From assembly GCA_020861095.1 (NCBI GenBank), contig JAJBTC010000212.1, forward strand, positions 1 through 64,000: a DNA stretch of 64,000 nt, read 5' to 3'. Source of the DNA: Bacteroides sp. (GTDB taxonomy: Bacteria; Bacteroidota; Bacteroidia; Bacteroidales; Bacteroidaceae). The notes under the pieces are model-generated. The model was not told the origin of the DNA and searched no databases. It saw only the letters and a list, made by a program, of their open reading frames with translations. The position numbers and the translations under genes are program-made. This document shows, in pieces, positions 1 to 64,000 of the stretch (position 1 is the first letter of the stretch; each line of letters starts with the position of its first letter).

Positions 1-163
1 GAAATTACATTTTGTAAATCCCCATACATTACATGTTAGATGCAAACATACGAGAAGCAAAGAGATTTACGATGTACCGATTCACGATGTACGATTGAAA
101 TTACAGAAAGAATCTGTTTGTAAATCCCTATGTGTACCGTTTTATATGCAAACATACGAGGAG
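1..163. repeat. Composite intergenic repeat at window edge (two copies)
   Basis: Positions 1-60 and 104-163 are two diverged direct copies of the same module: gaaattaca, then tgtaaatcccc, a short variable stretch, then tgcaaacatacgag. Between them (59-105) lies another module built from 'tttacgatgtac' words. The same two modules recur in reverse orientation at 8866-8955, so this is a dispersed repeat and not local duplication. The window cuts into it, so its left end is unknown. No gene is seen here. Confidence 0.75.
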
Positions 164-180
164 CATAGTTGCATCTCCCT

Positions 181-229
181 ATCTGCATCTGATATTTGCG
201 TCTGATATCTGCATCTGATATCTGCGTCT
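181..229. repeat. 13-bp tandem repeat, about 3.8 units
   Basis: The unit atctgcatctgat (variant atttgcgtctgat) is repeated head to tail at 181-193, 194-206, 207-219 and 220-229. It is too short and lacks spacers, so it is not a CRISPR array. The rest of 230-406 contains a copy of the 'ccgacggtcgatgaaatcaa' module near 248-270 and nothing else recognisable. Confidence 0.8.
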
Positions 230-406
230 AAACAAGGAAAAACAGACGAGCCGACGGTCGATGAAATCAAAAGAGGGCGGAAGAAAGAGCAACAGCTTCT
301 TATATAGATCTTCCATAGAATCGAAGATCGGCGTAGTCAAAATGGAAACAGGCTCTATGATCAGCAACACAGACGGTGTTTAATAAAAGTTTCCTACCGC
401 ATGCGT

Positions 407-438
407 ATTGACACAGACGAAAGATTTGTTATATTTGC
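407..438 (+). promoter_or_regulatory. Predicted aroC promoter
   Basis: A Bacteroidota-type -7 box TATATTTG lies at 431-438, with ATTG at 407-410 as a weak -33 element 20 nt upstream. Transcription would start near 444. This puts the ATG at 439 at or before the transcript start and supports the downstream ATG at 505 as the aroC start. Confidence 0.55.
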
Positions 439-504
439 ATGTATTACTCTGATACATTTCAGATAGGAACACAGATTCAAATACATATAAACAAATCGTA
501 TCTT

Positions 505-1581
505 ATGTTCAACTCATTTGGTAATATAGTCCGGCTGACCACCTTCGGCGAATCGCACGGCAAAGGGATCGGCGGTGTGCTCGACGGCTTTCCGGCAGGC
601 ATCCGTATTGATACGGATTTCGTGCAGCAGGAACTCGACCGCCGCCGCCCGGGACAGTCGGCACTGACAACCTCCCGCAAAGAGGGAGACAAAGTAGAGT
701 TTCTCTCGGGCATCTTCGAGGGAAAGAGTACCGGGCACCCGATCGGATTTGTGGTGTGGAACGAAAACCAGCACCCGGGCGACTACGACAACCTGCGTGA
801 GGTATACCGCCCGTCGCACGCCGACTATACTTATACGGTGAAGTACGGCCTGCGCGACCACCGGGGGGGAGGACGCTCTTCGGCCCGGGAGACGATCTCC
901 CGCGTGGTAGGGGGTGCTCTGGCCAAACTGGCACTGAACCAATTGGGTATCCATATCACGGCCTATACGTCGCAGGTAGGTCCCATCCGCTTAGAAAAGG
1001 AGTATACTGCGTATGATTTCTCTGCCATAGAGAGCAATCCGGTGCGCTGTCCCGATCCGGAGAAGACCCGGGAGATGGAAGCGTATATCCTGAAGGTGAA
1101 GGAAGCGGGCGATACCATCGGCGGCGTGATCACCTGCGTGATCCGGGGATGCCCCATCGGACTGGGCGAACCGGCTTTCGGCAAGCTGCACGCGGCCCTC
1201 GGACAGGCGATGCTCAGCATCAACGCTGCCAAAGCGTTTGAGTATGGCGATGGCTTCCAGGGACTGGAACGCAAAGGATCGGAACAGAACGATATCTTCT
1301 GCAACCGCAACGGCCGGATCATGACCCGTACCAATCACTCGGGAGGGATACAGGGCGGCATCAGCAACGGAGAGGATATTTACTTCTGGGTGGGGTTCAA
1401 ACCCATAGCTACCCTGCTGATGGAACAGCCAACGGTAGACAGCCAGGGCATGGAGACCACCGTGAAAGCCCGCGGCCGCCACGACCCCTGTGCACTGCCC
1501 CGCGCGGTACCCATCGTAGAAGCAATGGCCGCACTGACCCTGTTGGATTATTACCTGATCGACAGGACAACACAATTGTGA
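505..1581 (+). CDS. aroC: Chorismate synthase
   Basis: This enzyme converts 5-enolpyruvylshikimate-3-phosphate to chorismate, the last shared step of aromatic amino acid synthesis, using reduced FMN. The 358-residue protein starts [19 protein letters not shown], the conserved N-terminus of the family, and has the [14 protein letters not shown] signature and the late [13 protein letters not shown] motif. The open frame extends back to an ATG at 439, but the family N-terminus and the promoter at 407-438 both favour 505. The TGA stop is the first codon of an intergenic repeat (gTGAtttacgatt). It is a single gene with no operon partner visible on either side. Identification is secure. Confidence 0.97.
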
Positions 1582-1946
1582 TTTACGATTGGACGATTGA
1601 CGAACCAACGGTCGACGAAGGGATTTACGATTGAACAGACAAATAGTATGAGGTAGCATCCACCTGTAGAGACGCACGGCGTGCGTCTGATCGGACAAAG
1701 GGCATAATCGGACAAAAAGTATGATCGGAAACGTATATTGGAATAAAAATGATATATATTGGACGTATACCGCGGAGACGCACGCCGTGCGTCTCTACAA
1801 GTGGATGACAACTTGTATTTTCAATCGTAATTAGTTTCGCTGACCGTTGGTTGACTTCGTCGACCGTTGGTTCATAAATAGTCCAATCGTAAATTTCTTT
1901 GTTTTTCAAATCGTACATCGTAAATCGGTAAATCGTAAATATCTTT
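1579..1946. repeat. Dispersed repeats between aroC and the dipeptidase, with one inverted palindrome pair
   Basis: This gap is almost entirely repeat. It holds 'tttacgatt' modules at 1579-1636, a gaaccaacggtcgacgaag module at 1602-1620, one near-palindrome copy (GGC centre) at 1669-1687 and an inverted copy (GCC centre) at 1776-1794. A double copy of the cgaccgttggtt module follows at 1836-1880, then an 'aatcgtacatcgtaaat' module at 1903-1940. The last module sits about 12 bp before the next start codon. No gene and no clear TTTG/TAnnTTTG promoter were seen. Confidence 0.85.
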
Positions 1947-1952
1947 ATCTTT

Positions 1953-3323
1953 ATGAATTCAGTACAGAGTTATATCGCGGAGCAGGAGCCCCGCATGATG
2001 GAAGAGCTTTTCAGCCTGATCCGTATTCCAAGTATCAGTGCCCAACCGGAACACCGCGACGATATGTCGGCCTGTGCGCATCGCTGGGCGCAACTCCTGC
2101 TGGAGGCGGGGGCGGACGAAGCCCTGGTGATGCCCTCGGCAGGCAATCCGGTGGTTTTCGGACAGAAGATCACCGATCCCGAAGCACCCACCGTATTGAT
2201 CTACGCGCACTACGACGTGATGCCGGCGGAGCCGCTGGAGTTGTGGAAGAGCCAGCCGTTTGAACCGGAGATCCGGGAGGGACGGATCTGGGCACGCGGA
2301 GCGGACGACGACAAAGGACAGGCGTTTATCCAGGTGAAAGCCTTTGAGTATCTGGTCAGACACGGGATGCTGCGGCATAACGTGAAATTCCTGATCGAAG
2401 GGGAAGAGGAGATCGGATCGCCCAGTCTGGAGGAGTTTTGCCGGAAGCACAAGGAGATGTTGCAGGCGGATGTGATCTTAGTTTCGGATACCAGCATGCT
2501 GGGGGCTGACCTGCCGTCGCTGACCACCGGACTGCGCGGACTGGCCTACTGGGAGATAGAGGTGACAGGACCCAACCGGGATCTGCACTCGGGACACTTC
2601 GGAGGGGCGGTAGCCAATCCGATCAACGTACTTTGTGAACTGCTGAGCCAGGTGAAGGATGCCGACGGACGGATCTGCATACCGGGATTCTATGAGGATG
2701 TAGAAGAGGTGTCGCCGGAAGAGCGAGAGATGATCGCCCGTATACCGTTCGACGAAGCAGCGTACAAAGCGGCGATCGGTGTACGTGAGCTGGCAGGCGA
2801 AAAAGGATACAGTACGCTGGAGCGCAACAGTTGCCGCCCGGCTTTCGATATCTGCGGCATCCGGGGCGGATATACGGGTGAAGGCTCGAAGACGGTACTT
2901 CCCTCCAAAGCCTACGCCAAGGTGTCGTGTCGGCTGGTACCGCATCAGGATCACGAAAAGATCTCCCGCCTCTTCGCGGAATACATCCAACGGATCGCAC
3001 CGGATACGGTGACGGTAAAGGTGACCCCGATGCACGGCGGACAAGGGTATGTATGCCCGATCTCCCTTCCGGCCTACCGGGCGGCAGAACGGGGGTTCGA
3101 GATCGCTTTCGGCCAGAAACCGCTGGCGGTACGCCGGGGAGGAAGCATACCTATTATCTCTACGTTCGAACAGGTACTGGGCATCAAAACGGTACTGATG
3201 GGCTTCGGGCTGGAATCGGATGCGATCCATTCGCCGAACGAGAATTTCCCGCTGGATATGTTCCGGAAGGGAATAGAAGCGGTAACGGAGTTCCACCTGG
3301 CGTATGATGAACTCACAAAGTGA
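1953..3323 (+). CDS. M20-family dipeptidase / metallopeptidase
   Basis: The 456-residue protein belongs to the zinc-dependent M20 (ArgE/DapE/CNDP-like) family and probably cleaves dipeptides in the cytoplasm; no signal peptide is present. Visible metal-site motifs are AHYDVMP (H86, D88), RGADDDKGQ (bridging Asp around 119) and EGEEEIGS (E151/E152). A lid domain follows around residues 190-340, with the HSGHFGG motif at its start. The C-terminal catalytic segment has RRGGSIPI and a terminal HSPNE metal-ligand motif. It stands alone between two repeat-filled gaps. The exact substrate cannot be told from sequence; carnosinase-like and PepV-like members look alike. Confidence 0.9.
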   Translation: MNSVQSYIAEQEPRMMEELFSLIRIPSISAQPEHRDDMSACAHRWAQLLLEAGADEALVMPSAGNPVVFGQKITDPEAPTVLIYAHYDVMPAEPLELWKSQPFEPEIREGRIWARGADDDKGQAFIQVKAFEYLVRHGMLRHNVKFLIEGEEEIGSPSLEEFCRKHKEMLQADVILVSDTSMLGADLPSLTTGLRGLAYWEIEVTGPNRDLHSGHFGGAVANPINVLCELLSQVKDADGRICIPGFYEDVEEVSPEEREMIARIPFDEAAYKAAIGVRELAGEKGYSTLERNSCRPAFDICGIRGGYTGEGSKTVLPSKAYAKVSCRLVPHQDHEKISRLFAEYIQRIAPDTVTVKVTPMHGGQGYVCPISLPAYRAAERGFEIAFGQKPLAVRRGGSIPIISTFEQVLGIKTVLMGFGLESDAIHSPNENFPLDMFRKGIEAVTEFHLAYDELTK

Positions 3324-3337
3324 CGGAAAATATACTT

Positions 3338-3685
3338 AACCAACGGTCGGCGAAGTCAATCGATGATCGGCGCAGCCAACCAGGCGGTCAGCACTACTAA
3401 TTACAATGTATAACTGGAAATGGAAATGTCCCGGTCATCATCTACCTGTAGAGACGCACGGCGTGCGTCTCCGCGATGTACGTCCAATCCCATAGTGGAG
3501 TTTTATCAGGTAGGTACACCTATCTGTAAGGTGTATGGCTATTCAGAATAGATATCCATTCCGGGGTGCAGATCCATTCGGAACATTTGTCCATTCGGGA
3601 CGCGGAGACGCACGCCGTGCGTCTCTACATGAAACTGTTATCAGCCGATCACGTATTGGCATTTTCAATCGTACATCGTAAATAA
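3338..3685. repeat. Dispersed repeats between the dipeptidase and anmK, with one inverted palindrome pair
   Basis: An aaccaacggtcggcgaagtcaa-type module lies at 3338-3359. A GGC-centre near-palindrome copy (3452-3470) and an inverted GCC-centre copy (3606-3624) bound about 135 bp. The arms extend inward as ccgcgatgtacgtccaa. An aatcgtacatcgtaaat module at 3662-3683 sits about 20 bp before the anmK start, in the same orientation as the copy before the dipeptidase. No gene is seen in 3324-3703. Confidence 0.85.
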
Positions 3686-3703
3686 ACACATTTTTTCTTT
3701 TTC

Positions 3704-4762
3704 ATGGAAAACAAAAACTTCCAGGCCATCGGCCTGATGTCGGGCACTTCACTCGACGGACTTGACATTTGTTGCTGCACCTTCACCCGTTCCGCAAAGG
3801 GATGGACGTTCCGGATCGATTGTGCGCAGGGATATACCTATCCCGAAGAGCTGAAACAAAAACTGGGTTTCCTGGCGCAGGAAATGAGCGCCCTGGAGTT
3901 TATCGCCTTTCACAGCGCCTATGGCAAATACTTAGGGGAGCGGGTGAACGAATTTATGGAAACTTACGGCGTGCGGCCGGATATCATCGCGTCGCATGGA
4001 CATACCATCTTCCACGAGCCAGAGAAACGGATCATGTTCCAGATCGGCGACGGAGCGGCCATCGCAGCGGAGACGGGTATACCGACCGTGTCGGATTTCC
4101 GCCGCCTCGATATCATGCTGGGCGGACAGGGCGCACCTTTAGTGCCTATCGGCGATCGCCTGCTCTTTTCGGACTATGACTACTGCCTCAACATCGGTGG
4201 GTTTTCCAATATCTCTTACGAACAGGCAGGCAAGCGCGTAGCTTTCGACATCAGTCCGGTGAATTACGTGATCAATCACTACTGCCGGCAGGTTGGGATG
4301 GAGTTTGACCGGGACGGGGAAACGGCCCGTCGGGGAAAGATACATGAACCCTTGCTGGAGGCTCTGAACCACCTGGAGTTTTACCACCGGAGCGGTCCGA
4401 AGTCTCTGGGACGGGAATGGGTAGAGCAAGAGGTATTTCCCCGGATAGATGCATACGGCCTTCCGCTGGAAGACCGCTTACGTACCTTTTATGAACACGC
4501 GGCCTGTCAACTGGCACGCGTGGTACAGGGAGGAACGATCTTAGTGACCGGTGGCGGGGCATTCAACACGTTCCTGACCGAACGGATGCAGGCCCTGTGC
4601 GGATGCGGGATGGTGATCCCGGACCGGCAGATCATCGAATACAAAGAGGCACTGATCTTCGCATTCTTAGGCACACTTTATATGTTTGATGAACCGAGCT
4701 GTCTCTCTTCGGTTACCGGAGCACGGGCAGACAACATCGGAGGAATGCTCTTTAAAATATAA
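3704..4762 (+). CDS. anmK: Anhydro-N-acetylmuramic acid kinase
   Basis: AnmK hydrolyses the 1,6-anhydro ring of anhydro-MurNAc and phosphorylates it to MurNAc-6-phosphate, in cytoplasmic recycling of cell-wall fragments. The 352-residue protein is of normal family length and starts with the ATP-site motif GLMSGTSLDGLD (residues 10-21). A FDISPVN segment and the late TGGGAFN motif match the sugar-kinase/actin-like fold. No etherase (murQ) or permease gene is adjacent, so it stands alone here. The start ATG is about 20 bp after a repeat module. Confidence 0.95.
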   Translation: MENKNFQAIGLMSGTSLDGLDICCCTFTRSAKGWTFRIDCAQGYTYPEELKQKLGFLAQEMSALEFIAFHSAYGKYLGERVNEFMETYGVRPDIIASHGHTIFHEPEKRIMFQIGDGAAIAAETGIPTVSDFRRLDIMLGGQGAPLVPIGDRLLFSDYDYCLNIGGFSNISYEQAGKRVAFDISPVNYVINHYCRQVGMEFDRDGETARRGKIHEPLLEALNHLEFYHRSGPKSLGREWVEQEVFPRIDAYGLPLEDRLRTFYEHAACQLARVVQGGTILVTGGGAFNTFLTERMQALCGCGMVIPDRQIIEYKEALIFAFLGTLYMFDEPSCLSSVTGARADNIGGMLFKI

Positions 4763-4817
4763 TAAAATATAAAGAGGGGAAACGATGCGTAGTTTTACTC
4801 TCTTTGAGAAAAACACG

Positions 4818-5717
4818 TTTTATCTCTCACTATCTCTCACTTTTTACTGTAACATACTCAGAAAGAGTTACATACAAGAGTGAGAGATAAAATTATTTAC
4901 CCTTTGTCTCTCACTCCTCTCTCACCTTTCTTTTACTTTCTCCGTTCCGCACATAGATAACATACTGATTACAAGTTACCTAAAAAAGGTGAGAGATGCA
5001 GGAACGCATGGACCTGATTTTCTTTTTTATTTACTATGCTTCTTCACAAGTGGCCTACAGGCTATTTCCGCATCTCCTTCCCTTCACAAGTGAGTGTAAG
5101 ACCCCAGGAAAATACCAGGGGCTTCTCTGTGTATATCAGGAACGGATGGGAACGGATTGCCGGTGAAAAGATAGCTTATCCTCTCCTTTCCCTGACAGGC
5201 GGATGTATACATACTGGCTGACACGTGTTTTGCCCCTGGATCGTTTATGGTCCCACGGCATGGGACGATACATTTCACGGGCTGGGACTGATCATCCCAC
5301 GTCGTGAAACGTATTGTCCCAGTCCGTGGGACCAATCACCTTCCCCTGTCCGGACATGGACTTTTCATAAGAAATGCAGTAAATATCCTGTAGATAAACT
5401 TATTACTTCCTGTATATAAGCAAAAGTCTACTTATTCCCGAAAGTATGCAGAACCGATCCTTGCATACAGATCTGCACACAAAAAACACGATACAGGACA
5501 GGGCCCTCTATCTCATTTTACGGATCACCATCCGCTTTCAGAAAGCCTGCAAGCAGGCGACATTCTGATAATCATCTCCATATCAGGCTATTACTCAAAA
5601 GTGAGAGATGAGAGACGAGTGAGAGATAAATCCGTAAATAACTTTTATCTCTCACTCTTCCATAGACCTATTTATCAGAGAGTTAAAAACAAAAGTGAGA
5701 GATAGTGAGAGATAAAA
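4818..5717. repeat. 900-bp element bounded by inverted repeats of gtgagagata
   Basis: A perfect 27-bp inverted repeat (ttttatctctcactatctc and onward) spans 4818-4844 and 5691-5717. Inside it a second, longer imperfect inverted pair relates roughly 4878-4936 to 5601-5657, again built of gtgagagata/tatctctcac words; a single word also occurs at 4989-4998. The core (about 5000-5590) has no convincing gene; a 61-codon ORF at 5036-5221 has no recognisable features. A cruciform sits near the middle (5248-5334). No transposase and no clear target-site duplication were seen. The rest of the gap up to 5867 shows nothing else. Confidence 0.75.
5248..5334. other. Large cruciform / nested hairpin
   Basis: The 32-nt arms 5248-5279 and 5303-5334 are reverse complements with only 4 mismatches around a 23-nt loop. 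Each arm is itself a small hairpin: gtcccacggcatgggac on the left and gtcccagtccgtgggac on the right. The loop repeats the theme with tgggactgatcatccca. The pattern is three tgggac/gtccca hairpins in tandem inside one long hairpin. It lies inside the 4818-5717 inverted-repeat element and is not next to a gene end. Confidence 0.8.
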
Positions 5718-5867
5718 GCGCTTTGTTTAGATAGAGTGATGCCATGCGGTTCTTCCCGGCATCAGTTGCTCCTGCCAGGTACAAGAGACTCTGGCTGTCC
5801 CCTACGAAGATCCTACTGCACCACATTGCCAGACACCCATCCGGATTCTCCGGGCCCTCCGGATCTT

Positions 5868-7943
5868 CTACTCCAGCGGATGGCGGTAGGTACATCCTTC
5901 GCGCCAGGCCGAACAGCCGTAAGCCGTTTTTCCCCGGAGAATCGTGCCTTTGCCACAGAGCGGACAGGGCATTCCTTCGGCAACGGTGTGGTTGAGTAGA
6001 GCCACGGTGCCGGGTGCAGCCGGAGCAGGGGTTGTCGCTTCCTGAGCGGAAGCTTTGCTTTTTGCTGCGGTGGACTTTTTCTCCGCAGGCTTGCGTTCCC
6101 GTTTTTTCGCAGGCTTCTTCTCTTTTTCCCGGGAGGCTTCTTTCACCGGTTCGGCCGGTTGCAGGGTGATGCGTCGGTTGCTGTTGTCGGACAGGACATT
6201 CAGCACGATCTCACTGACCAATTGTTTAAGCTCTTCGAGAAAGCGGTGGGCATCGTAGGTACGGCGCTCGATCTCCCGCAGTTTCTTTTCCCACATCCCG
6301 GTGAGCTCGGCCGATTTGAGCAATCCTTCGTGGATGATCTGTACCAGTTCGATACCTGTGGGAGTAGCAACCAGATTTTTCTTTTCTTTGCGGATGTAGT
6401 TGCGTTTGAAGAGGGTTTCGATGATGGCCGCGCGGGTAGAGGGCCGTCCGATACCGTTTTCTTTGAGGGCATCCCGCAGTTCGTCATTCTCTACCAGCTT
6501 CCCCGCGGTCTCCATCGCCCGCAACAGGGTAGCTTCGGTATAGAGTTTGGGAGGCTGTGTCCACTTCTCCGCCAGATCGGGCACGTGAGGGCCACTCTCT
6601 CCTACCACAAAAGCAGGGAGCACTTTTTCTTCGTCGCCCTCTTTCTCTTCGGTCTGCTCTTTGGCAAAGACCACCCGCCATCCCGGATCGAGGATCTGCT
6701 TACCGGTCACTTTGAAGCCCACCTTCTCTACCTCTCCGAGCACGGTAGTGGTAGAGATCTTACACTCCGGATAGAAGACAGCGATGAACCGGCGCGCCAC
6801 CCGGTCGTAGACCCGACGTTCCATATCGCTCAGGTTCTGTGCATAGACCCCTGTGGGAATGATGGCGTGGTGATCGGTCACTTTGGAGTTGTCAAACACC
6901 TTTTTGGTCTTAGAGAGCTTTTTTCCGGAGAGCGGAGCGGTGAGTACGGCATAGTCCCGGAGTCCTGCCAGAATATTCGGGCATTTGGGATACATATCGT
7001 CACTCAGGAAAGTAGTGTCTACACGGGGATAGGTCACGACCTTTTTCTCATACAAGGCCTGAATAAGTTTCAGGGTATCGTCTGCGGAATAGCCGAATTT
7101 CCTGTTACACTCTACCTGCAGGGAGGTGAGGTCGAACAGGCGCGGCGCATACTCCACCCCTTTTTTGGTGGACACGTCGGTCACGGTGAAGTCACTTTGC
7201 TTCACCTTTTCCAGGAATTCCTCCCCTTCTTCCTTTGTCATAAAACGTCCTTTGGTAGCGGCAAAGGTGGTTTCCCGGTACACCGTTTTCAGTTCCCAGT
7301 AGGGTTCGGGGGTAAAGTTCTGTATCTCCAGCTGGCGGTTGACGATCAGTGCCAGCGTAGGGGTCTGCACCCGTCCGATGGAGAGCACCTGCCGTCCCTG
7401 TCCGTATTTCTGGGTATAGAGACGGGTGGCGTTCATCCCCAACAGCCAGTCGCCGATGGCACGGGAGAGCCCGGCTTCGTAGAGCGACTGGAAGTCTGAC
7501 TGGTCTTTCAGGTTGGCAAATCCCTCTTTGATGGCTTCCTCGGTCAGCGAGGAGATCCACAACCGCTTCACCGGGCAGCGGGCTCCGGCTTTCTGCATCA
7601 CCCACCGCTGGATCAGTTCCCCCTCCTGGCCGGCATCGCCGCAGTTGACGATCATCTCGGCTTCCTGCATGAGTTTTTCGATGATGCGGAACTGTTTTTC
7701 GTAAGTGGGGTTCTCAATCACCTTGATCCCGAAACGGGGAGGGATCATGGGCAGGCTGCTCAGGCTCCACGCCTTCCAGGCGGGAGTATATTCGGCAGGT
7801 TCTTTCAGGGTACAGAGGTGACCGAACGTCCAGGTGACCTGGTATCCGTTCCCTTCGATGTATCCTTCTTTTCTTGTGCGGGCACCGAGTATTTCGGCGA
7901 TATCACGTGCCACTGAGGGCTTTTCGGCAATACAAACAACCAT
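5868..7943 (-). CDS. topB: DNA topoisomerase III (type IA)
   Basis: This is a type IA topoisomerase that relaxes and decatenates DNA by single-strand passage. The 691-residue protein starts with the Toprim motif CIAEKPSVARDIAEILG and has the acidic motif GDAGQEGEL (Toprim, near residue 105). The catalytic tyrosine is Y305 in VTYPRVDT. SIGRVQTPTLALI and ENGIGRPSTRAAIIETL are further type IA signatures. After the core comes a Lys/Ala/Pro-rich linker (about residues 600-650) and one Cys-rich zinc ribbon (CPLCGKG...GCTYRHP), as in Bacteroidota TopB-like proteins. A repeat module sits flush against the start codon. Chromosomal TopB and copies from integrative elements look alike; nothing nearby suggests an element. 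Confidence 0.93.
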   Translation of the reverse strand: MVVCIAEKPSVARDIAEILGARTRKEGYIEGNGYQVTWTFGHLCTLKEPAEYTPAWKAWSLSSLPMIPPRFGIKVIENPTYEKQFRIIEKLMQEAEMIVNCGDAGQEGELIQRWVMQKAGARCPVKRLWISSLTEEAIKEGFANLKDQSDFQSLYEAGLSRAIGDWLLGMNATRLYTQKYGQGRQVLSIGRVQTPTLALIVNRQLEIQNFTPEPYWELKTVYRETTFAATKGRFMTKEEGEEFLEKVKQSDFTVTDVSTKKGVEYAPRLFDLTSLQVECNRKFGYSADDTLKLIQALYEKKVVTYPRVDTTFLSDDMYPKCPNILAGLRDYAVLTAPLSGKKLSKTKKVFDNSKVTDHHAIIPTGVYAQNLSDMERRVYDRVARRFIAVFYPECKISTTTVLGEVEKVGFKVTGKQILDPGWRVVFAKEQTEEKEGDEEKVLPAFVVGESGPHVPDLAEKWTQPPKLYTEATLLRAMETAGKLVENDELRDALKENGIGRPSTRAAIIETLFKRNYIRKEKKNLVATPTGIELVQIIHEGLLKSAELTGMWEKKLREIERRTYDAHRFLEELKQLVSEIVLNVLSDNSNRRITLQPAEPVKEASREKEKKPAKKRERKPAEKKSTAAKSKASAQEATTPAPAAPGTVALLNHTVAEGMPCPLCGKGTILRGKTAYGCSAWREGCTYRHPLE

Positions 7944-7944
7944 A

Positions 7945-7993
7945 ATGTGATTTACGATTTACGGATTTACGATTTACGATTGAAATTACATTT
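7945..7993 (-). repeat. Repeat module abutting the topB start codon
   Basis: Tandem 'gatttacgattt' words followed by gaaattaca lie directly upstream of the topB ATG. Read on the minus strand they match the module before the dipeptidase and anmK starts, in the same orientation toward the gene. Positions 7994-8260 show nothing recognisable. Confidence 0.75.
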
Positions 7994-8263
7994 CCGGGAG
8001 CTGAGACTATCATCTCCAGAAGAGTACAATCCTTACTCTGGCAAAAAACGACTGTGAAACGATCCTTACCACGGCAGAAACTTACTATAAAAAGGCCCTA
8101 TCCGGGCAAGAAAGGATTGCAACAAAGACAATGAGGTTTTCCCTACCGTATGCCGGTCTGTGACGGAGAACAGATTTAGTAATTTCCATGCAGATTGTAA
8201 CTCACACCGTTCTTTGATCCAACAAAGGTAAGGAAAAAGGGAGACATTCGTAGGAGATGGGCA

Positions 8264-8328
8264 TAAAAAAAGGAGTCACGCCTGACTCCAACCTTTGTTA
8301 ACCTTAAATCTAATACTATGAAAAACAC
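8264..8328 (-). ncRNA. Candidate small RNA of about 65 nt
   Basis: On the minus strand a good promoter (8334-8364) is followed about 40 nt after the predicted start by a perfect 7-bp hairpin (8272-8278 with 8283-8289, loop 8279-8282), then seven Us (8271-8265). That is a complete transcription unit with no ORF of useful size. The body contains catagtattagatttaagg, a word I believe recurs in Bacteroidales genomes but cannot assign to a named RNA family. It could instead be a leader or attenuator, but no gene follows on this strand before topB. Confidence 0.5.
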
Positions 8329-8333
8329 ACGTG

Positions 8334-8364
8334 CAAATATACGCACTTTTGCCGTCGCTGCAAA
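8334..8364 (-). promoter_or_regulatory. Promoter of the candidate small RNA
   Basis: On the minus strand TTTG (8364-8361), 19 nt, then TATATTTG (8341-8334) match the Bacteroidota -33/-7 consensus. Transcription should begin near 8328. Confidence 0.6.
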
Positions 8365-8650
8365 CTTTTCGGACAAAAACAGATGTTTTATAACATAATT
8401 TAAAATCTGGGGGTTTCAACAAAAGGTGTATTAACAAAAAAGCCTTTCTAAAGTTTTCCGACAGGGCAGAAATTACTTTATAAAACAGGTATTGAAACCG
8501 TGTTACGGAACGCCGGAAAAAGTTGAAGCGGGCTATCGGTTGGGAGTCAACGAAAGGATGATTCCCTGACACATGTAAAGCGGCCAACACGTTTGGTTGG
8601 ATTTCTGCCGGAATACAGGATCGCTGAAATCCCTTTGATAACAGTTCCAT

Positions 8651-8870
8651 GTAGAGACGCACGGCGTGCGTCTCCGCGGTATACGTATGCAGTACAGGAT
8701 GTAGGGTCAGGATCAGGTGTTTGTACCAGATACCGCTCTGTAACGATATACCGGTCTCAGACAAAAGACATCGACCTTTTGATATAAACCTGGTAATCTT
8801 ATGTAGGTCTTATCAGATGGTTGCCTGGATCGGGACTGGATCGCGGAGACGCACGCCGTGCGTCTCGTAT
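8651..8870. repeat. Inverted pair of the 19-bp near-palindrome
   Basis: The GGC-centre copy is at 8654-8672 (preceded by gtag, followed by ccgcggtatacg) and the inverted GCC-centre copy at 8847-8865. They bound 174 bp of unique sequence. An apparent 162-codon minus-strand ORF through here (8276-8764) is partly a translation of the repeat and is not a gene. Confidence 0.85.
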
Positions 8871-9040
8871 GTTTGCATATAAAATGTAATGTATATGGAT
8901 TTACAAAATGTAATTTCAATCGTACATCGTAAATCAGTAAATCGTAAATCTCTTTGTGTCTCTACAGGTGGATGTTATCCATCGTTAGTGTAAGTCTCTT
9001 TTCAAATCGTACGTCGTAAATCGGTACATCGTAAATCAAT
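8866..9040. repeat. Dispersed repeat modules before the alginate locus
   Basis: 8866-8907 is a reverse copy of the module at 1-60 (cgtatgtttgcat... gtaatttc). It is followed by 'tcgtacatcgtaaatc' modules at 8911-8955 and 8999-9040. Between them, tctctacaggtgga at 8958-8971 is the outer end of a near-palindrome whose core is missing. Confidence 0.75.
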
Positions 9041-9058
9041 ACGTTTCTCTGGTATACT

Positions 9059-9087
9059 AAAAAGCTGCCCGACTCTCGTCGGGCAGC
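9059..9087 (-). terminator. Intrinsic terminator of the SusC-SusD-PL6-TIG operon
   Basis: A 9-bp GC-rich stem (gctgcccga 9064-9072 with tcgggcagc 9079-9087) is followed on the minus strand by five Us (plus-strand aaaaa at 9059-9063). It lies about 75 nt past the original stop of the last gene of the leftward alginate operon. Confidence 0.85.
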
Positions 9088-9274
9088 CTTCACCTGAACA
9101 AACTACCTATTGAAAACCCGGAAATTGATCTATTTTAAATCATGCGTTATCCTCGTTACAATCAGTGCTGCCAGTAGCAGTTGAAGGTCCAATGGGACGC
9201 GTTGCCATCTACCACCACCTTCAATACATGGATGAACCCGACTTTCACTACCTGCGTACCGGCAGGATTCATCT

Positions 9275-10612
9275 TCACAGCCAGCAATACATCGTCGTCT
9301 GTGAAGGTATTGCCACTGGACATGTTGTAGCGGGGGCACTGGCCAGACCGGTGATCAGGCCGTCGCTGATGGTCACCGCACCGTCCTCTTCCAGCATCTG
9401 CGCGCTGATCGTTTCCAGCTGTTTGTTACGTACCAGGTCGATGTACTTTTTCTGCGCGTCGTTGTCCGCGCTGAATACCCGGAACTTCACTTCGTTGGGC
9501 ATCACCTCTGTGGGCAGTGCTACGTTGTCGCACTTGAAGGCCTTGGTCTGATTCTCACTGTTTTTCGGATTATTCAGCTGTATGGTCGCGTTCCCGCTGC
9601 TGTAGGTGATAAAGAAATCAATGTCGTTTTTCACCGCTTCGTATTCACACGGTCCGTAGATATCTCCGTTGGACGCGTTGAAGAAATTGTCTGTCAGGTT
9701 CGGGTCCTGGCAGTAGGTGGTTACGTTCTCATAGAACAGAATGGTAGCCGCATCCGGCACATTTAGTTCAAAGGCTTCCGTGAGTACCAGGCGGGCATCT
9801 CCGTAATAGACCAAGGTGAGCGCCACCGTAGCAGACTCCCCGACCACCGGAACCAGCACGGTCAGGCGATCGTCTTCCCGATCCATGATATCACCGGCCA
9901 CGGTGCCAAACCACACCTGATCGATCAGCGTAAGATTTTCTCCGGTCAGTTCGATGAGTGTAGAGATATCGGCAGAAAGCGGATAGCTGGTCACTACCGG
10001 CTGCGGTTTGTTGATCCGGAATTTGTCGGAGGAGGCCACCTGCGCCTCACCGGAAGCGGTCTGATAGACTAAGTAAACAGTCACCTCGTCTTCTTCCACA
10101 TAGGGGACCTTTACCACCAGCTCGGTCTCCGTCTGGTAGACAACAGCAGCTTCGGCGGTTCCGAATAGTACGTGGGTAACTCCCTCCAGGTCAGTACCCT
10201 GGATCAGGATCTCCTCGTTCACCCTGCCCGTGGCGGGAAGCTGACTGAGGACAGGCAGGGCATAGGTCACCGTAAAGTGGCCTGTACTCTCCGCGCTCCC
10301 CAGGCTGTTCTGCACCACGATAGAGCCGGTCCTGGAGTGGGCATTTACCTTCACTACCAGTTCCGTGGAGCTGACGCGGTATTTCAGTGTGGCCAGTCCG
10401 CCCCCGATGTATACCGTATCTACATATTCGAGGTGTTCCCCTTCGATGGTAATCTCCGTGCCTACCTTGCCTTCGGCAGGGGAGAAGGAAGTGATCTGTG
10501 GAACGTCTCTCTCTGTCTGATTGAATGTAGGATCTTCGTTACATGCCGCCAACCCGGCAATAAGCATCACCGCCGGCGCGATCCGTCTGAGTATGTATGT
10601 GATTGTTTTCAT
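9275..10612 (-). CDS. IPT/TIG-domain surface lipoprotein of the alginate locus (3' end frameshifted)
   Basis: The predicted product is an outer-membrane glycan-binding lipoprotein: lipobox AGLAAC near residue 24, then three IPT/TIG beta-sandwich repeats (about residues 38-115, 120-200, 205-285) and a C-terminal domain of unknown fold. It is the last gene of the SusC-SusD-PL6 operon, 1 nt after the lyase stop, a usual place for a surface glycan-binding protein. As sequenced it ends at 9275 (445 aa, ending TMYCWL). Adding one C to the 5-C run (plus G5 at 9332-9336) restores a frame that runs on as PRYNMSSGNTF...DDDVLLAVKM and ends CYWQH at 9162. The shift therefore replaces the natural last ~57 residues. 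Confidence 0.82.
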   Translation of the reverse strand: MKTITYILRRIAPAVMLIAGLAACNEDPTFNQTERDVPQITSFSPAEGKVGTEITIEGEHLEYVDTVYIGGGLATLKYRVSSTELVVKVNAHSRTGSIVVQNSLGSAESTGHFTVTYALPVLSQLPATGRVNEEILIQGTDLEGVTHVLFGTAEAAVVYQTETELVVKVPYVEEDEVTVYLVYQTASGEAQVASSDKFRINKPQPVVTSYPLSADISTLIELTGENLTLIDQVWFGTVAGDIMDREDDRLTVLVPVVGESATVALTLVYYGDARLVLTEAFELNVPDAATILFYENVTTYCQDPNLTDNFFNASNGDIYGPCEYEAVKNDIDFFITYSSGNATIQLNNPKNSENQTKAFKCDNVALPTEVMPNEVKFRVFSADNDAQKKYIDLVRNKQLETISAQMLEEDGAVTISDGLITGLASAPATTCPVAIPSQTTMYCWL

Positions 10613-10613
10613 G

Positions 10614-13025
10614 TTATGGATTCATAAATAGTCCGATGTCGCCGCCGTCGGTAGCCTGGCCAGCCAGCGGGGATCTGTCGGAAAGTGGATAATACGTATG
10701 TTTCAGGAAACGGGGGTCTTCAAAAAGCAGATCGCTGGTCTGCGCAGCGTTGCGCACCCCCGGCTTGCCGGCTTTATAGATGCAGCAATGCGTCATCCGG
10801 TGATGAGGTCCGGAAAGCAGGATGGGTCCTCTGGCCTCGGCAGACCGGGTGAATACCGTGTTGCGGATGTCACAGTGTACCAGTCCGGTCTGCCGGATGA
10901 TGTACTGTCCCGCCCGGTTATTCACCTCATCAAAGACACCATGGTCGATGTAAAGAAAACCTCCCAGGGTAGATTCATCATTGCCGCCGCGATAGAAGTC
11001 GATCGCCCATTGGGTGATGCGGCTGAACACGGTATTCTCCAGCAGGATATATTCGGCGTTGTAGTTGCCCTTGTCCTCTTTCTCGTCCGAGAGGCTCAGT
11101 CCCCGGAACGAATCGCGCAACACAGAATTTCGTATCGAGAGCGTATCGATGAAGGCCGTCTGATAGGCTTTCAGAATGGCGCCGCCCGACTCTGCCTGAA
11201 AGCTGTGTATGTCGCAATCCGTGACAAACAGGTTGTAAGGATCCAGGTTGTTGTCCCGCTGTGTGGTGAGGGCGTACCTGGCAGGTTTCTCCGAACGGGC
11301 ATTCCCATCCAGTTCCAGGCCCTGCAAATGTACTGTGCTGCCTCCGGTGAGTTCAAACATCACCACCGTGTTGGCGGTCACCTCTTCCATCCGGATTACC
11401 GGCTTTCCGGCCAGTCCTTCCCTGGCACGTATGGTGAGCGAGTGTGGGATCACGATCTTGCGGCTGTGCGCGTATACCCCTTCCTCCTGCAATTCGAGGA
11501 TATCTCCGGCGACCGAATTACGGATAGCCTTTAGCAGCGCATCTTTTCCAGGAACCACTTTGTGTACCTGAGCAGGAGCCTGCCGCATAGCAGGAGCCGT
11601 CCATGGGAAACCGGGGCCGCAATTGGACTTGCCGGCTATCTCCCGCAGAGTCTCCGCGCCTCCCAATAGTTCAAAAGCACCGATGGCTCTGGAAGCCGGG
11701 CGTGTACGCCCCGCAATATCCGTCTCCACGTAGTCAAACGACCCCACGGCAGTCTCCCGCGTCAGCGGCAGGATCATGCCCTGCGCCCCCCGGCGCAGCT
11801 GCAACTCCGCAGCCAGGAAGCCTGTACCGCTCTCTATGCCATGCGCACTCTGCATCACATTGCCTTCGAACAGGAAACCATCGGTCCGGTCGAACGCACG
11901 GATCAGTTCTTCCTCTGCCGGAGAATAAACAATATTATTGGCAATCCGTACATTCACCGGACGGGAAGTACGCTCTTCGTCGCTACCCACACAGAGTTGC
12001 CAGGGAAGGGCGCAGTCTACAAAGGTATTGAAAGCGATATCCACATCCTTCACCTGATGGTAGCGGTTGATGGCCGAGTTGGGTACACCGTTCATGATTA
12101 CCAGCGGCGCACGGAAGTCGATCCCCGTGAGTCCGTACAGGTAGTTGTTGTATACCTTGTGTCCTTCGTTGATGACACGGATACCTCCGGTAAACTGCTT
12201 CCCGTTGCCTAAGAAATAATTGCCGGATACCTCGTTGCGGTTCCCATGCCGGAGCACCAGGCTTCCTTCACATTCCCAGAAGGTATTGCCGATGATCCGG
12301 TTTTCACACGACTTCACCGAGATGATCTCCACCTCCCCGTTGCAATGTTCGAAGAAGTTTCCTTCGACGATCGTGTTAGAATTTTCCAGCGACCAGGTAC
12401 TGGTACCGATACGCAGGGTCTCTCCCCCGTTGGACCCCAATCTGGGACGGGGTCCGAAATGGTTGCGCCGGATGCGGTGGTAATTCTCCATATGACCTTC
12501 GCCGTTGGGCGAAACGATGAAGGTAGTTCCCAGGTTTTTCTTGCCGCCGAAGTAGCAATACTCTACCGTGTTATGTTGTCCGCAGAGGTTGACCCAGTTG
12601 TCCGACTTCGTCTTGTCGGGGTTGTTGTACCCGTCGATCACGCAATGCCGCATTACCGAGTGACGGGCAGCCTCCGTAGCGGAAGTTTTGAACTCCACCA
12701 CTGTACTTGTGGGTGTATGTCCGTTGACAAACACCAGCCCCTCTACCACTAAGTAGTGGCCCGACAGACGCAGGTTCGACAATCCTTCGAGGGTACACTG
12801 TCCCGGAGTCTCCGCCCTCAGTACAATGGGCTGGTCCGCGGTACCTTCGCCTTTGAACACCAGCTTCACATCCTGCCACACCCCGTTGGCCAGCAAGATC
12901 GTATCGCCGGGCTGCGCGCGCTTCACCGCCGCGTTGAACTCCGTCAGATCCTTCACCGGCAGCATACCGGCCCGAAGGCCGATACACAGGGTGAGTAACA
13001 AACCGATTAAAGTAGCTTTTCTCAT
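10614..13025 (-). CDS. PL6 alginate lyase / chondroitinase-B-like, two-domain
   Basis: This is a secreted, right-handed parallel beta-helix lyase that cleaves alginate by beta-elimination. Start MRKATLIGLL gives 803 residues with a signal peptide ending near residue 20. The first half has the PL6 catalytic block CNGEVEIISVKS with K238 and LVLRHGN with R259; their 21-residue spacing equals that of the Lys/Arg pair in characterised PL6 enzymes. Acidic residues in NGEVE would bind calcium. The second half (about residues 490-803) is another beta-helix-like domain of the DUF4957/DUF5123 type, as in long PL6 proteins. Start and the SusD stop overlap as TGATG, so translation is probably coupled. 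The open frame extends upstream to 13100, but that would lie inside SusD. Confidence 0.9.
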   Translation of the reverse strand: MRKATLIGLLLTLCIGLRAGMLPVKDLTEFNAAVKRAQPGDTILLANGVWQDVKLVFKGEGTADQPIVLRAETPGQCTLEGLSNLRLSGHYLVVEGLVFVNGHTPTSTVVEFKTSATEAARHSVMRHCVIDGYNNPDKTKSDNWVNLCGQHNTVEYCYFGGKKNLGTTFIVSPNGEGHMENYHRIRRNHFGPRPRLGSNGGETLRIGTSTWSLENSNTIVEGNFFEHCNGEVEIISVKSCENRIIGNTFWECEGSLVLRHGNRNEVSGNYFLGNGKQFTGGIRVINEGHKVYNNYLYGLTGIDFRAPLVIMNGVPNSAINRYHQVKDVDIAFNTFVDCALPWQLCVGSDEERTSRPVNVRIANNIVYSPAEEELIRAFDRTDGFLFEGNVMQSAHGIESGTGFLAAELQLRRGAQGMILPLTRETAVGSFDYVETDIAGRTRPASRAIGAFELLGGAETLREIAGKSNCGPGFPWTAPAMRQAPAQVHKVVPGKDALLKAIRNSVAGDILELQEEGVYAHSRKIVIPHSLTIRAREGLAGKPVIRMEEVTANTVVMFELTGGSTVHLQGLELDGNARSEKPARYALTTQRDNNLDPYNLFVTDCDIHSFQAESGGAILKAYQTAFIDTLSIRNSVLRDSFRGLSLSDEKEDKGNYNAEYILLENTVFSRITQWAIDFYRGGNDESTLGGFLYIDHGVFDEVNNRAGQYIIRQTGLVHCDIRNTVFTRSAEARGPILLSGPHHRMTHCCIYKAGKPGVRNAAQTSDLLFEDPRFLKHTYYPLSDRSPLAGQATDGGDIGLFMNP

Positions 13026-14515
13026 CAGTAGCCCGGATTTTGGGTGATGTGGGGGTTGATGTCTCTTTCCGAAGTAGGGATGGGCAGCAGGAGTTGCCAC
13101 TCTTCCAGCGGCCTGGTCACCTGTCCCATGGTACCGTCTACATAGTAGAGCTTATCGGAATATTGCAACGGCTCGCTCAGGTAATGCGCGTCCATCACCG
13201 GGATGTAGCGATCCGTACGTACCAGGTCGAAGAAGCGATGGTTCTCATAGGCGAATTCCAGGAAACGTTCGTTCTCAATGGCTAAGAACATGGCGTATTT
13301 GTTGGGAACATCCGTCAGGGTCAATGGCTCGATCCGCGCGCGGAGGCGTATCTGGTTGAGGTAGCCCAGCGCCGTGGCCAGGTTGCCCTGCTCGTTCTCG
13401 ATCTCTGCCAGCATCAGCAAAACATCCGCATAGCGGAGCACCGGGAAGTCTTTCTCGCCGTCGTACTTGATATTGGCGGGAGAGAGGTATTTGGTCACAT
13501 AGTAGTCTTCTACGTAGCCTTTGATCGGATCGTCGTATCCCTCTTCCACCGTCACCGGTTTGCGGGCATCGGTACCGTTGGCCTGGTAGGCCTTCATCAG
13601 GGTCACTGTGGGATAGTTGTATCCTTCGCCGTCGGTATCTACGACCACCGAACCGCTGTTGAGCGGAGCGAATTGGGTGACAAACGGATTGCCCAGCCCT
13701 ACATTGCCTGCTTTATAGCGGATGGCGAAAATGATCTCTTCGTTCATCTCGTTCCCGATGCTGAATACATCGGCAAATTCGGGAAGCAGATCGTGGTCAC
13801 TGCCTTTGACGCTTTCCAGCAGTTTTTTCGCTTCCGTGAGTTCGCCCCGGGTGAGGTAGACTTTCGCCAGCAGGGTTTTCGCTGCCCAGGAAGTGACACG
13901 CCCCGCTTCCGCAGGATACACGTCGGGAAGCAACTCTTCGTCTACGATCTGTTTCAGGTCGCCGATGATCCGGGCGTATACTTCATCTACCGGACTGCGG
14001 TCGTAGGTACGGGCCTCCTGTGCGCTGATGCGCTCGGTCACTAAGAACACCGGTCCGTAGAGACGCACCAGGTTGAAGTAGTGGTACGAACGGATGAAGA
14101 GGGCTTCTCCCTGATATTGTTTGCGCGCTTTTTCGTCGGCCACCACATCCAGGGTAGACTGCCGCAGGATGGTGTTGCAACGGGCGATGTTGTGATAGGT
14201 ACGGTTCCAGTACTTCTCTACTTCCACATGGCTGGCATAGAGGGTGGATTCGTCGAGTGACATCAGGTCTTTATTGACCGCCGTACCCGACGAGCGGCTG
14301 CGTACACGGGAGACATCCGCGCGGAGGTCGGTGAGTTTCCACTCGTTGCTGAGGGGAGCGTGCATCCCGTTGTAGCAGGCCACTACGCCTACATTCACTT
14401 CCGAATCGTTTTTGTAGAAATCTCCCTCCCCGATCTCTGAACGGGGTTGCAGATCGAGGCAACCTGTCAACATCAGTGTGCCCAGCAAGGGAATGTATTT
14501 CAATCTGTTTTTCAT
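13025..14515 (-). CDS. SusD/RagB-like glycan-binding lipoprotein (alginate locus)
   Basis: This is the outer-membrane lid and binding protein that works with the SusC channel directly upstream. The 496-residue protein has a lipoprotein signal (LMLTGC, Cys at about 19) and the SusD pattern: early YNGMHAP TPR segment, RSYHYFNLVRLYGPVFLV, then RYADVLLMLAEIENEQGN and a C-terminal LLPIPTSERDINPHITQNPGY, a classic SusD ending. Its stop overlaps the PL6 start. Substrate is inferred as alginate oligosaccharides from neighbours. Confidence 0.93.
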   Translation of the reverse strand: MKNRLKYIPLLGTLMLTGCLDLQPRSEIGEGDFYKNDSEVNVGVVACYNGMHAPLSNEWKLTDLRADVSRVRSRSSGTAVNKDLMSLDESTLYASHVEVEKYWNRTYHNIARCNTILRQSTLDVVADEKARKQYQGEALFIRSYHYFNLVRLYGPVFLVTERISAQEARTYDRSPVDEVYARIIGDLKQIVDEELLPDVYPAEAGRVTSWAAKTLLAKVYLTRGELTEAKKLLESVKGSDHDLLPEFADVFSIGNEMNEEIIFAIRYKAGNVGLGNPFVTQFAPLNSGSVVVDTDGEGYNYPTVTLMKAYQANGTDARKPVTVEEGYDDPIKGYVEDYYVTKYLSPANIKYDGEKDFPVLRYADVLLMLAEIENEQGNLATALGYLNQIRLRARIEPLTLTDVPNKYAMFLAIENERFLEFAYENHRFFDLVRTDRYIPVMDAHYLSEPLQYSDKLYYVDGTMGQVTRPLEEWQLLLPIPTSERDINPHITQNPGY

Positions 14516-14616
14516 ATAGGATCTGTTTTTATGCTGATACCCACGCGCGGCAGGCCGTTCTCTCCCTTCTGAAGGAAAAGAGTTTCCCGCCGGCCAGTGG
14601 TCTTCAGTTCTGTGGA

Positions 14617-17600
14617 TTAAAAATGAATATCTATTCCGAAAGTAAAGGTACGCTGCATCGGGAATCCGCCACGCTGGTAGCCGTCGATCAGCGGCGAAGC
14701 ATACTGGCTCGAAGTGATCCGGGATTCGGGATTGACACCGCGGTATCCTTTGGCCATGTGTACATAGAGGTTCTGAGCGGAGGTATAGACCCGCAGGCCG
14801 TTGAGACCGATCTTGCGGCTCACTTTTTTAGGCAATGTATACCCCAGCACGATGTCACGTACCGACCAGTACGAACCGTCTTCGATCAGGTAGTCGGTCA
14901 GTTCCCACTTCATCCCTGTGGTCTGGTAGGGAGTTTTGCCGTCGCCCGGATTTTCCGCGTTGATCCAGCGGGTCATCACGTAGTTCTTGTTGTACTTCTT
15001 GGTCTCGTTGTAGTATCCGTCGCCGTTGAGCACATCCACACCCTGCACACCCTGCAACATGACAGTGAGGTCGAAGTTGCGGTAGCGGAATGTATTTGTC
15101 ATCCCCCAGGTGAAATCAGGAAACGGATCTCCCAGTGCCACGCGGTCGTCGTCGTCGATCACTCCGTTCTTATCGACATCCATTACCCGCAGACCACCCG
15201 GTTTGTCGTCGGCATGGCTGGCGTTGTTCGCGATCTCTTCGGTGCTGTTCCATACGCCGATGGTCTTGAATCCGTAGAACTGGATCGCCGGTTTTCCCAC
15301 CTGTGCCAGGTAGGCCTCGTTGCGCTCCCCGTAGTTGATCTGGCGCTCGTCGCCACCCAGATCCAGCAATCTGTTCTTGTTGGTAGCTAAGTTGAAAGAG
15401 GTGGTCCACTCAAACGATTGGGTACGGATGTTGTGTGTCGAAAGTTCAAATTCAAAACCCTTGTTGCGCACTTTACCGATGTTGTTCCAGAACTCCGTAT
15501 ACCCGGAAAAGGCTAAAGAAGATTGCTTGAAAAGCATATCTACCGTCTCCGAGTAGTAGTACTCCGCGGAGAGATTGACACGGTTGCCCCATACCGAGAT
15601 ATCGGCTCCGAAATTGTACTCGCTGGATTGTTCCCAGCCAATCGACTTATTGCCGAGTACCGAACTGGTATTGGCCAGGCCGGGAGTCACCGTACCGGTA
15701 CCCGGACCGAAAGAGTAGTTGGCCGAAAGGAGTTTGTCTGTATGCGCGTAATTCTCAATGTCGTTGTTCCCCGTCAGCCCCCAGCTGCCCCGCAACTTCA
15801 ACTGATCGATCCAGCGGATGTTCTTCATAAAGGGCTCTTCGGAGACACGCCATCCCAGGGATACGGAAGGAAACCATCCCCACCGGTTGTCGGGGCCGAA
15901 TTTGGAACTTCCGTCGGTACGCAGACTGGCAGAGACCAGGTATTTATCGTCGTAGGCATAGTTCACACGACCCAATACAGACAGCAGGGCTTCTTCTTCC
16001 TTGAGTGTATAGGTATCGCCTAAGCTCAGACCCGTAGCCGCATTGATCGTATGGATATAATCTGTCGGGAAATCGGTACCTACAATCCCTGCCGTGCGGG
16101 TATTGGATTTTTCGGCAGTGAACCCGGCCAGTACAGACAGGTCGTGCTTCTTCCGGATCACCGTATGGTAGTTCAGGGTATTCTCGGTCAGCAGATCCAC
16201 ATAGAGACGGTTGCGGTAGGTAGACTGGTTGGTATCTCCCTCTTTCTTGGTGCCTTTGTTCACATACTGCTCGTAATTCATATAGGAGTAGTAGAACCCG
16301 TTGGAGGTTTTGAACTCCAGCCCCTTAGCCAGTTTGATGGTGATGTACGACGAGGTTTGCAGACGGTAGTCTGTCTGGAAACGATTGTCGTTGTCGAGCA
16401 GCGAACGAGGATTGTGATTGGATGTATTCCACGGGCTGGCCGTGAATGTGGTACCGTCTTCCCGGGTATACTCCGTATTGTTGAAGTGTCCGCCGTGCGC
16501 GTATTCTCCTACCTCACGTCCGGTGAGTGCCGCGGTCTCTTCGGTGTGGCGCACCGGCAACCACGAGGGCGTACGGTAGAAGTCGATAAAGTTGGTAGAG
16601 GGGCGTTCGCGTCTGGAGTAGGTCGGATTGATATTGATCCCTACCGACACCCGTTTGTTGAGTTCGGCGTCGATCCTGGCACGCACTCCGAAACGGTCGT
16701 ACGTATTGTGCAGCATGATGCCTTCGTCGCCGGTGTAGTTGGCCGAAAGGAAGTATTTCACCTCCCGGGTGCCTCCGGATACATTGAACTGATAGTTCTG
16801 GAGGGTAGCCGTACGTATGCCTTCCTTCTGCCAGTCGGTCTCGTTGGCGATGTACTTCCATGCCTCTTCATTGGCAGAAAGGGTCTGTCCGTTAAGCGCC
16901 AGATCGCTCTCACGCAGGGTGATATACTCTCTGGCGGTCAGGATCGGATGCAGTTTGTACGCGTCTTTCACTCCCCAGCTGGCCTTGAAACTGTATTTGG
17001 GTTTCTTCACCTCTCCCTGTTTGGTGGTAATGAGGATCACCCCGTTGGCTCCGCGCGAACCATAGATCGCAGAGGAAGCGGCGTCTTTCAATACTTCGAT
17101 AGACTCTACATCACTCATATCTACAAATCCGAGTCCGTCTGCCACCGGGAATCCATCGACGACCACCAGCGGGTCTCCGCTGGCACTGATAGACCCCATA
17201 CCGCGTACACGGATTTGTGGAGCTACTCCGGCTTCGGTAGTGGTATTGGTGATCTGCACCCCGGCGATCTTGCCCTGAAGGGCCTGGTCCAGCCGGGATA
17301 CCGGGATGTCGGCCAACTCGTCTGTTTTCACTTTCGAGACCGAACCTGTGAGGTGAGATTTTTTCTGTACGCCGTAACCTACTACAACTACTTCGTCCAG
17401 GACTTTTACATCTTCCGCAAGTACGACGGAAATTACCGCTTGTTGTCCGGCTTTGATCTCCTGTGTGGTGTAGCCGATAAAAGAAAATACCAGTACATCG
17501 TCGGGACCGGAGATGCCGAGCGAATAATTTCCGTCAAGATCGGTAATGGTACCGTTGACCGAACCTTTCACAGCCACGGACACTCCGATCATCGGAAGGT

Positions 17601-17820
17601 GGTCGTTGTCTGTCACTTGTCCGGTGACGGTGCGCGACTGCGCCATCAACTGCCCCGTATGGCAGCACATGAAGATCAGAATGAGAAGTTGCCATTTGTG
17701 TGAAATAGCAGGGAATTTTTTTTCTCTTCCATAGATTAGACATTTAATTAAAAAACTATTGTATTGGATTTGTTTTGCCGTCTTTACCAATCCGAACAGT
17801 AATCGTGTTTTCCTTCTCAT
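14617..17820 (-). CDS. SusC/RagA TonB-dependent outer-membrane transporter (alginate locus)
   Basis: This TonB-dependent barrel should import alginate oligosaccharides. In order: signal segment KWQLLILIFMCCHTGQLMAQ, carboxypeptidase-D-like domain (VTGQVTDNDHLPMIGVSV), TonB-box region VLDEVVVVGYGVQKKSHLTG, plug domain (IRVRGMGSISASGDPLVVVDG), then a C-terminal beta-barrel ending FTFGIDIHF. The start is uncertain. The open frame allows ATG 17820, but a strong promoter (17833-17864) places the transcript start almost on it. ATG 17743 opens MSNLWKRKK, a typical charged leader, and joins this frame as KRKKFPAISHKWQ if one A is removed from the A8 run (17716-17723). The likely natural protein is then about 1041 aa starting at 17743. 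Confidence 0.92.
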   Translation of the reverse strand: MRRKTRLLFGLVKTAKQIQYNSFLIKCLIYGREKKFPAISHKWQLLILIFMCCHTGQLMAQSRTVTGQVTDNDHLPMIGVSVAVKGSVNGTITDLDGNYSLGISGPDDVLVFSFIGYTTQEIKAGQQAVISVVLAEDVKVLDEVVVVGYGVQKKSHLTGSVSKVKTDELADIPVSRLDQALQGKIAGVQITNTTTEAGVAPQIRVRGMGSISASGDPLVVVDGFPVADGLGFVDMSDVESIEVLKDAASSAIYGSRGANGVILITTKQGEVKKPKYSFKASWGVKDAYKLHPILTAREYITLRESDLALNGQTLSANEEAWKYIANETDWQKEGIRTATLQNYQFNVSGGTREVKYFLSANYTGDEGIMLHNTYDRFGVRARIDAELNKRVSVGININPTYSRRERPSTNFIDFYRTPSWLPVRHTEETAALTGREVGEYAHGGHFNNTEYTREDGTTFTASPWNTSNHNPRSLLDNDNRFQTDYRLQTSSYITIKLAKGLEFKTSNGFYYSYMNYEQYVNKGTKKEGDTNQSTYRNRLYVDLLTENTLNYHTVIRKKHDLSVLAGFTAEKSNTRTAGIVGTDFPTDYIHTINAATGLSLGDTYTLKEEEALLSVLGRVNYAYDDKYLVSASLRTDGSSKFGPDNRWGWFPSVSLGWRVSEEPFMKNIRWIDQLKLRGSWGLTGNNDIENYAHTDKLLSANYSFGPGTGTVTPGLANTSSVLGNKSIGWEQSSEYNFGADISVWGNRVNLSAEYYYSETVDMLFKQSSLAFSGYTEFWNNIGKVRNKGFEFELSTHNIRTQSFEWTTSFNLATNKNRLLDLGGDERQINYGERNEAYLAQVGKPAIQFYGFKTIGVWNSTEEIANNASHADDKPGGLRVMDVDKNGVIDDDDRVALGDPFPDFTWGMTNTFRYRNFDLTVMLQGVQGVDVLNGDGYYNETKKYNKNYVMTRWINAENPGDGKTPYQTTGMKWELTDYLIEDGSYWSVRDIVLGYTLPKKVSRKIGLNGLRVYTSAQNLYVHMAKGYRGVNPESRITSSQYASPLIDGYQRGGFPMQRTFTFGIDIHF

Positions 17821-17823
17821 GAA

Positions 17824-17864
17824 TTGGTCTGCCAAAAATAGACATATTTTATTATATAATCAAA
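17824..17864 (-). promoter_or_regulatory. Promoter and operator of the SusC-SusD-PL6-TIG operon
   Basis: On the minus strand TTTG (17864-17861), exactly 20 nt, then TATTTTTG (17840-17833). The palindrome TTGGCAGACCAA (17835-17824) overlaps the end of the -7 box. The 19-nt string TATTTTTGGCAGACCAATT is identical in the divergent lyase promoter. The position suggests repression, most simply by the GntR regulator at 28806. The rest of 17865-18105 is AT-rich without other signals. Confidence 0.8.
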
Positions 17865-18105
17865 ATAAAAACAGAGAAAAAACGGGCTTTTAACACATGA
17901 TAAAAGATTCCTTAACAGTCTCTCACCCATACACTGAATTTCATATAATAAAGTACGGATACAGTGTTTATTGTAAATAAAAACTTATATATTAGCTATT
18001 TAAGATTCAGCAAAAACAAAAATCAGACAGAAATCCTCCTTCCCCAGGAAATACCGCACGAGCGGGATATTTTTTATCCTCCTCCTGCAATATTCATCCG
18101 ATTTA

Positions 18106-18146
18106 TTTGGGTGATTAAAAATTATACTGTATTTTTGGCAGACCAA
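18106..18146 (+). promoter_or_regulatory. Promoter and operator of the PL17-KdgF-MFS-SDR operon
   Basis: TTTG (18106-18109), 20 nt, then TATTTTTG (18130-18137), with the operator TTGGCAGACCAA at 18135-18146 overlapping the -7 box. It has the same architecture and the same 19-nt core as the divergent SusC promoter about 290 bp away. It leaves a 5' leader of about 45 nt. Confidence 0.8.
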
Positions 18147-18187
18147 TTAACAACAAAAGAAGACACACTCAAAAAATCATCCATCAC

Positions 18188-20353
18188 ATGAAAAGCATAA
18201 GATCGTTTGTTTTTACTCTTCTTCTGTTCCTGTCTCTGGGCCTGTGTGCTCAACAAACGGAACACCCGTGTCTGATCCTGACCAAACAGGTGGTGGAACA
18301 GATCCGTCCCAACCTGGGAACTCTTCCTGTGTTTGATAACACTGTACAAGAGATGCAACGCAAGATCGACCGGATCATGGATCTGCCCATCGATCTGCCT
18401 CAGCCCAAAGATGCTGGAGGAGGCTATTCGCACGAACAGCACAAACGCAACTATACCGCTATCTATCAGGCAGGTGTACTTTACCAGTTGAAGGGAGACA
18501 AGAAGTATGCGGAGTATGTGAAACAGATGCTGTTTGCCTATGCGGAACTCTATCCTACACTGCCGCTGCATCCGGTGCAGAAATCCAACTACCGGGGGCG
18601 TCTCTTCTGGCAGGGACTCAACGAAAGTGTATGGCTGGTAAATGTATCCCAGGGATATGACTGCGTATATAATTACCTGACAGAAAAGGAGCGCGAGCAG
18701 ATCGAAACGGGTCTCTTCCGGCCTATGATCCGATTTTTCCGGGAAGAAAACAGAAAGACGTTTGCACGCATACACAACCACGGCACATGGGCAGTGGCTG
18801 CTGTAGGAATGATCTCTTACGTAATGGGTGACACAGATATGGTGGAACAATCCTTATATGGCCCTGACAAGGATGGCAAAGGTGGCTTCATGAAGCAGAT
18901 CGATCAGCTGTTCTCACCGGACGGATACTTTGAGGAAGGCCCTTACTACCAGCGGTATTCCCTGCAGCCCTTCCTGATGTTTGCACAGGCAGTGGATAAC
19001 AACGAACCGGAAAGAAAAATATTTGAATACAAAGACGGTGTATTGCTGAAAGCAGTAACTACCCTGTTGCAACTGACCGAGCAAAACGGACAGTTCTTCC
19101 ACCTCAACGACGCGCTGGATAAGACCTGGCATACCAATGAACTGGCCTGGGGGGTAGATATCGCCTATGCAAAGACAGGTAATAAACAACTGCTCAGTAT
19201 CGCCCGTGAACAGGGCAGCGTAGTAATCAGCGAAGCGGGATGGAAAACGGCACAGGACATGGCCCTGGCCGAGCCGTTTGTGCACCGGACACTGATCGTA
19301 CGCGACGGTCCCGACGGAGACCAGGGAGGCATCGGTGTATTGCGCGACGGAAAAGGAAAAGACGAAGTGGCTGTAGTGATGAAATATACTTCTCACGGTA
19401 TGGGACACGGGCATTTTGATAAACTGTCTGTCAGCTATTACGACAACGACCGGGAGATCCTGCAGGACTATGGTGCCGCGCGTTTCCTAAATATAGAGCC
19501 CAAGAACGGAGGACACTACCTGCCCGAAAACGATAGTTTCTGCAAACATACCATCAGTCACAACACCGTAACGGTGGATGGAAAAAGCCATTTCAACTAC
19601 GACATGAAGCTCTCGTCGGAACACGCTCCGGATTTTTATGGATTCGTAGATACGGACGAGGTAAAGATGGTGAGTGCCAAAGACAAATATGCAGTGGCAG
19701 GTGTGGAAATGCACCGTACAGTATGGCTGCTCCGGCATCCGCTGTTCGATCGCCCGGTGACGGTGGATATATTCCGTATAACTTCCGCAGAGAAACACCG
19801 GTATGACCTGCCCTTCTATTTCCTCGGACATCTGATGCGTACCAACTATCCGTACGAAGCTTTCACTACACAACGTGCGTTGCTGGGAGAAAGCAATGGC
19901 TATCAGCACCTGTGGGTAGAGGCCAAAGGAAAAGCGGAAAATAACCTGATCGCTACGACTTTCCTCAATGGGAATCGCTTCTATACGATCTCTTCCTTAG
20001 CAGACGACCAGACAGAAGTCTACCTCAACCGCATCGGTGGTACGGACCCGGACTTCAACCTGCGCCATGAGCCGGCGGTGATGCTTCGCCGGGAAGAGGC
20101 CGCAAACCACACCTTTGTGAATGTCATCGAGATACACGGAGAGTACAACCCACGCATGGAGTACACGCTGGATCCGTATGCAACGGTGCAGTCGATCCGT
20201 CTGGTGAGTGATACGGCAGACTATACAGTGGCAGAGATCGGTACCCAAAGCGGGAAATCGTTGCGGATATACCTGAGCAACAACAACAGCGACGCGGAAG
20301 CTACGCATACATTCGAAGGATATTCGTGGAAGGGTGTATGTAGCATACAATAA
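18188..20353 (+). CDS. PL17 oligo-alginate lyase (heparinase II/III-like)
   Basis: This enzyme probably releases unsaturated uronate monomers from alginate oligosaccharides by exolytic beta-elimination in the periplasm. The 721-residue protein has a signal peptide (to about residue 21), an alpha-toroid N-terminal half with NHGTW (H198) and EGPYYQRY (Y253/Y254), and a C-terminal heparinase II/III-like beta-sandwich starting near residue 390 (HGMGHGHFDKLSVSYY). H198 and Y254 have the same spacing as the catalytic His/Tyr pair known in PL17 enzymes. It is first in a five-gene rightward run whose members complete monomer catabolism. PL15 is a less likely family. Confidence 0.9.
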   Translation: MKSIRSFVFTLLLFLSLGLCAQQTEHPCLILTKQVVEQIRPNLGTLPVFDNTVQEMQRKIDRIMDLPIDLPQPKDAGGGYSHEQHKRNYTAIYQAGVLYQLKGDKKYAEYVKQMLFAYAELYPTLPLHPVQKSNYRGRLFWQGLNESVWLVNVSQGYDCVYNYLTEKEREQIETGLFRPMIRFFREENRKTFARIHNHGTWAVAAVGMISYVMGDTDMVEQSLYGPDKDGKGGFMKQIDQLFSPDGYFEEGPYYQRYSLQPFLMFAQAVDNNEPERKIFEYKDGVLLKAVTTLLQLTEQNGQFFHLNDALDKTWHTNELAWGVDIAYAKTGNKQLLSIAREQGSVVISEAGWKTAQDMALAEPFVHRTLIVRDGPDGDQGGIGVLRDGKGKDEVAVVMKYTSHGMGHGHFDKLSVSYYDNDREILQDYGAARFLNIEPKNGGHYLPENDSFCKHTISHNTVTVDGKSHFNYDMKLSSEHAPDFYGFVDTDEVKMVSAKDKYAVAGVEMHRTVWLLRHPLFDRPVTVDIFRITSAEKHRYDLPFYFLGHLMRTNYPYEAFTTQRALLGESNGYQHLWVEAKGKAENNLIATTFLNGNRFYTISSLADDQTEVYLNRIGGTDPDFNLRHEPAVMLRREEAANHTFVNVIEIHGEYNPRMEYTLDPYATVQSIRLVSDTADYTVAEIGTQSGKSLRIYLSNNNSDAEATHTFEGYSWKGVCSIQ

Positions 20354-20387
20354 ACAAAACAGTTATTCAATCAACAAATAAAGTCAG

Positions 20388-20729
20388 ATGAAAACACGTA
20401 GTGCAAATTTTCAGATCGAAAGTGAAATGGCCTGGGAAAAGGTCGGAGAAGGAATCGAAAGACAGATCATGGGATACGACGGCCAGCTAATGCTGGTCAA
20501 AGTGAAATTCGAAAAGGGTGCGGTGGGTATGGCTCACGAGCATTATCACTCGCAGGCTACTTTCATTGTAAGCGGTGTGTTTGAGTTCCATACCGATGGA
20601 GAAAAACGTGTAGTGAGCGCCGGAGATGGCATCTACTTTGCCCCGGATGTCCTGCATGGTTGCACCTGCCTGGAACCGGGCGTACTGATCGATACATTCA
20701 GCCCCATGCGCGCGGACTTCTTAAAGTAA
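20388..20729 (+). CDS. kdgF: KdgF-like cupin, uronate ring-opening protein
   Basis: KdgF proteins speed the linearisation of unsaturated monouronates from alginate or pectin to the open-chain keto form. The 113-residue single cupin has candidate metal ligands H50, H52, Q56 and H90 in HEHYHSQ and DVLHG, the layout of KdgF. It has no signal peptide, so it should act in the cytoplasm. It lies 34 nt after the PL17 lyase and 7 nt before the transporter, within one operon. Confidence 0.88.
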   Translation: MKTRSANFQIESEMAWEKVGEGIERQIMGYDGQLMLVKVKFEKGAVGMAHEHYHSQATFIVSGVFEFHTDGEKRVVSAGDGIYFAPDVLHGCTCLEPGVLIDTFSPMRADFLK

Positions 20730-20736
20730 GGAAGGT

Positions 20737-22206
20737 ATGAAAATCAAAGGACTCAGGTGGTGGATCATCGGACTGATTATGCTGATTACCATCATCAATT
20801 ATCTCGACCGCGGTACACTCAACTACATGTGGGTGACCAACATCGAGTACACACTGACAGATGCCCTACATCCGGAACGGAAGGAGAACCAGGCGGTATA
20901 TGTAGCCGAGACCGGAAGTTACGAACTGTGCAACACAGCCGGAAAAGAGAAACGGGTGGATGCCGCACGCATCACCGTGAAAGAGAAAGACGGCTCTACC
21001 CTGATCGTCCATAAAGAAGGGATCGCGTATGACCTGGGGCTGATCTCTACGGAGCTTTCCGCGGAAGAGGCGGCCAGACAGGCCAAAGATATGCTGGGAA
21101 CGATCACGATCTTCTTTATGATCGCCTACGGTATCAGCCAGCTGGTATCGGGCAAGATGTATGACAGGATCGGTACCCGCAAAGGTTTTCTGGTATCTGT
21201 ACTTCTCTGGGGTACTGCCGACGCATTGACTTCGCTGTCACGCGGACTGGTATCACTCACGGGATTCCGTATGATGCTGGGACTGGGAGAAGCAGGCCCC
21301 TGGCCGGGAACGACCAAGAGCAACGCGGAATGGTTCCCGCAAAAAGAACGGGCACTTGCCCAGGGACTTTTCGGAGCGGCTGCTTCGCTGGGGTCCATCT
21401 TCGCACCGGTCATTATCCTGATGCTTTACATTGCTTTCGGCTGGAAGGTAACCTTTGTGATAGTCGGCGGATTGGGCCTGCTGTGGCTGATCCCGTGGCT
21501 GATCCTGAACAAGAAAGGACCGAAAGAGCATCCGTGGATCACAGAGGAGGAAAGGTCGTATATCCTCAACGGACAACCGGAGATCCAAATGACTAACGAC
21601 CGGGGTAAATCGTGGGGAGAACTGCTTGCCAACCGCAAGAACTGGTCGGTGATCCTCGGACGATTCTTCTTAGACCCCATCTGGTGGATGTTTGTAACCT
21701 ACCTGCCCCTCTATCTGGCAGATGTATTCAATCTGAACATCAAAGAGGTGGCGTTCTCGGCATGGGTGCCTTATGTAGGCGCCATGATCGGAAGTATCTC
21801 AGGCGGATGGTTCTCAGGCTATCTGATCCGCAACGGTAAGACCGTGGATTATGCCCGTAAAGCGGCCATGATCCTGGGAGGTATCATCATCATCCCGTCT
21901 ATTATCGCAGCGGTATTCTCCTCTTCGGTAGGGATGGCAGTGGTATTTATGGCTTTCGTTCTGGGTGGGTTCCAGTTTGTGATGACCAATATACAGACTA
22001 TCCCCAGTGACCTGCATTCGGGTAAATCGGTAGGTTCGCTGGCCGGGCTGGGTGGAGCCTCTGCCGTACTGGGTACGATCCTGGCTATTCTTTTTGCCCA
22101 GTACATCACCAGTTGGGGATTGCTCTTCTCGCTGCTGGCAGCTCTGGTGCCCCTGTCACTGGGCTCCATATTCCTGACCATAGGAAAGATTGAACCAATC
22201 AAATAG
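20737..22206 (+). CDS. MFS uronate transporter with a large loop after TM1
   Basis: A 489-residue major facilitator of the ACS/hexuronate (ExuT-like) type, expected to carry unsaturated or keto-uronate from alginate across the inner membrane. TM1 (WWIIGLIMLITIINYLDRGTLNY) contains the NYLDR motif of that family. Unusually, about 85 hydrophilic residues (roughly 35-120: ALHPERKENQ...TELSAEEAARQ) separate TM1 from TM2, where most relatives have a short loop. The loop should face the periplasm. The remaining eleven segments look normal, with GKMYDRIGTRK between TM2 and TM3. Its operon position between KdgF and the reductase supports the role. Confidence 0.87.
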   Translation: MKIKGLRWWIIGLIMLITIINYLDRGTLNYMWVTNIEYTLTDALHPERKENQAVYVAETGSYELCNTAGKEKRVDAARITVKEKDGSTLIVHKEGIAYDLGLISTELSAEEAARQAKDMLGTITIFFMIAYGISQLVSGKMYDRIGTRKGFLVSVLLWGTADALTSLSRGLVSLTGFRMMLGLGEAGPWPGTTKSNAEWFPQKERALAQGLFGAAASLGSIFAPVIILMLYIAFGWKVTFVIVGGLGLLWLIPWLILNKKGPKEHPWITEEERSYILNGQPEIQMTNDRGKSWGELLANRKNWSVILGRFFLDPIWWMFVTYLPLYLADVFNLNIKEVAFSAWVPYVGAMIGSISGGWFSGYLIRNGKTVDYARKAAMILGGIIIIPSIIAAVFSSSVGMAVVFMAFVLGGFQFVMTNIQTIPSDLHSGKSVGSLAGLGGASAVLGTILAILFAQYITSWGLLFSLLAALVPLSLGSIFLTIGKIEPIK

Positions 22207-22238
22207 ATATCGAACTTATTTTTTTGAAATAACAAGAC

Positions 22239-22991
22239 ATGAAATTAAAAGGAAAAGTAGCCGTTGTAACCGGCGGTGCCCGCGATCTGGGCCGTGCTAT
22301 CTCTGTGAAACTTGCACAGGAAGGCGCTAAAGTAGTAGTAAACTATTTCGATAATCCGGAAGATGCGCAGGAGACGCTGAGGCTGATCCGTGAAGCAGGG
22401 TCGGACGGGATCATTGTACAGGGTGACATGACCAAAGCGGCGGATGTAAAAAGACTGTTCGACGGTGCCGTAGAGGCTTTCGGAGAACGTATCGATACAC
22501 TGGTGAACGTAGTAGGTGGCATTGTAGGCCGTAAATTAGTGACCGAACAGGATGAGGTGTGGTACGACTTCCTGATGGATGTGAACATGCGCAGTGTATT
22601 CCTGTGTACCCGTGAGGCGGTTCCTTACATGGGTGAAGGCTCTGCCATTGTGAACTTCTCTTCACAGGCCGCGCGTGACGGCGGAGGTCCGGGTGCATCT
22701 ATGTATGCCACTGCAAAAGGTGCGGTAATGACCTACACCCGTTCGATGGCCAAAGAACTTGGTCCCAAAGGGATCCGCATCAATTCGCTGGCTCCGGGTA
22801 CCATCGCCACCTCTTTCCACGATCGTTTCAACACACCGGAAAACCGGGAGCGCATGAAGGGTACGTACGCGCTTCGCCGCGAAGGAGAAGCGCGTGAAGT
22901 GGCGGATCTGGTAGCTTACCTGGCTTCGGACGAGTCGTCTTACGTGACCGGTACGAATATTGACATTAACGGGGGATCACTCTTCTCCTGA
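22239..22991 (+). CDS. SDR oxidoreductase, likely DEH reductase
   Basis: A 250-residue classical short-chain dehydrogenase with cofactor motif TGGARDLG (11-18), NVVGG (90-94), Ser 141/142 and Y156-x3-K160. In alginate loci an SDR reduces 4-deoxy-L-erythro-5-hexoseulose uronate (DEH) to 2-keto-3-deoxygluconate, and this gene sits in that place after PL17, KdgF and the transporter. NADH versus NADPH preference is not clear from sequence. No KDG kinase or KDPG aldolase follows; those steps must be encoded elsewhere. Confidence 0.88.
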   Translation: MKLKGKVAVVTGGARDLGRAISVKLAQEGAKVVVNYFDNPEDAQETLRLIREAGSDGIIVQGDMTKAADVKRLFDGAVEAFGERIDTLVNVVGGIVGRKLVTEQDEVWYDFLMDVNMRSVFLCTREAVPYMGEGSAIVNFSSQAARDGGGPGASMYATAKGAVMTYTRSMAKELGPKGIRINSLAPGTIATSFHDRFNTPENRERMKGTYALRREGEAREVADLVAYLASDESSYVTGTNIDINGGSLFS

Positions 22992-23100
22992 TATTTTATG
23001 CCTATGTGACAACGAGGCTGTCTCCAAATAGCTTTTACTTCTTTAGCATCTGATCGTTTTCAACTTCTTGAAGTAAATAAGGCTGTTTGTAAGTTCTGTA

Positions 23101-23362
23101 AGGACGATACATTCCAGCCCAGGGTAAGGCCAAGCGTAGGGTACCGGAGCGGGCCGCCACCCTGGGTTTACGACGTACATAGATCAATGGGTCCTGAACC
23201 AACGGTCGACGCAGTCAAAGGACGATACACATACATGTGGTATATACCTACCTATATGTGCCGTACCTACGGCACTGGGTTGGATGTGTGCCTCGCACCC
23301 CAGGGTGGCGTCGGGTTTCGTTTCACTTCCTCCTCCTTACCCTGGGCTGGAATGTGCCGTCC
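23101..23362. repeat. Structured inverted-repeat element after the SDR gene
   Basis: A perfect 21-bp inverted repeat (acattccagcccagggtaagg at 23109-23129; complement at 23335-23355) encloses a second one (ccaccctggg 23157-23166 with cccagggtgg 23299-23308). GGACG/CGTCC-like words lie just outside. The centre carries a gaaccaacggtcgacgcagtcaa-type module at 23197-23219. It looks like a non-autonomous repeat, with no ORF. It splits the SDR gene from the SGNH gene (gap 22992-23438), so their co-transcription is uncertain. Confidence 0.75.
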
Positions 23363-23438
23363 CTGCAGGACTCAGGAATATCCTTATTTGCTATTTTGAG
23401 ACAGCTTCGTCTTTGTAACCTTTCCTATTCTTCCTTTT

Positions 23439-24893
23439 ATGAAACACACTTTGATACTTTTTCTCTGTCTCTGTTTTCTTCCCGCGCAGGGACAAGAGGT
23501 CTGCTTTCACAACCGTCCGGACAATTTTCAACTCTATCCCCGTAACGGAGCGGGATACGGACAGGTAGAGATCAGTGGAGAAATACGTTCGGGCAACTAC
23601 CCAACGATCTATATCCATCTGGATCGGGAAAACGAGCGTGTAGCCACTTATCCGGTGGCTATACAAAACAAAGCGGACAAAAAGATATTCCGTACCCTTA
23701 TCCCCCTGAAAGCAGAGCTTGCCAATTATACCTTTTCTTACCAGCTTCATCCGGACTCTACAGCGGTGTTGCTGGCAGAACAGGTGGTATCGGGAGATGT
23801 CTTCCTGATCGCCGGACAGTCCAACTCGGTTGCCTCCGGCAATTCCGTATGCAAAGAGGAGATCCATCCTTTTTTCCGCACATTGGGTACGACGCGTAAG
23901 AAAGAGGGGTATCTGCCGCAGGATACCATCTGGGGCATAGCCAATTCACAGGGCTGCTCGTATGGAAAGCCCTTTTTCAACGGCTACTCGGCACATGTAC
24001 TTCACAGTCTGGTAGGGCAACACCAACAGGTACCTACCGCGATCATTAACATGGGGGTAGGTGGTACACGGATCAGTGAGAATCTGCCTTCGGAAGAAGA
24101 TCCCATGGATCTGAACACGATCTATGGAAGCGGACTCTACCGGACCCGACAGGCGGGTCTCGACCAGGCGGTACGGGCACTGATCTGGCTGCAGGGAGAA
24201 TCGAACCAGAAAACGGGATACGACCGGTATATGGAAGACTTTGCCCGGCTGTATGCGGGCTGGAAAAGGGATTATCCGAACCTGGAAAAAATATACATGT
24301 CACAGATCCATACGGGGTGTGGAGAGAATGAACATGGCGCGGAACTCCGGGAAGCCCAACGCCGCATCGGGCAACTCTATCCGGATATCGATCTGATCGC
24401 TAATGTGGGACTTCCTCTCCGGCCGGATGACTGCCACTATACACGGGAAGCACACGATACACTCTGGCATCGCTTCTACAACCTGATCGCCCGGGATTTC
24501 TACAGGCAGCCGGGGGAGTATCTGGCATCGCCGGATGTGACAGAGGTATGCTATACAGACCCGGAGTGTAGCACGTTGTGTATCACCTTTGACCAACCGG
24601 TGGTATGGCCGGAGGAGATCAGTGCGGAGATGCTTGCGTACCTTTTCCTCAATGAGAAGAAGGAGTATATAAAAGTGGAAGAGGTATATACCTTGCCGGA
24701 AGCCTCTGATTCGATCTTCTTAAAGCTACAGCAAGCGAGATCGGTACAGGCACTGACCTACGGACCTGACGGATTTGTGAAAGATAAGGAGGGAAACCTG
24801 ATACGCTATGCAGGGCCCTGGATCACCAATCTGAAGGGGATACCTGCACTGACCTTTGACCAGGTGAAAGTGAAGGGATTTACGATGTACTGA
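23439..24893 (+). CDS. SGNH / sialate O-acetylesterase-family esterase
   Basis: The 484-residue exported protein (signal peptide to about residue 19) has a SASA-type SGNH hydrolase core: GQSNSVASGN with the nucleophile Ser, NMGVGGTRI, WLQGESN, and a late DDCHYT Asp/His pair. An N-terminal beta domain (20-120) and a C-terminal beta segment (370-484) flank it. It probably removes acetyl esters from a glycan. In an alginate locus the natural substrate would be O-acetylated (bacterial) alginate, an inference from context only. The last codons (GFTMY and TGA) lie inside an intergenic repeat module (24877-24903), so the 3' end may have been reshaped by it. Confidence 0.8.
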   Translation: MKHTLILFLCLCFLPAQGQEVCFHNRPDNFQLYPRNGAGYGQVEISGEIRSGNYPTIYIHLDRENERVATYPVAIQNKADKKIFRTLIPLKAELANYTFSYQLHPDSTAVLLAEQVVSGDVFLIAGQSNSVASGNSVCKEEIHPFFRTLGTTRKKEGYLPQDTIWGIANSQGCSYGKPFFNGYSAHVLHSLVGQHQQVPTAIINMGVGGTRISENLPSEEDPMDLNTIYGSGLYRTRQAGLDQAVRALIWLQGESNQKTGYDRYMEDFARLYAGWKRDYPNLEKIYMSQIHTGCGENEHGAELREAQRRIGQLYPDIDLIANVGLPLRPDDCHYTREAHDTLWHRFYNLIARDFYRQPGEYLASPDVTEVCYTDPECSTLCITFDQPVVWPEEISAEMLAYLFLNEKKEYIKVEEVYTLPEASDSIFLKLQQARSVQALTYGPDGFVKDKEGNLIRYAGPWITNLKGIPALTFDQVKVKGFTMY

Positions 24894-25162
24894 TGTACGA
24901 TTTGTTCTTTCGTCACAACTATTATGGGATTCTTTACGCTGAGAAATATGGAAAGATAAATGCCCTGACGACCGGTAACATTTTCCTAATAAAGACGCAA
25001 AGAAATTTAAGATGTACGATGTGAGATCTCCCGGTATAGTAACTGTTCTGACGGGGTTTTATCTTTCTCTTTTGTTCGTATGTTCGTTTGTCTGTTTATA
25101 TCCATTTATCAGACATACGAACAAAAGAAAAATGTATATCGGAAGACGCAAATATGCGTCTC
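24877..25162. repeat. Repeat modules after the SGNH gene and a short palindrome variant
   Basis: Module words gatttacgatgtac overlap the SGNH stop (24877-24903) and recur near 25009-25022. At 25144-25161 there is agacgcaaatatgcgtct, a variant of the 19-bp near-palindrome with an AT centre, followed by the usual tctctaca outer end. The remainder of 24894-25236 holds only the convergent hairpin listed separately. Confidence 0.7.
25069..25127. terminator. Hairpin between convergent genes, possible bidirectional terminator
   Basis: Perfect 15-bp arms cttttgttcgtatgt (25069-25083) and its complement (25113-25127) enclose a 29-nt loop that begins and ends with gtctg/cagac-like words. It lies between the convergent SGNH and second PL6 genes. 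The stem is AT-rich with a run of A on the right, so termination strength is uncertain. Confidence 0.5.
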
Positions 25163-25236
25163 TACAATAGATTATTACCCATCGTTAAAGGATTTGTCTT
25201 TCCAATTGTACCTCCTCAATCAAATCCTTCCGTCTT

Positions 25237-26745
25237 TCATTGCGGGTGAACGCCTGGATCAGCCTCTATCCAGCTCACTCCCGTACTTTTCCTGTCAGGA
25301 ACAGATCGCAAAGAATGGCCTGCAACACTGCAACTCACCCCAGTTTCCGGCCTCCTTTCTCTACCCGGCATATCTTTTCTTACCTCTTCGTTGCAAGGAA
25401 CCGGAGAGGTATAAAGTTCGCTATCAGTTGCAGGTTTGTACAGGCCAAACTCTTCCGTGGGCTTGTTCATCATAGCAGAAGAGACTTTCCGGAAACCCTT
25501 TTTCACCGACTTATTGCAACCGACGAATGTACCGCGATGATATACATTGCCGCGAAAATCAACCTGTTGGCGATCGTCCCTGATCCGGATCACCTCCCGG
25601 TCTGCAGAAGAAGTATTATAAATAAAATTGCACTCTACTATACTCTCTATAGGTGGTTCGGGCTGATCGGGAGCATGCCCTACCGCCACATCCAATGCGA
25701 TGAGACAATCCACGAATGTATTGTATGCGATATAGGCCCCTTTTACCTGGGAATACCGGTTGAGGATACGGTTTTCATTGCCTTTGGTCAGGGAAAGTGC
25801 CGAACGGTAAGATTCGCCGGCAGTGCGGTAAAAATAGTTATGGGTCACCCGGTGCCCCTCTCCCATCACGCGCACACCACCCGACTCCCCGGTAGAGGTG
25901 ACCGCACCGTTGGCCAGGAATATATTTCCATCTACTACGCAATGGTGTCCGTGACGCAGGCAAAGGGTACCGACACACTCCAGGAAAAGGTTGTTCAGGT
26001 AGTAATTGCCACAGGATTTGTTGGAGATCACTTCGATCTCCCCGTTGCACCGCTCAAACAGGTTACTCTCTATCCGGCAATCCGCTGTCTTCAGAGAAGT
26101 GCGGCTGTCTCCCACACGGATGGTTTCCTGTCCGTTGAGTTCTTTTCCGGTCAACGGATCCGTTTGCGACACCCGCGGGCCGAAGTAGTTGTGATCGATC
26201 CGGTGCCTGCCCTGCTCCTCTTCATCGAGCCAGACCACCAGCGTAACCCCCATATTCTTCTTATCATACACCGTACAATGATCTACCCGGTGGTGGTGAC
26301 CACGGAGACTGATCCACTTCACATCATCCTGCGGATCGGGCGAGTTATAATCTGCAATGCGGGTTTCACTTAACCGGCAAAAGGAGCTCCCGCGGGCAAA
26401 TTCCACCACCGCCTTACTAGGATGCGCTGTCTGGCTTGAACTGAAATCCAGTCCCGATACGTACAGGTATTCTCCATCTATCACCAACAGCGAATGACCC
26501 CGCATACATACCTGTCCCGGGGTCTCTGCTATCAACCATACAGGACTATCGGACGTGCCCTTTCCGCGGAAATGTATTTGCTGATCCTTCCACTCTCCAT
26601 TGCGAAGGATCACCGTATCTCCGGCCACAAAAGTACGCCCGTTGACCTCACGGGCTTCAGAAACGGGATAAATCTTTGCTGAAAGCCACAGCGGACAAAG
26701 TAATCCACACAGCCAGAAAATATTCTTCAGGGTATTTCGTTTCAT
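25237..26745 (-). CDS. PL6 alginate lyase, single-domain
   Basis: A second PL6 beta-helix lyase, 502 residues with signal peptide (to about residue 23). The catalytic block is CNGEIEVISNKS with K243 and LCLRHGH with R264, again 21 residues apart. It lacks the second domain of the PL6 at 10614, so the two enzymes probably differ in mode or block preference. It is last in a leftward three-gene operon. Its ATG overlaps the stop of the upstream hydrolase (ATGA), implying coupled translation. Confidence 0.9.
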   Translation of the reverse strand: MKRNTLKNIFWLCGLLCPLWLSAKIYPVSEAREVNGRTFVAGDTVILRNGEWKDQQIHFRGKGTSDSPVWLIAETPGQVCMRGHSLLVIDGEYLYVSGLDFSSSQTAHPSKAVVEFARGSSFCRLSETRIADYNSPDPQDDVKWISLRGHHHRVDHCTVYDKKNMGVTLVVWLDEEEQGRHRIDHNYFGPRVSQTDPLTGKELNGQETIRVGDSRTSLKTADCRIESNLFERCNGEIEVISNKSCGNYYLNNLFLECVGTLCLRHGHHCVVDGNIFLANGAVTSTGESGGVRVMGEGHRVTHNYFYRTAGESYRSALSLTKGNENRILNRYSQVKGAYIAYNTFVDCLIALDVAVGHAPDQPEPPIESIVECNFIYNTSSADREVIRIRDDRQQVDFRGNVYHRGTFVGCNKSVKKGFRKVSSAMMNKPTEEFGLYKPATDSELYTSPVPCNEEVRKDMPGRERRPETGVSCSVAGHSLRSVPDRKSTGVSWIEADPGVHPQ

Positions 26746-27629
26746 TCTATGACTCCTGTTCTACGTAAAAAGGCCACCATGGCCCGGTTGATCTCTCCAT
26801 TGATCTCCGTACCGAATTTTCCGTGTCCACCCTGCGGAATGGTCATAAATTCCGTTTCCACACCGGCTTTCAGAAGGGCATCGTGCAGCCAGACCGATTG
26901 CTGATAAGGCACAATATCATCCGCATCGCCATGTACAATGAATGTAGGAGGAGTATCCGCATTTACGTAACTGATGGGAGAAACAGAAGCCATAAACTCC
27001 CTGTCACCGATCCGGTCACCGATCCAGCGTACTGCCGAACGGTAGGGCTTTTCACCTACGGAGAAATCTACCATATCGGCTATGCCATACTTATCCAATA
27101 CGGCAGCGATACGTATCTCCCCGATCCCTTCGTAGTCCCGGTCGAACCGATGATCGTTGCCCAGATAAGCACCCATCATAGCCAGATGGCCGCCGGCAGA
27201 GCCTCCCATCAAGATGATACGCTGGGGATCGATATGATAGGTGGCAGCATTTCTGAGCAGGAAGATCAGAGCAGAACGCACATCTTCGATGGCTGCCGGA
27301 GCAGGCGCCACATCTACCAGACGGTATTCGATATTGGCTACCGCACAACCGGCTTTGAAGAAATTGGAAAACCCACGTTGCTTCTCTTTGTTGCCGTGAT
27401 TCCATCCGCCACCAAATATATTAATAATGATAGGAGTGGGCTTGTCGGTACGGGGAGGCAGGTAAAGATCCATCTTTCCCACCCACTCCCCTTCCGGGGT
27501 GAAAGGAACATCCAGGTGATAGGTAAACCCTTGCGGGATCACTACGCCATAAGGCGTTTCCTGACTTTTTTGCGCAGCCACCGAGAGGGTCAGACACAGT
27601 GCGAAAATAAATAAGATTTGTTTGCTCAT
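26742..27629 (-). CDS. Secreted alpha/beta hydrolase (acetylesterase-like)
   Basis: Start MSKQILFIFALCLTLSVAAQ gives 295 residues with a signal peptide. The fold is of the BD-FAE/esterase-lipase type: oxyanion motif FGGGWNHGN, nucleophile in MGGSAGGHLA, Asp in HGDADDIVP and His in QGGHGKFG. It probably removes acetyl or similar small acyl groups. It sits between a dehydrogenase and a PL6 lyase under the alginate-locus operator, so a role in trimming substituted alginate is likely but unproven. The frame extends upstream to 27707, but that overlaps the dehydrogenase and lacks a signal sequence. Confidence 0.82.
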   Translation of the reverse strand: MSKQILFIFALCLTLSVAAQKSQETPYGVVIPQGFTYHLDVPFTPEGEWVGKMDLYLPPRTDKPTPIIINIFGGGWNHGNKEKQRGFSNFFKAGCAVANIEYRLVDVAPAPAAIEDVRSALIFLLRNAATYHIDPQRIILMGGSAGGHLAMMGAYLGNDHRFDRDYEGIGEIRIAAVLDKYGIADMVDFSVGEKPYRSAVRWIGDRIGDREFMASVSPISYVNADTPPTFIVHGDADDIVPYQQSVWLHDALLKAGVETEFMTIPQGGHGKFGTEINGEINRAMVAFLRRTGVIE

Positions 27630-27648
27630 GGTTATGTATGTATTTGTT

Positions 27649-28605
27649 TCAGACGATGGATAATACTTCCTCTCCGGCAAAATAGCGCCGGATGTTTTCG
27701 GCAGCATAGTGCGTCATGGCTATCCGGGCCTCCATAGTACCTGTTCCATTGTGTGGAGAGAGTACCACATTGTCCAGGGATAGTAATTGCGAAGGCACCT
27801 GCGGTTCGTGTTCAAAGACATCCAGCCCTGCTCCCCAGATCCATCCTTCGGTGAGTGCCCGGATCAATGCCTCTTCATCCACCAGGGCTCCCCTGGCGGT
27901 ATTGATAAAGATAGCCTCTTTCTTCATCATCCGTAGCTGGGCTTCACCGATCAGATGATGGGTAGAGGTGCTTGAGGGAACGTGCAGTGAGATCACATCG
28001 GCAGTATGCAGCAATTCTTCCTGCGAAAGATAATGTACGTGTAACCTCTCCTCTTCTTCCCGGCTTATCCGGTGACGATTGCGATAGACAACCTTCATAC
28101 CGAAAGCAAGTGCCCGGCGGGCTACGGCTCTACCGATCCGGCCCAGTCCCAGAATACCCAGTCTTTTGCCGGAGAGGCTCTGCCCCAGATTGCCCATGGT
28201 ACAGATATGCACAGATCCCTGACTACGCATTTTCCGATCCATCTCCCCGATCCTCCGGGCAACTGCCATCATGAGAGCAAAAGTGTGCTCAGCCGTGGGT
28301 TCCACGACTGCTTCAGGCGAATTGGTCACCCATATTCCTTTCTTTCGGGCATAGGCCACATCTATATGGTCATACCCGGCACCGAAGTTGGCAATGATCT
28401 TCAATGCAGGAGCACGATCGATTACCTGCCGTGTTACCTTGAATGTATATGTAGGCAACAGGGCTTCACAACAACCCAACTTCACCCAATCTAATTCAGT
28501 TATTATCTGATCGTTTACCAGATAATCCACATCAAATCCGGAAGCCACAGGAACCAATCCTTCGCGGGGAAGGGTTTGTGTAAGGAGTAACTTTTTCATA
28601 TCCAT
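27649..28605 (-). CDS. D-2-hydroxyacid dehydrogenase
   Basis: A 318-residue NAD(P)-dependent dehydrogenase of the phosphoglycerate/hydroxypyruvate reductase family. The nucleotide motif is GILGLGRIGRAVARR; the catalytic triad residues are Arg in NTARGALVDEEAL, Glu in DVFEHEP and His in LSPHNGTGT. It is cytoplasmic. It is first in the operon with the hydrolase and PL6, under the shared operator. The substrate is unknown; DEH and KDG are both 2-keto acids, so an alternative reduction in alginate catabolism is possible. Start chosen at MDMKKLLLTQTL (28605; 28599 also possible), because the longer frame to 28683 would cross the promoter. Confidence 0.85.
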   Translation of the reverse strand: MDMKKLLLTQTLPREGLVPVASGFDVDYLVNDQIITELDWVKLGCCEALLPTYTFKVTRQVIDRAPALKIIANFGAGYDHIDVAYARKKGIWVTNSPEAVVEPTAEHTFALMMAVARRIGEMDRKMRSQGSVHICTMGNLGQSLSGKRLGILGLGRIGRAVARRALAFGMKVVYRNRHRISREEEERLHVHYLSQEELLHTADVISLHVPSSTSTHHLIGEAQLRMMKKEAIFINTARGALVDEEALIRALTEGWIWGAGLDVFEHEPQVPSQLLSLDNVVLSPHNGTGTMEARIAMTHYAAENIRRYFAGEEVLSIV

Positions 28606-28652
28606 AGACTGTTGAAAGAAAGAGAGGGAATTGCACTCTCGTTTTATGTCGA

Positions 28653-28684
28653 CAAACATAGATAAAATAAATTGGTAGACCAAA
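28653..28684 (-). promoter_or_regulatory. Promoter and operator of the dehydrogenase-hydrolase-PL6 operon
   Basis: On the minus strand TTTG (28684-28681), 20 nt, then TATGTTTG (28660-28653). The palindrome TTGGTCTACCAA (28683-28672; TTGGTAGACCAA on the plus strand) overlaps the -33 element. It is the third copy of the locus operator, here placed at -33 and not at -7, and still consistent with repression. Confidence 0.78.
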
Positions 28685-28774
28685 TAATCATAAAATAAAT
28701 ATTAAAAAAGGAAACTTTTCCGGAACTCTTCCCGCTATTTTGGGCTGAACTTATCATTTTCATGCGGTTTTTTT

Positions 28775-28802
28775 TAACTTTGCACCCATCATTGATAGGA
28801 GG
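28775..28802 (+). promoter_or_regulatory. GntR gene -7 box and strong Shine-Dalgarno
   Basis: TAACTTTG at 28775-28782 fits the -7 consensus; no clear TTTG is seen at -33. AGGAGG at 28797-28802, 3 nt before the ATG, is an unusually good ribosome site for this group. No copy of the TTGGnAGACCAA operator is seen here, so autoregulation is not evident. Confidence 0.55.
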
Positions 28803-28805
28803 CAA

Positions 28806-29522
28806 ATGAAAACAGATCACATATTAGAAAGTCTGAGCAAAGTAGAGGAAAATCCCACAGAAAGTATCATCAGACAAATAAGAATGTTGTTGAATACCGG
28901 ACAGTTGAAACCGGGTGACCGCCTGCCGGCAGAAAGAAAGATGGCCGAAAGGTTTGGTGTAGGGCGTACGCATGTGCGGGACGCATTGAAAAAACTGGAA
29001 TTTTACAACATCCTGAAGACGTTGCCGCAGAGCGGGTCGGTGGTAGCCGGCATGGAGATGACAGCACTGGACGGACTGATCAGTGATGTATTGCAGATGG
29101 ACAGTCACGATTTCTATTCTCTGGTTGAGATGCGTGCCATCCTGGAAACCAATGCTGCCCGCCTGTGTGCGATACGCCGGACGGAGGAAGATCTGAGAGA
29201 GATCGAGAAAGCGATGAACAACTACATCGCCAAAGTAGAGGAGAATGGTTCGGCCATGGAAGAAGACCTGTATTTCCATCGCACCATCGCGCAGGGTTCT
29301 AAAAACATGGTCCTGAAATCGATGATGATGATCATCACACCGGATATCATGACCAACTACAACAAATTCAATGTGTGCAAGACGAATTTTGATATTCCGA
29401 TCAGTGAGCACCGCCTGCTGTTTGAATACATCAAAAACCACGATGCCAACGGGGCAACGAATATCATGAGCCAGCACCTGACGGGAGTGCTTTCTTTCGC
29501 GAAGACGCAGACCTTGTTTTAA
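28806..29522 (+). CDS. GntR-family (FadR/FCD) transcriptional regulator
   Basis: A 238-residue repressor-type regulator. Residues about 15-85 form a GntR winged helix (LKPGDRLPAERKMAERFGVG followed by RTHVRDALKKLE); residues about 95-230 form an all-helical FCD ligand domain (YSLVEMRAILETNAARLCA). FCD-GntR proteins often sense sugar acids such as hexuronates or KDG. It adjoins the alginate locus, and three promoters of that locus carry TTGGnAGACCAA, close to the TTGGTnnACCAA shape bound by related UxuR/ExuR-type proteins. It is the natural candidate for the locus regulator, with KDG or DEH as possible inducer (inference). Confidence 0.9.
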   Translation: MKTDHILESLSKVEENPTESIIRQIRMLLNTGQLKPGDRLPAERKMAERFGVGRTHVRDALKKLEFYNILKTLPQSGSVVAGMEMTALDGLISDVLQMDSHDFYSLVEMRAILETNAARLCAIRRTEEDLREIEKAMNNYIAKVEENGSAMEEDLYFHRTIAQGSKNMVLKSMMMIITPDIMTNYNKFNVCKTNFDIPISEHRLLFEYIKNHDANGATNIMSQHLTGVLSFAKTQTLF

Positions 29523-29627
29523 ATGCTCTCTCAAACAGAGAGGAAGCAGGGGTTGAGAATCTGAATATGCAGGCTTATCCGATAAATGTATAAAAACTTA
29601 AGTGCCATCCATTTTATTGGGCTTGTA

Positions 29628-29808
29628 CCGCGGAGACGCACGGCGTGCGTCTCTACAAGTCAATTGGACATCGTTATAAAATCGTTATAAATTGGGCATC
29701 GTTACCAGAGTTATGGGAACTTTAACGATTGGAAATCCGAAGTACTTCATCTCATGCCACCACTCTGGCCTCATCATCCTGTAGAGACGCACGGCGTGCG
29801 TCTCCGCG
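29628..29808. repeat. Inverted pair of the 19-bp near-palindrome, reversed order
   Basis: Copies at 29634-29652 (flanked ccgcgg... ctctacaag) and 29784-29802 (flanked cctgtag... ccgcgatataggtccaa). The orientation order is opposite to the pairs at 1.7, 3.5 and 8.7 kb: the gtagag ends face each other. The left copy has its central base flipped relative to its flanks. The rest of 29523-29960 shows nothing else. Confidence 0.85.
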
Positions 29809-29969
29809 ATATAGGTCCAACAAAGTATCAGGTAGCCCGATGGCACAAATCTGACACGAAATGGTTTTATACTTCAGTCAATCACATGGAATCAGGAACA
29901 ATCCTGTCAGATCAGTCATGAGTTCTGAGGGCGTACAGTTACTCTGATCTTTAACCTATTTATAATGAG

Positions 29970-30009
29970 AAATCCCCTTGGCTACAGGATACTGTAGCCA
30001 AGGGGATTT
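29970..30009. terminator. Strong 18-bp hairpin terminator
   Basis: Perfect arms aaatccccttggctacag (29970-29987) and its complement (29992-30009) enclose the tetraloop gata. It lies about 100 nt past the stop of the leftward GH3 gene and about 450 nt past GntR, and probably ends the esterase/GH3 operon. A short T run follows on the plus strand, so it may work in both directions. Confidence 0.8.
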
Positions 30010-30107
30010 TGTGTATACAAAACTTTCCGGATAGCTTCTTTATGTCCGAAAAGCGGCCGGCCGATTGGTATCAAAAGAGCTCTTCTTTTTCCAGCCAGTG
30101 AGTTTAC

Positions 30108-32594
30108 CTATTTATTAGGTGTATCCCATTTCTTGGTCTCCGAACAGAGGATATTCACGACCTGATCGCCTGCCTGGATACGGAAATCGCCTTCCTCTAA
30201 GATCCATTTGCCATCGTAACCCACAAAAGCAAGGTCCGAGCCTTTCAGCTTCAGGGTGACGGTTGTGGTCTCGCCCGGTGCCAGTTCCACTTTTTCAAAG
30301 GCACGCAGACGGCGCACGTCGGGAGTCAGGGAAGCAACCAGATCGCTGCTGAACAGCAACACACTCTCTTTGCCCGCGCGTTGACCGGTATTCTTCACAT
30401 CTACTGTAAAGGTCAATACATCATCCGCCGTGAAGCGGGTATTATCTACCTGGAGATTGCTGTAAGCAAAGGTGGTGTAGCTCTGGCCATAGCCAAACGC
30501 CCACTGCACATTCACTACAGCGTCGTAATTATAGGCTCCTTCCATCTGCCGGCCGATGTGCTCACTCGGTTTGTGGTCGTAGGTAACCAGCGAATTGATC
30601 TCTTTCGGATAGGTAAACGGCAGTTTACCGCTGAAATTGGCATCTCCGGCCACTAAGTTGGCCAGCGCGTCGCCCCCGTAATTGCCCGGTAGCATGATAT
30701 GCACCACGGCCGAAGCGAGGGGTTCGATATCGGCAATCAGCCGCGGACGCCCTTCGTTCAGGATCAGGACGATGGGTTTGCCCGTAGCGGCAAGTGCCTT
30801 CACCAGATTGAGCTGGTTTTCGGACAGAAAGAGATTGGTCAGGTTGCCCGGCGTTTCACAATAAGAGTTCTCTCCGATACAGGCGATGATGTAATCCGCG
30901 CCTGCGGCGGCAGCCACGGCCTTGTCGATCTCCGGAGCATTCTCTTCCCACCAGCTGCCGCCCTGTTTGTAGGTAACACCGGCTTCGTAGAGGATCTGTT
31001 CCGCACCGAACTTGTTGGTAAATGCTTCAAGAATGGTGTTGTGATCCGCGGCACATTCATCGGCTTTATCTCCCTGCCAAGAATAAGACCATCCGCCGTT
31101 GAGCGTACGCATGGAATGGGCATTGGGACCGGTGATCAGGAGTTTCTTCCCTGGGGCCAGCGGCAGGATGTGGTCTGTATTCTTCAACAGTACCATGGAT
31201 TCTTCGGCAGCTTTCAGCGCTACAGCAGCATGTTCCGGGCCTCCGTAGAGCGGGAAGTCTTTCCAGTCGTACCAGGGTTTTTCGAAGAGGTTGAGACGGA
31301 ATTTCAGCCGCAGCACGCGCCTTACGGCATCGTCGATACGGCTCATGGGTACTTCGCCTTCCTGTACCAGTTCTTTGAGCAAGGTGCAGAAGCTCAGGTC
31401 GTAGGGTTCCATAGCCATATCGATACCGGCATTGATAGCCATTTTGATGGCCTCTTTTTTATCTTTGGCTACGCGATCCCGGGTATAGAGGTTGTTGATG
31501 TCTGACCAGTCGGTCACGATCATGCCGTCCCAGTTGAGATCCTCTTTGAGCCAGGTAGTCAGCAATTCGTAATTGGCATGGAAAGGCAGGCCGTTGTTCA
31601 TCGCAGAGTTTACCATGAGGGAAAGCGCGCCGTTGCGGATCATTTCCAGATAAGGGGCAAAATGCTTCTCCCGCATATCCTGCAGGGTAATGGAAGAGGG
31701 GGTACGGTCTTTGCCGGAGACCGGCACTCCATATCCCATGTAGTGCTTCACACAGGCAGCGATGTAGTCTACTCCGATGTGGTTGGGGTCACTGCCCTGG
31801 AAACCCAGTACGGACTCGCGGCCCATTTCGGCATTCAGATAGGCATCTTCGCCGTAGCTCTCCCACAGGCGGGGCCAGCGTGGGTCACGGCCCAGGTCGG
31901 TGACAGGGGCGTAGGTCCACGGGATACTGGCGGCTTTGGTCTCGTAAGCAGCAATACGGGAAGCCTCCCGGGTGAGCGCACGGTTGAAAGTAGCGGCCAT
32001 GTTGATGCCCTGGGGAAAGAGCGTACCTCCGCGTGTATAGTTGGTCCCGTGTACGTGGTCTATCCCGTAGATACAGGGGATACCGATCTCCTGCATGGAT
32101 TTCTCCTGGATGCGTCTGATGATCTCCTGCCACCTGGCGGGGGTCTGTGCCACACCGTTGGGTACGTTCAGGATAGAACCTACCTTGTAGGTACCGATCA
32201 CCTGGTCCAGCTTCTCCTCGTCCAGTTCAAATCCTCTGGCGTTTTCCGCTGCCATGATGCGCATATAGATCTGCATCATTACCTCCTGCGAAGGCATCTC
32301 CTGTCCCAGGTCGAATTCCTGTTCGAGGTCATACTTCCTGAGGATCTCTCTGATGTCGTCTACCTGCATACTGGCCGGATGGATGCCGGCAAAGGGGTTG
32401 GCACGTTTCTGAATGGCGTCAATCGCCAGTTCGCACATCTGCCCCACCTTTTCGTCGAGGGTCATCTTGCTGAGCAGGGTTTCGATCTGCCGTTCAATGT
32501 TCTCGTCTCCCGGGATGGCAGGGGCCACCGTAGGTTGCGCTGTGGCAGCCAGGAGAGTCCCGGCTGCCAGCAATGAAAATAAAATTCGTTTCAT
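30108..32594 (-). CDS. GH3 beta-glycosidase (BglX-like)
   Basis: Start [20 protein letters not shown] gives 828 residues with a signal peptide, so it should be periplasmic. GH3 N-terminal barrel with [27 protein letters not shown] and nucleophile Asp in MIVTDWSD; then the C-terminal sandwich ([20 protein letters not shown]) and a fibronectin-III-like domain at the end. The activity is beta-glucosidase or beta-xylosidase; sequence alone does not decide. It is 29 nt downstream of a second GH3. The longer open frame to 32774 overlaps that gene and is not used. Confidence 0.92.
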
Positions 32595-32623
32595 TGGATC
32601 AGGTATAAATACATTCGTTACAA

Positions 32624-34962
32624 TCATCTTTTCAAGCGTCGGATCTCTTTCTGAAGCCTCAGGATATCCGTTGTTTTCTCTGCCGAAGCAGCTACTTCCG
32701 CGTGCAGGGTAGCCCGGATGTCGCGGGAAGAGGCTCCTACCAGGAAGGTATATCTGCCGGCATCTACTACCCACGAAACGGAACCTTCGTCGTAAGAAGC
32801 CAGGTCAGCAGCCCGTACCGTAAGTTCTACCGTAGCTGTTTCGCCGGGTTGCAGTTCCCGGGTCTTGGCAAAGGCTTTCAACTCTTTCTCCGGCTTGTTG
32901 GCCTGTCGGGCATCCGGAGCAGTCACATAGAGCTGCACCACCTCTTTGCCCGCAACCTTACCCGTGTTCTTCACGTCCACGCTCACTGTATAGAGATCGT
33001 TATCGGTCCGGATCACCGGGTGGGTATAGTCAAATGTGGTATAGGAAAGCCCGTATCCGAAGGGATAGGAGACTTCTTTGCCGAATGTATCGAAGTAACG
33101 GTATCCTACGTAGATATCTTCTTCGTAATCGGTATAGTCCCACAGCCTGACTTCTGCCTTCTTCTCTCCGTGGTCGGAGAAGTCCATGCTGCTCATGGCA
33201 CCGTCTGTGGGGAAGTTGGCCGATGAGCCATCGTCTTCATACTTCACCGGGAAGGTCATGGTGAGCTTACCGGACGGGGAAGATTTTCCGCTCAGTACAT
33301 CGGCTACGCTGTTGCCCCCCTCCTGTCCGGCCTGCCAGGCGCACAGGATGGCATCCGGCCATCCTTTCCAGGAAGCGGTCTCTATGACGCCGCCGATATT
33401 CAGCACCACTACAACTTTCTTTCCGGCAGCGTGGAAGGCACGGCATACATCTCGCAACAAAGTCTGTTCTTCTTTTGTCAGGTGGAACTCTGTGAGTTTA
33501 CGATCCACAAATTCACCGGTGGTACGTCCCAGGGTGATCAGAGCGATGTCCGACTCTTCGGCCTGCTGTTTCATCACACCGGCAGGAAGCAACAATTCCA
33601 TAGGGCGGGGCGTGGGCAGGAACATGGCCATGCGGTTGTCTCCATCGGGGGCATTGCGTTCGTTCTCCGCGGCGATATGCTGTTCGTACGTAGCCTTCAG
33701 CTGATCGTTGAGCTGATAACCTGCATTTTTCAGTCCATCCAGCAGAGATACGGTATAGGCGCGGTTCACATTGCCCGATCCTGTACCTCCCGCAATGAAA
33801 TCATACGATGTACAGCCGAACAAAGCCACCTTTTTTACATCCGCGGACAGCGGCAACGTATGACCGGCATTTTTAAGCAGTACCATACCTTCTGTGGCCG
33901 ACTGCCGGGTCAAGGCGGCATGTGCTTCGAGGTCGGGCTGGTTGGAGAAGGGATACCCCTGGAAGCGGGGAGTCAGCAGGATCATCTCTAAGATGCGTTT
34001 TACGTTGCGGTCGAGAACTGCCTCGTCCAGCCGACCCTCTTTCACGGCCTGCACGATTGCTTCGTATTGCTTGTCCATACCGGGCTGCAACATATCGTTG
34101 CCGGCCTCCATCTGGGCCACCGCGTCCTTGCCACTGAACCAGTCGGTCATTACCATCCCTTTGAATCCCCATTCGTCACGCAACAGGGTGGTCTGTAACT
34201 CTTTGCTTTCGGAAGTATAAACACCGTTGAGGTAGTTGTAAGAAGACATCACCGTCCAGGGGTCGGATTCTTTCACGGTGATCTCAAATCCTTTGAGGTA
34301 GATCTCACGCAGCGCGCGGGGAGATACGCGGGCATCTACGGCCATGCGGTTGCTCTCCTGGTTATTGACGGCATAGTGTTTGATGGAGGTCCCTACCCCG
34401 TTGCTCTGTACACCCCGTACATAGGCAGCGGCAATCTTACCGCTCACTACCGGATCTTCGGAATAGTACTCAAAATTACGTCCGCAGAGCGGATTGCGAT
34501 GGATGTTGAGCGCGGGAGCCAGCAGTACATCGGCACCGTATTCCAGTGCCTCGTTGCCGATGGCCTGCCCTACATGTTCTACCAGTTCCTGGTCCCAGGT
34601 AGAGGTCAGCAAGGTACCTATGGGAAATGTGTACAGTAGTATGTAGCCGGATCGTCTTCACGCGTGGGATTGATACGCAGTCCGGCAGGACCATCGGCCA
34701 GTACCACGGCAGGTATGCCCAGGCGTTCGATGGGATAGGTGGTACCGGCTGCTCCCGGCACTAAATTCCTGGTTTCACCAATTACGGCACTGTCTCCGGA
34801 GAATCCGGCCATGCCTGTACCTACAACTAAGTGGGCTTTTTCTTCGAGGGTCATGGCACCGATGACATTTTCTAAGGAAGACTTTCCAAGTTGGGGAACA
34901 CCGGGACTACAGGCACAAAGCATAGTAGCAGCAAGCGCTGTCGGTAATATGTATTTTTTCAT
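32624..34962 (-). pseudogene. GH3 beta-glycosidase, broken by a 1-nt frameshift
   Basis: The reading frame from MKKYILPTALAATMLCAC (lipobox near residue 17, start 34962) covers TLEEKAHLVVGTGM and VLADGPAGLRI and stops after YYCTHFP at 34618. The adjoining frame resumes as IGTLLTSTWDQELV and continues to 32624 with the whole catalytic core (nucleophile Asp in MVMTDWFSGKD), the sandwich domain and a fibronectin-III-like end. One extra C in the CCC run (plus GGG at 34622-34624) would join the two as THFPIGTLL, giving about 778 residues. The C-terminal piece alone lacks the signal peptide and the first barrel strands. Sequencing error or recent inactivation are both possible. Confidence 0.85.
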
Positions 34963-35073
34963 ATGCGGAAAATTCATTTGTAATACGTAGGATATAGAAG
35001 AGTTATTGTCGTTGAACATAGCCCGAGGCAATGTTCAACTGACGTTCGTTCCATATTCTATCCGTTGGATGGG

Positions 35074-36264
35074 TTATTGAAACAGTTTCGGGGCAAATTC
35101 GGTGAGGTAGATCCGCCAGTTCTTCCAGATGTGCCCTTCACCGCTCTCGTAATATTCGTAGGGGTATCCTTTTTCGTCGAGCATATTGCGGTATTCGACA
35201 TTAGCCTGATAGAGAAAGTCGGTAGTTCCGATAGCGATCCAGTAGAGGGCCGGCGGGGTATCGAACTGTATTTTGAGCTTGCCTTCGATATTGTCGTAGA
35301 CCGGGGATTTCGCATTCTTATCGGGCATGATAGCCGCCGAGAACAATCCGATGTAATGGAATATATCGGGATATTCTTTGGAGATGTGCATGGAGTGATA
35401 GCCTCCCATCGAGAGCCCGGCAATGGCCCGGTTCTGTTTGTTGGCAAGGGTGCGATAGTTTGTGTCGATGAAGCTGACCACTTCGGGAAACGCCGTCTCG
35501 AAACTACCCTCCATGGTCCGGGGCAGTTGCATGCTGGGAGCAGCAAATCCTAAGGAAGACTCGCCGGGAGCTGCCTCCAGGTCTGCGTTGCCATTGGTCA
35601 TCACCACGATCATGGGTCTGGCTTTGCCCTGCGCGATCAGGTTGTCCAGGATCTGCGCCGTACGTCCCAGTTCGCTCCATGCGTTCTCATCGCCACCCAT
35701 ACCGTGCAGCAGGTAGAACACCGGATACCGCTCTGTGCCCGATTCATATCCGGCAGGGGTATATACCGTCAGCCGACGGTCCATGCCCAGTGACGGACTG
35801 TTGTACCATACTTTAGAGACCGTTCCGTGGGGTACTTTATTTACTTTATACAGATCGGCGCGTCCGCCACCGATGAGAAACACATTGGTGACGCTGGCTA
35901 CGTCGCGGATCATGTAGACATTGGCCGGATCGTTGATCTTCAGGTCATCTACCAGGAAGGTATAGCTGTACAGTTCCGGCTCCAGGGGCTGGGGGGTTGT
36001 AAACTCCCATACTCCGTCTTTTTGCACCAGATCGGCCACACCGGGACCGTCGAACTCCCCAAACGGCGTCTGGATCTTCTGCGTGGGCAGGAAGTCGCCT
36101 GTCACCTGCACCTGGGTAGCTTTGGGGGCTTTCAGGCGAAAAGTGACTGTGTTGTCGGGATGTATCTCGGGAGAAACGACCGGTGCACCTCCCCAGAGAG
36201 CTTGTTGTGCGAATGTTACCACACACATCAGCAACAAGGCTGATACTGAAAAAATCTTTTTCAT
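35074..36264 (-). CDS. CE1-like esterase with N-terminal CBM48/E-set domain (feruloyl/acetyl esterase-like)
   Basis: Start MKKIFSVSALLLMCVVTFAQ gives 396 residues with a signal peptide. Residues about 30-115 form an early-set sandwich (NTVTFRLKAPKATQVQVTGDF) like that of bacterial feruloyl esterases. The esterase-D/CE1 hydrolase follows: YLLHGMGGDENAW, nucleophile Ser in AGLSMGGYHS, and a terminal GEGHIWKNWR histidine. It probably removes feruloyl or acetyl groups from a plant polysaccharide in the periplasm. It is followed by the two GH3 genes at 111-nt spacing. The upstream ORF extension encodes the intergenic palindrome and is not real. Confidence 0.87.
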   Translation of the reverse strand: MKKIFSVSALLLMCVVTFAQQALWGGAPVVSPEIHPDNTVTFRLKAPKATQVQVTGDFLPTQKIQTPFGEFDGPGVADLVQKDGVWEFTTPQPLEPELYSYTFLVDDLKINDPANVYMIRDVASVTNVFLIGGGRADLYKVNKVPHGTVSKVWYNSPSLGMDRRLTVYTPAGYESGTERYPVFYLLHGMGGDENAWSELGRTAQILDNLIAQGKARPMIVVMTNGNADLEAAPGESSLGFAAPSMQLPRTMEGSFETAFPEVVSFIDTNYRTLANKQNRAIAGLSMGGYHSMHISKEYPDIFHYIGLFSAAIMPDKNAKSPVYDNIEGKLKIQFDTPPALYWIAIGTTDFLYQANVEYRNMLDEKGYPYEYYESGEGHIWKNWRIYLTEFAPKLFQ

Positions 36265-36324
36265 ACTGTTTTTTTTATTAGATAAGTGTTTATCCTTTAT
36301 TGTATCTATCCTACTCCGTACCCT

Positions 36325-36496
36325 GTAGAGACGCACGGCGTGCGTCTCAGCATACCGGATGGGAATGCATACCAAATGTATTTTTTATTGTACCTGTACC
36401 GCGAAGACAGACGCTTCCGGGTTGTACCTGCATTGCGGAGACGCACAACATATGGATTGGACGTACACCGCGGAGACGCAAATATGCGTCTCTACA
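36325..36496. repeat. Near-palindrome pair and degenerate copies between the two esterase genes
   Basis: A GGC-centre copy at 36329-36347, a truncated gcggagacgcac at 36435-36446, and an inverted AT-centre variant at 36474-36491 preceded by ggacgtacaccgcg. The 36265-36592 gap is filled by them; no gene and no clear promoter were seen. Confidence 0.8.
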
Positions 36497-36592
36497 GGCC
36501 ACCCCTATCTCTGTAGACGAAATCATATACACTCACTTTGTGTACCAGGAACAGGCCACCGCCACGCGGCTCAGACCTGCGGCTGTTACTCC

Positions 36593-37477
36593 CTACCTGC
36601 CGAAGTTGCGGCTGACGAAAGGCAGACAGGTATAGAGTGCCGAGTGCCAGTACTCGTTGGTATGCCCGCCGTCGCGCACACGCAACTGACACGGGATCTG
36701 TGCCTGACGCATGGCCTGGTAAAATCCGAGGTTGCAGTCGAGCAGGAAATCGTCATCACCACAATCTACAAACCATTGTACGGTGCGCAGCTCTGCTTTG
36801 CGGGCCTCGTCTGCGTCCGTCACATAACGCACACAACTGTTTTCCTGTACAGAGCGGGTCAGGAGTGCCATTTTGTTGGCCGGATCGGGATCGTCACCCG
36901 CTGCCTGTCCCATAGCGGGAATATCCATCAGGGCACTCATGGCATATACGGCGCAGTACATATCGCTGTGTCGTTGCGCGTAGCTGGTGGCTCCGCCGCC
37001 TCCCATGGAGAGACCCGCGATGGCGCGGTGTTGTTTATCGCTCCGGACACGGTAGGTCTTCTCGATATGGGGAAGGAACTCTTTGTAGAAGAAATCTTCA
37101 TAGGCCCATCCCGGCATATTGAAGTATCCGTTCCATTCCGTAGCGGGGTTGCCTCCGGCATTGGGACTCACAATAATCATCTCACACGCCTCACCGGAAG
37201 CGACCAGCTGATCCATGACATCCCTGGCACGCTGGTCGCTGAACCAGCTGGTATTTACTCCCAACATGCCATGCAGCAGGTAGAGAACGGGATAGTGACG
37301 GGTAGTCCCGGTGTCGTAACCTGGGGGAAGATAGAGCGTGAAAGCCCGGTGAGCCTGCAACACTTCACTGTATATACTGTCTGTTACGACTTTACTTTGT
37401 GGTCCCCATCCGGAGATCTGCGCCTGCGCACAGACTGCCAGACAGACGATCCAGTACAAGGTCATTCTTCTTTTCAT
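36593..37477 (-). CDS. CE1-like secreted esterase
   Basis: A 294-residue esterase-D-type hydrolase with signal peptide MKRRMTLYWIVCLAVCAQAQ. Motifs: YLLHGMLGVNTSWF oxyanion region, nucleophile Ser in AGLSMGGGGATS, Asp in DCGDDDFLLD, and His in DGGHTNEYW. It lacks the E-set domain of its neighbour at 35074, so the two are different members of the same superfamily. A role in deacylating a plant glycan is inferred from the locus. A gap of 183 nt with a divergent gaaccaacgactgacgaaatca module separates it from the lipoprotein gene. Confidence 0.86.
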   Translation of the reverse strand: MKRRMTLYWIVCLAVCAQAQISGWGPQSKVVTDSIYSEVLQAHRAFTLYLPPGYDTGTTRHYPVLYLLHGMLGVNTSWFSDQRARDVMDQLVASGEACEMIIVSPNAGGNPATEWNGYFNMPGWAYEDFFYKEFLPHIEKTYRVRSDKQHRAIAGLSMGGGGATSYAQRHSDMYCAVYAMSALMDIPAMGQAAGDDPDPANKMALLTRSVQENSCVRYVTDADEARKAELRTVQWFVDCGDDDFLLDCNLGFYQAMRQAQIPCQLRVRDGGHTNEYWHSALYTCLPFVSRNFGR

Positions 37478-37660
37478 CGGATATGTATTGAAACAGGGAC
37501 AAGGATGCAGGTTTCCTCTCTATCCTTGCCCTGTTGGTGTTTATTAAGAGTTGAATAAAATAAGAGTGAACCAACGACTGACGAAATCAGCCGAAGCTCA
37601 ACGGAGTCAACCCAACGTTCAGCAAAATTAACAAAAAATGAATAAGATCCGGACAGTTTT

Positions 37661-38578
37661 TTACAGCAAAGTACAGAACCGGATGTTGAACGCTCCTGTT
37701 CCCAGATCTCCCGCAACGGTCATTGTTCCCAACTCACTTCCGGAGAAACTATACAACAGTTCCCCTTCTGTGCCTTCCGTAACGGTCACGGTGATCTTTC
37801 CGCTGGTGATGTATTGCCGGTTGTCCTGGCTGTCTGTGTAGTAGCTACCGCCTGCCATGCCCCAGTCGGGCACTACCCAGCCGTTGTCCATCAGCCACGC
37901 TTCGGCCGCGTTGCCCTGAATGGTGTAGGTACCTGCCAGGTCCGGAGTGGACATATCTTCGTTGTTGATGGCATCGAACGAGGCCGTCTCCTTGCCCTGC
38001 GGATCACAGACGGTAAAGGTATATTTGAGGATACCGGAGTGGAAGGTCGGAGTTCCCATCTCGTCGTAGGTAATTACCGGAGAGGGGGTTACTACGATCG
38101 TATAGCCGCTGGCTTCGGGATCGTCTTCGCCTATCTCAAAGGAGAGCTTCCCTTTGTAGTCACATTTGACGGGCTGGCCGTTGCTCATCTCCAACAGGCC
38201 AGTGATGAAATAGGTCTCTCCCACACAGGTTACTTCCAGATTCCCACCGATGATATTCCCGGCGGCTGAGCTGCTTTGCAGGCTGGCCGTATATTGTTTG
38301 TCGGCTACCACCTCTTCTGTCCATACATACACCCCTTCCTGCAACACCCACTCACTGCTCCCGATACGAAGCGTCAGCCGGTTGCCGGCCTCATCGGTCA
38401 GGTTCAGGTTCAGGGCCTTAATGCCTTTACTCAATTTGTCTGTGGGTTGTTCCTCTGCCTGGGTAAAGAGGTATCTGTTCATCTCATACGTACCCTTCAG
38501 TCCTTCCAGCGAGTCTTCGCTGCAGGCACTCAGGAAACCAAAGATCAGGATCATTACGGAGAAATATATCTTTTTCAT
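37661..38578 (-). CDS. Putative surface glycan-binding lipoprotein
   Basis: I do not recognise the family. The 305-residue protein has a lipoprotein signal (FGFLSAC, Cys at about 19) and is rich in beta-strand patterns, with no catalytic motif visible. It follows SusD by 26 nt, where SusE/SGBP-type binding lipoproteins are normally encoded, so an outer-membrane glycan-binding role is likely. It contains DLAGTYTIQG and SGKITVTVTEG-like strands in the second half and ends IRFCTLL. Confidence 0.75.
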   Translation of the reverse strand: MKKIYFSVMILIFGFLSACSEDSLEGLKGTYEMNRYLFTQAEEQPTDKLSKGIKALNLNLTDEAGNRLTLRIGSSEWVLQEGVYVWTEEVVADKQYTASLQSSSAAGNIIGGNLEVTCVGETYFITGLLEMSNGQPVKCDYKGKLSFEIGEDDPEASGYTIVVTPSPVITYDEMGTPTFHSGILKYTFTVCDPQGKETASFDAINNEDMSTPDLAGTYTIQGNAAEAWLMDNGWVVPDWGMAGGSYYTDSQDNRQYITSGKITVTVTEGTEGELLYSFSGSELGTMTVAGDLGTGAFNIRFCTLL

Positions 38579-38604
38579 ACTTGTTCTATTTTACATGTTC
38601 AGGA

Positions 38605-40170
38605 TTACCAGTACGGATTCTGTTCCATATGGGGATTGAGTTCCATCTCTTTGCGCGGGATAGGCAGCAGATTGTGTTTCGCTTTGAAGCCATAGACGGA
38701 GTTTCTGAACAGGATCTCTACTCCGGTTGCCGAGAAGCTGGGGATCTCTTTTCCCTGCTCACCCATCACAGTCTCCGCGTCTCCCCATCGCACCAGGTCC
38801 TGGAAACGTACACTCTCCAGGCAGAGTTCCAGCCGCTTCTCTCGCTTCACATCTTCGAGGGTCACCGAAGTGAGGGGGGTCAGACGCGCGCGATCGCGTA
38901 TCTCGTTGATATACTTCCCTGCCTTATCCGCGCTACCTCCAACTACGTGAGCTTCGGCTGCCAGCAACAGTACTTCCGCGTAGCGCATCACGCGCAGATG
39001 GATGTATTGCAACGCCTGGAAATAGGAGGCATCGTATATACAGTCCTCTTTCAGCGTTCGGTTTTTCCACATGTAGAGACCTTCGTGTCCGATCCAACTG
39101 GCACCCGTCTGCAGGGTGACCCCAAATGCTGCCATCTGTTCGCTGGTACGCATCGTACTCTTCAGACGGTAGCCCTCTTCCCCTTCCATAGCTACAAACG
39201 CGTCATAGAGAGAACGACGCGGATTCATAAAGCCATACGTACCCTGAGCGATAACTTCTGCCGCTTCTCCGCTGTGGTTGAGTTTATCGGTACGCCAGCC
39301 TTGCATCAGAAAGGTCATGGTCATCTGGTTCCAGGCCTGCTCCGAGTCGTTTCGTTTCTGTACTTCGAGCATAGATTCGCTACTGCCATTGGCCTCTACA
39401 TGGAGCAGTTTGTCGTAATCTCCCTGATACAGCGCGTATTTTCCGGACTCGATCACTTTATCCAGCATGTCAGCAGCATCGCTGTGTTTGCCCTGGAACA
39501 AATAGGCCTTTCCCAACATGGCCTGTGCCACTTCCCGGGTGACCCGGATGCCTGTCTCGGTATCATTTACATGGCTTTTGGAAGGGAGTGCGTTGGAGTC
39601 GATGGCCTCCTGCAGATCGCCTTCAATGAACTGCCACAGCTCTTCCGGCGTGCTGTTGCCCAGCCGATACTCATCCGGAGCAAGCAGGTGATCTACCACA
39701 GGGGCTGTACCAAACAGGGTCACCAGTTCAAAGGTTGACCAGGCGCGGTAGAACTTAGCTTCGGCCACCGCACGTTTCTTCACCTCGGTGTCGGGGGCCA
39801 GGAAGTCGATGATCAGGTTGGCTTTGTAGATAATGCTGTACATACCCGCATAGAACTCAGCGATCATGCCATGATCGGTGTCAAAGGTATATTCATTCAG
39901 TTGTTCCATACTGGCATTGTCTCCGCGCGAACCGCCGCTACACCAGACATCATCGGCCAGCAGGTTCTTGACATAAAACCAGTTGTAATAATTGTCGCCC
40001 CAGCTGGTATACAGAGAGGCCAATGCCTGCAGGGCGTCGTCATCGGTCTGGTAGAAATCTTCCTGACTACCCATATTGCCATGTTTGGGAATGTCCAGAC
40101 GGTCTTCACAGCTGGTATGGAATACACACAGTAGTCCCAGCAGCCAGATAGAGATATATTTTGTTTTCAT
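38605..40170 (-). CDS. SusD/RagB-like lipoprotein (second locus)
   Basis: A 521-residue SusD homologue with lipobox FHTSC (Cys 21), N-terminal TPR helices (ALQALASLYTSWGDNYYNW), the RAWSTFELVTLFG segment, RYAEVLLLAAEAHV, and the family ending LLPIPRKEMELNPHMEQNPYW. It should sit over the SusC channel encoded 23 nt upstream. The two SusD proteins in the window are clearly different, consistent with different glycans. Confidence 0.93.
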   Translation of the reverse strand: MKTKYISIWLLGLLCVFHTSCEDRLDIPKHGNMGSQEDFYQTDDDALQALASLYTSWGDNYYNWFYVKNLLADDVWCSGGSRGDNASMEQLNEYTFDTDHGMIAEFYAGMYSIIYKANLIIDFLAPDTEVKKRAVAEAKFYRAWSTFELVTLFGTAPVVDHLLAPDEYRLGNSTPEELWQFIEGDLQEAIDSNALPSKSHVNDTETGIRVTREVAQAMLGKAYLFQGKHSDAADMLDKVIESGKYALYQGDYDKLLHVEANGSSESMLEVQKRNDSEQAWNQMTMTFLMQGWRTDKLNHSGEAAEVIAQGTYGFMNPRRSLYDAFVAMEGEEGYRLKSTMRTSEQMAAFGVTLQTGASWIGHEGLYMWKNRTLKEDCIYDASYFQALQYIHLRVMRYAEVLLLAAEAHVVGGSADKAGKYINEIRDRARLTPLTSVTLEDVKREKRLELCLESVRFQDLVRWGDAETVMGEQGKEIPSFSATGVEILFRNSVYGFKAKHNLLPIPRKEMELNPHMEQNPYW

Positions 40171-40193
40171 ATTACGTATCCATTTGAGGTTAA

Positions 40194-43100
40194 TTAAAAT
40201 TCGATATTAAAACCTAATACCACTTTCTTAGAGAAAGGATAAGAACCTTTGTCGATGCCCATACCCGATGTGCTGTTGGCAGCGGCTTCCGGATCGAAGC
40301 CCGGATATTTGGTAAAGGTGAAGAAATCTTCCAGAGAACCATACACACGCAGGTTGCCTACAGAGATCTTTTTCAACACATGGCGGGGAAGGGTATATCC
40401 CAGCTGGATCTGCTTGATCTTGAAGAAGGAACCGTCATAGACTAAGGCATCGGAGGTCTGGTATTTATCCATATTGGTAGCTCCCGCACGGGGTACCGTA
40501 CCAGAGGTGTGGTCGGATGTCCAGCGGTTGTCGTAGAATACTTTTTTCAGTTTGTTGGAAGCCGCGTAATCGGGACGATTGATGCAGTTGAAGATATCAT
40601 TGCCCTGCGAACCGGTTCCAAACACAGTGAGGTCGAAGCCTTTCCATGCGGCAGTGAGCGTGATCCCGTACGTAAAATCGGGAATGGCGTCGCCGATATA
40701 ATCCAGGTCGCCGTCGTTGAGGTCACCACTTTCATCCAGGTCATGGAAAAGGGGATCACCCGTCTGGGGATCGATTCCTTTGAATTTATAACCCCGGAAA
40801 TAGTAGACCGGATATCCTTGTTCAAAATAGGTAATGGTACTGGTATGGAAGTTGACCCCACTGATGCGGGTGATAGAGGGGTCAATGTAGGTCACCTTAT
40901 TTTTCAGGGTAGCCAGGTTGCCCCGGATGCTGTAGTTGAAATTACCGATGTGGTCTCTCCATCCCAGTTCAAACTCCCAGCCCTTGTTGTTCACATTTCC
41001 GGCATTCATCGGAGAGGTATTACCGCCGATGATCAGGGAAGGAGTAGTACCGGACACCAGCAGGTCTTTGGTTTTCTTCTCAAAGTAATCCATACTGAAG
41101 GTCAGCCGGTCGTTCAGGAAGCGTGCGTCGATACCGACGTTGATCTGTTCGGAGGTCTCCCATTTCAGTTTGTCGTTCCCCATGGTAGAGGGGGCCGCGC
41201 TGGTCACATAGGTATTGCCCGGAACAAAAGGATAAATACCTCCCAGGGCCATGTCGGTGCTGTAGGGATAACCGCTCAGGGCAGCCAGACTACCGTTCTG
41301 TCCCCAGCTGGCACGGAGCTTCAGGTTGGAAATATGCTTTTTCAGAGGTTCGAAGAAGGCTTCTTCCGATACGGTCCATCCGGCCGAAACTGCCGGGAAA
41401 TATCCCCAGCGGTTGGTAGCTGGGAGCAGAGAAAGGTCGGCAGCATCCGCGCGCAGGGAAGCCTGCAACATATAGCGTCCGGCAAACTCATAACCGACGC
41501 GTCCGAAGTAGGAGAGCTTGGCCGAGCGGGTTTTCTCACCACCTACCCCTTTGGTGGCCGAAGCTGATCCGAAATTGAGGTAGTAGAACAGCGGATCGTT
41601 CTTTTTCAACGCGTCTTCTCCGTTGGCAGAGAGACTGCCGTATACAAAATCAGAGGTAGACTCCTGATAAGACATACCGGCCATAGCACTGACGGTGTGC
41701 AACCCGAAGGTCTGTGCGTAGTTGACAAAGTTTTCCCATTGATAATAAATGGTGGTCGAGGAGGTGCCGTTCTGGCTCACATAATCGCGGCTTTGCACCG
41801 AATTGCCGTAGAACGGAAGGTCTGTGTTGGACTGACGTGTTCCGGATAAGCGATATCCAAACCGGGAAGTATAGGTGAGACTTTGGAGAGGTTTGAAGTC
41901 TGCATAGATAGAGCCATTGACATTGAATCCGCTGTTGCGGCCCAGGTTGTTGTCGCGCATGATCATAGGATGGTATTGCTCTCCGGAATAGAAGCGGGAT
42001 ACCGCGTAATAGTCGCCCTTTTCATTTTGCAACAGGTGCTTGCCGGCCTCCAGCGCGCTGAGCATATTGGAGGGCAGGTTTTCGTAGGAGTAGGTATCCG
42101 GTGTCAGCGGATCGAGCTGAAGGATGGAGGTGAGCAGACTGCCGTATTCGTTGTTGATGGATACGCTGCGCACGTTGTATTTCTCGATCTGGTTGGTGGT
42201 ACCCACTTTGAGCCAGGGTTTGATCTCATATTCGGAGTTGATGGTGGCGGTCAGTCGTTTGTAGACATCGGCATCGCCTTTTACAATTCCGTTGTTATCC
42301 AGGTAGGTCAGCGAAAGGTAATAATTGCCTTTCTCGCCCCCGTTGGTAAAAGAGAGGTTGTGTTTCTGCATCTGGCTGTTTTCGAACGCCACATCTGTCC
42401 ATGCGGTATTGGTCACACCGTCCCAGTTTTTCAGCAGGAAATCCTCCGTGAAGGTGTTCGACTCCACCATGTACTGAATGTATTGCTCCGCGTTGAGCAT
42501 TTTGGGAACACGTGCCAATGACTGGGTAGACCACTGGAAGTCGTAAGCGATCTTTCCCTGTCCGGCTTTCCCCTTCCTGGTAGTGATCAGGATCACCCCA
42601 TTGCCTGCCTCGGCACCATAGATAGCGGCAGACGCAGCGTCCTTGAGTACCTCCATGGAGGCAATGTCATTAGGATCGATGCCACTGATATCGCTCAGAC
42701 GGATCCCATCGACCACATACAGCGGATTGGAAGATACATTGGAAGAGTATCCACGTACACGTACCGTGGGCGAAGCACCGGGAGCGGCAGAGGTCTGGAT
42801 CACCTGTACACCGGCAGTCTTACCCTGCAGAGCGGCGGGAGCGTTGGTGATGGTACGGTTCTGCATATCTTCGGCTTTTACCTGGGAGATGGCCCCTGTT
42901 ACAGAACTTTTTTTCTGTACACCGTAGCCGACAACCACCACCTCGTCCAGGGTCTTGCTGTCTTCCCGGAGCACTACGTTCATCACTCCCTGCACAGCTG
43001 CTTTCTCCTGAGTGAGGAAACCAATGTAGGAGAAGACCAGAGTGGCTCCCTGTTGTACAGACAAATGGTAATTACCTTCCATGTCGGTAATTACTCCGTT

Positions 43101-43274
43101 GGTTGTGCCTTTTTCCAGTACACTTACGCCGATCATAGGCTGTTGGAGCTCATCGGTCACTTTACCTGAAACGTTCACCGGTCCCTGTGCGGAGAGGAAA
43201 GGCACAGTCACCACCAGAAAAAGCACTGCAAGCAGCTGCTTCTTCACAGAATTGTTTTTCATAATTTTTTTCAT
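40194..43274 (-). CDS. SusC/RagA TonB-dependent transporter (second locus)
   Basis: A 1026-residue outer-membrane importer: signal peptide (QLLAVLFLVVTVPFLSAQ), carboxypeptidase-D-like domain (VSGKVTDELQQPMIGVSV), TonB-box region TLDEVVVVGYGVQKKSSVTG, plug (PTVRVRGYSSNVSSNPLYVV) and beta-barrel ending VVLGFNIEF. It is the first gene of the leftward SusC-SusD-lipoprotein run. Start ATG at 43274 or at residue 5 are both possible. Positions 43275-43548 show no clear promoter consensus. Confidence 0.94.
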   Translation of the reverse strand: MKKIMKNNSVKKQLLAVLFLVVTVPFLSAQGPVNVSGKVTDELQQPMIGVSVLEKGTTNGVITDMEGNYHLSVQQGATLVFSYIGFLTQEKAAVQGVMNVVLREDSKTLDEVVVVGYGVQKKSSVTGAISQVKAEDMQNRTITNAPAALQGKTAGVQVIQTSAAPGASPTVRVRGYSSNVSSNPLYVVDGIRLSDISGIDPNDIASMEVLKDAASAAIYGAEAGNGVILITTRKGKAGQGKIAYDFQWSTQSLARVPKMLNAEQYIQYMVESNTFTEDFLLKNWDGVTNTAWTDVAFENSQMQKHNLSFTNGGEKGNYYLSLTYLDNNGIVKGDADVYKRLTATINSEYEIKPWLKVGTTNQIEKYNVRSVSINNEYGSLLTSILQLDPLTPDTYSYENLPSNMLSALEAGKHLLQNEKGDYYAVSRFYSGEQYHPMIMRDNNLGRNSGFNVNGSIYADFKPLQSLTYTSRFGYRLSGTRQSNTDLPFYGNSVQSRDYVSQNGTSSTTIYYQWENFVNYAQTFGLHTVSAMAGMSYQESTSDFVYGSLSANGEDALKKNDPLFYYLNFGSASATKGVGGEKTRSAKLSYFGRVGYEFAGRYMLQASLRADAADLSLLPATNRWGYFPAVSAGWTVSEEAFFEPLKKHISNLKLRASWGQNGSLAALSGYPYSTDMALGGIYPFVPGNTYVTSAAPSTMGNDKLKWETSEQINVGIDARFLNDRLTFSMDYFEKKTKDLLVSGTTPSLIIGGNTSPMNAGNVNNKGWEFELGWRDHIGNFNYSIRGNLATLKNKVTYIDPSITRISGVNFHTSTITYFEQGYPVYYFRGYKFKGIDPQTGDPLFHDLDESGDLNDGDLDYIGDAIPDFTYGITLTAAWKGFDLTVFGTGSQGNDIFNCINRPDYAASNKLKKVFYDNRWTSDHTSGTVPRAGATNMDKYQTSDALVYDGSFFKIKQIQLGYTLPRHVLKKISVGNLRVYGSLEDFFTFTKYPGFDPEAAANSTSGMGIDKGSYPFSKKVVLGFNIEF

Positions 43275-43548
43275 TAGTATGAATAAAAGGGTTAAAAAGC
43301 CAGTATATAGTTCCGGTCTTCCGGAGACGGGATCAGTTGCGACCGGGACGATCAGGTATACTCATTACCCTCCGGGTCGTTGCTATATTCCGGATCGGCA
43401 GGATCCGGGAAGGTCGGCTGTATCTGATACGTACAGATCGCCTCTGATCTCCATCCGCAATAGTCAGTAAGTCCGGGCCAGTTCCATGGCCCTACGCAGT
43501 GCCTGGTACAAGGCCGTTTGGTGATACGGCCTTATACCGAACAGATCC

Positions 43549-45201
43549 TCAGAAACCACGTAAAGGGAAAGACCTCACTACTTCCAGCAGTTCTTTGTCG
43601 TGATTGTATCTGATCTCAGAAGTGGTATCAAAGAACATTGTAGCTCCCTGTTCTACCGTATATGGCTCCCACACGGGCAGGTCTTTCGCTTCCGGTTTGC
43701 CGGTCTTTGCAAAGTTTACCCAGGCAGTACTCATCTTCTCACCCAACTCCCGTGCGGCTTCCCCTCCTCCTGTCATCGTGGCATGACGTACAACGTTGTT
43801 GAATACAAACGGGATCTCCATACAATGGGTGCTACGCAGGATACCGTCCATCACCGGAGATTCCCAGGCGAAGATATACATATAGACGGGGGCGCCCTGC
43901 CGGGCCACCTGTAACCTGGCCTGCTCTACCGCACCGGGACGGAACACAAAATCCACATCGATCAGGTCTTTGGGCTGAAATCCGGGATAGGCCTTTTCAA
44001 AGACCTGCAGGAATTCCTCCGTACGGTCTCCGTACCGTTGTTTCAGGAACCCGACCGCGTTGTCGCGGGTGATGTTCCGGAAGTCAGGCACATACGTGCT
44101 CATGGTGAATTCGTGCAGGGTGGTACCTATCAGGAGCGGGATGTCTTTGCTCTGTGCCGGAGCTTCCGGATCGAAAGGATGGGCAGGCAATACGTCTCCG
44201 TCTACCGTAGGTCCCCATCCGAAGATAAAGGTGGAATTCCCCTCTTTCTCCGCTTCTGCCCTGACCCGGGCTACCGCTTTCTCACCGGCTGCGAGAAGTT
44301 GTTCGTAAGGGATCTTTTGCAACTCGTCGATCCGGGAAGGATGGAGTCCGAGTTCTTCCACCACAGCCGTTCCGATGCGGCGGGAGTATTTCGTTTCCAT
44401 GGAGCGGAGCATGGAGCCGCTTTGTACAATGGCTTTGTGGAACAGACCTTTGGCCGCGGGTGTGGCAAGCAGGGTGGAGACTTTACCGCCTCCACCTGAC
44501 TGACCGAAAATAGTTACATTCTGTGCATCTCCCCCAAAGGATGCTATATTCTTATTTACCCATTGAAGCGCAGCGACCAGATCGAGCAGACCGGCATTGC
44601 CGGAGTTTGCGTATGTGTCACCAAAGGCGGAAAGATCCAGGAATCCCAGGACATTGAGGCGATGGTTGAGTGTGACGACGACCACATCTCCGCTCCGGGC
44701 CAGGTTGGCACCGTCGTACGAAGGAAGTTCCTGCCCCGAACCGGCCGCATATCCACCACCGTGCAACCAGACCATGACGGGACGTTTTTTACCGTCGGAT
44801 ATGCCAGGTGTCCAGATATTTACCCGAAGGCAGTCTTCGTCCGGGAAACCATCGTCCCAGTCAAAAGCGAAGGCTTGTTCGTCACTGTACCATCCCATGC
44901 GTTTGCCTTGCGGACAGGTAGGACCGTAGGCTCTGCTGCTACGGATACCTTCCCACGCGTCTGCCGCTACGGGAGGCAGGAAACGTTGTGCTCTGGCATA
45001 AGGGATACCTTTATATATATAGACACCGTCTTCCAGGTATCCTGTCACTTTACCCGATTCGGTATCGGTAACTGCCACTGCCGAAGAAGCGAGGATCTCC
45101 TGAGGAGCCTGCGCCGGTTGTCTCTGTGTGTTTGTAACAGGGCCACACGAGAGAAAAAAGATCATAGTGAGTGTCCCTGCGGATAGGAGTTGCTTTTTCA
45201 T
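43549..45201 (-). CDS. Type-B carboxylesterase lipoprotein
   Basis: A 550-residue carboxylesterase (para-nitrobenzyl esterase / former CE10 type). Motifs: oxyanion hole VWLHGGGYAAGSG, nucleophile Ser in FGQSGGGGKVS, the late HCMEIPFVFNN histidine segment, and the family motif EDCLRVNIWTP. The N-terminus FFLSCGP is a lipobox, so it may be membrane-anchored. It is the third esterase in the locus. It lies upstream of SusC in the same direction and is divergent from the hybrid sensor, a frequent position for sensor-controlled genes. Confidence 0.88.
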   Translation of the reverse strand: MKKQLLSAGTLTMIFFLSCGPVTNTQRQPAQAPQEILASSAVAVTDTESGKVTGYLEDGVYIYKGIPYARAQRFLPPVAADAWEGIRSSRAYGPTCPQGKRMGWYSDEQAFAFDWDDGFPDEDCLRVNIWTPGISDGKKRPVMVWLHGGGYAAGSGQELPSYDGANLARSGDVVVVTLNHRLNVLGFLDLSAFGDTYANSGNAGLLDLVAALQWVNKNIASFGGDAQNVTIFGQSGGGGKVSTLLATPAAKGLFHKAIVQSGSMLRSMETKYSRRIGTAVVEELGLHPSRIDELQKIPYEQLLAAGEKAVARVRAEAEKEGNSTFIFGWGPTVDGDVLPAHPFDPEAPAQSKDIPLLIGTTLHEFTMSTYVPDFRNITRDNAVGFLKQRYGDRTEEFLQVFEKAYPGFQPKDLIDVDFVFRPGAVEQARLQVARQGAPVYMYIFAWESPVMDGILRSTHCMEIPFVFNNVVRHATMTGGGEAARELGEKMSTAWVNFAKTGKPEAKDLPVWEPYTVEQGATMFFDTTSEIRYNHDKELLEVVRSFPLRGF

Positions 45202-45414
45202 AGGGTGTTGTATGAGTTGAATGTTTTCTACACTGCAAGGATAGTATATATACTCCGATCAGATTGTCTGACATGTACAGATGGTTTATCCGCAGGTTCA
45301 AACAGGCTGTTCCCTGCGTTCAAATATTTGTCCGTAGGTTCAAAAACTGTTGTATAGCAGTTTCCGGTTTGTTTTTTATCGCTATATTCGCAATATCACC
45401 CTATCAGATGCGAC

Positions 45415-48400
45415 ATGTCAGCAACCAAATCTATTTACAGGATCATGACTTCCCGGTGTATGTTCGTGATACTTTCCTGTATCGTTGTTTCCTGCCGGCC
45501 GGAAGAGCTTCCTGCCGAACCACCTACCGAGATAGAGAGTCCTGTGATCGCCAGCGGTATATCCAACCAGAAGATCACGGCTATCGCCGAAGATGCGCAG
45601 GGGCACATCTGGCTGGGAAGTTTCCGGGGATTGAATAAATACAATGTACATGAATACCGGCAATATTTCTGCACGGACGATTCGCTGGGACTACCGGACA
45701 ATCAGATCACGGATATCCTGCTCGACTCGAAGAAACGGTTGTGGATAGCTACCGTCAACGGGGTGAGCCTCTATACCGATCAGGATAATTTCCGGCATAT
45801 CCCCATGCGGTTTTCCAACAAGAACGTACAGCAGGTGATAGAAGACAAAGAGGGACGGATCTTCCTGGTTACCTCTTCACTGATCTATACATACAACGCG
45901 GAGACCCGGGAGATCGATGCTTCCCTGACCAACCCCGACCCACAGCACATTTATTACCGGAAAGGCTACACAGATGCTGAAAATAACCTGTGGGTATGTA
46001 CCCTTACGGGACTGCTTTGTTACAATCCGGCTACCCTGGAATTGAAAGATTCTGTGTCTGTAGAAGGCTATCCGTACTGCTCCTATCTTCATAACAACGA
46101 ACTGTGGCTCACAGGTAACCATACTATTTTCATTTTCGATACCCGCACCCGGCAGTTCGCAGAGGTACCTGAGGTGATCCGGAAACATCCGGTACTGGCA
46201 CATGCCGACATAGCATACATCCATCCGTATGCCAACAACTGTCTGTTACTGAATACGTCTAAAGACGGGATGTTCTGTTACAATTATGTGGAGAAAGTGG
46301 TGATCCATCAGACGGAGAACGGCTTCCCTTTTGAGGTACCCCGTTTCCGGATAAACAAGATGTTTACGGATTCGCAGAAAAACCTGTGGATCGGGTCCGT
46401 GGATCAGGGCTATACCGTATGCTATCATTACAAAGAGCGGTTCAACACCAATAATTACCTGCGTTCGGGTCTGGAAAACAAATCGGTCATTTCCATAGCT
46501 ACCGGTACGGACCATAAGCTGTGGATAGCGACCCTGATGGACGGGGTGTATGTATATGATATGAAGGACCAGCAGATACAGGCTATCGATATAGAGGAAC
46601 TTTTCAGACAGGAAAAGCACAAAGCTATCCATGTCAATCAGATCTTTGTAGATGACAGCAACGCCATCTGGATGACAGCGACCAACAACGAAGTACTGAA
46701 GTGCAGGTATACCGACGGAAAAGTGCAGGTAGAGGAGAAGCATTTTATTTACCTGCCTATGTCCATCACGCAGGGATCTGATAAAACCATCTGGATAGGT
46801 ACTGCCAGTGTATTTGTATACGCGTTGCGAAGCGGTGAAAAAGATTTCCGGCAGATCAGGGTATTCGATGGTTTTACTTTCATCCCCGGACTGCTCCCGC
46901 TGAGCGACAACACGCTGATGGTGGCGGCTTTCCACCAACCTTTGAAACGGGTGCATCCGGAAAGGGAAGGGGAAGAGACCATACCCCTTTCCCGGGAGGA
47001 CATGGAGGCGTGTATACGCCGCTCTGTACTTATTCCTACAGCGATCTATGAGGATAGCCGCGGGGAGGTCTAGCTGGGCACTGTGAGCAACGGTCTGCTG
47101 TGTTACAGCCCCGACACCGGAAGATGGAGGGCGGTGCCCGGTACTACCTGCTTAGATATTTCAAGTATAGAAGAGGATGCGCAGGGACACTTGTGGATAA
47201 GTACCTTGTATGGCCTGAGCAAATACGACCGCACCACAGAGAAGTTTATCAATTACTATGCCGCAGACGGTATCGGTGGGAATCAGTTCTACGACCGTGC
47301 CTCGTGCCGGCTGTCCGACGGAAGCCTGGTCTTCGGAGGCACACACGGTCTGACTTTCTTCAACCCGATCGATGTGGCTATGAAACGGAAGATCCCGCTG
47401 CTCTTTGAAGACCTGAAAATACATAACAGGCTCATACGTCCGCAGGATGCACGGAACATCGACAGACATTTGTCGTACAATCCCGACATCCGTCTGCGGC
47501 ATAACCAGAACAGTTTCAGTATCTCATTTGCCGCGCTGGACTACTGTGAATATGAGCGTGTACATTACCACTACAAACTGGAAGGTTTTGACAAATACTG
47601 GATCGATGCGCGCAACAACCGGGAGGCTTATTATGCCAACCTGCCCGCCGGGAAGTACACGTTCCGGGTGAAGATCACCAACAATAACAATAGCATTATG
47701 GAAGCGGAGAATTCCCTTTCTGTGGTGGTGCGACCTGCTCCCTGGCGTACGTGGTGGGCCTGGTGCATCTACGTAGTGGGGATAACGGCTCTCTTCCTTC
47801 TCTTTTTGCGCGCCTTGTCACGTATCCGGACCGAGAAGGAGACAGCCCGCCGGGCCAGGCTGGAAAAAGAGCAGGAGCAACGGGTGAACCGGATGAATAT
47901 GAGTTTCTTTGCCAATGTCTCGCACGAATTCCGTACTCCGCTGACCATGATCGCCGGACCGGTAGCACAGTTGTGCAACAGTGAGGAAATAGCCGGAGAA
48001 AACAAGAACCTTCTCTACATTGTCCAACGCAGTGTAGAACGTATGCTGAAATTAGTGAATCAGTTGATGGACTTCAACAAGCTGGAGAACGATACGCTGA
48101 AACTGAAAGTAAAACGTATGGATATCATCTCCTGTATCCAACAGCAGGCAGATGTATTCCGGGTAAATGCCCGGGACAAAGGGATTGCCCTACATACCTA
48201 CGGGCTGGAAGACACGTTCCTGCTGTGGCTGGATGAAGACAAACTGCACAAGGTATTTGGTAACCTGATGGCAAACGCGTTGAAGTTCACTCCGGAAGGC
48301 GGGAAGATCAGTATCTGTCTGGATGTCGTGACCCGTCAGCAGGCTGCCTGTTCGTTCCCGCTGAATGAAAAGGACACGGCTGCCTCGTATGTACAGGTAT

Positions 48401-49494
48401 CCGTGGCCAACACAGGAAAAGAGATCCCGGAAGACCAACGGGAAAAGATATTCGAACGCTACTATCAGGTAGACAATCAGACCGAAGGTAAGTACAACTG
48501 GGGCACAGGCATCGGTCTGTACTATGCCCGGAGCCTTACCGAACTGCACCACGGATACATCAAAGCCGGAGTTCCGGAAGAAGGCAGCGGAGCGGTGTTC
48601 ACTTTCATCCTTCCGGTAAGCGACAACTCCTATACGGAAGAAGAACGTACACCGGAACGATACAACCAGCCAGAGGTCTTTCCGCTGCCGGACAGAAGGA
48701 ACCCGGTGACCTCTGCTCCGGAAGAGGATCCGGAGGAAAAGAAAACCATACTGGTGGTAGACGATGATACGGAGGTGTCTCATTACCTGAAGACCCTGTT
48801 GTCTCCCTGGTATCAGGTGATCTGCCGCTTCGACGCAAACAGTGCCCTGAAAGCAATCGGTGAAGAACTGCCCGATCTGGTGCTCAGCGACGTGGTGATG
48901 CCGGACAAGACCGGCTACCAGTTCTGCCGGGAGATCAAAGAGGACCTGCCACTCTGCCACATACCGGTGATACTGGTTACGGCCAAAGCTACCGTGCAAA
49001 ACCAGGTGGAGGGGCTGAATTGCGGTGCGGACGCGTATGTGACCAAACCGTTCGAACCCAGCTATCTGCTGGCATTGATCCGATCGCAACTGGAGAACCG
49101 GGAAAAGGTACGCAACCTTCTGGGGAAAGCTACCCAAACGGATAAGATAGAGGAAAATATACTCTCTCCGCAGGACAATGCTTTTATGACCGATCTTTAC
49201 CGGCTGATGGAAGATGAACTGTCTAACCCGGAACTGGATGTGGCGCGTATAACGGAAATGATGAAGATATCGCGGACCAAGTTCTACTATAAGGTAAAAG
49301 GCTTGACGGGTGAAAACCCCAGCGTGTTCTTTAAGACCTATAAGCTGAACCGTGCGGCAGAGCTGATCTCAGAAGGGAAATATACCGTCTCGGAAATAGC
49401 GGATATGACCGGGTTCAATACCTTGTCGCACTTCTCGAAAAGTTTCAAGAAGCAGTTCGGAACGTCGCCGAGTGAATATAAAGGAAGAGATTGA
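45415..49494 (+). pseudogene. Hybrid two-component regulator (HTCS), interrupted by an in-frame TAG
   Basis: One continuous frame encodes a full 1359-residue HTCS except for a TAG at 47071-47073 (codon 553). The surrounding reading is DSRGEV-stop-LGTVSNG, where sister propeller repeats have WLG, so TGG to TAG is the simplest change. Before the stop: signal/lipobox region (VVSC) and Reg_prop beta-propeller blades (HIWLGSFRGLNKY and similar). After it: last blades, Y_Y_Y domain, TM (TWWAWCIYVVGITALFLLFL), histidine kinase (H837 in VSHEFRTPL; GTGIGLYYA), receiver (D1159 in LSDVVMPDK) and AraC DNA-binding domain. If real, the sensor is split from the kinase. It would have sensed the locus glycan and activated SusCD and the esterases. 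Confidence 0.88.
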
Positions 49495-49789
49495 CGATCG
49501 GAAAATTTACGATTTACTCCCTTCGGTCATGACCATGATACGATTTTTAACCTCAAGGAACGTTGACGATTGACGAAGTACAATTGAAGTTACATTTCAT
49601 TGTTTATAAAAGGTACAGGATTTGTACAGCTCAGGTGGAATAAGAGATCTTATATTTATAATATGTATAGGGCATATATACACTTCCCGTTTTCAGGCAG
49701 GGAATTCAGGGAATAGCCCTCACAGATCGAAAAGCAAGAGGTTTATCCGCTACATAAACCATACATACTACTGTGTTGGACACTGAGCC

Positions 49790-49938
49790 GCGAAGACGCA
49801 CGCCGTGCGTCTCTACAGATGGAGGACGTCAGAGTAGTTACATAAAGTGGGGATTTGTATTTCCAATGGTAAATCTTTCCACGTCTCTGAGTCCAATAGG
49901 TCCAATCTACTTGTAGAGACGCACGGCGTGCGTCTCCG
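49790..49938. repeat. Inverted pair of the 19-bp near-palindrome, reversed order
   Basis: GCC-centre copy at 49794-49812 (flanked ccgcga... ctctacag) and GGC-centre copy at 49917-49935 (flanked cttgtag... ccgcgatacacgtccaa), with the gtagag ends facing inward as at 29.6 kb. A short gatttac module follows the HTCS stop at 49504-49517. Nothing else was recognised in 49495-50108. Confidence 0.85.
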
Positions 49939-50108
49939 CGATACACGTCCAACACATCAATATATATCCGACTGGCACAGAACGAACACGGGATAATTGT
50001 ATGTTGCCTATAATCAGAGGTAGTCAGGAGCTATCTTATTTGTTTCTTAAAACACATTTCATTCAGCTAATGAACTACAATACATCTGTTCCATGAAAGG
50101 TCAATGAC

Positions 50109-51473
50109 TCATTCCTGAGATAAAACGTGATTGAGCCTGTCGTATATGTTTTTCCGCAAAGCAATAAGTGGTTGCAGGCTTTTCTTCCTGCGAAGTCTCA
50201 GGTACCTTACCGCACTGATCCACCGAAGGTATGAACGCGAATACCTCCATGCGAATACGCCCAGGAAGGGAAGGCAGAACACATGCACAAGTGCTATAGC
50301 GAACGAAAAGAATGTCCACATCAGTGCAAATGTGATCAGATACAGTACCGGCATGAGGAAAAGTACCGCAGCACCGAAATGAATGCCGCTGTGCAACATT
50401 TCGTCTTTTACCCGGGAAGTGATCCGGCGCGGGATATAATAGATCAGTATATTAGGAATACAGGCCACGACGAACAAGGGTGCCAGAAGAGCGAGCCCGA
50501 CGGCCCGGAGTATCATACCTGCCCAACCGGGATCGCGGTTGAGATCCCGGTCATGTATGCCTAAACCTTCCGTATCCGTTTTCAGACGGATGGTATCGTC
50601 ATAGATCTGCTGCATGAAGTCCTGATTCTCTTTTTTCATACCATCGAGTCGTGCGAAAAGCTCTTTGTCGGCCATCAGTTTTTGTGGCAGATCCTCCGGA
50701 TCGTAACCCCGCTTGTGGGCATACTCTACCCCATAGGTGAGGCGGAGATAGTCGATGGCATCGTAATTGTCAAGATCGGTAATGTTAAGCATCATTGCGG
50801 CCACTTTCTCCCGGATCACCCCGTTCAATTGCATACGGGCCTCTATAGGGTCTTTGCGATATGCTTCATAGTATGGCTTTGCCGAAATGGGCTCTCCATA
50901 CCAGACCAGCATCTGCTCGTCCATACTCAAATAATCGGAATAGTGATTGCAGGAAGGGACCAGAAAGATCTCTTTTTCGAAATGGGTTCTGCGGGCGGCC
51001 TCGAACACGATATGGAGATATCCTACGGAGAATTTCCCCAACCAATGCTTGTCCTGATGGCCTGCTTCGGGGTAGATTCCTACGATACCGTCTTCCATTA
51101 ATTCCTCTTCTGCCTGTTCCAGGGTGGAACGGTTGCGGACTGTGGAACCTGTGCCGTTATATAACGAACGGTAGGCGGGAAGTATTCCCATCCACCTCAA
51201 CGCAGGAGCAAACAGGGGTGTAAAAGCATCGGCACGCGCTATCATACGCAATCTACGCCGGGGATGACGGACAGAGACAGCAAACCCAAGCGCATCGGAA
51301 AGCCCATTCTGATGATTGGAAACAAGCATGACCGGTACGTTGTCCGGAATATTCTGCATGTCTATGTAATAGACTTTCTTATAATAAAAGTTATCATGAA
51401 ACAGCCGTACATAAGACCTGAACATCCTATATCCCAAATTGGGTGTCGCATTATAAAAGTCGTGTTTGCTCAT
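50109..51473 (-). CDS. PlsC-like acyltransferase with C-terminal membrane segments
   Basis: A 454-residue glycerolipid acyltransferase-type protein. The acceptor-site motif is SNHQNGLSDAL (His with Asp six residues on), followed by LRWMGILPAYRS and the phosphate-binding GIVGIYPEAGHQ. After a long soluble helical stretch come two or three hydrophobic segments (LALLAPLFVVACIPNILIYY, AAVLFLMPVLYLITFALMW, FSFAIALVHVFCLPFLGVFAW). It probably acylates glycerol-phosphate or a related lipid at the inner membrane; the exact acceptor is unknown. Start MSKHDFYNATPN chosen over 51506, as the longer start adds a short unrelated leader. Confidence 0.8.
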   Translation of the reverse strand: MSKHDFYNATPNLGYRMFRSYVRLFHDNFYYKKVYYIDMQNIPDNVPVMLVSNHQNGLSDALGFAVSVRHPRRRLRMIARADAFTPLFAPALRWMGILPAYRSLYNGTGSTVRNRSTLEQAEEELMEDGIVGIYPEAGHQDKHWLGKFSVGYLHIVFEAARRTHFEKEIFLVPSCNHYSDYLSMDEQMLVWYGEPISAKPYYEAYRKDPIEARMQLNGVIREKVAAMMLNITDLDNYDAIDYLRLTYGVEYAHKRGYDPEDLPQKLMADKELFARLDGMKKENQDFMQQIYDDTIRLKTDTEGLGIHDRDLNRDPGWAGMILRAVGLALLAPLFVVACIPNILIYYIPRRITSRVKDEMLHSGIHFGAAVLFLMPVLYLITFALMWTFFSFAIALVHVFCLPFLGVFAWRYSRSYLRWISAVRYLRLRRKKSLQPLIALRKNIYDRLNHVLSQE

Positions 51474-51524
51474 AGTAAAATTATCTATCATGCAAATATG
51501 GGACATTTACACAAAAACATAGGC

Positions 51525-51540
51525 TTTTATCCGGATAAAA
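51525..51540. promoter_or_regulatory. 16-bp perfect palindrome upstream of the acyltransferase
   Basis: TTTTATCCGGATAAAA lies 52-67 nt upstream of the acyltransferase start and could be an operator or chance. The rest of 51474-51934 is AT-rich without gene or clear promoter consensus. Confidence 0.35.
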
Positions 51541-51934
51541 AGTGATATAGATACCAAAAAGCGGATATTCTGTATATCCTCAGACGCACGTATGGGATAA
51601 CTATTGCCCGTTGAGATCATAAAGAAGGATCGGTATACTACATATATTTCTTACCTTCTGTATATTTATGGAAGCGGCAAAACATCAATTTTCCTGTTTA
51701 TATGAATCAACATTTTATTCCATATTCTTTGGTTATGGAATAAAATAGTATTAATTTGCGCACCATTCTTTCCCATTATATTATTGAAATACAAAGCATA
51801 CAAGAGAAACACATAGAAAAACAGACTTACATTCACATACCAATACCATTCATATTCATTATGAAAACTAACTTATTATATCATCATCCGACAAAACTTT
51901 GATTTTTAATATTAACTATTCAACATTTATTCTT

Positions 51935-52429
51935 ATGAAAGACAAAATTTACGACGAAATGTGTGAGCTTTTAAAAGAGAGGCCGGAAAAAATGCAGGAG
52001 TTCAAACTGTTCCATTACAAGAACCAGAATGTGTCTTCCTATCTTGAATTGTTCGATACCGAATTTGGTGATTTATACAGGTCTTTACAAGGCAGTATAA
52101 ATCTTAAATCAGAGATCCTGTTAAATAAGAAATCAACCTCTAAGAACAGTCTCGCATTGGAGAAGAATGATATCTATAAAGCGGAAAACACACTCAGGAT
52201 GGTCGCTCTGATCGTACTGATTATGGGTGTATTGGGAACTCTCTTTATGCTTTACAACACCGTGTGGACAGAAGACTATACAGGTGAAAAAGAATTCAGT
52301 GCCACAGGATTGGGAATGACGATCGGCTATTTATTATCCACAGTAACAACCTGGGCAGTATTGAATGTGATCAGTAATATTTCTGTCAATATTTTCAAAC
52401 TAAGAGAACAAACAGAACGGAAAGATTAA
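51935..52429 (+). CDS. Small membrane protein of unknown function
   Basis: I do not recognise the family. Start MKDKIYDEMCELL gives 164 residues: a soluble helical N-terminal half rich in Lys/Glu, then two membrane segments (about VALIVLIMGVLGTLFMLYN and LGMTIGYLLSTVTTWAVLNVI) and a charged tail KLREQTERKD. The codon use and AT content look more relaxed than the neighbours. It stands alone; the next gene converges on it across a terminator. A longer start at 51899 is possible but less likely. Confidence 0.65.
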   Translation: MKDKIYDEMCELLKERPEKMQEFKLFHYKNQNVSSYLELFDTEFGDLYRSLQGSINLKSEILLNKKSTSKNSLALEKNDIYKAENTLRMVALIVLIMGVLGTLFMLYNTVWTEDYTGEKEFSATGLGMTIGYLLSTVTTWAVLNVISNISVNIFKLREQTERKD

Positions 52430-52520
52430 AACGGTGAGTTCTATTTACCGAAAGTGGATCAGATCGTATATCCTACTCTTATCGATAAAAATTTCTTTGA
52501 TCACCTAAAAAATAAATCAT

Positions 52521-52556
52521 CAAAAAATAAGGAGCTGACCTGACGGCCAGCTCCTT
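52521..52556 (-). terminator. Intrinsic terminator after mutB
   Basis: Arms aaggagctg (52529-52537) and cagctcctt (52548-52556) form a stem followed on the minus strand by ATTTTTT (plus aaaaaat at 52523-52529). It lies about 27 nt past the mutB stop. Confidence 0.8.
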
Positions 52557-52582
52557 ACAGAAAAGAAGAAGTTTCTTCTTTG

Positions 52583-54730
52583 TTATTCCTCATCCATCAG
52601 GATCTCCAGGATCTGACAGGCAGCTTTCGCTACCGGCGTACCGGGACCGAAGATGGCAGCTACACCAGCCTTGTAAAGGAAATCATAGTCCTGCGCAGGG
52701 ATCACACCACCGGCAATTACAATGATATCTTCACGTCCGAGTTTCTTCAGTTCGTCAATGATCTGAGGCACCAGTGTTTTGTGTCCGGCAGCCAGGGAAG
52801 AGACACCTACTACGTGTACGTCGTTCTCTACAGCCTCACGCGCGGCTTCGGCAGGAGTCTGGAACAATGGTCCCATATCCACATCGAATCCACAGTCGGC
52901 ATAACCGGTGGCTACTACTTTGGCTCCACGGTCGTGTCCGTCCTGGCCCATCTTCGCGATCATGATACGCGGCTGACGACCCTCTTTCTTCGCAAACTCC
53001 TCAGCCAGCTGACAGGCCCGTTTGAAGTCCGAATCGTTTTTACTTTCTGCTGAATACACGCCTGATATGGTTCTGATGATTGCTTTGTAACGTCCGACGA
53101 TCTTCTCACACGCATAGGAGATCTCTCCCAACGTAGCACGTACCCGCGCGGCTTCCACAGCCAGTTCGAGCAGGTTGCCTTCTCCGGTCTCCACACAACG
53201 GGTGATGGCTTCCAGTGCGGCCTGTACGTTGGCTTCGTCGCGACCCTCTTTGAGCTCTTTCAGACGTTCGATCTGTTCCTGACGTACAGCAGTATTATCG
53301 ATCTCAAGAATGTCGATCGGATCTTCTTTTTCCAAACGGTATTTATTTACCCCTACGATGGTCTGCGAACCGGAGTCGATACGTGCCTGCGTACGGGCAG
53401 CCGCCTCTTCGATACGCATCTTAGGAATGCCGGTCTCAATGGCCTTGGCCATACCGCCCAGCCGCTCCACCTCCTGGATCAGTTCCCAGGCACGGTGAGC
53501 CAGTTCATCGGTGAGAGCCTCTACATAATAAGAACCTCCCCAGGGATCTACGTTCTTACATACATAGGTCTCTTCCTGGATATAGATCTGAGTATTACGC
53601 GCGATACGTGCGGAAAAGTCGGTAGGCAACGCAATGGCCTCGTCCAATGCGTTGGTATGGAGCGACTGGGTATGTCCCAGGGCAGCTCCCATCGCCTCGA
53701 TACAGGTACGTCCTACATTGTTGAACGGATCCTGCTCGGTGAGTGACCAGCCGGAAGTCTGCGAGTGCGTACGCAACGCCAGGGATTTCGGGTTTTTCGG
53801 GTTGAACTGCTTCACGATACGTGCCCACAACATACGGGCGGCACGCATCTTGGCAATCTCCATAAAGTGATTCATACCGATGGCCCAGAAGAACGAAAGG
53901 CGGGGTGCGAACGCATCGATATCGATACCTGCGGCCACTCCGGCACGGAGATACTCCAAACCATCGGCCAGGGTATAAGCCAATTCGATATCGGCAGTAG
54001 CACCGGCTTCCTGCATGTGGTATCCGGAGATAGAGATCGAGTTGAATTTCGGCATCTTCTGTGAAGTGTATTCGAAGATGTCGGAAATGATCTTCATGGA
54101 GAACGCGGGCGGATAGATATAGGTATTACGCACCATGAACTCCTTGAGAATATCGTTCTGAATGGTTCCGGCCATCTCTTCCAGTTTGGCTCCCTGCTCG
54201 AGTCCGGCATTGATATAGAACGCCATCACAGGCAATACGGCGCCATTCATGGTCATGGATACCGACATCTTGTTCAACGGGATGCCATCGAACAGGGTCT
54301 TCATGTTCTCGATGGAACAGATAGATACCCCTGCCTTACCCACGTCGCCCACCACACGTTCGTGATCGGGGTCGTAACCCCGGTGTGTAGCCAGGTCAAA
54401 TGCTACGGAAAGCCCTTTCTGACCGGAAGCTAAGTTGCGGCGATAGAACGCGTTGGACTCTTCTGCCGTGGAGAATCCGGCATACTGACGGATGGTCCAG
54501 GGACGCAGGGTATACATCACGGAATAGGGTCCGCGCAGGTAAGGGGGAAGTCCGGCAGCATAGTTGAGATGCTCCATTCCCTCGAGGTCTTCTTTGGTAT
54601 AAATGGGTTTCACCCCGATGTGTTCGGGAGTTTCCCAGTCGGCACGGATGCCGTTCTCTTTCTGCCACTCCGCACCGTCTACAGGTTGGAAAGCAGCATA
54701 TATATCTATATTTCTAAAATTGGGTCTCAT
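52583..54730 (-). CDS. mutB: Methylmalonyl-CoA mutase, large (catalytic) subunit
   Basis: This B12-dependent subunit interconverts succinyl-CoA and methylmalonyl-CoA, a step in propionate formation by Bacteroidales. The 715-residue protein has the TIM-barrel substrate domain ([44 protein letters not shown]) and a C-terminal cobalamin domain with the DGHDRG motif, whose H599 is the cobalt ligand. MutA lies upstream in the same direction with a 243-nt gap. The gene is intact and ends in a good terminator. Confidence 0.97.
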
Positions 54731-54837
54731 GTTTTTCTTTACTTTTTAATAAGAGCCTGTTTCTATTTTCCACAAACAACTTTATATTTATTTTTCGCTC
54801 TTTCTTCTGTCTTCTTTTTGCCTCATTTTCCTCTTTT

Positions 54838-54862
54838 TAGACGCAAATATGCGTCTCTACAT
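54838..54862. repeat. AT-centre variant of the near-palindrome between mutA and mutB
   Basis: agacgcaaatatgcgtct at 54839-54856 is followed by the outer end ctac. It is a single copy with no partner nearby, of the same variant type as 25144-25161 and 36474-36491. It lies inside the mutA-mutB gap (54731-54973), so it is probably transcribed with the pair. Confidence 0.75.
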
Positions 54863-54973
54863 AGCCCAGATATAGCACGCTCTGATTGTCTCTAAAATAG
54901 AAAAATGTGACTAAAAATAAGCCTGAATAAAGAAACGAGCAACATGTAAACAGGCTCTAAACCTTCGTCTTAT

Positions 54974-56869
54974 TTATTTTAACAGTTGGGCATTGTACTG
55001 TTTCAATGTTTCCAATACGTTGGAACGGACATTGATGAAATTTTCGATACCCGCGGCTTTGAGCTCATCCATATTCGCTGGTGCACCGGCCACGATGAAC
55101 ATCGCGCGTCCGTCCACAGCTTTAAGAGCAGGGATAGCATATTCGGCATACTCCTCATCGCTGGAACAAAGCACCACAATATCGGCACCGGCAGCCATTG
55201 CTGCTTCTACACCGGCTTCCACGGTTTCAAAACCCAGATGGTCGATCACTTCGTATCCGGCACATGCCAGGAAGTTACATGAGAACTGAGCACGGGCCTG
55301 ACGCATAGCCAGGTTTCCGATGGTCAGCATAAAGGCTTTCGGACGCTTGCCCGAAGCTTCGGTCTGCAAACGGAGTGCTTCGAACTCACTGGCGGCACGG
55401 GACATATTCAGTGTATCCACATCTGTCTCTCCGGTTTCTCCGCACCCGCATCCACAGCAACCATCGGCAGGCTTCTTTCCGGCAGAGGTTTCCGTGAAGT
55501 TGGGATACTGATTGGTTCCCAACAGGATCTCCCGCCGACGGGCTACTGCGTCGTGACGGGCTTTACCGGTTTCGTTGATGGCTTTCTGTACCGAACCGTT
55601 GCGCAGGCATACATAGAATCCGCCCGCGTCTTCTACACCTAAGAAGATCTCCCATGCCTGGTTGGCGATAGATACGGTAAGGTTTTCAATGTAATAAGAT
55701 CCCGCAGCAGGGTCTACCACCTTGTCGAAGTGCGATTCTTCTTTCAATAGCAGTTGCTGGTTGCGTGCCAGACGTTCGGAGAATTCGTCCGGAGTCTGGT
55801 ATACCTTGTCGAACGGAGTCACTGTGAGCGAGTCTACTCCGGCCAACGCGCCACTCATGGCTTCGGTTTGTGTACGGAGCAGGTTGACATACGCGTCGAA
55901 CAGGGTCAGGTTGAACGAAGAGGTCTCCGCATGTATCTTCATCTTTGCGGCACAACGGCAATCTCCGTCGGGGCCCTGATTTTCGCAATCGCGCAGACAT
56001 TCGGGATTGTATGAAGCTACGATATTGGCCCACAACAGACGGGCCGCGCGGAACTTGGCAATCTCTAAGAAATAATTGGAACTGATCCCGAAATTGAATT
56101 TGATATTCTTGGCTACCAGTGCAGCGGGAACCCCCAACTCGGTGAGCGCACTCAGGTATTCATTTCCCCAGGCTAAGGCATACCCCAGTTCCTGAGAGAT
56201 ATAAGCACCGGCATTGTTCAGGGTGATCGCATTGACATTCAATACGCGGTAGAAAGGCAAGGCCTGAGTGATCTCGATAAGGGTTTTGGCTGTCTGTACA
56301 ATGTCTCCTTTTTCCTTACCGGTAAGCAACATCTTGTGATAAGGATCGAAGTTGATAGAGCCTTGCAACTCTTTTACGTCGTATTCTTTTTCGCGGAAAT
56401 AAGCGACCAGCAACTCAGCCAGATCGATCACCAGACTCTGGCAGGTGGTAAAGTTGAGTTCTACCGCAGGTGCCTCAATCCCTTCCAGCAGGGTGGCCAC
56501 AAATCCGGCATTCAGTTCTTCCGTACGGATATGGAAAGAGAGCGAATCTACTCCTTTCATCAGAATGTCCAATGCTTTGGCATTGGCCTCCTTCGGACAT
56601 TTCGCACAGATCTCCTGACGCACCAACCAGTTGTTGTTTTTCTTAGTACCCCTCAGGTAAGGGAATTCGCCGGGAAGAGCATCGGTCGTATTCAGGCCTT
56701 CGAGGTCTTCCATCCGGTAGAAAGGTTTTACTTTGAATCCTTCGTTTGTCTTCCAAACGAGCTTCTTCTCATAGTCGGCCCCTTTCAGGTCGGCTGTGAC
56801 CTTCTCCATCCATTGCCCGGTGCTCACGGAAGGAAAATCCGAGAAGAGTTTTTCTTTACTGTCTGCCAT
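54974..56869 (-). CDS. mutA: Methylmalonyl-CoA mutase, small subunit
   Basis: The non-catalytic partner of MutB, 631 residues. It keeps the barrel fold (FPYLRGTKKNNNWLVRQEI; AAGSYYIENLT) and a B12-domain-like end, but lacks the DxHxxG cobalamin motif (the matching stretch reads IGNLAMRQARAQF), as expected for the small subunit. A Cys/Gly-rich insert (DGCCGCGCGETGETD, around residue 480) lies at the domain junction. It is first in the leftward mutA-mutB operon. Confidence 0.95.
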   Translation of the reverse strand: MADSKEKLFSDFPSVSTGQWMEKVTADLKGADYEKKLVWKTNEGFKVKPFYRMEDLEGLNTTDALPGEFPYLRGTKKNNNWLVRQEICAKCPKEANAKALDILMKGVDSLSFHIRTEELNAGFVATLLEGIEAPAVELNFTTCQSLVIDLAELLVAYFREKEYDVKELQGSINFDPYHKMLLTGKEKGDIVQTAKTLIEITQALPFYRVLNVNAITLNNAGAYISQELGYALAWGNEYLSALTELGVPAALVAKNIKFNFGISSNYFLEIAKFRAARLLWANIVASYNPECLRDCENQGPDGDCRCAAKMKIHAETSSFNLTLFDAYVNLLRTQTEAMSGALAGVDSLTVTPFDKVYQTPDEFSERLARNQQLLLKEESHFDKVVDPAAGSYYIENLTVSIANQAWEIFLGVEDAGGFYVCLRNGSVQKAINETGKARHDAVARRREILLGTNQYPNFTETSAGKKPADGCCGCGCGETGETDVDTLNMSRAASEFEALRLQTEASGKRPKAFMLTIGNLAMRQARAQFSCNFLACAGYEVIDHLGFETVEAGVEAAMAAGADIVVLCSSDEEYAEYAIPALKAVDGRAMFIVAGAPANMDELKAAGIENFINVRSNVLETLKQYNAQLLK

Positions 56870-56912
56870 AGTTTATTTAAAATTAAAATAAGATTAGAGA
56901 GTATTCCGATTA

Positions 56913-56920
56913 CAAAATTA
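56913..56920 (-). promoter_or_regulatory. Possible mutA -7 box
   Basis: TAATTTTG on the minus strand fits TAnnTTTG about 45 nt before the mutA ATG. No TTTG is seen at the expected -33 place, so this is weak. Nearby, 57001-57020 holds a caaatcggtaaatcgtaa module and 57123-57146 a ttgacttcctcgaccgttggtt module. Confidence 0.4.
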
Positions 56921-57187
56921 CGACCTACGGATCAGCGGATTACACATATCGGTTGATACGATTGGCAACCCATGCCTTTTCGCACTCCCCCTCTATATTT
57001 CGCAAATCGGTAAATCGTAACACAATTGAGGTGCAAATATACGTAAATCCTTTATACAAGGCTTTTTTTTGGGAAAAATTCCTTCCCTTTCCGGAGAGTT
57101 TTTCCGGTAATTTCGATCGCAATTGACTTCCTCGACCGTTGGTTCGTAAATTTAGTAAACCGTAAATTCTTTAAAGTCTCCGAAATA

Positions 57188-57218
57188 TTTGTTCGCATGG
57201 ATGTAATGACTACTTTTG
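57188..57218 (+). promoter_or_regulatory. Promoter of the AspT-type transporter gene
   Basis: TTTG (57188-57191), 19 nt, then TACTTTTG (57211-57218) match the Bacteroidota consensus fully. The 5' leader would be about 28 nt. Confidence 0.75.
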
Positions 57219-57250
57219 CACCCGAATTTTAACTATACTTTAATATTGTT

Positions 57251-58914
57251 ATGAACTGGTTACAGGATTTGTTGTGGAACCCCGGTTCGGTGGCACATAT
57301 CGTATTTCTTTACGCATTTGTGATCGCTACGGGAGTTCTACTGGGGAAGATCAAGATTTTCGGGGTTTCACTGGGGGTGACGTTCGTCTTATTCATGGGT
57401 ATATTTATGGGGCATTTCGGTTTTTCGGCCGATCACCACATTTTACACTTCATCCGTGATTTCGGTCTTATCTTGTTTGTCTTTTGTATCGGGCTACAGG
57501 TAGGGCCCTCTTTTTTTCTTCTTTTAAGAAAGGAGGAATGACACTGAACCTGCTGGCTGTAGGTATCGTACTGCTGAACATTGCCATGGCACTGGGATTC
57601 TATTACGGTCTGGATGGCCGTATCGAACTTCCCATGATGGTGGGTATCCTCTACGGAGCCGTGACCAATACGCCCGGGCTGGGGGCTGCGCAGGAAGCAC
57701 TCAATCAGCTCCATTACGACGGGCCGCAGATTGCACTGGGATATGCCTGTGCCTATCCGCTGGCAGTAGTAGGGATCATTGGTTCGATCATCGCCGTACG
57801 CTACCTTTTCCGTATCAATCTGAATAAAGAGGAAGAAGTACTCAACAGCCAGAACGACGATGTACATCACAAACCGCACATGATGCACCTGGAGGTACGC
57901 AACGAATCGATCCACGGGAAAAGCCTGATACAGGTGAAGAACTTCCTGGGACGACCGTTTGTCTGTTCCCGCATCCGCCACAACGACCACGTCAGTATTC
58001 CCAACCATGAGACCATCTTCTACAGCGGCGACCAGCTGTTTGTGGTCTGCTCGGAAGAGGATGCCGAAGCCGTCACCGCGTTCATCGGCAGGCAGATCGA
58101 GGTAGACTGGGAGAAGCAGGACACCCCGATGGTATCCCGCCGTATCCTGGTGACGCGTTCGGAGATCAACGGCAAGACACTGGGCGCAATGCACTTCCGC
58201 AGTATCTATGGAGTGAACGTGACACGTATCCATCGTTCGGGGGTAGACCTCTTTGCCGATCCGAACCTGGTGTTGCAGGTAGGAGACCGTGTGATGGTAG
58301 TGGGTGAACTGGATGCGGTAGAGCGTGTGGCACGGGTACTGGGTAACTCGCTGAAAAGGCTGGATCATCCGAATATCGTCACTATATTTACCGGGATCTT
58401 CTTAGGTATTCTACTGGGTAGTCTGCCCATTGCTTTCCCGGGGATACCCACTCCGGTGAAGCTGGGATTGGCAGGGGGGCCGCTGGTAGTAGCGATCCTG
58501 ATCGGACGCTTCGGCCATAAACTGAAATTAGTAACCTACACGACACAGAGTGCCAACCTGATGTTACGGGAAATAGGGATCGTGCTGTTCTTAGCCAGTG
58601 TGGGCATCGAAGCAGGGGCCAACTTTGTACAGACAGTGGTAGAGGGCGACGGATTGTTGTACGTAGGGATCGGTTTCCTGATCACCATCGTGCCCCTGCT
58701 GATCATTGGCGCCATTGCCCGTCTCTACTTTAAAGTCAACTATTTCATCCTGATGGGACTCATCGCGGGAAGTAATACAGACCCTCCGGCACTGGCATAC
58801 GCCAACCAGGCGGCCAACAACGACGCGCCGTCGGTAGGATACTCCACCGTATATCCGCTGACGATGTTCCTGCGCATCCTGGCCGGACAGATGATCTTAC
58901 TGCTTCTGATGTAG
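57251..58914 (+). pseudogene. AspT/YidE-type transporter with RCK_C domains, frameshifted at T7
   Basis: The family has two membrane halves (AspT/YidE duplication) around paired TrkA-C/RCK_C domains. Frame 1 covers residues 1-89 ([19 protein letters not shown] ... [14 protein letters not shown]) and stops at 57541. The rest is in the -1 frame: [36 protein letters not shown] repeats (about 200-370), then the second half with [15 protein letters not shown]. One extra T in T7 (57511-57517) gives an intact 554-residue protein. T-TTT-TTT is also a classic -1 slippery heptamer in the right phase, which would yield exactly PSFFSSFKK. The substrate is unknown (aspartate/alanine exchange is one family activity). 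Confidence 0.85.
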
Positions 58915-59538
58915 CGCTTTCCGGACAAAGTCTTCCAGCATATCGACTGTAGCGTCGATGCCCAGCAACGAAGAATCGACACACAAATGATACGTAGCAG
59001 CGGCGCCCCAGGTATTGTAACTGTAATAGTTGTAATACTCTGCGCGCCGCTTGTCCATTTTATAGATCAGCCCTTCGGCTTCCTTTTCGGAAATATGCAA
59101 TGAATCGCACAAACGCTGTATACGCACTTCGGCAGGAGACGAAATAAAGAAGTTGACACACCGGGGATGCTCACGCAGGATATAGTCGGCACATCGCCCC
59201 ACAAACACGCACGACTTCTCTGCAGCCAGCTTGCGGATCACATCGCTCTGGATCTTGAACAGAGAGTCGTTGCTCAGGTAATTGGTATATCCTATCGCAC
59301 CATCATTCATAAACGGAAAACGCATACCAAACATCCCGCTAATGAGATTCTGGGAAGCCTTCTCGTCTGCTTCTTCAAAAAAGTCGCGACAGAGACCACT
59401 CTCTTCCGAAGCCAGATTGATCAACTCTTTGTCGTAGAAGTCTATACCCAGACGCTGCGCCAGTTTCTCACCTATCTCTTTGCCTCCGCTTCCGAGTTGG
59501 CGGCCGATATTTATTACATAAGGATCAGTCATATTCAT
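58897..59538 (-). CDS. Cytidylate-kinase-like family protein
   Basis: A 213-residue P-loop-type protein of the cytidylate-kinase-like family, with a degenerate nucleotide loop [23 protein letters not shown] and a lid-like [34 protein letters not shown]. It is smaller and different from housekeeping Cmk; the function is not established. Its 3' end overlaps the end of the convergent transporter gene by 18 nt. A -7-like TATGTTTG sits just upstream on the minus strand (59561-59554). Start could also be the second Met (59532). Confidence 0.8.
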
Positions 59539-59894
59539 TGTATTAGCTTATTACAAACATAAGGAAATTATTGAAAAACTGTTTACACGGGGAATTAAAA
59601 TTTCCATAAAAAGTGGTTCCAGCCCGAATAAAGAGCTCTTTGCAGAGGAAAAAGAAAGGATCTATAATCTTCCGGTCATAACTTCTCAGACATTTACACG
59701 TTGATAGCAATTATAGGATTACAGCTTTCTTTTTGCAGGAAAAACAGCTTATTCTCTTATTCTGACAAATGGGATTACACTCCTAATAAACGACATGTAC
59801 TGCATATTTATAAATTTTAATAGCAAAAATATGCAGGAAAGACCCTTTAAAATGTTTTTTTATACAAGTAAACATGCGGACTTTTACCGGTAAG

Positions 59895-59955
59895 ACTCCG
59901 AATCCTTACCCGGAGAACTCCGAATCCTTACCGGTAAGGATTCGGAGTTCTCCGG
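59895..59955. other. Perfect 46-bp palindrome with an extra direct-repeat half
   Basis: 59910-59955 is a perfect palindrome centred on ttacc|ggtaa. Its left arm word actccgaatccttacc occurs twice: at 59895-59910 and again at 59917-59932. It lies alone in the 59539-60124 gap, about 350 nt from the convergent-gene side and 170 nt from the next ORF, with no T run close by, so it is not a plain terminator. Nothing else is recognised in this gap. Confidence 0.85.
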
Positions 59956-60124
59956 AGAGAAGTCATTTTCTCACTAAAAAAGGACTTTTTTCTCCGGAAG
60001 AGGTAGTATCACGCGAAAAATACTTTTATCTTTTCGCTATTAGAAGAAGTAACTCAGCCTTATCATAACCAGCAACGTGGGGAAATAACTATCAGATAAA
60101 CCTGATTCGCACGAAAAAGAAGAT

Positions 60125-60508
60125 CTATTTGATTTCTCCCAAACAGTTTTCCTTCCGTTTTTCGGGAATCCTTTTTAATGAGGCTGGAAATACCTCCGGA
60201 AAAAAGGAATAAAAAATCATTTTGTTACATCTTGCACAAAATGACATTCTGCCACTTTCCATAAAATATCCGTGCATCATCGGTTCATCTATGAATACGT
60301 TGTTTTTCCCTGCAATCTTGTCCAACCCGGGGATCTCCAGCGGAGTGTCACCACAATCGATCTCCGGTGGGTATCACAGTTCGCATTCCTGATTAAAGAA
60401 CAGAACGTGTCCTGGAAAGTGGCACTCCCTGTCCCCGGTATCATACGACCAGACATCTTCCCACCGTGGACAACAGAGTTCTTTTCTACAATCCGGGAAT
60501 TTACACAT
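60125..60508 (-). pseudogene. Small Cys-rich protein overlapping the MATE stop, interrupted by TGA
   Basis: An ATG overlaps the MATE stop (ATGtgTAA) and opens a 44-residue frame MCKFPDCRKELCCPRWEDVW, which goes on through GDRECHFPGHVLFF to a TGA at 60374-60376. The same frame then stays open for 82 more codons (YPPEIDCGDTPLEIPG, DKIAGKNNVFIDEPMM, SFCARCNKMIFYS) to 60125. Both halves look like one protein of about 127 residues with many Cys, perhaps metal-binding. I do not recognise the family. The gene may be inactivated or mis-sequenced, or the second half may start from an internal TTG/ATG. Confidence 0.45.
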
Positions 60509-61874
60509 CCGTTGCCAGACTTTCTTCCCTCGTCATCTTTCCGAACTGACGGAATTGCCAGATCAGCAGACAGGCAGATACGATGCTGGCCAGAAAATCC
60601 GACACAGGCAGACTCCACCAGATCCCGTTGTCAACAAACTGTGGGAGTATCAACAGGCAGGGGATCAGGAAGATCACCTGACGGGTGAGCGAAAGGAAAA
60701 TCGCTTTACCTGCCATACCGATGCTCTGAAAGAAATTGGAAGTGACCATCTGAAATCCTACAATCGGGAAAACAAGTACGGAAATCCTCAGGCCCTCGGC
60801 GGCCAGTCCGATGAGTTCCGGATCAGTAGTGAAAGCGGAAACAGCAATGGAAGGGATCAGGACTCCGACCAGAAAACCGGTAGTAGTCACTACGGTGGCA
60901 CACAGAATGGTTATTTTCAATACCTGGGTGACCCGTTGATAGTGCCGGGCACCGAAATTATAACCGGCAATGGGTTGCATGCCCTGATTCAATCCCATCA
61001 TCACCATGGCAAAGAAAAAAATGATACGGTTCACAATGCCGAAAGCTCCGATAGCCAGGTCGCCTCCGTAACGTTTGAGACCGTTGTTGATCAGGATCAC
61101 GATGAAGCAGGATGCCAGGTTCATCAGGAAGGGCGACATACCGATGGCCAGTGAGGCCTGTACGATCTTCCGCTGCAAACGAAAGATACCGGGACGAAAG
61201 TGGATCAGTTCTTCTTTGTTGCTGAACAGTTTCATCAGCCAGATCAATGAGACGATCTGTGCCAGGATCGTAGCATACGCTGCTCCGCGTATACCCCAGT
61301 CGAACCAGAAAATAAATATCGGGTCTAAAACGGTATTGACAGCTACTGTGACGATGGTAGCCACCATCGCTTTGCGCGGATGTCCGGAAGAGCGGAGCAC
61401 CGCGTTCAGTCCGAAATACAGGTGAGTAATCACATTTCCCAGCAGGATCACCTGCATATAATCGCGGGCATACCCAATGGTACTTTCACTGGCCCCGAAA
61501 AAGTATAGGATCGGGTCCAGAAACGCAAGTGCTACGACCGTGAGCCCTACTCCGATGAGCAGATTGAGTACAACCACATTCCCCAGTACACGCTGCGCCG
61601 TGTCGTAGTCTTTTTGTCCCAGTTTCACAGAGATCAGCGTAGCAGCCCCTACTCCTACCAGCGATCCGAAAGCGGCTGCCAGATTCATCAATGGAAAAGT
61701 CACAGCCAATCCTGAGATGGCCAGAGGGCCCACACCGTGTCCGATGAAAATGCTGTCTACCATGTTGTAAAGAGAGGAAGCGGTCATCGCGATGATCGCC
61801 GGGATCGCATACTGCATCAGCAGTTTACTGATCTTCTGAGTACCCAACTCCGTGGGCGCGTTATTTCCAACCAT
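60501..61874 (-). CDS. MATE-family multidrug/metabolite exporter
   Basis: A 457-residue twelve-helix antiporter of the MATE superfamily (DinF/NorM-like), inner membrane. Two homologous halves are visible: N-half with LMQYAIPAIIAMTASSLYNM and VDSIFIGHGVGPLAISGLAV, C-half with NNGLKRYGGDLAIGAFGIVN and GMQPIAGYNFGARHYQR. The cation is probably Na+ or H+; the substrate is unknown. Start MVGNNAPTELG at 61874 is preferred to 61883, because a TACTTTTG -7 box (61903-61896) lies only 12 nt before the latter. A small ORF overlaps its stop codon. Confidence 0.9.
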   Translation of the reverse strand: MVGNNAPTELGTQKISKLLMQYAIPAIIAMTASSLYNMVDSIFIGHGVGPLAISGLAVTFPLMNLAAAFGSLVGVGAATLISVKLGQKDYDTAQRVLGNVVVLNLLIGVGLTVVALAFLDPILYFFGASESTIGYARDYMQVILLGNVITHLYFGLNAVLRSSGHPRKAMVATIVTVAVNTVLDPIFIFWFDWGIRGAAYATILAQIVSLIWLMKLFSNKEELIHFRPGIFRLQRKIVQASLAIGMSPFLMNLASCFIVILINNGLKRYGGDLAIGAFGIVNRIIFFFAMVMMGLNQGMQPIAGYNFGARHYQRVTQVLKITILCATVVTTTGFLVGVLIPSIAVSAFTTDPELIGLAAEGLRISVLVFPIVGFQMVTSNFFQSIGMAGKAIFLSLTRQVIFLIPCLLILPQFVDNGIWWSLPVSDFLASIVSACLLIWQFRQFGKMTREESLATDV

Positions 61875-61895
61875 ACCTGTCAACTATTGAGGGTG

Positions 61896-61903
61896 CAAAA
61901 GTA
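61896..61903 (-). promoter_or_regulatory. MATE gene -7 box
   Basis: TACTTTTG on the minus strand, with CTTG 20 nt upstream (61927-61924) as a weak -33 element. It implies a very short leader for the MATE transcript. Confidence 0.55.
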
Positions 61904-62046
61904 ACCAAATCTTCAGATTCCGGCAAGAAAAGCGATTTCTTAAAAATCCTCTGTGAAAAAAGGAACAAACGGAGATAACCAACGTTTGCAAAGCCTCTTC
62001 CCGTGAAATAGGGGAAGTATCTTGCCGTAAAATGAAAAATGTTTCG

Positions 62047-62054
62047 TATTTTTG
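62047..62054 (+). promoter_or_regulatory. lysS -7 box
   Basis: TATTTTTG 29 nt before the ATG at 62084; only CTTG (62021-62024) is seen upstream, so the -33 match is weak. The box lies downstream of the alternative ATG at 62039 and so excludes it. Confidence 0.5.
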
Positions 62055-62083
62055 CCCACAAATTTGAGTCAATATCTAACAAA

Positions 62084-63817
62084 ATGAACATTTTAGAACT
62101 AAGTGAACAGGAAATTATCCGGCGTAACAGTCTGAATGAACTGCGCGAGCTGGGGATCGACCCCTATCCCGCGGCCGAATATGTGACCAACGCATTTTCA
62201 ACCGATATAAAATCCGAATTCAAAGACGATGAAGAGAAACCACGGCAGGTGACTATTGCCGGACGCATGATGAGCCGACGCATCATGGGCAAAGCCTCTT
62301 TCATCGAATTGCAGGACTCCAAAGGACGGATCCAGGTGTATATCACCCGTGACGATATCTGTCCGGGAGAGAACAAAGACCTGTACAATGTGGTGTTTAA
62401 ACGCCTGTTCGACCTGGGCGATTTCATCGGTATCGAAGGATATGTATTCCGCACACAGATGGGTGAGATCAGCGTACACGCGCAAAAACTTACCGTATTG
62501 GCCAAATCCATCAAACCGCTGCCTATCGTAAAATACAAAGACGGTGTGGCATACGACTCGTTTGAAGATCCGGAACTGCGTTACCGCCAGCGCTATGTAG
62601 ACCTGGTGGTGAACGAAGGGGTCAGAGATATATTTATCAAACGCAACAAGATCTACTCTTCCATGCGCGAGTATTTCGATAGCCGGGGCTATATGGAAGT
62701 AGAGACCCCGGTATTGCAGACCATACCCGGCGGAGCAGCCGCGCGCCCGTTCATCACCCATCACAACGCGCTGGATATTCCGTTGTACCTGCGTATCGCC
62801 AACGAACTCTATCTGAAAAGACTGATCGTCGGTGGTTTTGAAGGGGTATACGAATTCTCCAAGAACTTCCGCAACGAAGGGATGGACCGCACACACAATC
62901 CGGAGTTTACCTGTATGGAGATCTACGTAGCTTATAAAGACTACAACTGGATGATGGAAGTCACGGAAAATATGTTCGAGAAGATCTGTATGGATGTCAA
63001 CGGCACCACCCAAGTGAAGGTGGGAGAACATGAGATCGACTTCAAGGCCCCTTACAAACGGGTGACCATCCTGGGAGCCATTCAGGAACACACCGGATAC
63101 GATCTGGCAGGCAAGTCGGAAGAAGAGATCCGTGAGATATGCCGCAAACTGAATATGGAGATCGACGCTACGATGGGAAAAGGCAAGCTCATTGATGAGA
63201 TCTTCGGAGAATTCTGCGAAGGAAAGTACATACAACCCACCTTTGTGACCGACTATCCGGTAGAGATGTCGCCGCTGACCAAAAAACACCGCGACAATCC
63301 GGAACTGACGGAGCGCTTCGAACTGATGGTAGGTGGTAAAGAGTTGTGTAATGCCTATTCGGAACTGAACGACCCGATCGATCAGCTGGAACGTTTCCAG
63401 GATCAGCTGAAACTCAGCGAAAAGGGAGACGACGAGGCCATGTTCATCGACATGGACTTTGTGCGCGCCCTGGAATACGGTATGCCGCCTACATCGGGAA
63501 TGGGCATCGGGATGGACCGCCTGACGATGCTGATGACCGGTCAGACGGCCATACAGGAAGTGCTCTTCTTCCCGCAGATGCGCCCGGAAAAGACGATCAG
63601 AAAAGATCATGTATCGAAATACATCGAACTGGGTATTCCGGAAGAGTGGGTACAGGTGATCCAGAAAGCCGGCTATCACTTAGTAGAAGATATGAAAGGT
63701 GTGAATCCGCAGAAACTCCATCAGGATATTTGCGGGATCAACAAGAAATACAAACTCGAATTGATCAGCCCGTCAGTCCATGACGTATCCGGATGGGTGG
63801 AAAAACTTAACTCCTAA
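62084..63817 (+). CDS. lysS: Lysine--tRNA ligase (class II)
   Basis: This enzyme charges tRNA-Lys in the cytoplasm. Start MNILELSEQEIIRRNSL gives 577 residues. An N-terminal OB-fold anticodon domain (about 55-160, TIAGRMMSRRIMGKASFIEL) is followed by the class II core: motif 2 FRNEGMDRTHNPEFTCME and motif 3 SGMGIGMDRLTMLM. The C-terminal tail beyond motif 3 (about 70 residues, EEWVQVIQKAGYHLVEDM) is longer than in E. coli and usual in Bacteroidota. It runs into gpsA with a 3-nt gap, so the two form an operon. Confidence 0.97.
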   Translation: MNILELSEQEIIRRNSLNELRELGIDPYPAAEYVTNAFSTDIKSEFKDDEEKPRQVTIAGRMMSRRIMGKASFIELQDSKGRIQVYITRDDICPGENKDLYNVVFKRLFDLGDFIGIEGYVFRTQMGEISVHAQKLTVLAKSIKPLPIVKYKDGVAYDSFEDPELRYRQRYVDLVVNEGVRDIFIKRNKIYSSMREYFDSRGYMEVETPVLQTIPGGAAARPFITHHNALDIPLYLRIANELYLKRLIVGGFEGVYEFSKNFRNEGMDRTHNPEFTCMEIYVAYKDYNWMMEVTENMFEKICMDVNGTTQVKVGEHEIDFKAPYKRVTILGAIQEHTGYDLAGKSEEEIREICRKLNMEIDATMGKGKLIDEIFGEFCEGKYIQPTFVTDYPVEMSPLTKKHRDNPELTERFELMVGGKELCNAYSELNDPIDQLERFQDQLKLSEKGDDEAMFIDMDFVRALEYGMPPTSGMGIGMDRLTMLMTGQTAIQEVLFFPQMRPEKTIRKDHVSKYIELGIPEEWVQVIQKAGYHLVEDMKGVNPQKLHQDICGINKKYKLELISPSVHDVSGWVEKLNS

Positions 63818-63820
63818 GTA

Positions 63821-64000
63821 ATGAAACTACCCGGTAAGATAGCGATCATCGGCGGAGGGAGCTGGGCCACAGCCATTGCAAAGATGGTGCTCACTCAGGA
63901 AGGTGATAGTATAAACTGGTATATGAGACGGGACGACCGGATCACAGACTTCAAACGTCTGGGACACAATCCGGCCTACCTGACCTCTGTCAAGTTCAAT
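63821..64000 (+). CDS. gpsA: Glycerol-3-phosphate dehydrogenase [NAD(P)+], partial
   Basis: Only the first 60 codons are in the window. [21 protein letters not shown] is the Rossmann nucleotide motif of GpsA (GGGSWATA), and YMRRDDRI follows where the family has its W/Y-x-R cofactor segment. GpsA reduces dihydroxyacetone phosphate for phospholipid synthesis. It begins 3 nt after lysS. Confidence 0.9.

Follow-up and report, generated by a model that had tools for sequence, protein, structure and literature searches.

Three short palindromes in the promoters of an alginate utilisation locus of this Bacteroides sp. are best explained as operators of the GntR regulator encoded at 28806–29522, which we predict from the DNA, with a probability of roughly 0.87, to be an AusR-type repressor of three operons relieved by an alginate breakdown product. 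The palindromes follow TTGGTNNACCAA, with variable outer letters. Throughout, the window means the whole stretch analysed, 64,000 nucleotides in length.

Palindromes and promoters of the alginate locus

The GntR gene sits within the alginate utilisation locus, adjacent to genes for a PL17-type lyase, two PL6-type lyases, a cupin, an SDR oxidoreductase, an MFS transporter, SusC and SusD. The features are, in order along the window:

9275–10612, minus strand: TIG-domain protein (Pfam)
10614–13025, minus strand: from the first ATG, Pfam Chondroitinase B match (scanned as 10614–13100), which we take to be a PL6-type lyase
13025–14515, minus strand: SusD-like lipoprotein (Pfam)
14617–17820, minus strand: SusC-like TonB-dependent receptor (Pfam; start codon uncertain)
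17824–17835, minus strand: putative operator 1, TTGGCAGACCAA in the SusC direction, fused with the SusC -7 box; Bacteroides clarus counterpart at L008:3594, same register
17833–17864, minus strand: predicted promoter of the SusC-SusD-PL6-TIG operon, TTTG-N20-TATTTTTG
18106–18137, plus strand: predicted promoter of the PL17-KdgF-MFS-SDR operon, TTTG-N20-TATTTTTG
18135–18146, plus strand: putative operator 2, TTGGCAGACCAA, fused with the PL17 -7 box; B. clarus counterpart at L008:3913, same register
18188–20353, plus strand: PL17-type oligoalginate lyase (Pfam)
20388–20729, plus strand: cupin (Pfam), likened to KdgF from its position and from the analogous gene of B. eggerthii
20737–22206, plus strand: MFS transporter (Pfam)
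22239–22991, plus strand: SDR oxidoreductase (Pfam; gene order as in B. clarus), likely a DEH reductase
25237–26745, minus strand: second PL6-type lyase (Pfam)
26742–27707, minus strand: BD-FAE-type esterase (Pfam)
27649–28605, minus strand: D-2-hydroxyacid dehydrogenase (Pfam; scanned as 27649–28683), which opens the third operon
28653–28684, minus strand: predicted promoter of the dehydrogenase-esterase-PL6 operon, TTTG-N20-TATGTTTG
28672–28683, minus strand: putative operator 3, TTGGTCTACCAA in the dehydrogenase direction, fused with the TTTG at -33; B. clarus counterpart at L008:9840
28806–29522, plus strand: FadR-type GntR regulator (GntR + FCD; Pfam), AusR homologue with 41% identity to the Z. 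galactanivorans homologue, proposed binder of the three operators

The PL17-type protein matched NCBIfam NF042990 at E 8e-230, yet stayed under the cut-off (765 vs 1400 bits). Elsewhere in the window, about 16 kb from the alginate sites, a hybrid two-component regulator (45415–49494) with kinase, receiver and AraC-type DNA-binding domains lies next to another SusC/SusD locus, one that has GH3 genes.

An earlier note on this DNA had reported a shared 12-mer, TTGGNAGACCAA, and we find it as described at 17824–17835 (minus), 18135–18146 (plus) and 28672–28683 (plus). These are the only matches in the window, where shuffling gave a mean of 0.04 and none of 100 shuffles reached three or more. The 4.27-Mb genome holds four exact copies compared with three in a backward-read control, the fourth (C133:5065) lying within a coding ORF that by eye is ABC transporter-like. 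By simulation, the chance that three of four random points share some 10.9-kb stretch is about 8e-5; the far lower p = 7e-8 presupposes a stretch chosen in advance and is too small here, where the hits came before the choice of stretch. The looser form TTGGNNNNCCAA was enriched neither genome-wide (19 places vs 45 in the control) nor, with one mismatch, in the window (21 vs 29.2 expected), and the signal is therefore local and positional.

Each 12-mer overlaps a TTTG-N20-TAnnTTTG promoter, at the -7 box for SusC and PL17 and at the -33 box for the dehydrogenase operon, just as had been proposed. Six strings of the form TTTG-N19-21-TAnnTTTG occur in the window (block-shuffle mean 0.53, maximum 4), and three of the six carry the 12-mer, all with a 20-nt spacer. 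The -7-fused form TAnnTTTGGNNNNCCAA occurs without mismatch twice in the genome, both times at the alginate locus; up to one mismatch, the count is 47 vs 102 in the control. Those 47 comprise 28 at loci read for position, two rows elsewhere and 17 without a locus; among the 28 loci, one -7-fused site outside the window has a -33 TTTG, and it lies inside ORFs (L076).

The 19-nt string shared by the first two sites (TATTTTTGGCAGACCAATT) is real, but its opening letters are the promoter -7 box. Each site of the divergent SusC-PL17 region has one imperfect arm (TTGGC), and two of the three window sites deviate from the consensus at one symmetric T/A pair; operator 3 matches TTGGT-N2-ACCAA in both arms. 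The AGA core that the earlier note had taken from the 12-mer was rejected as the defining feature of the operator: relatives vary at the centre and keep TGGT/ACCA, the conserved part being TGGTNNACCA.

The operator word in related loci

In 28 loci around GntR homologues, the conserved word is (T/C)TGGTNNACCA(A/G). TGGT-N2-ACCA accounts for 58 sites in 24 of the 28 loci and eight other spacers together for four, although these loci are related to each other and the counts are not independent. When the 1024 possible five-letter half-sites, spaced by 2 nt, were ranked over the non-coding parts of the non-window loci, TTGGT came first (29 sites, 18/28 loci), and the next half-site not made of A and T only was CTGGT with five sites. 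An alginate marker match (PL17, PL6 or KdgF) was present in 24 of the 28 loci. All of these except L070 (23/24) have a strict site, and 21 of the 24 have one between 400 nt upstream of and 60 nt inside the GntR start; L052, L065 and L070 have no strict site near it. No operator-type site was found near the GntR homologue of L067, a locus without alginate genes. Genome-wide counts of TTGGTNNACCAA in 11 relatives were above the reversed control in six and below it in five, and the argument thus rests on position, not on number.

These counts bear on two other readings. The stretches could be three good sigma-ABfr promoters only, with the palindrome arising from chance and shared promoter letters. 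The 19-nt identity does take in the -7 box, and the TTGG arm is partly promoter because TTTG belongs to both the -7 and the -33 elements. However, neither promoter element includes the CCAA arm, the spacing is kept across loci where other spacers are near-absent, and the only two perfect -7-fused forms in 4.27 Mb are both here, which leaves this reading disfavoured and highly improbable. The palindrome might instead be the site of another regulator, with the nearness of the GntR gene incidental. The one candidate seen in the window is the hybrid regulator at 45415–49494, whose domains include one for DNA binding; the GntR protein is itself a predicted binder. Hybrid two-component regulators usually serve their own neighbours, and this one is ~16 kb off beside its own SusC/SusD and GH3 locus; the motif, by contrast, tracks GntR homologues over 28 loci of several families, mostly near the GntR gene, and is missing near the homologue in L067. 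We therefore regard a different regulator as quite unlikely, and the adjoining FadR-type GntR protein, already suggested in the earlier note, as the likely binder from sequence.

Identity of the regulator

The regulator carries both the GntR domain (PF00392, 61.7 vs a cut-off of 27 bits) and the FCD domain (PF07729, 77.4 vs 24.3 bits) of the FadR subfamily. Among characterised proteins, the nearest relative that we found is the Zobellia AusR-type protein, a name absent from the earlier note. The Z. galactanivorans homologue P0123 had a single match in this genome (limit E 1e-3), the window GntR (E 1.1e-52). In the reverse direction, the window GntR had one match at E 1e-30 in G382 (presumed Z. 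uliginosa, not Z. galactanivorans), a locus-encoded GntR protein to which P0123 is 98% identical. From its species and locus, we infer that P0123 is the alginate repressor AusR.

In E. coli, the UxuR/ExuR operator is an even palindrome whose arms, TTGGT/ACCAA, flank a 2-nt centre. The likeness to UxuR/ExuR noted earlier holds for this site shape and for the shared GntR-FCD family, but does not extend to membership in either protein family: the window GntR scored 58.3 bits against the UxuR equivalog of NCBIfam (cut-off 442) and 48.2 bits against ExuR (cut-off 396), lower than the 103 bits each for NanR and LldR, also below their own cut-offs.

The AusR regulon of Z. galactanivorans was reportedly described by Dudek et al. 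in 2020. In the available parts of the literature, this regulon is the alginate switch of a marine bacterium (PMC8286568, PMC7874173, PMC8073546), and AusR is a GntR repressor acting via single, double or triple operators (PMC7874173, PMC8286568). Like the window, the Z. uliginosa locus has a FadR-type GntR gene in an alginate locus with PL17, KdgF, SDR, MFS, SusC and SusD matches, and it has TGGTNNACCA sites before SusC and before GntR. Its operators form 13-nt-stepped arrays, such pairs and triples occurring in nine loci of family f6, Zobellia included, whereas the window has single copies in its locus promoters, within the one-to-three range. Gene order in the window is of the gut Bacteroides type, unlike Zobellia.

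The B. eggerthii and B. clarus alginate PULs, in the parts of their descriptions available (PMC11381880, PMC5966431), share with the window GntR, a glyoxylate-reductase-like dehydrogenase, SDR, MFS, KdgF, PL17 and SusC; neither main text uses the word "operator". In B. clarus the SDR and dehydrogenase genes have nothing between them, whereas in the window two esterases and a PL6 gene separate the pair; the B. clarus comparison covered the genes up to SusC. All three operators are retained in B. clarus in matching promoter positions. In the SusC-PL17 region, the two species agree at 21 of the 24 bases in the two sites, compared with 230 of 458 window positions overall. The L008:9840 site can be read in the -33 register, and its letters allow the -7 register as well. 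No exact TTGGTNNACCAA occurs in the whole B. clarus genome, its three sites all deviating at the T/A pair. Given the word in the relatives' loci, the conservation in B. clarus and the single Zobellia match, the three operons very probably form a regulon under an AusR-type repressor.

Promoter registers, silencing and extent of the regulon

Sites, registers, conservation and linkage to the GntR gene are all visible in the letters themselves. Across Bacteroidia, it is an evenly balanced proposal that AusR-type operators have two preferred promoter registers, with the operator TTG forming the TTG of the -7 TAnnTTTG or the operator TTTG forming the -33 element, and in Zobellia's family more copies following downstream every 13 nt. 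The same letters would then be read by repressor and sigma factor, and the arm in the -7 box would be bent by promoter needs. Among fused sites, the fifth base of the arm within the -7 box is not T in 10 of 22, and the matching base of the distal arm is not A in 2 of 22. A strict fit to either register was seen in just 23 of 53 arrays, which makes this a tendency, not a law. The AusR and alginate-locus literature, in the parts available, yielded no description of two such registers, and no relevant paper, judged by title, spelled out the operator as letters.

Binding, repression and effector we infer as follows. Without alginate, a GntR dimer would sit on every site, covering the -7 box (SusC, PL17) or the -33 box (dehydrogenase), and would bar RNA polymerase carrying the primary sigma factor of Bacteroidetes from the three operons. 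Once alginate is broken down, one of its products (DEH, KDG or some unsaturated uronate) would bind the FCD domain, and the ligand-bound repressor would leave, allowing the locus to be transcribed. Some FadR-family members are both activators and repressors. The GntR protein might accordingly bind these sites and activate, or do both, and operator 3 does lie on the -33 element, not the -7 box. However, all three sites overlap elements contacted by sigma, and a dimer bound there should keep polymerase out; moreover, the characterised relative AusR is a repressor in the available accounts (PMC7874173, PMC8286568); we consider activation improbable.

A regulon over the structural operons, with the esterase as a possible exception, had been suggested and is supported by the predicted sites; for the esterase at 23439, the preceding 447-nt gap has no site with up to one mismatch. 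The expected further sites before the KDG kinase and KDPG aldolase genes did not appear: both genes lie elsewhere, on C71, with no site upstream up to one mismatch, unlike in the Zobellia AusR regulon. Of the 16 non-window TTGGNNNNCCAA places, 12 were examined, the remaining four having no locus and being left out; eight lie within mechanically called ORFs and four outside, one of which overlaps a dispersed repeat. A wide regulon in this genome is rejected as far as examined.

The kind of switch is already known from a marine bacterium. The regulon proposed here would extend the alginate-locus repressor circuit of a marine flavobacterium to distant Bacteroidia, including the human-gut Bacteroides clarus. 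TGGTNNACCA in promoter position may serve as a word for predicting alginate regulons, and the letters shared by operator and promoter would explain in a simple and testable way how a polysaccharide locus stays silent.

Predicted operator copies in the window and its genome

Pfam and NCBIfam annotation placed the alginate locus of the window in four blocks, to which a domain scan of 22 more ORFs (a subset of all ORFs) added one further regulator, a hybrid two-component system. The gene set, including the GntR gene, is similar to that of the alginate PUL of Bacteroides eggerthii as described in PMC11381880. Some 16 kb from the GntR gene, the hybrid regulator lies next to another SusC/SusD locus, one that has GH3 genes. 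The window's genome shares its class with the Zobellia genome G382 and, going by the nearest relatives with names, is probably from the Bacteroidales.

Gene blocks and regulators of the window
Alginate locus, minus strand: TIG protein, PL6-type lyase, SusD, SusC
Alginate locus, plus strand: PL17, cupin (KdgF-like), MFS, SDR, SASA esterase
Alginate locus, minus strand: PL6-type lyase, BD-FAE esterase, D-2-hydroxyacid dehydrogenase
After the dehydrogenase block, plus strand: GntR-FCD regulator
45415-47073, plus strand: hybrid regulator, propeller part
47083-49494, plus strand: hybrid regulator, Y_Y_Y-kinase-receiver-AraC part

The earlier note had described one palindrome, TTGGNAGACCAA, shared by three promoters, and this description held. 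The 12-mer is present at 17824-17835 (operator 1, before SusC), 18135-18146 (operator 2, before PL17) and 28672-28683 (operator 3, before the dehydrogenase operon), three copies where shuffles predict 0.04. These coincide with three of the window's six TTTG-N19-21-TAnnTTTG promoter strings, themselves in excess of block-shuffled sequence (mean 0.53, maximum 4). Across the genome (4,271,921 bases in 227 contigs, 94.8% complete), TTGGNAGACCAA occurs four times versus three for the pattern read backwards, the fourth copy lying inside an ORF on contig C133 that is ABC transporter-like by eye. Three of four random points would fall within some stretch of equal length with p ~8e-5. The looser TTGGNNNNCCAA was found at 19 places, fewer than the 45 of its control. 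Without mismatches TAnnTTTGGNNNNCCAA occurs only at the SusC and PL17 sites; with one mismatch its 47 matches fall below the 102 of the control, which leaves the perfect form alone as informative.

The predicted extension to uronate catabolism failed: even when one mismatch was allowed, neither the KDPG aldolase gene on contig C71 nor the kinase-like gene, named by eye, that precedes it has a site upstream. Flavobacterial loci have, close to GntR, ORFs comparable in size (about 340 and 222 aa, sizes alone compared). The SASA esterase has no site upstream, in keeping with the suggestion that it might stand outside the regulon. Autoregulation of GntR is uncertain because the TAACTTTG copy before it (28775-28782) lies 91 nt from operator 3 and has no TTTG 19-21 nt upstream.

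Two side observations concern the window and its genome. The first in-frame ATG of SusC (17820; 17700-17835, minus strand) begins 12 bases beyond the -7 box, so that hardly any leader remains; a plausible alternative start, ATG GAA GAG with eight consecutive A after it, is in a different frame from SusC, and the SusC start of Bacteroides clarus lies ~155 bases past its operator. Separately, the 18-base string CCAACGGTCGACGCAGTC occurs at 76 genomic places with up to one mismatch, versus none for the reversed control, including 1853-1870 in the window. Its copy at 23199 (region 23072-23392) sits between SDR and SASA within an element flanked by 58-nt inverted repeats (81% complementary); this is a dispersed repeat family, perhaps of MITE type.

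Conservation among related loci

Relatives were collected through the GntR protein, and the motif was not consulted. A scan of named genomes gave two loci, from B. clarus (72% identical) and a Rikenellaceae MAG (71% identical). Searches of 201, 395 and 393 genomes, partly overlapping samples, at thresholds of 1e-20, 1e-30 and 1e-40 found matches in 3, 13 and 12 genomes, the window's own counted each time. We fetched all 26 other matches with up to ~10 kb per side (less at contig ends), which together with the two loci from named genomes made 28 non-window loci; some are closely related, L050/L051 and L053/L054 being same-genus pairs. ORFs were called mechanically, and because start codons are uncertain the first 60 bases of each were treated as non-coding.

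Of the 1024 possible half-sites of five letters, TTGGT-N2-ACCAA is the commonest in the non-coding parts of these loci (29 sites in 18 loci). When the half-site has four letters and the gap 4 nt, TTGG (44 sites, 24 loci) is exceeded only by TTTT and AAAA. As to spacing, there are 58 occurrences of TGGT-N2-ACCA in 24 loci versus four for the other eight spacers (0 to 8) together. Of 116 arms, 81 have T and 33 have C as the outermost base. Counting either form, there are 73 strict sites, spread over 27 of the 28 loci.

Alginate markers (PL17, PL6 or KdgF matches) are present in 24 of the 28 loci; 23 of these carry a strict site and 21 carry one near the GntR start, the exceptions being L052, L065 and L070, the last without any. 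The four marker-less loci are divided: L061 and L063, whose contigs measure 4 and 7 kb, carry sites close to GntR, and L059 and L067 do not. L067 (G685:C26) holds a second GntR homologue (47% identity) in the same genome as alginate locus L066, with neither an alginate marker match nor an operator near its GntR gene, and is a paralogue, possibly with another target. A second TTGGTTGACCAA pair, 15 nt apart, at G378:C5:180845-180871, ~20 kb from that genome's GntR locus, suggests a second controlled operon.

Promoter registers and operator spacing

The B. clarus locus (L008) repeats the arrangement of the window, with operators at 3594 and 3913 in the SusC-PL17 divergent region and at 9840 before the dehydrogenase, although exact TTGGTNNACCAA is found at none of these nor elsewhere in its genome. 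Alignment of the divergent regions shows 21 of 24 bases identical in the two sites versus 230 of 458 window positions overall. In both of these sites the fusion is to the -7 box, and a TTTG precedes it by 19 and 20 nt. The third site is joined to the TTTG of the -33 element, TAnnTTTG following after 20 nt, and also reads TAnnTTTG in the -7 register.

The same registers recur among 84 site-orientations with a downstream gene start. TAnnTTTG is most frequent at offset -5 (20 cases, 17 loci), followed by -18 and -31 (11 and 3 cases, as 13-nt steps predict) and +22/+23 (6 cases, 5 loci); every other offset has one or two. TAnnT precedes intergenic TTG in 5.2% of cases (176/3387), against which 20 of 84 gives p ~9e-9, a value overstated since the loci are related. 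Among the 53 arrays, 20 show -7 fusion and 5 show -33 fusion, 23 showing at least one of the two; the other 30 show neither under the strict consensus. The fused sites number 22, two of them in the window. Of these, 10 have a base other than T at the fifth position of the fused arm, versus 2 with a base other than A at the matching position of the distal arm (Fisher p 0.016, uncorrected, loci related).

Start-to-start steps below 60 nt are 13 nt in 13 cases, 15 nt in two, and 16, 17, 23, 27 and 43 nt in one each. All 13-nt steps come from family f6 (nine loci, L050-L058). Outside that family, tandem operators lying close together (L046, L047, L049, L064) are spaced at 15, 16 or 17 nt, which should place two bound dimers at a different angle to each other.

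What is least ordinary in the finding is that operator and promoter are fused in two registers. We did not find it in the accessible parts of the AusR and alginate-PUL literature or by operator-string search, the primary AusR paper lying outside that search.

Relation to AusR and a proposed mechanism

PMC8286568 and PMC7874173 describe AusR of Zobellia galactanivorans as a GntR-type protein that represses most alginate genes. Its operators are single, double or triple, and intermediates of alginate degradation release it. It belongs to Zobellia locus I, which contains PL17 (PMC8073546). We infer that protein P0123, labelled Z. galactanivorans, is AusR. It is 98% identical to the GntR protein of L058 (labelled Zobellia uliginosa) and 41% identical to the window GntR over 227 columns, and its search of the window's genome at E 1e-3 returned the window GntR as the only match. 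In L058 the GntR gene occurs together with PL17, KdgF, SDR, SusC, SusD and MFS matches; sites in 13-nt steps precede SusC there, and one site precedes GntR. Relatives of solved structure identified by sequence are regulators of the GntR family, 7c7e, PdhR and NanR among them.

We propose that each operator would be occupied by a dimer that keeps the sigma factor from the -7 or -33 element, and that this dimer would be released when its FCD domain senses an acid derived from alginate. Judged from sequence comparison, the observation is real and conserved, and is well explained by a predicted AusR-type regulon in an alginate locus of a probable member of the Bacteroidales.
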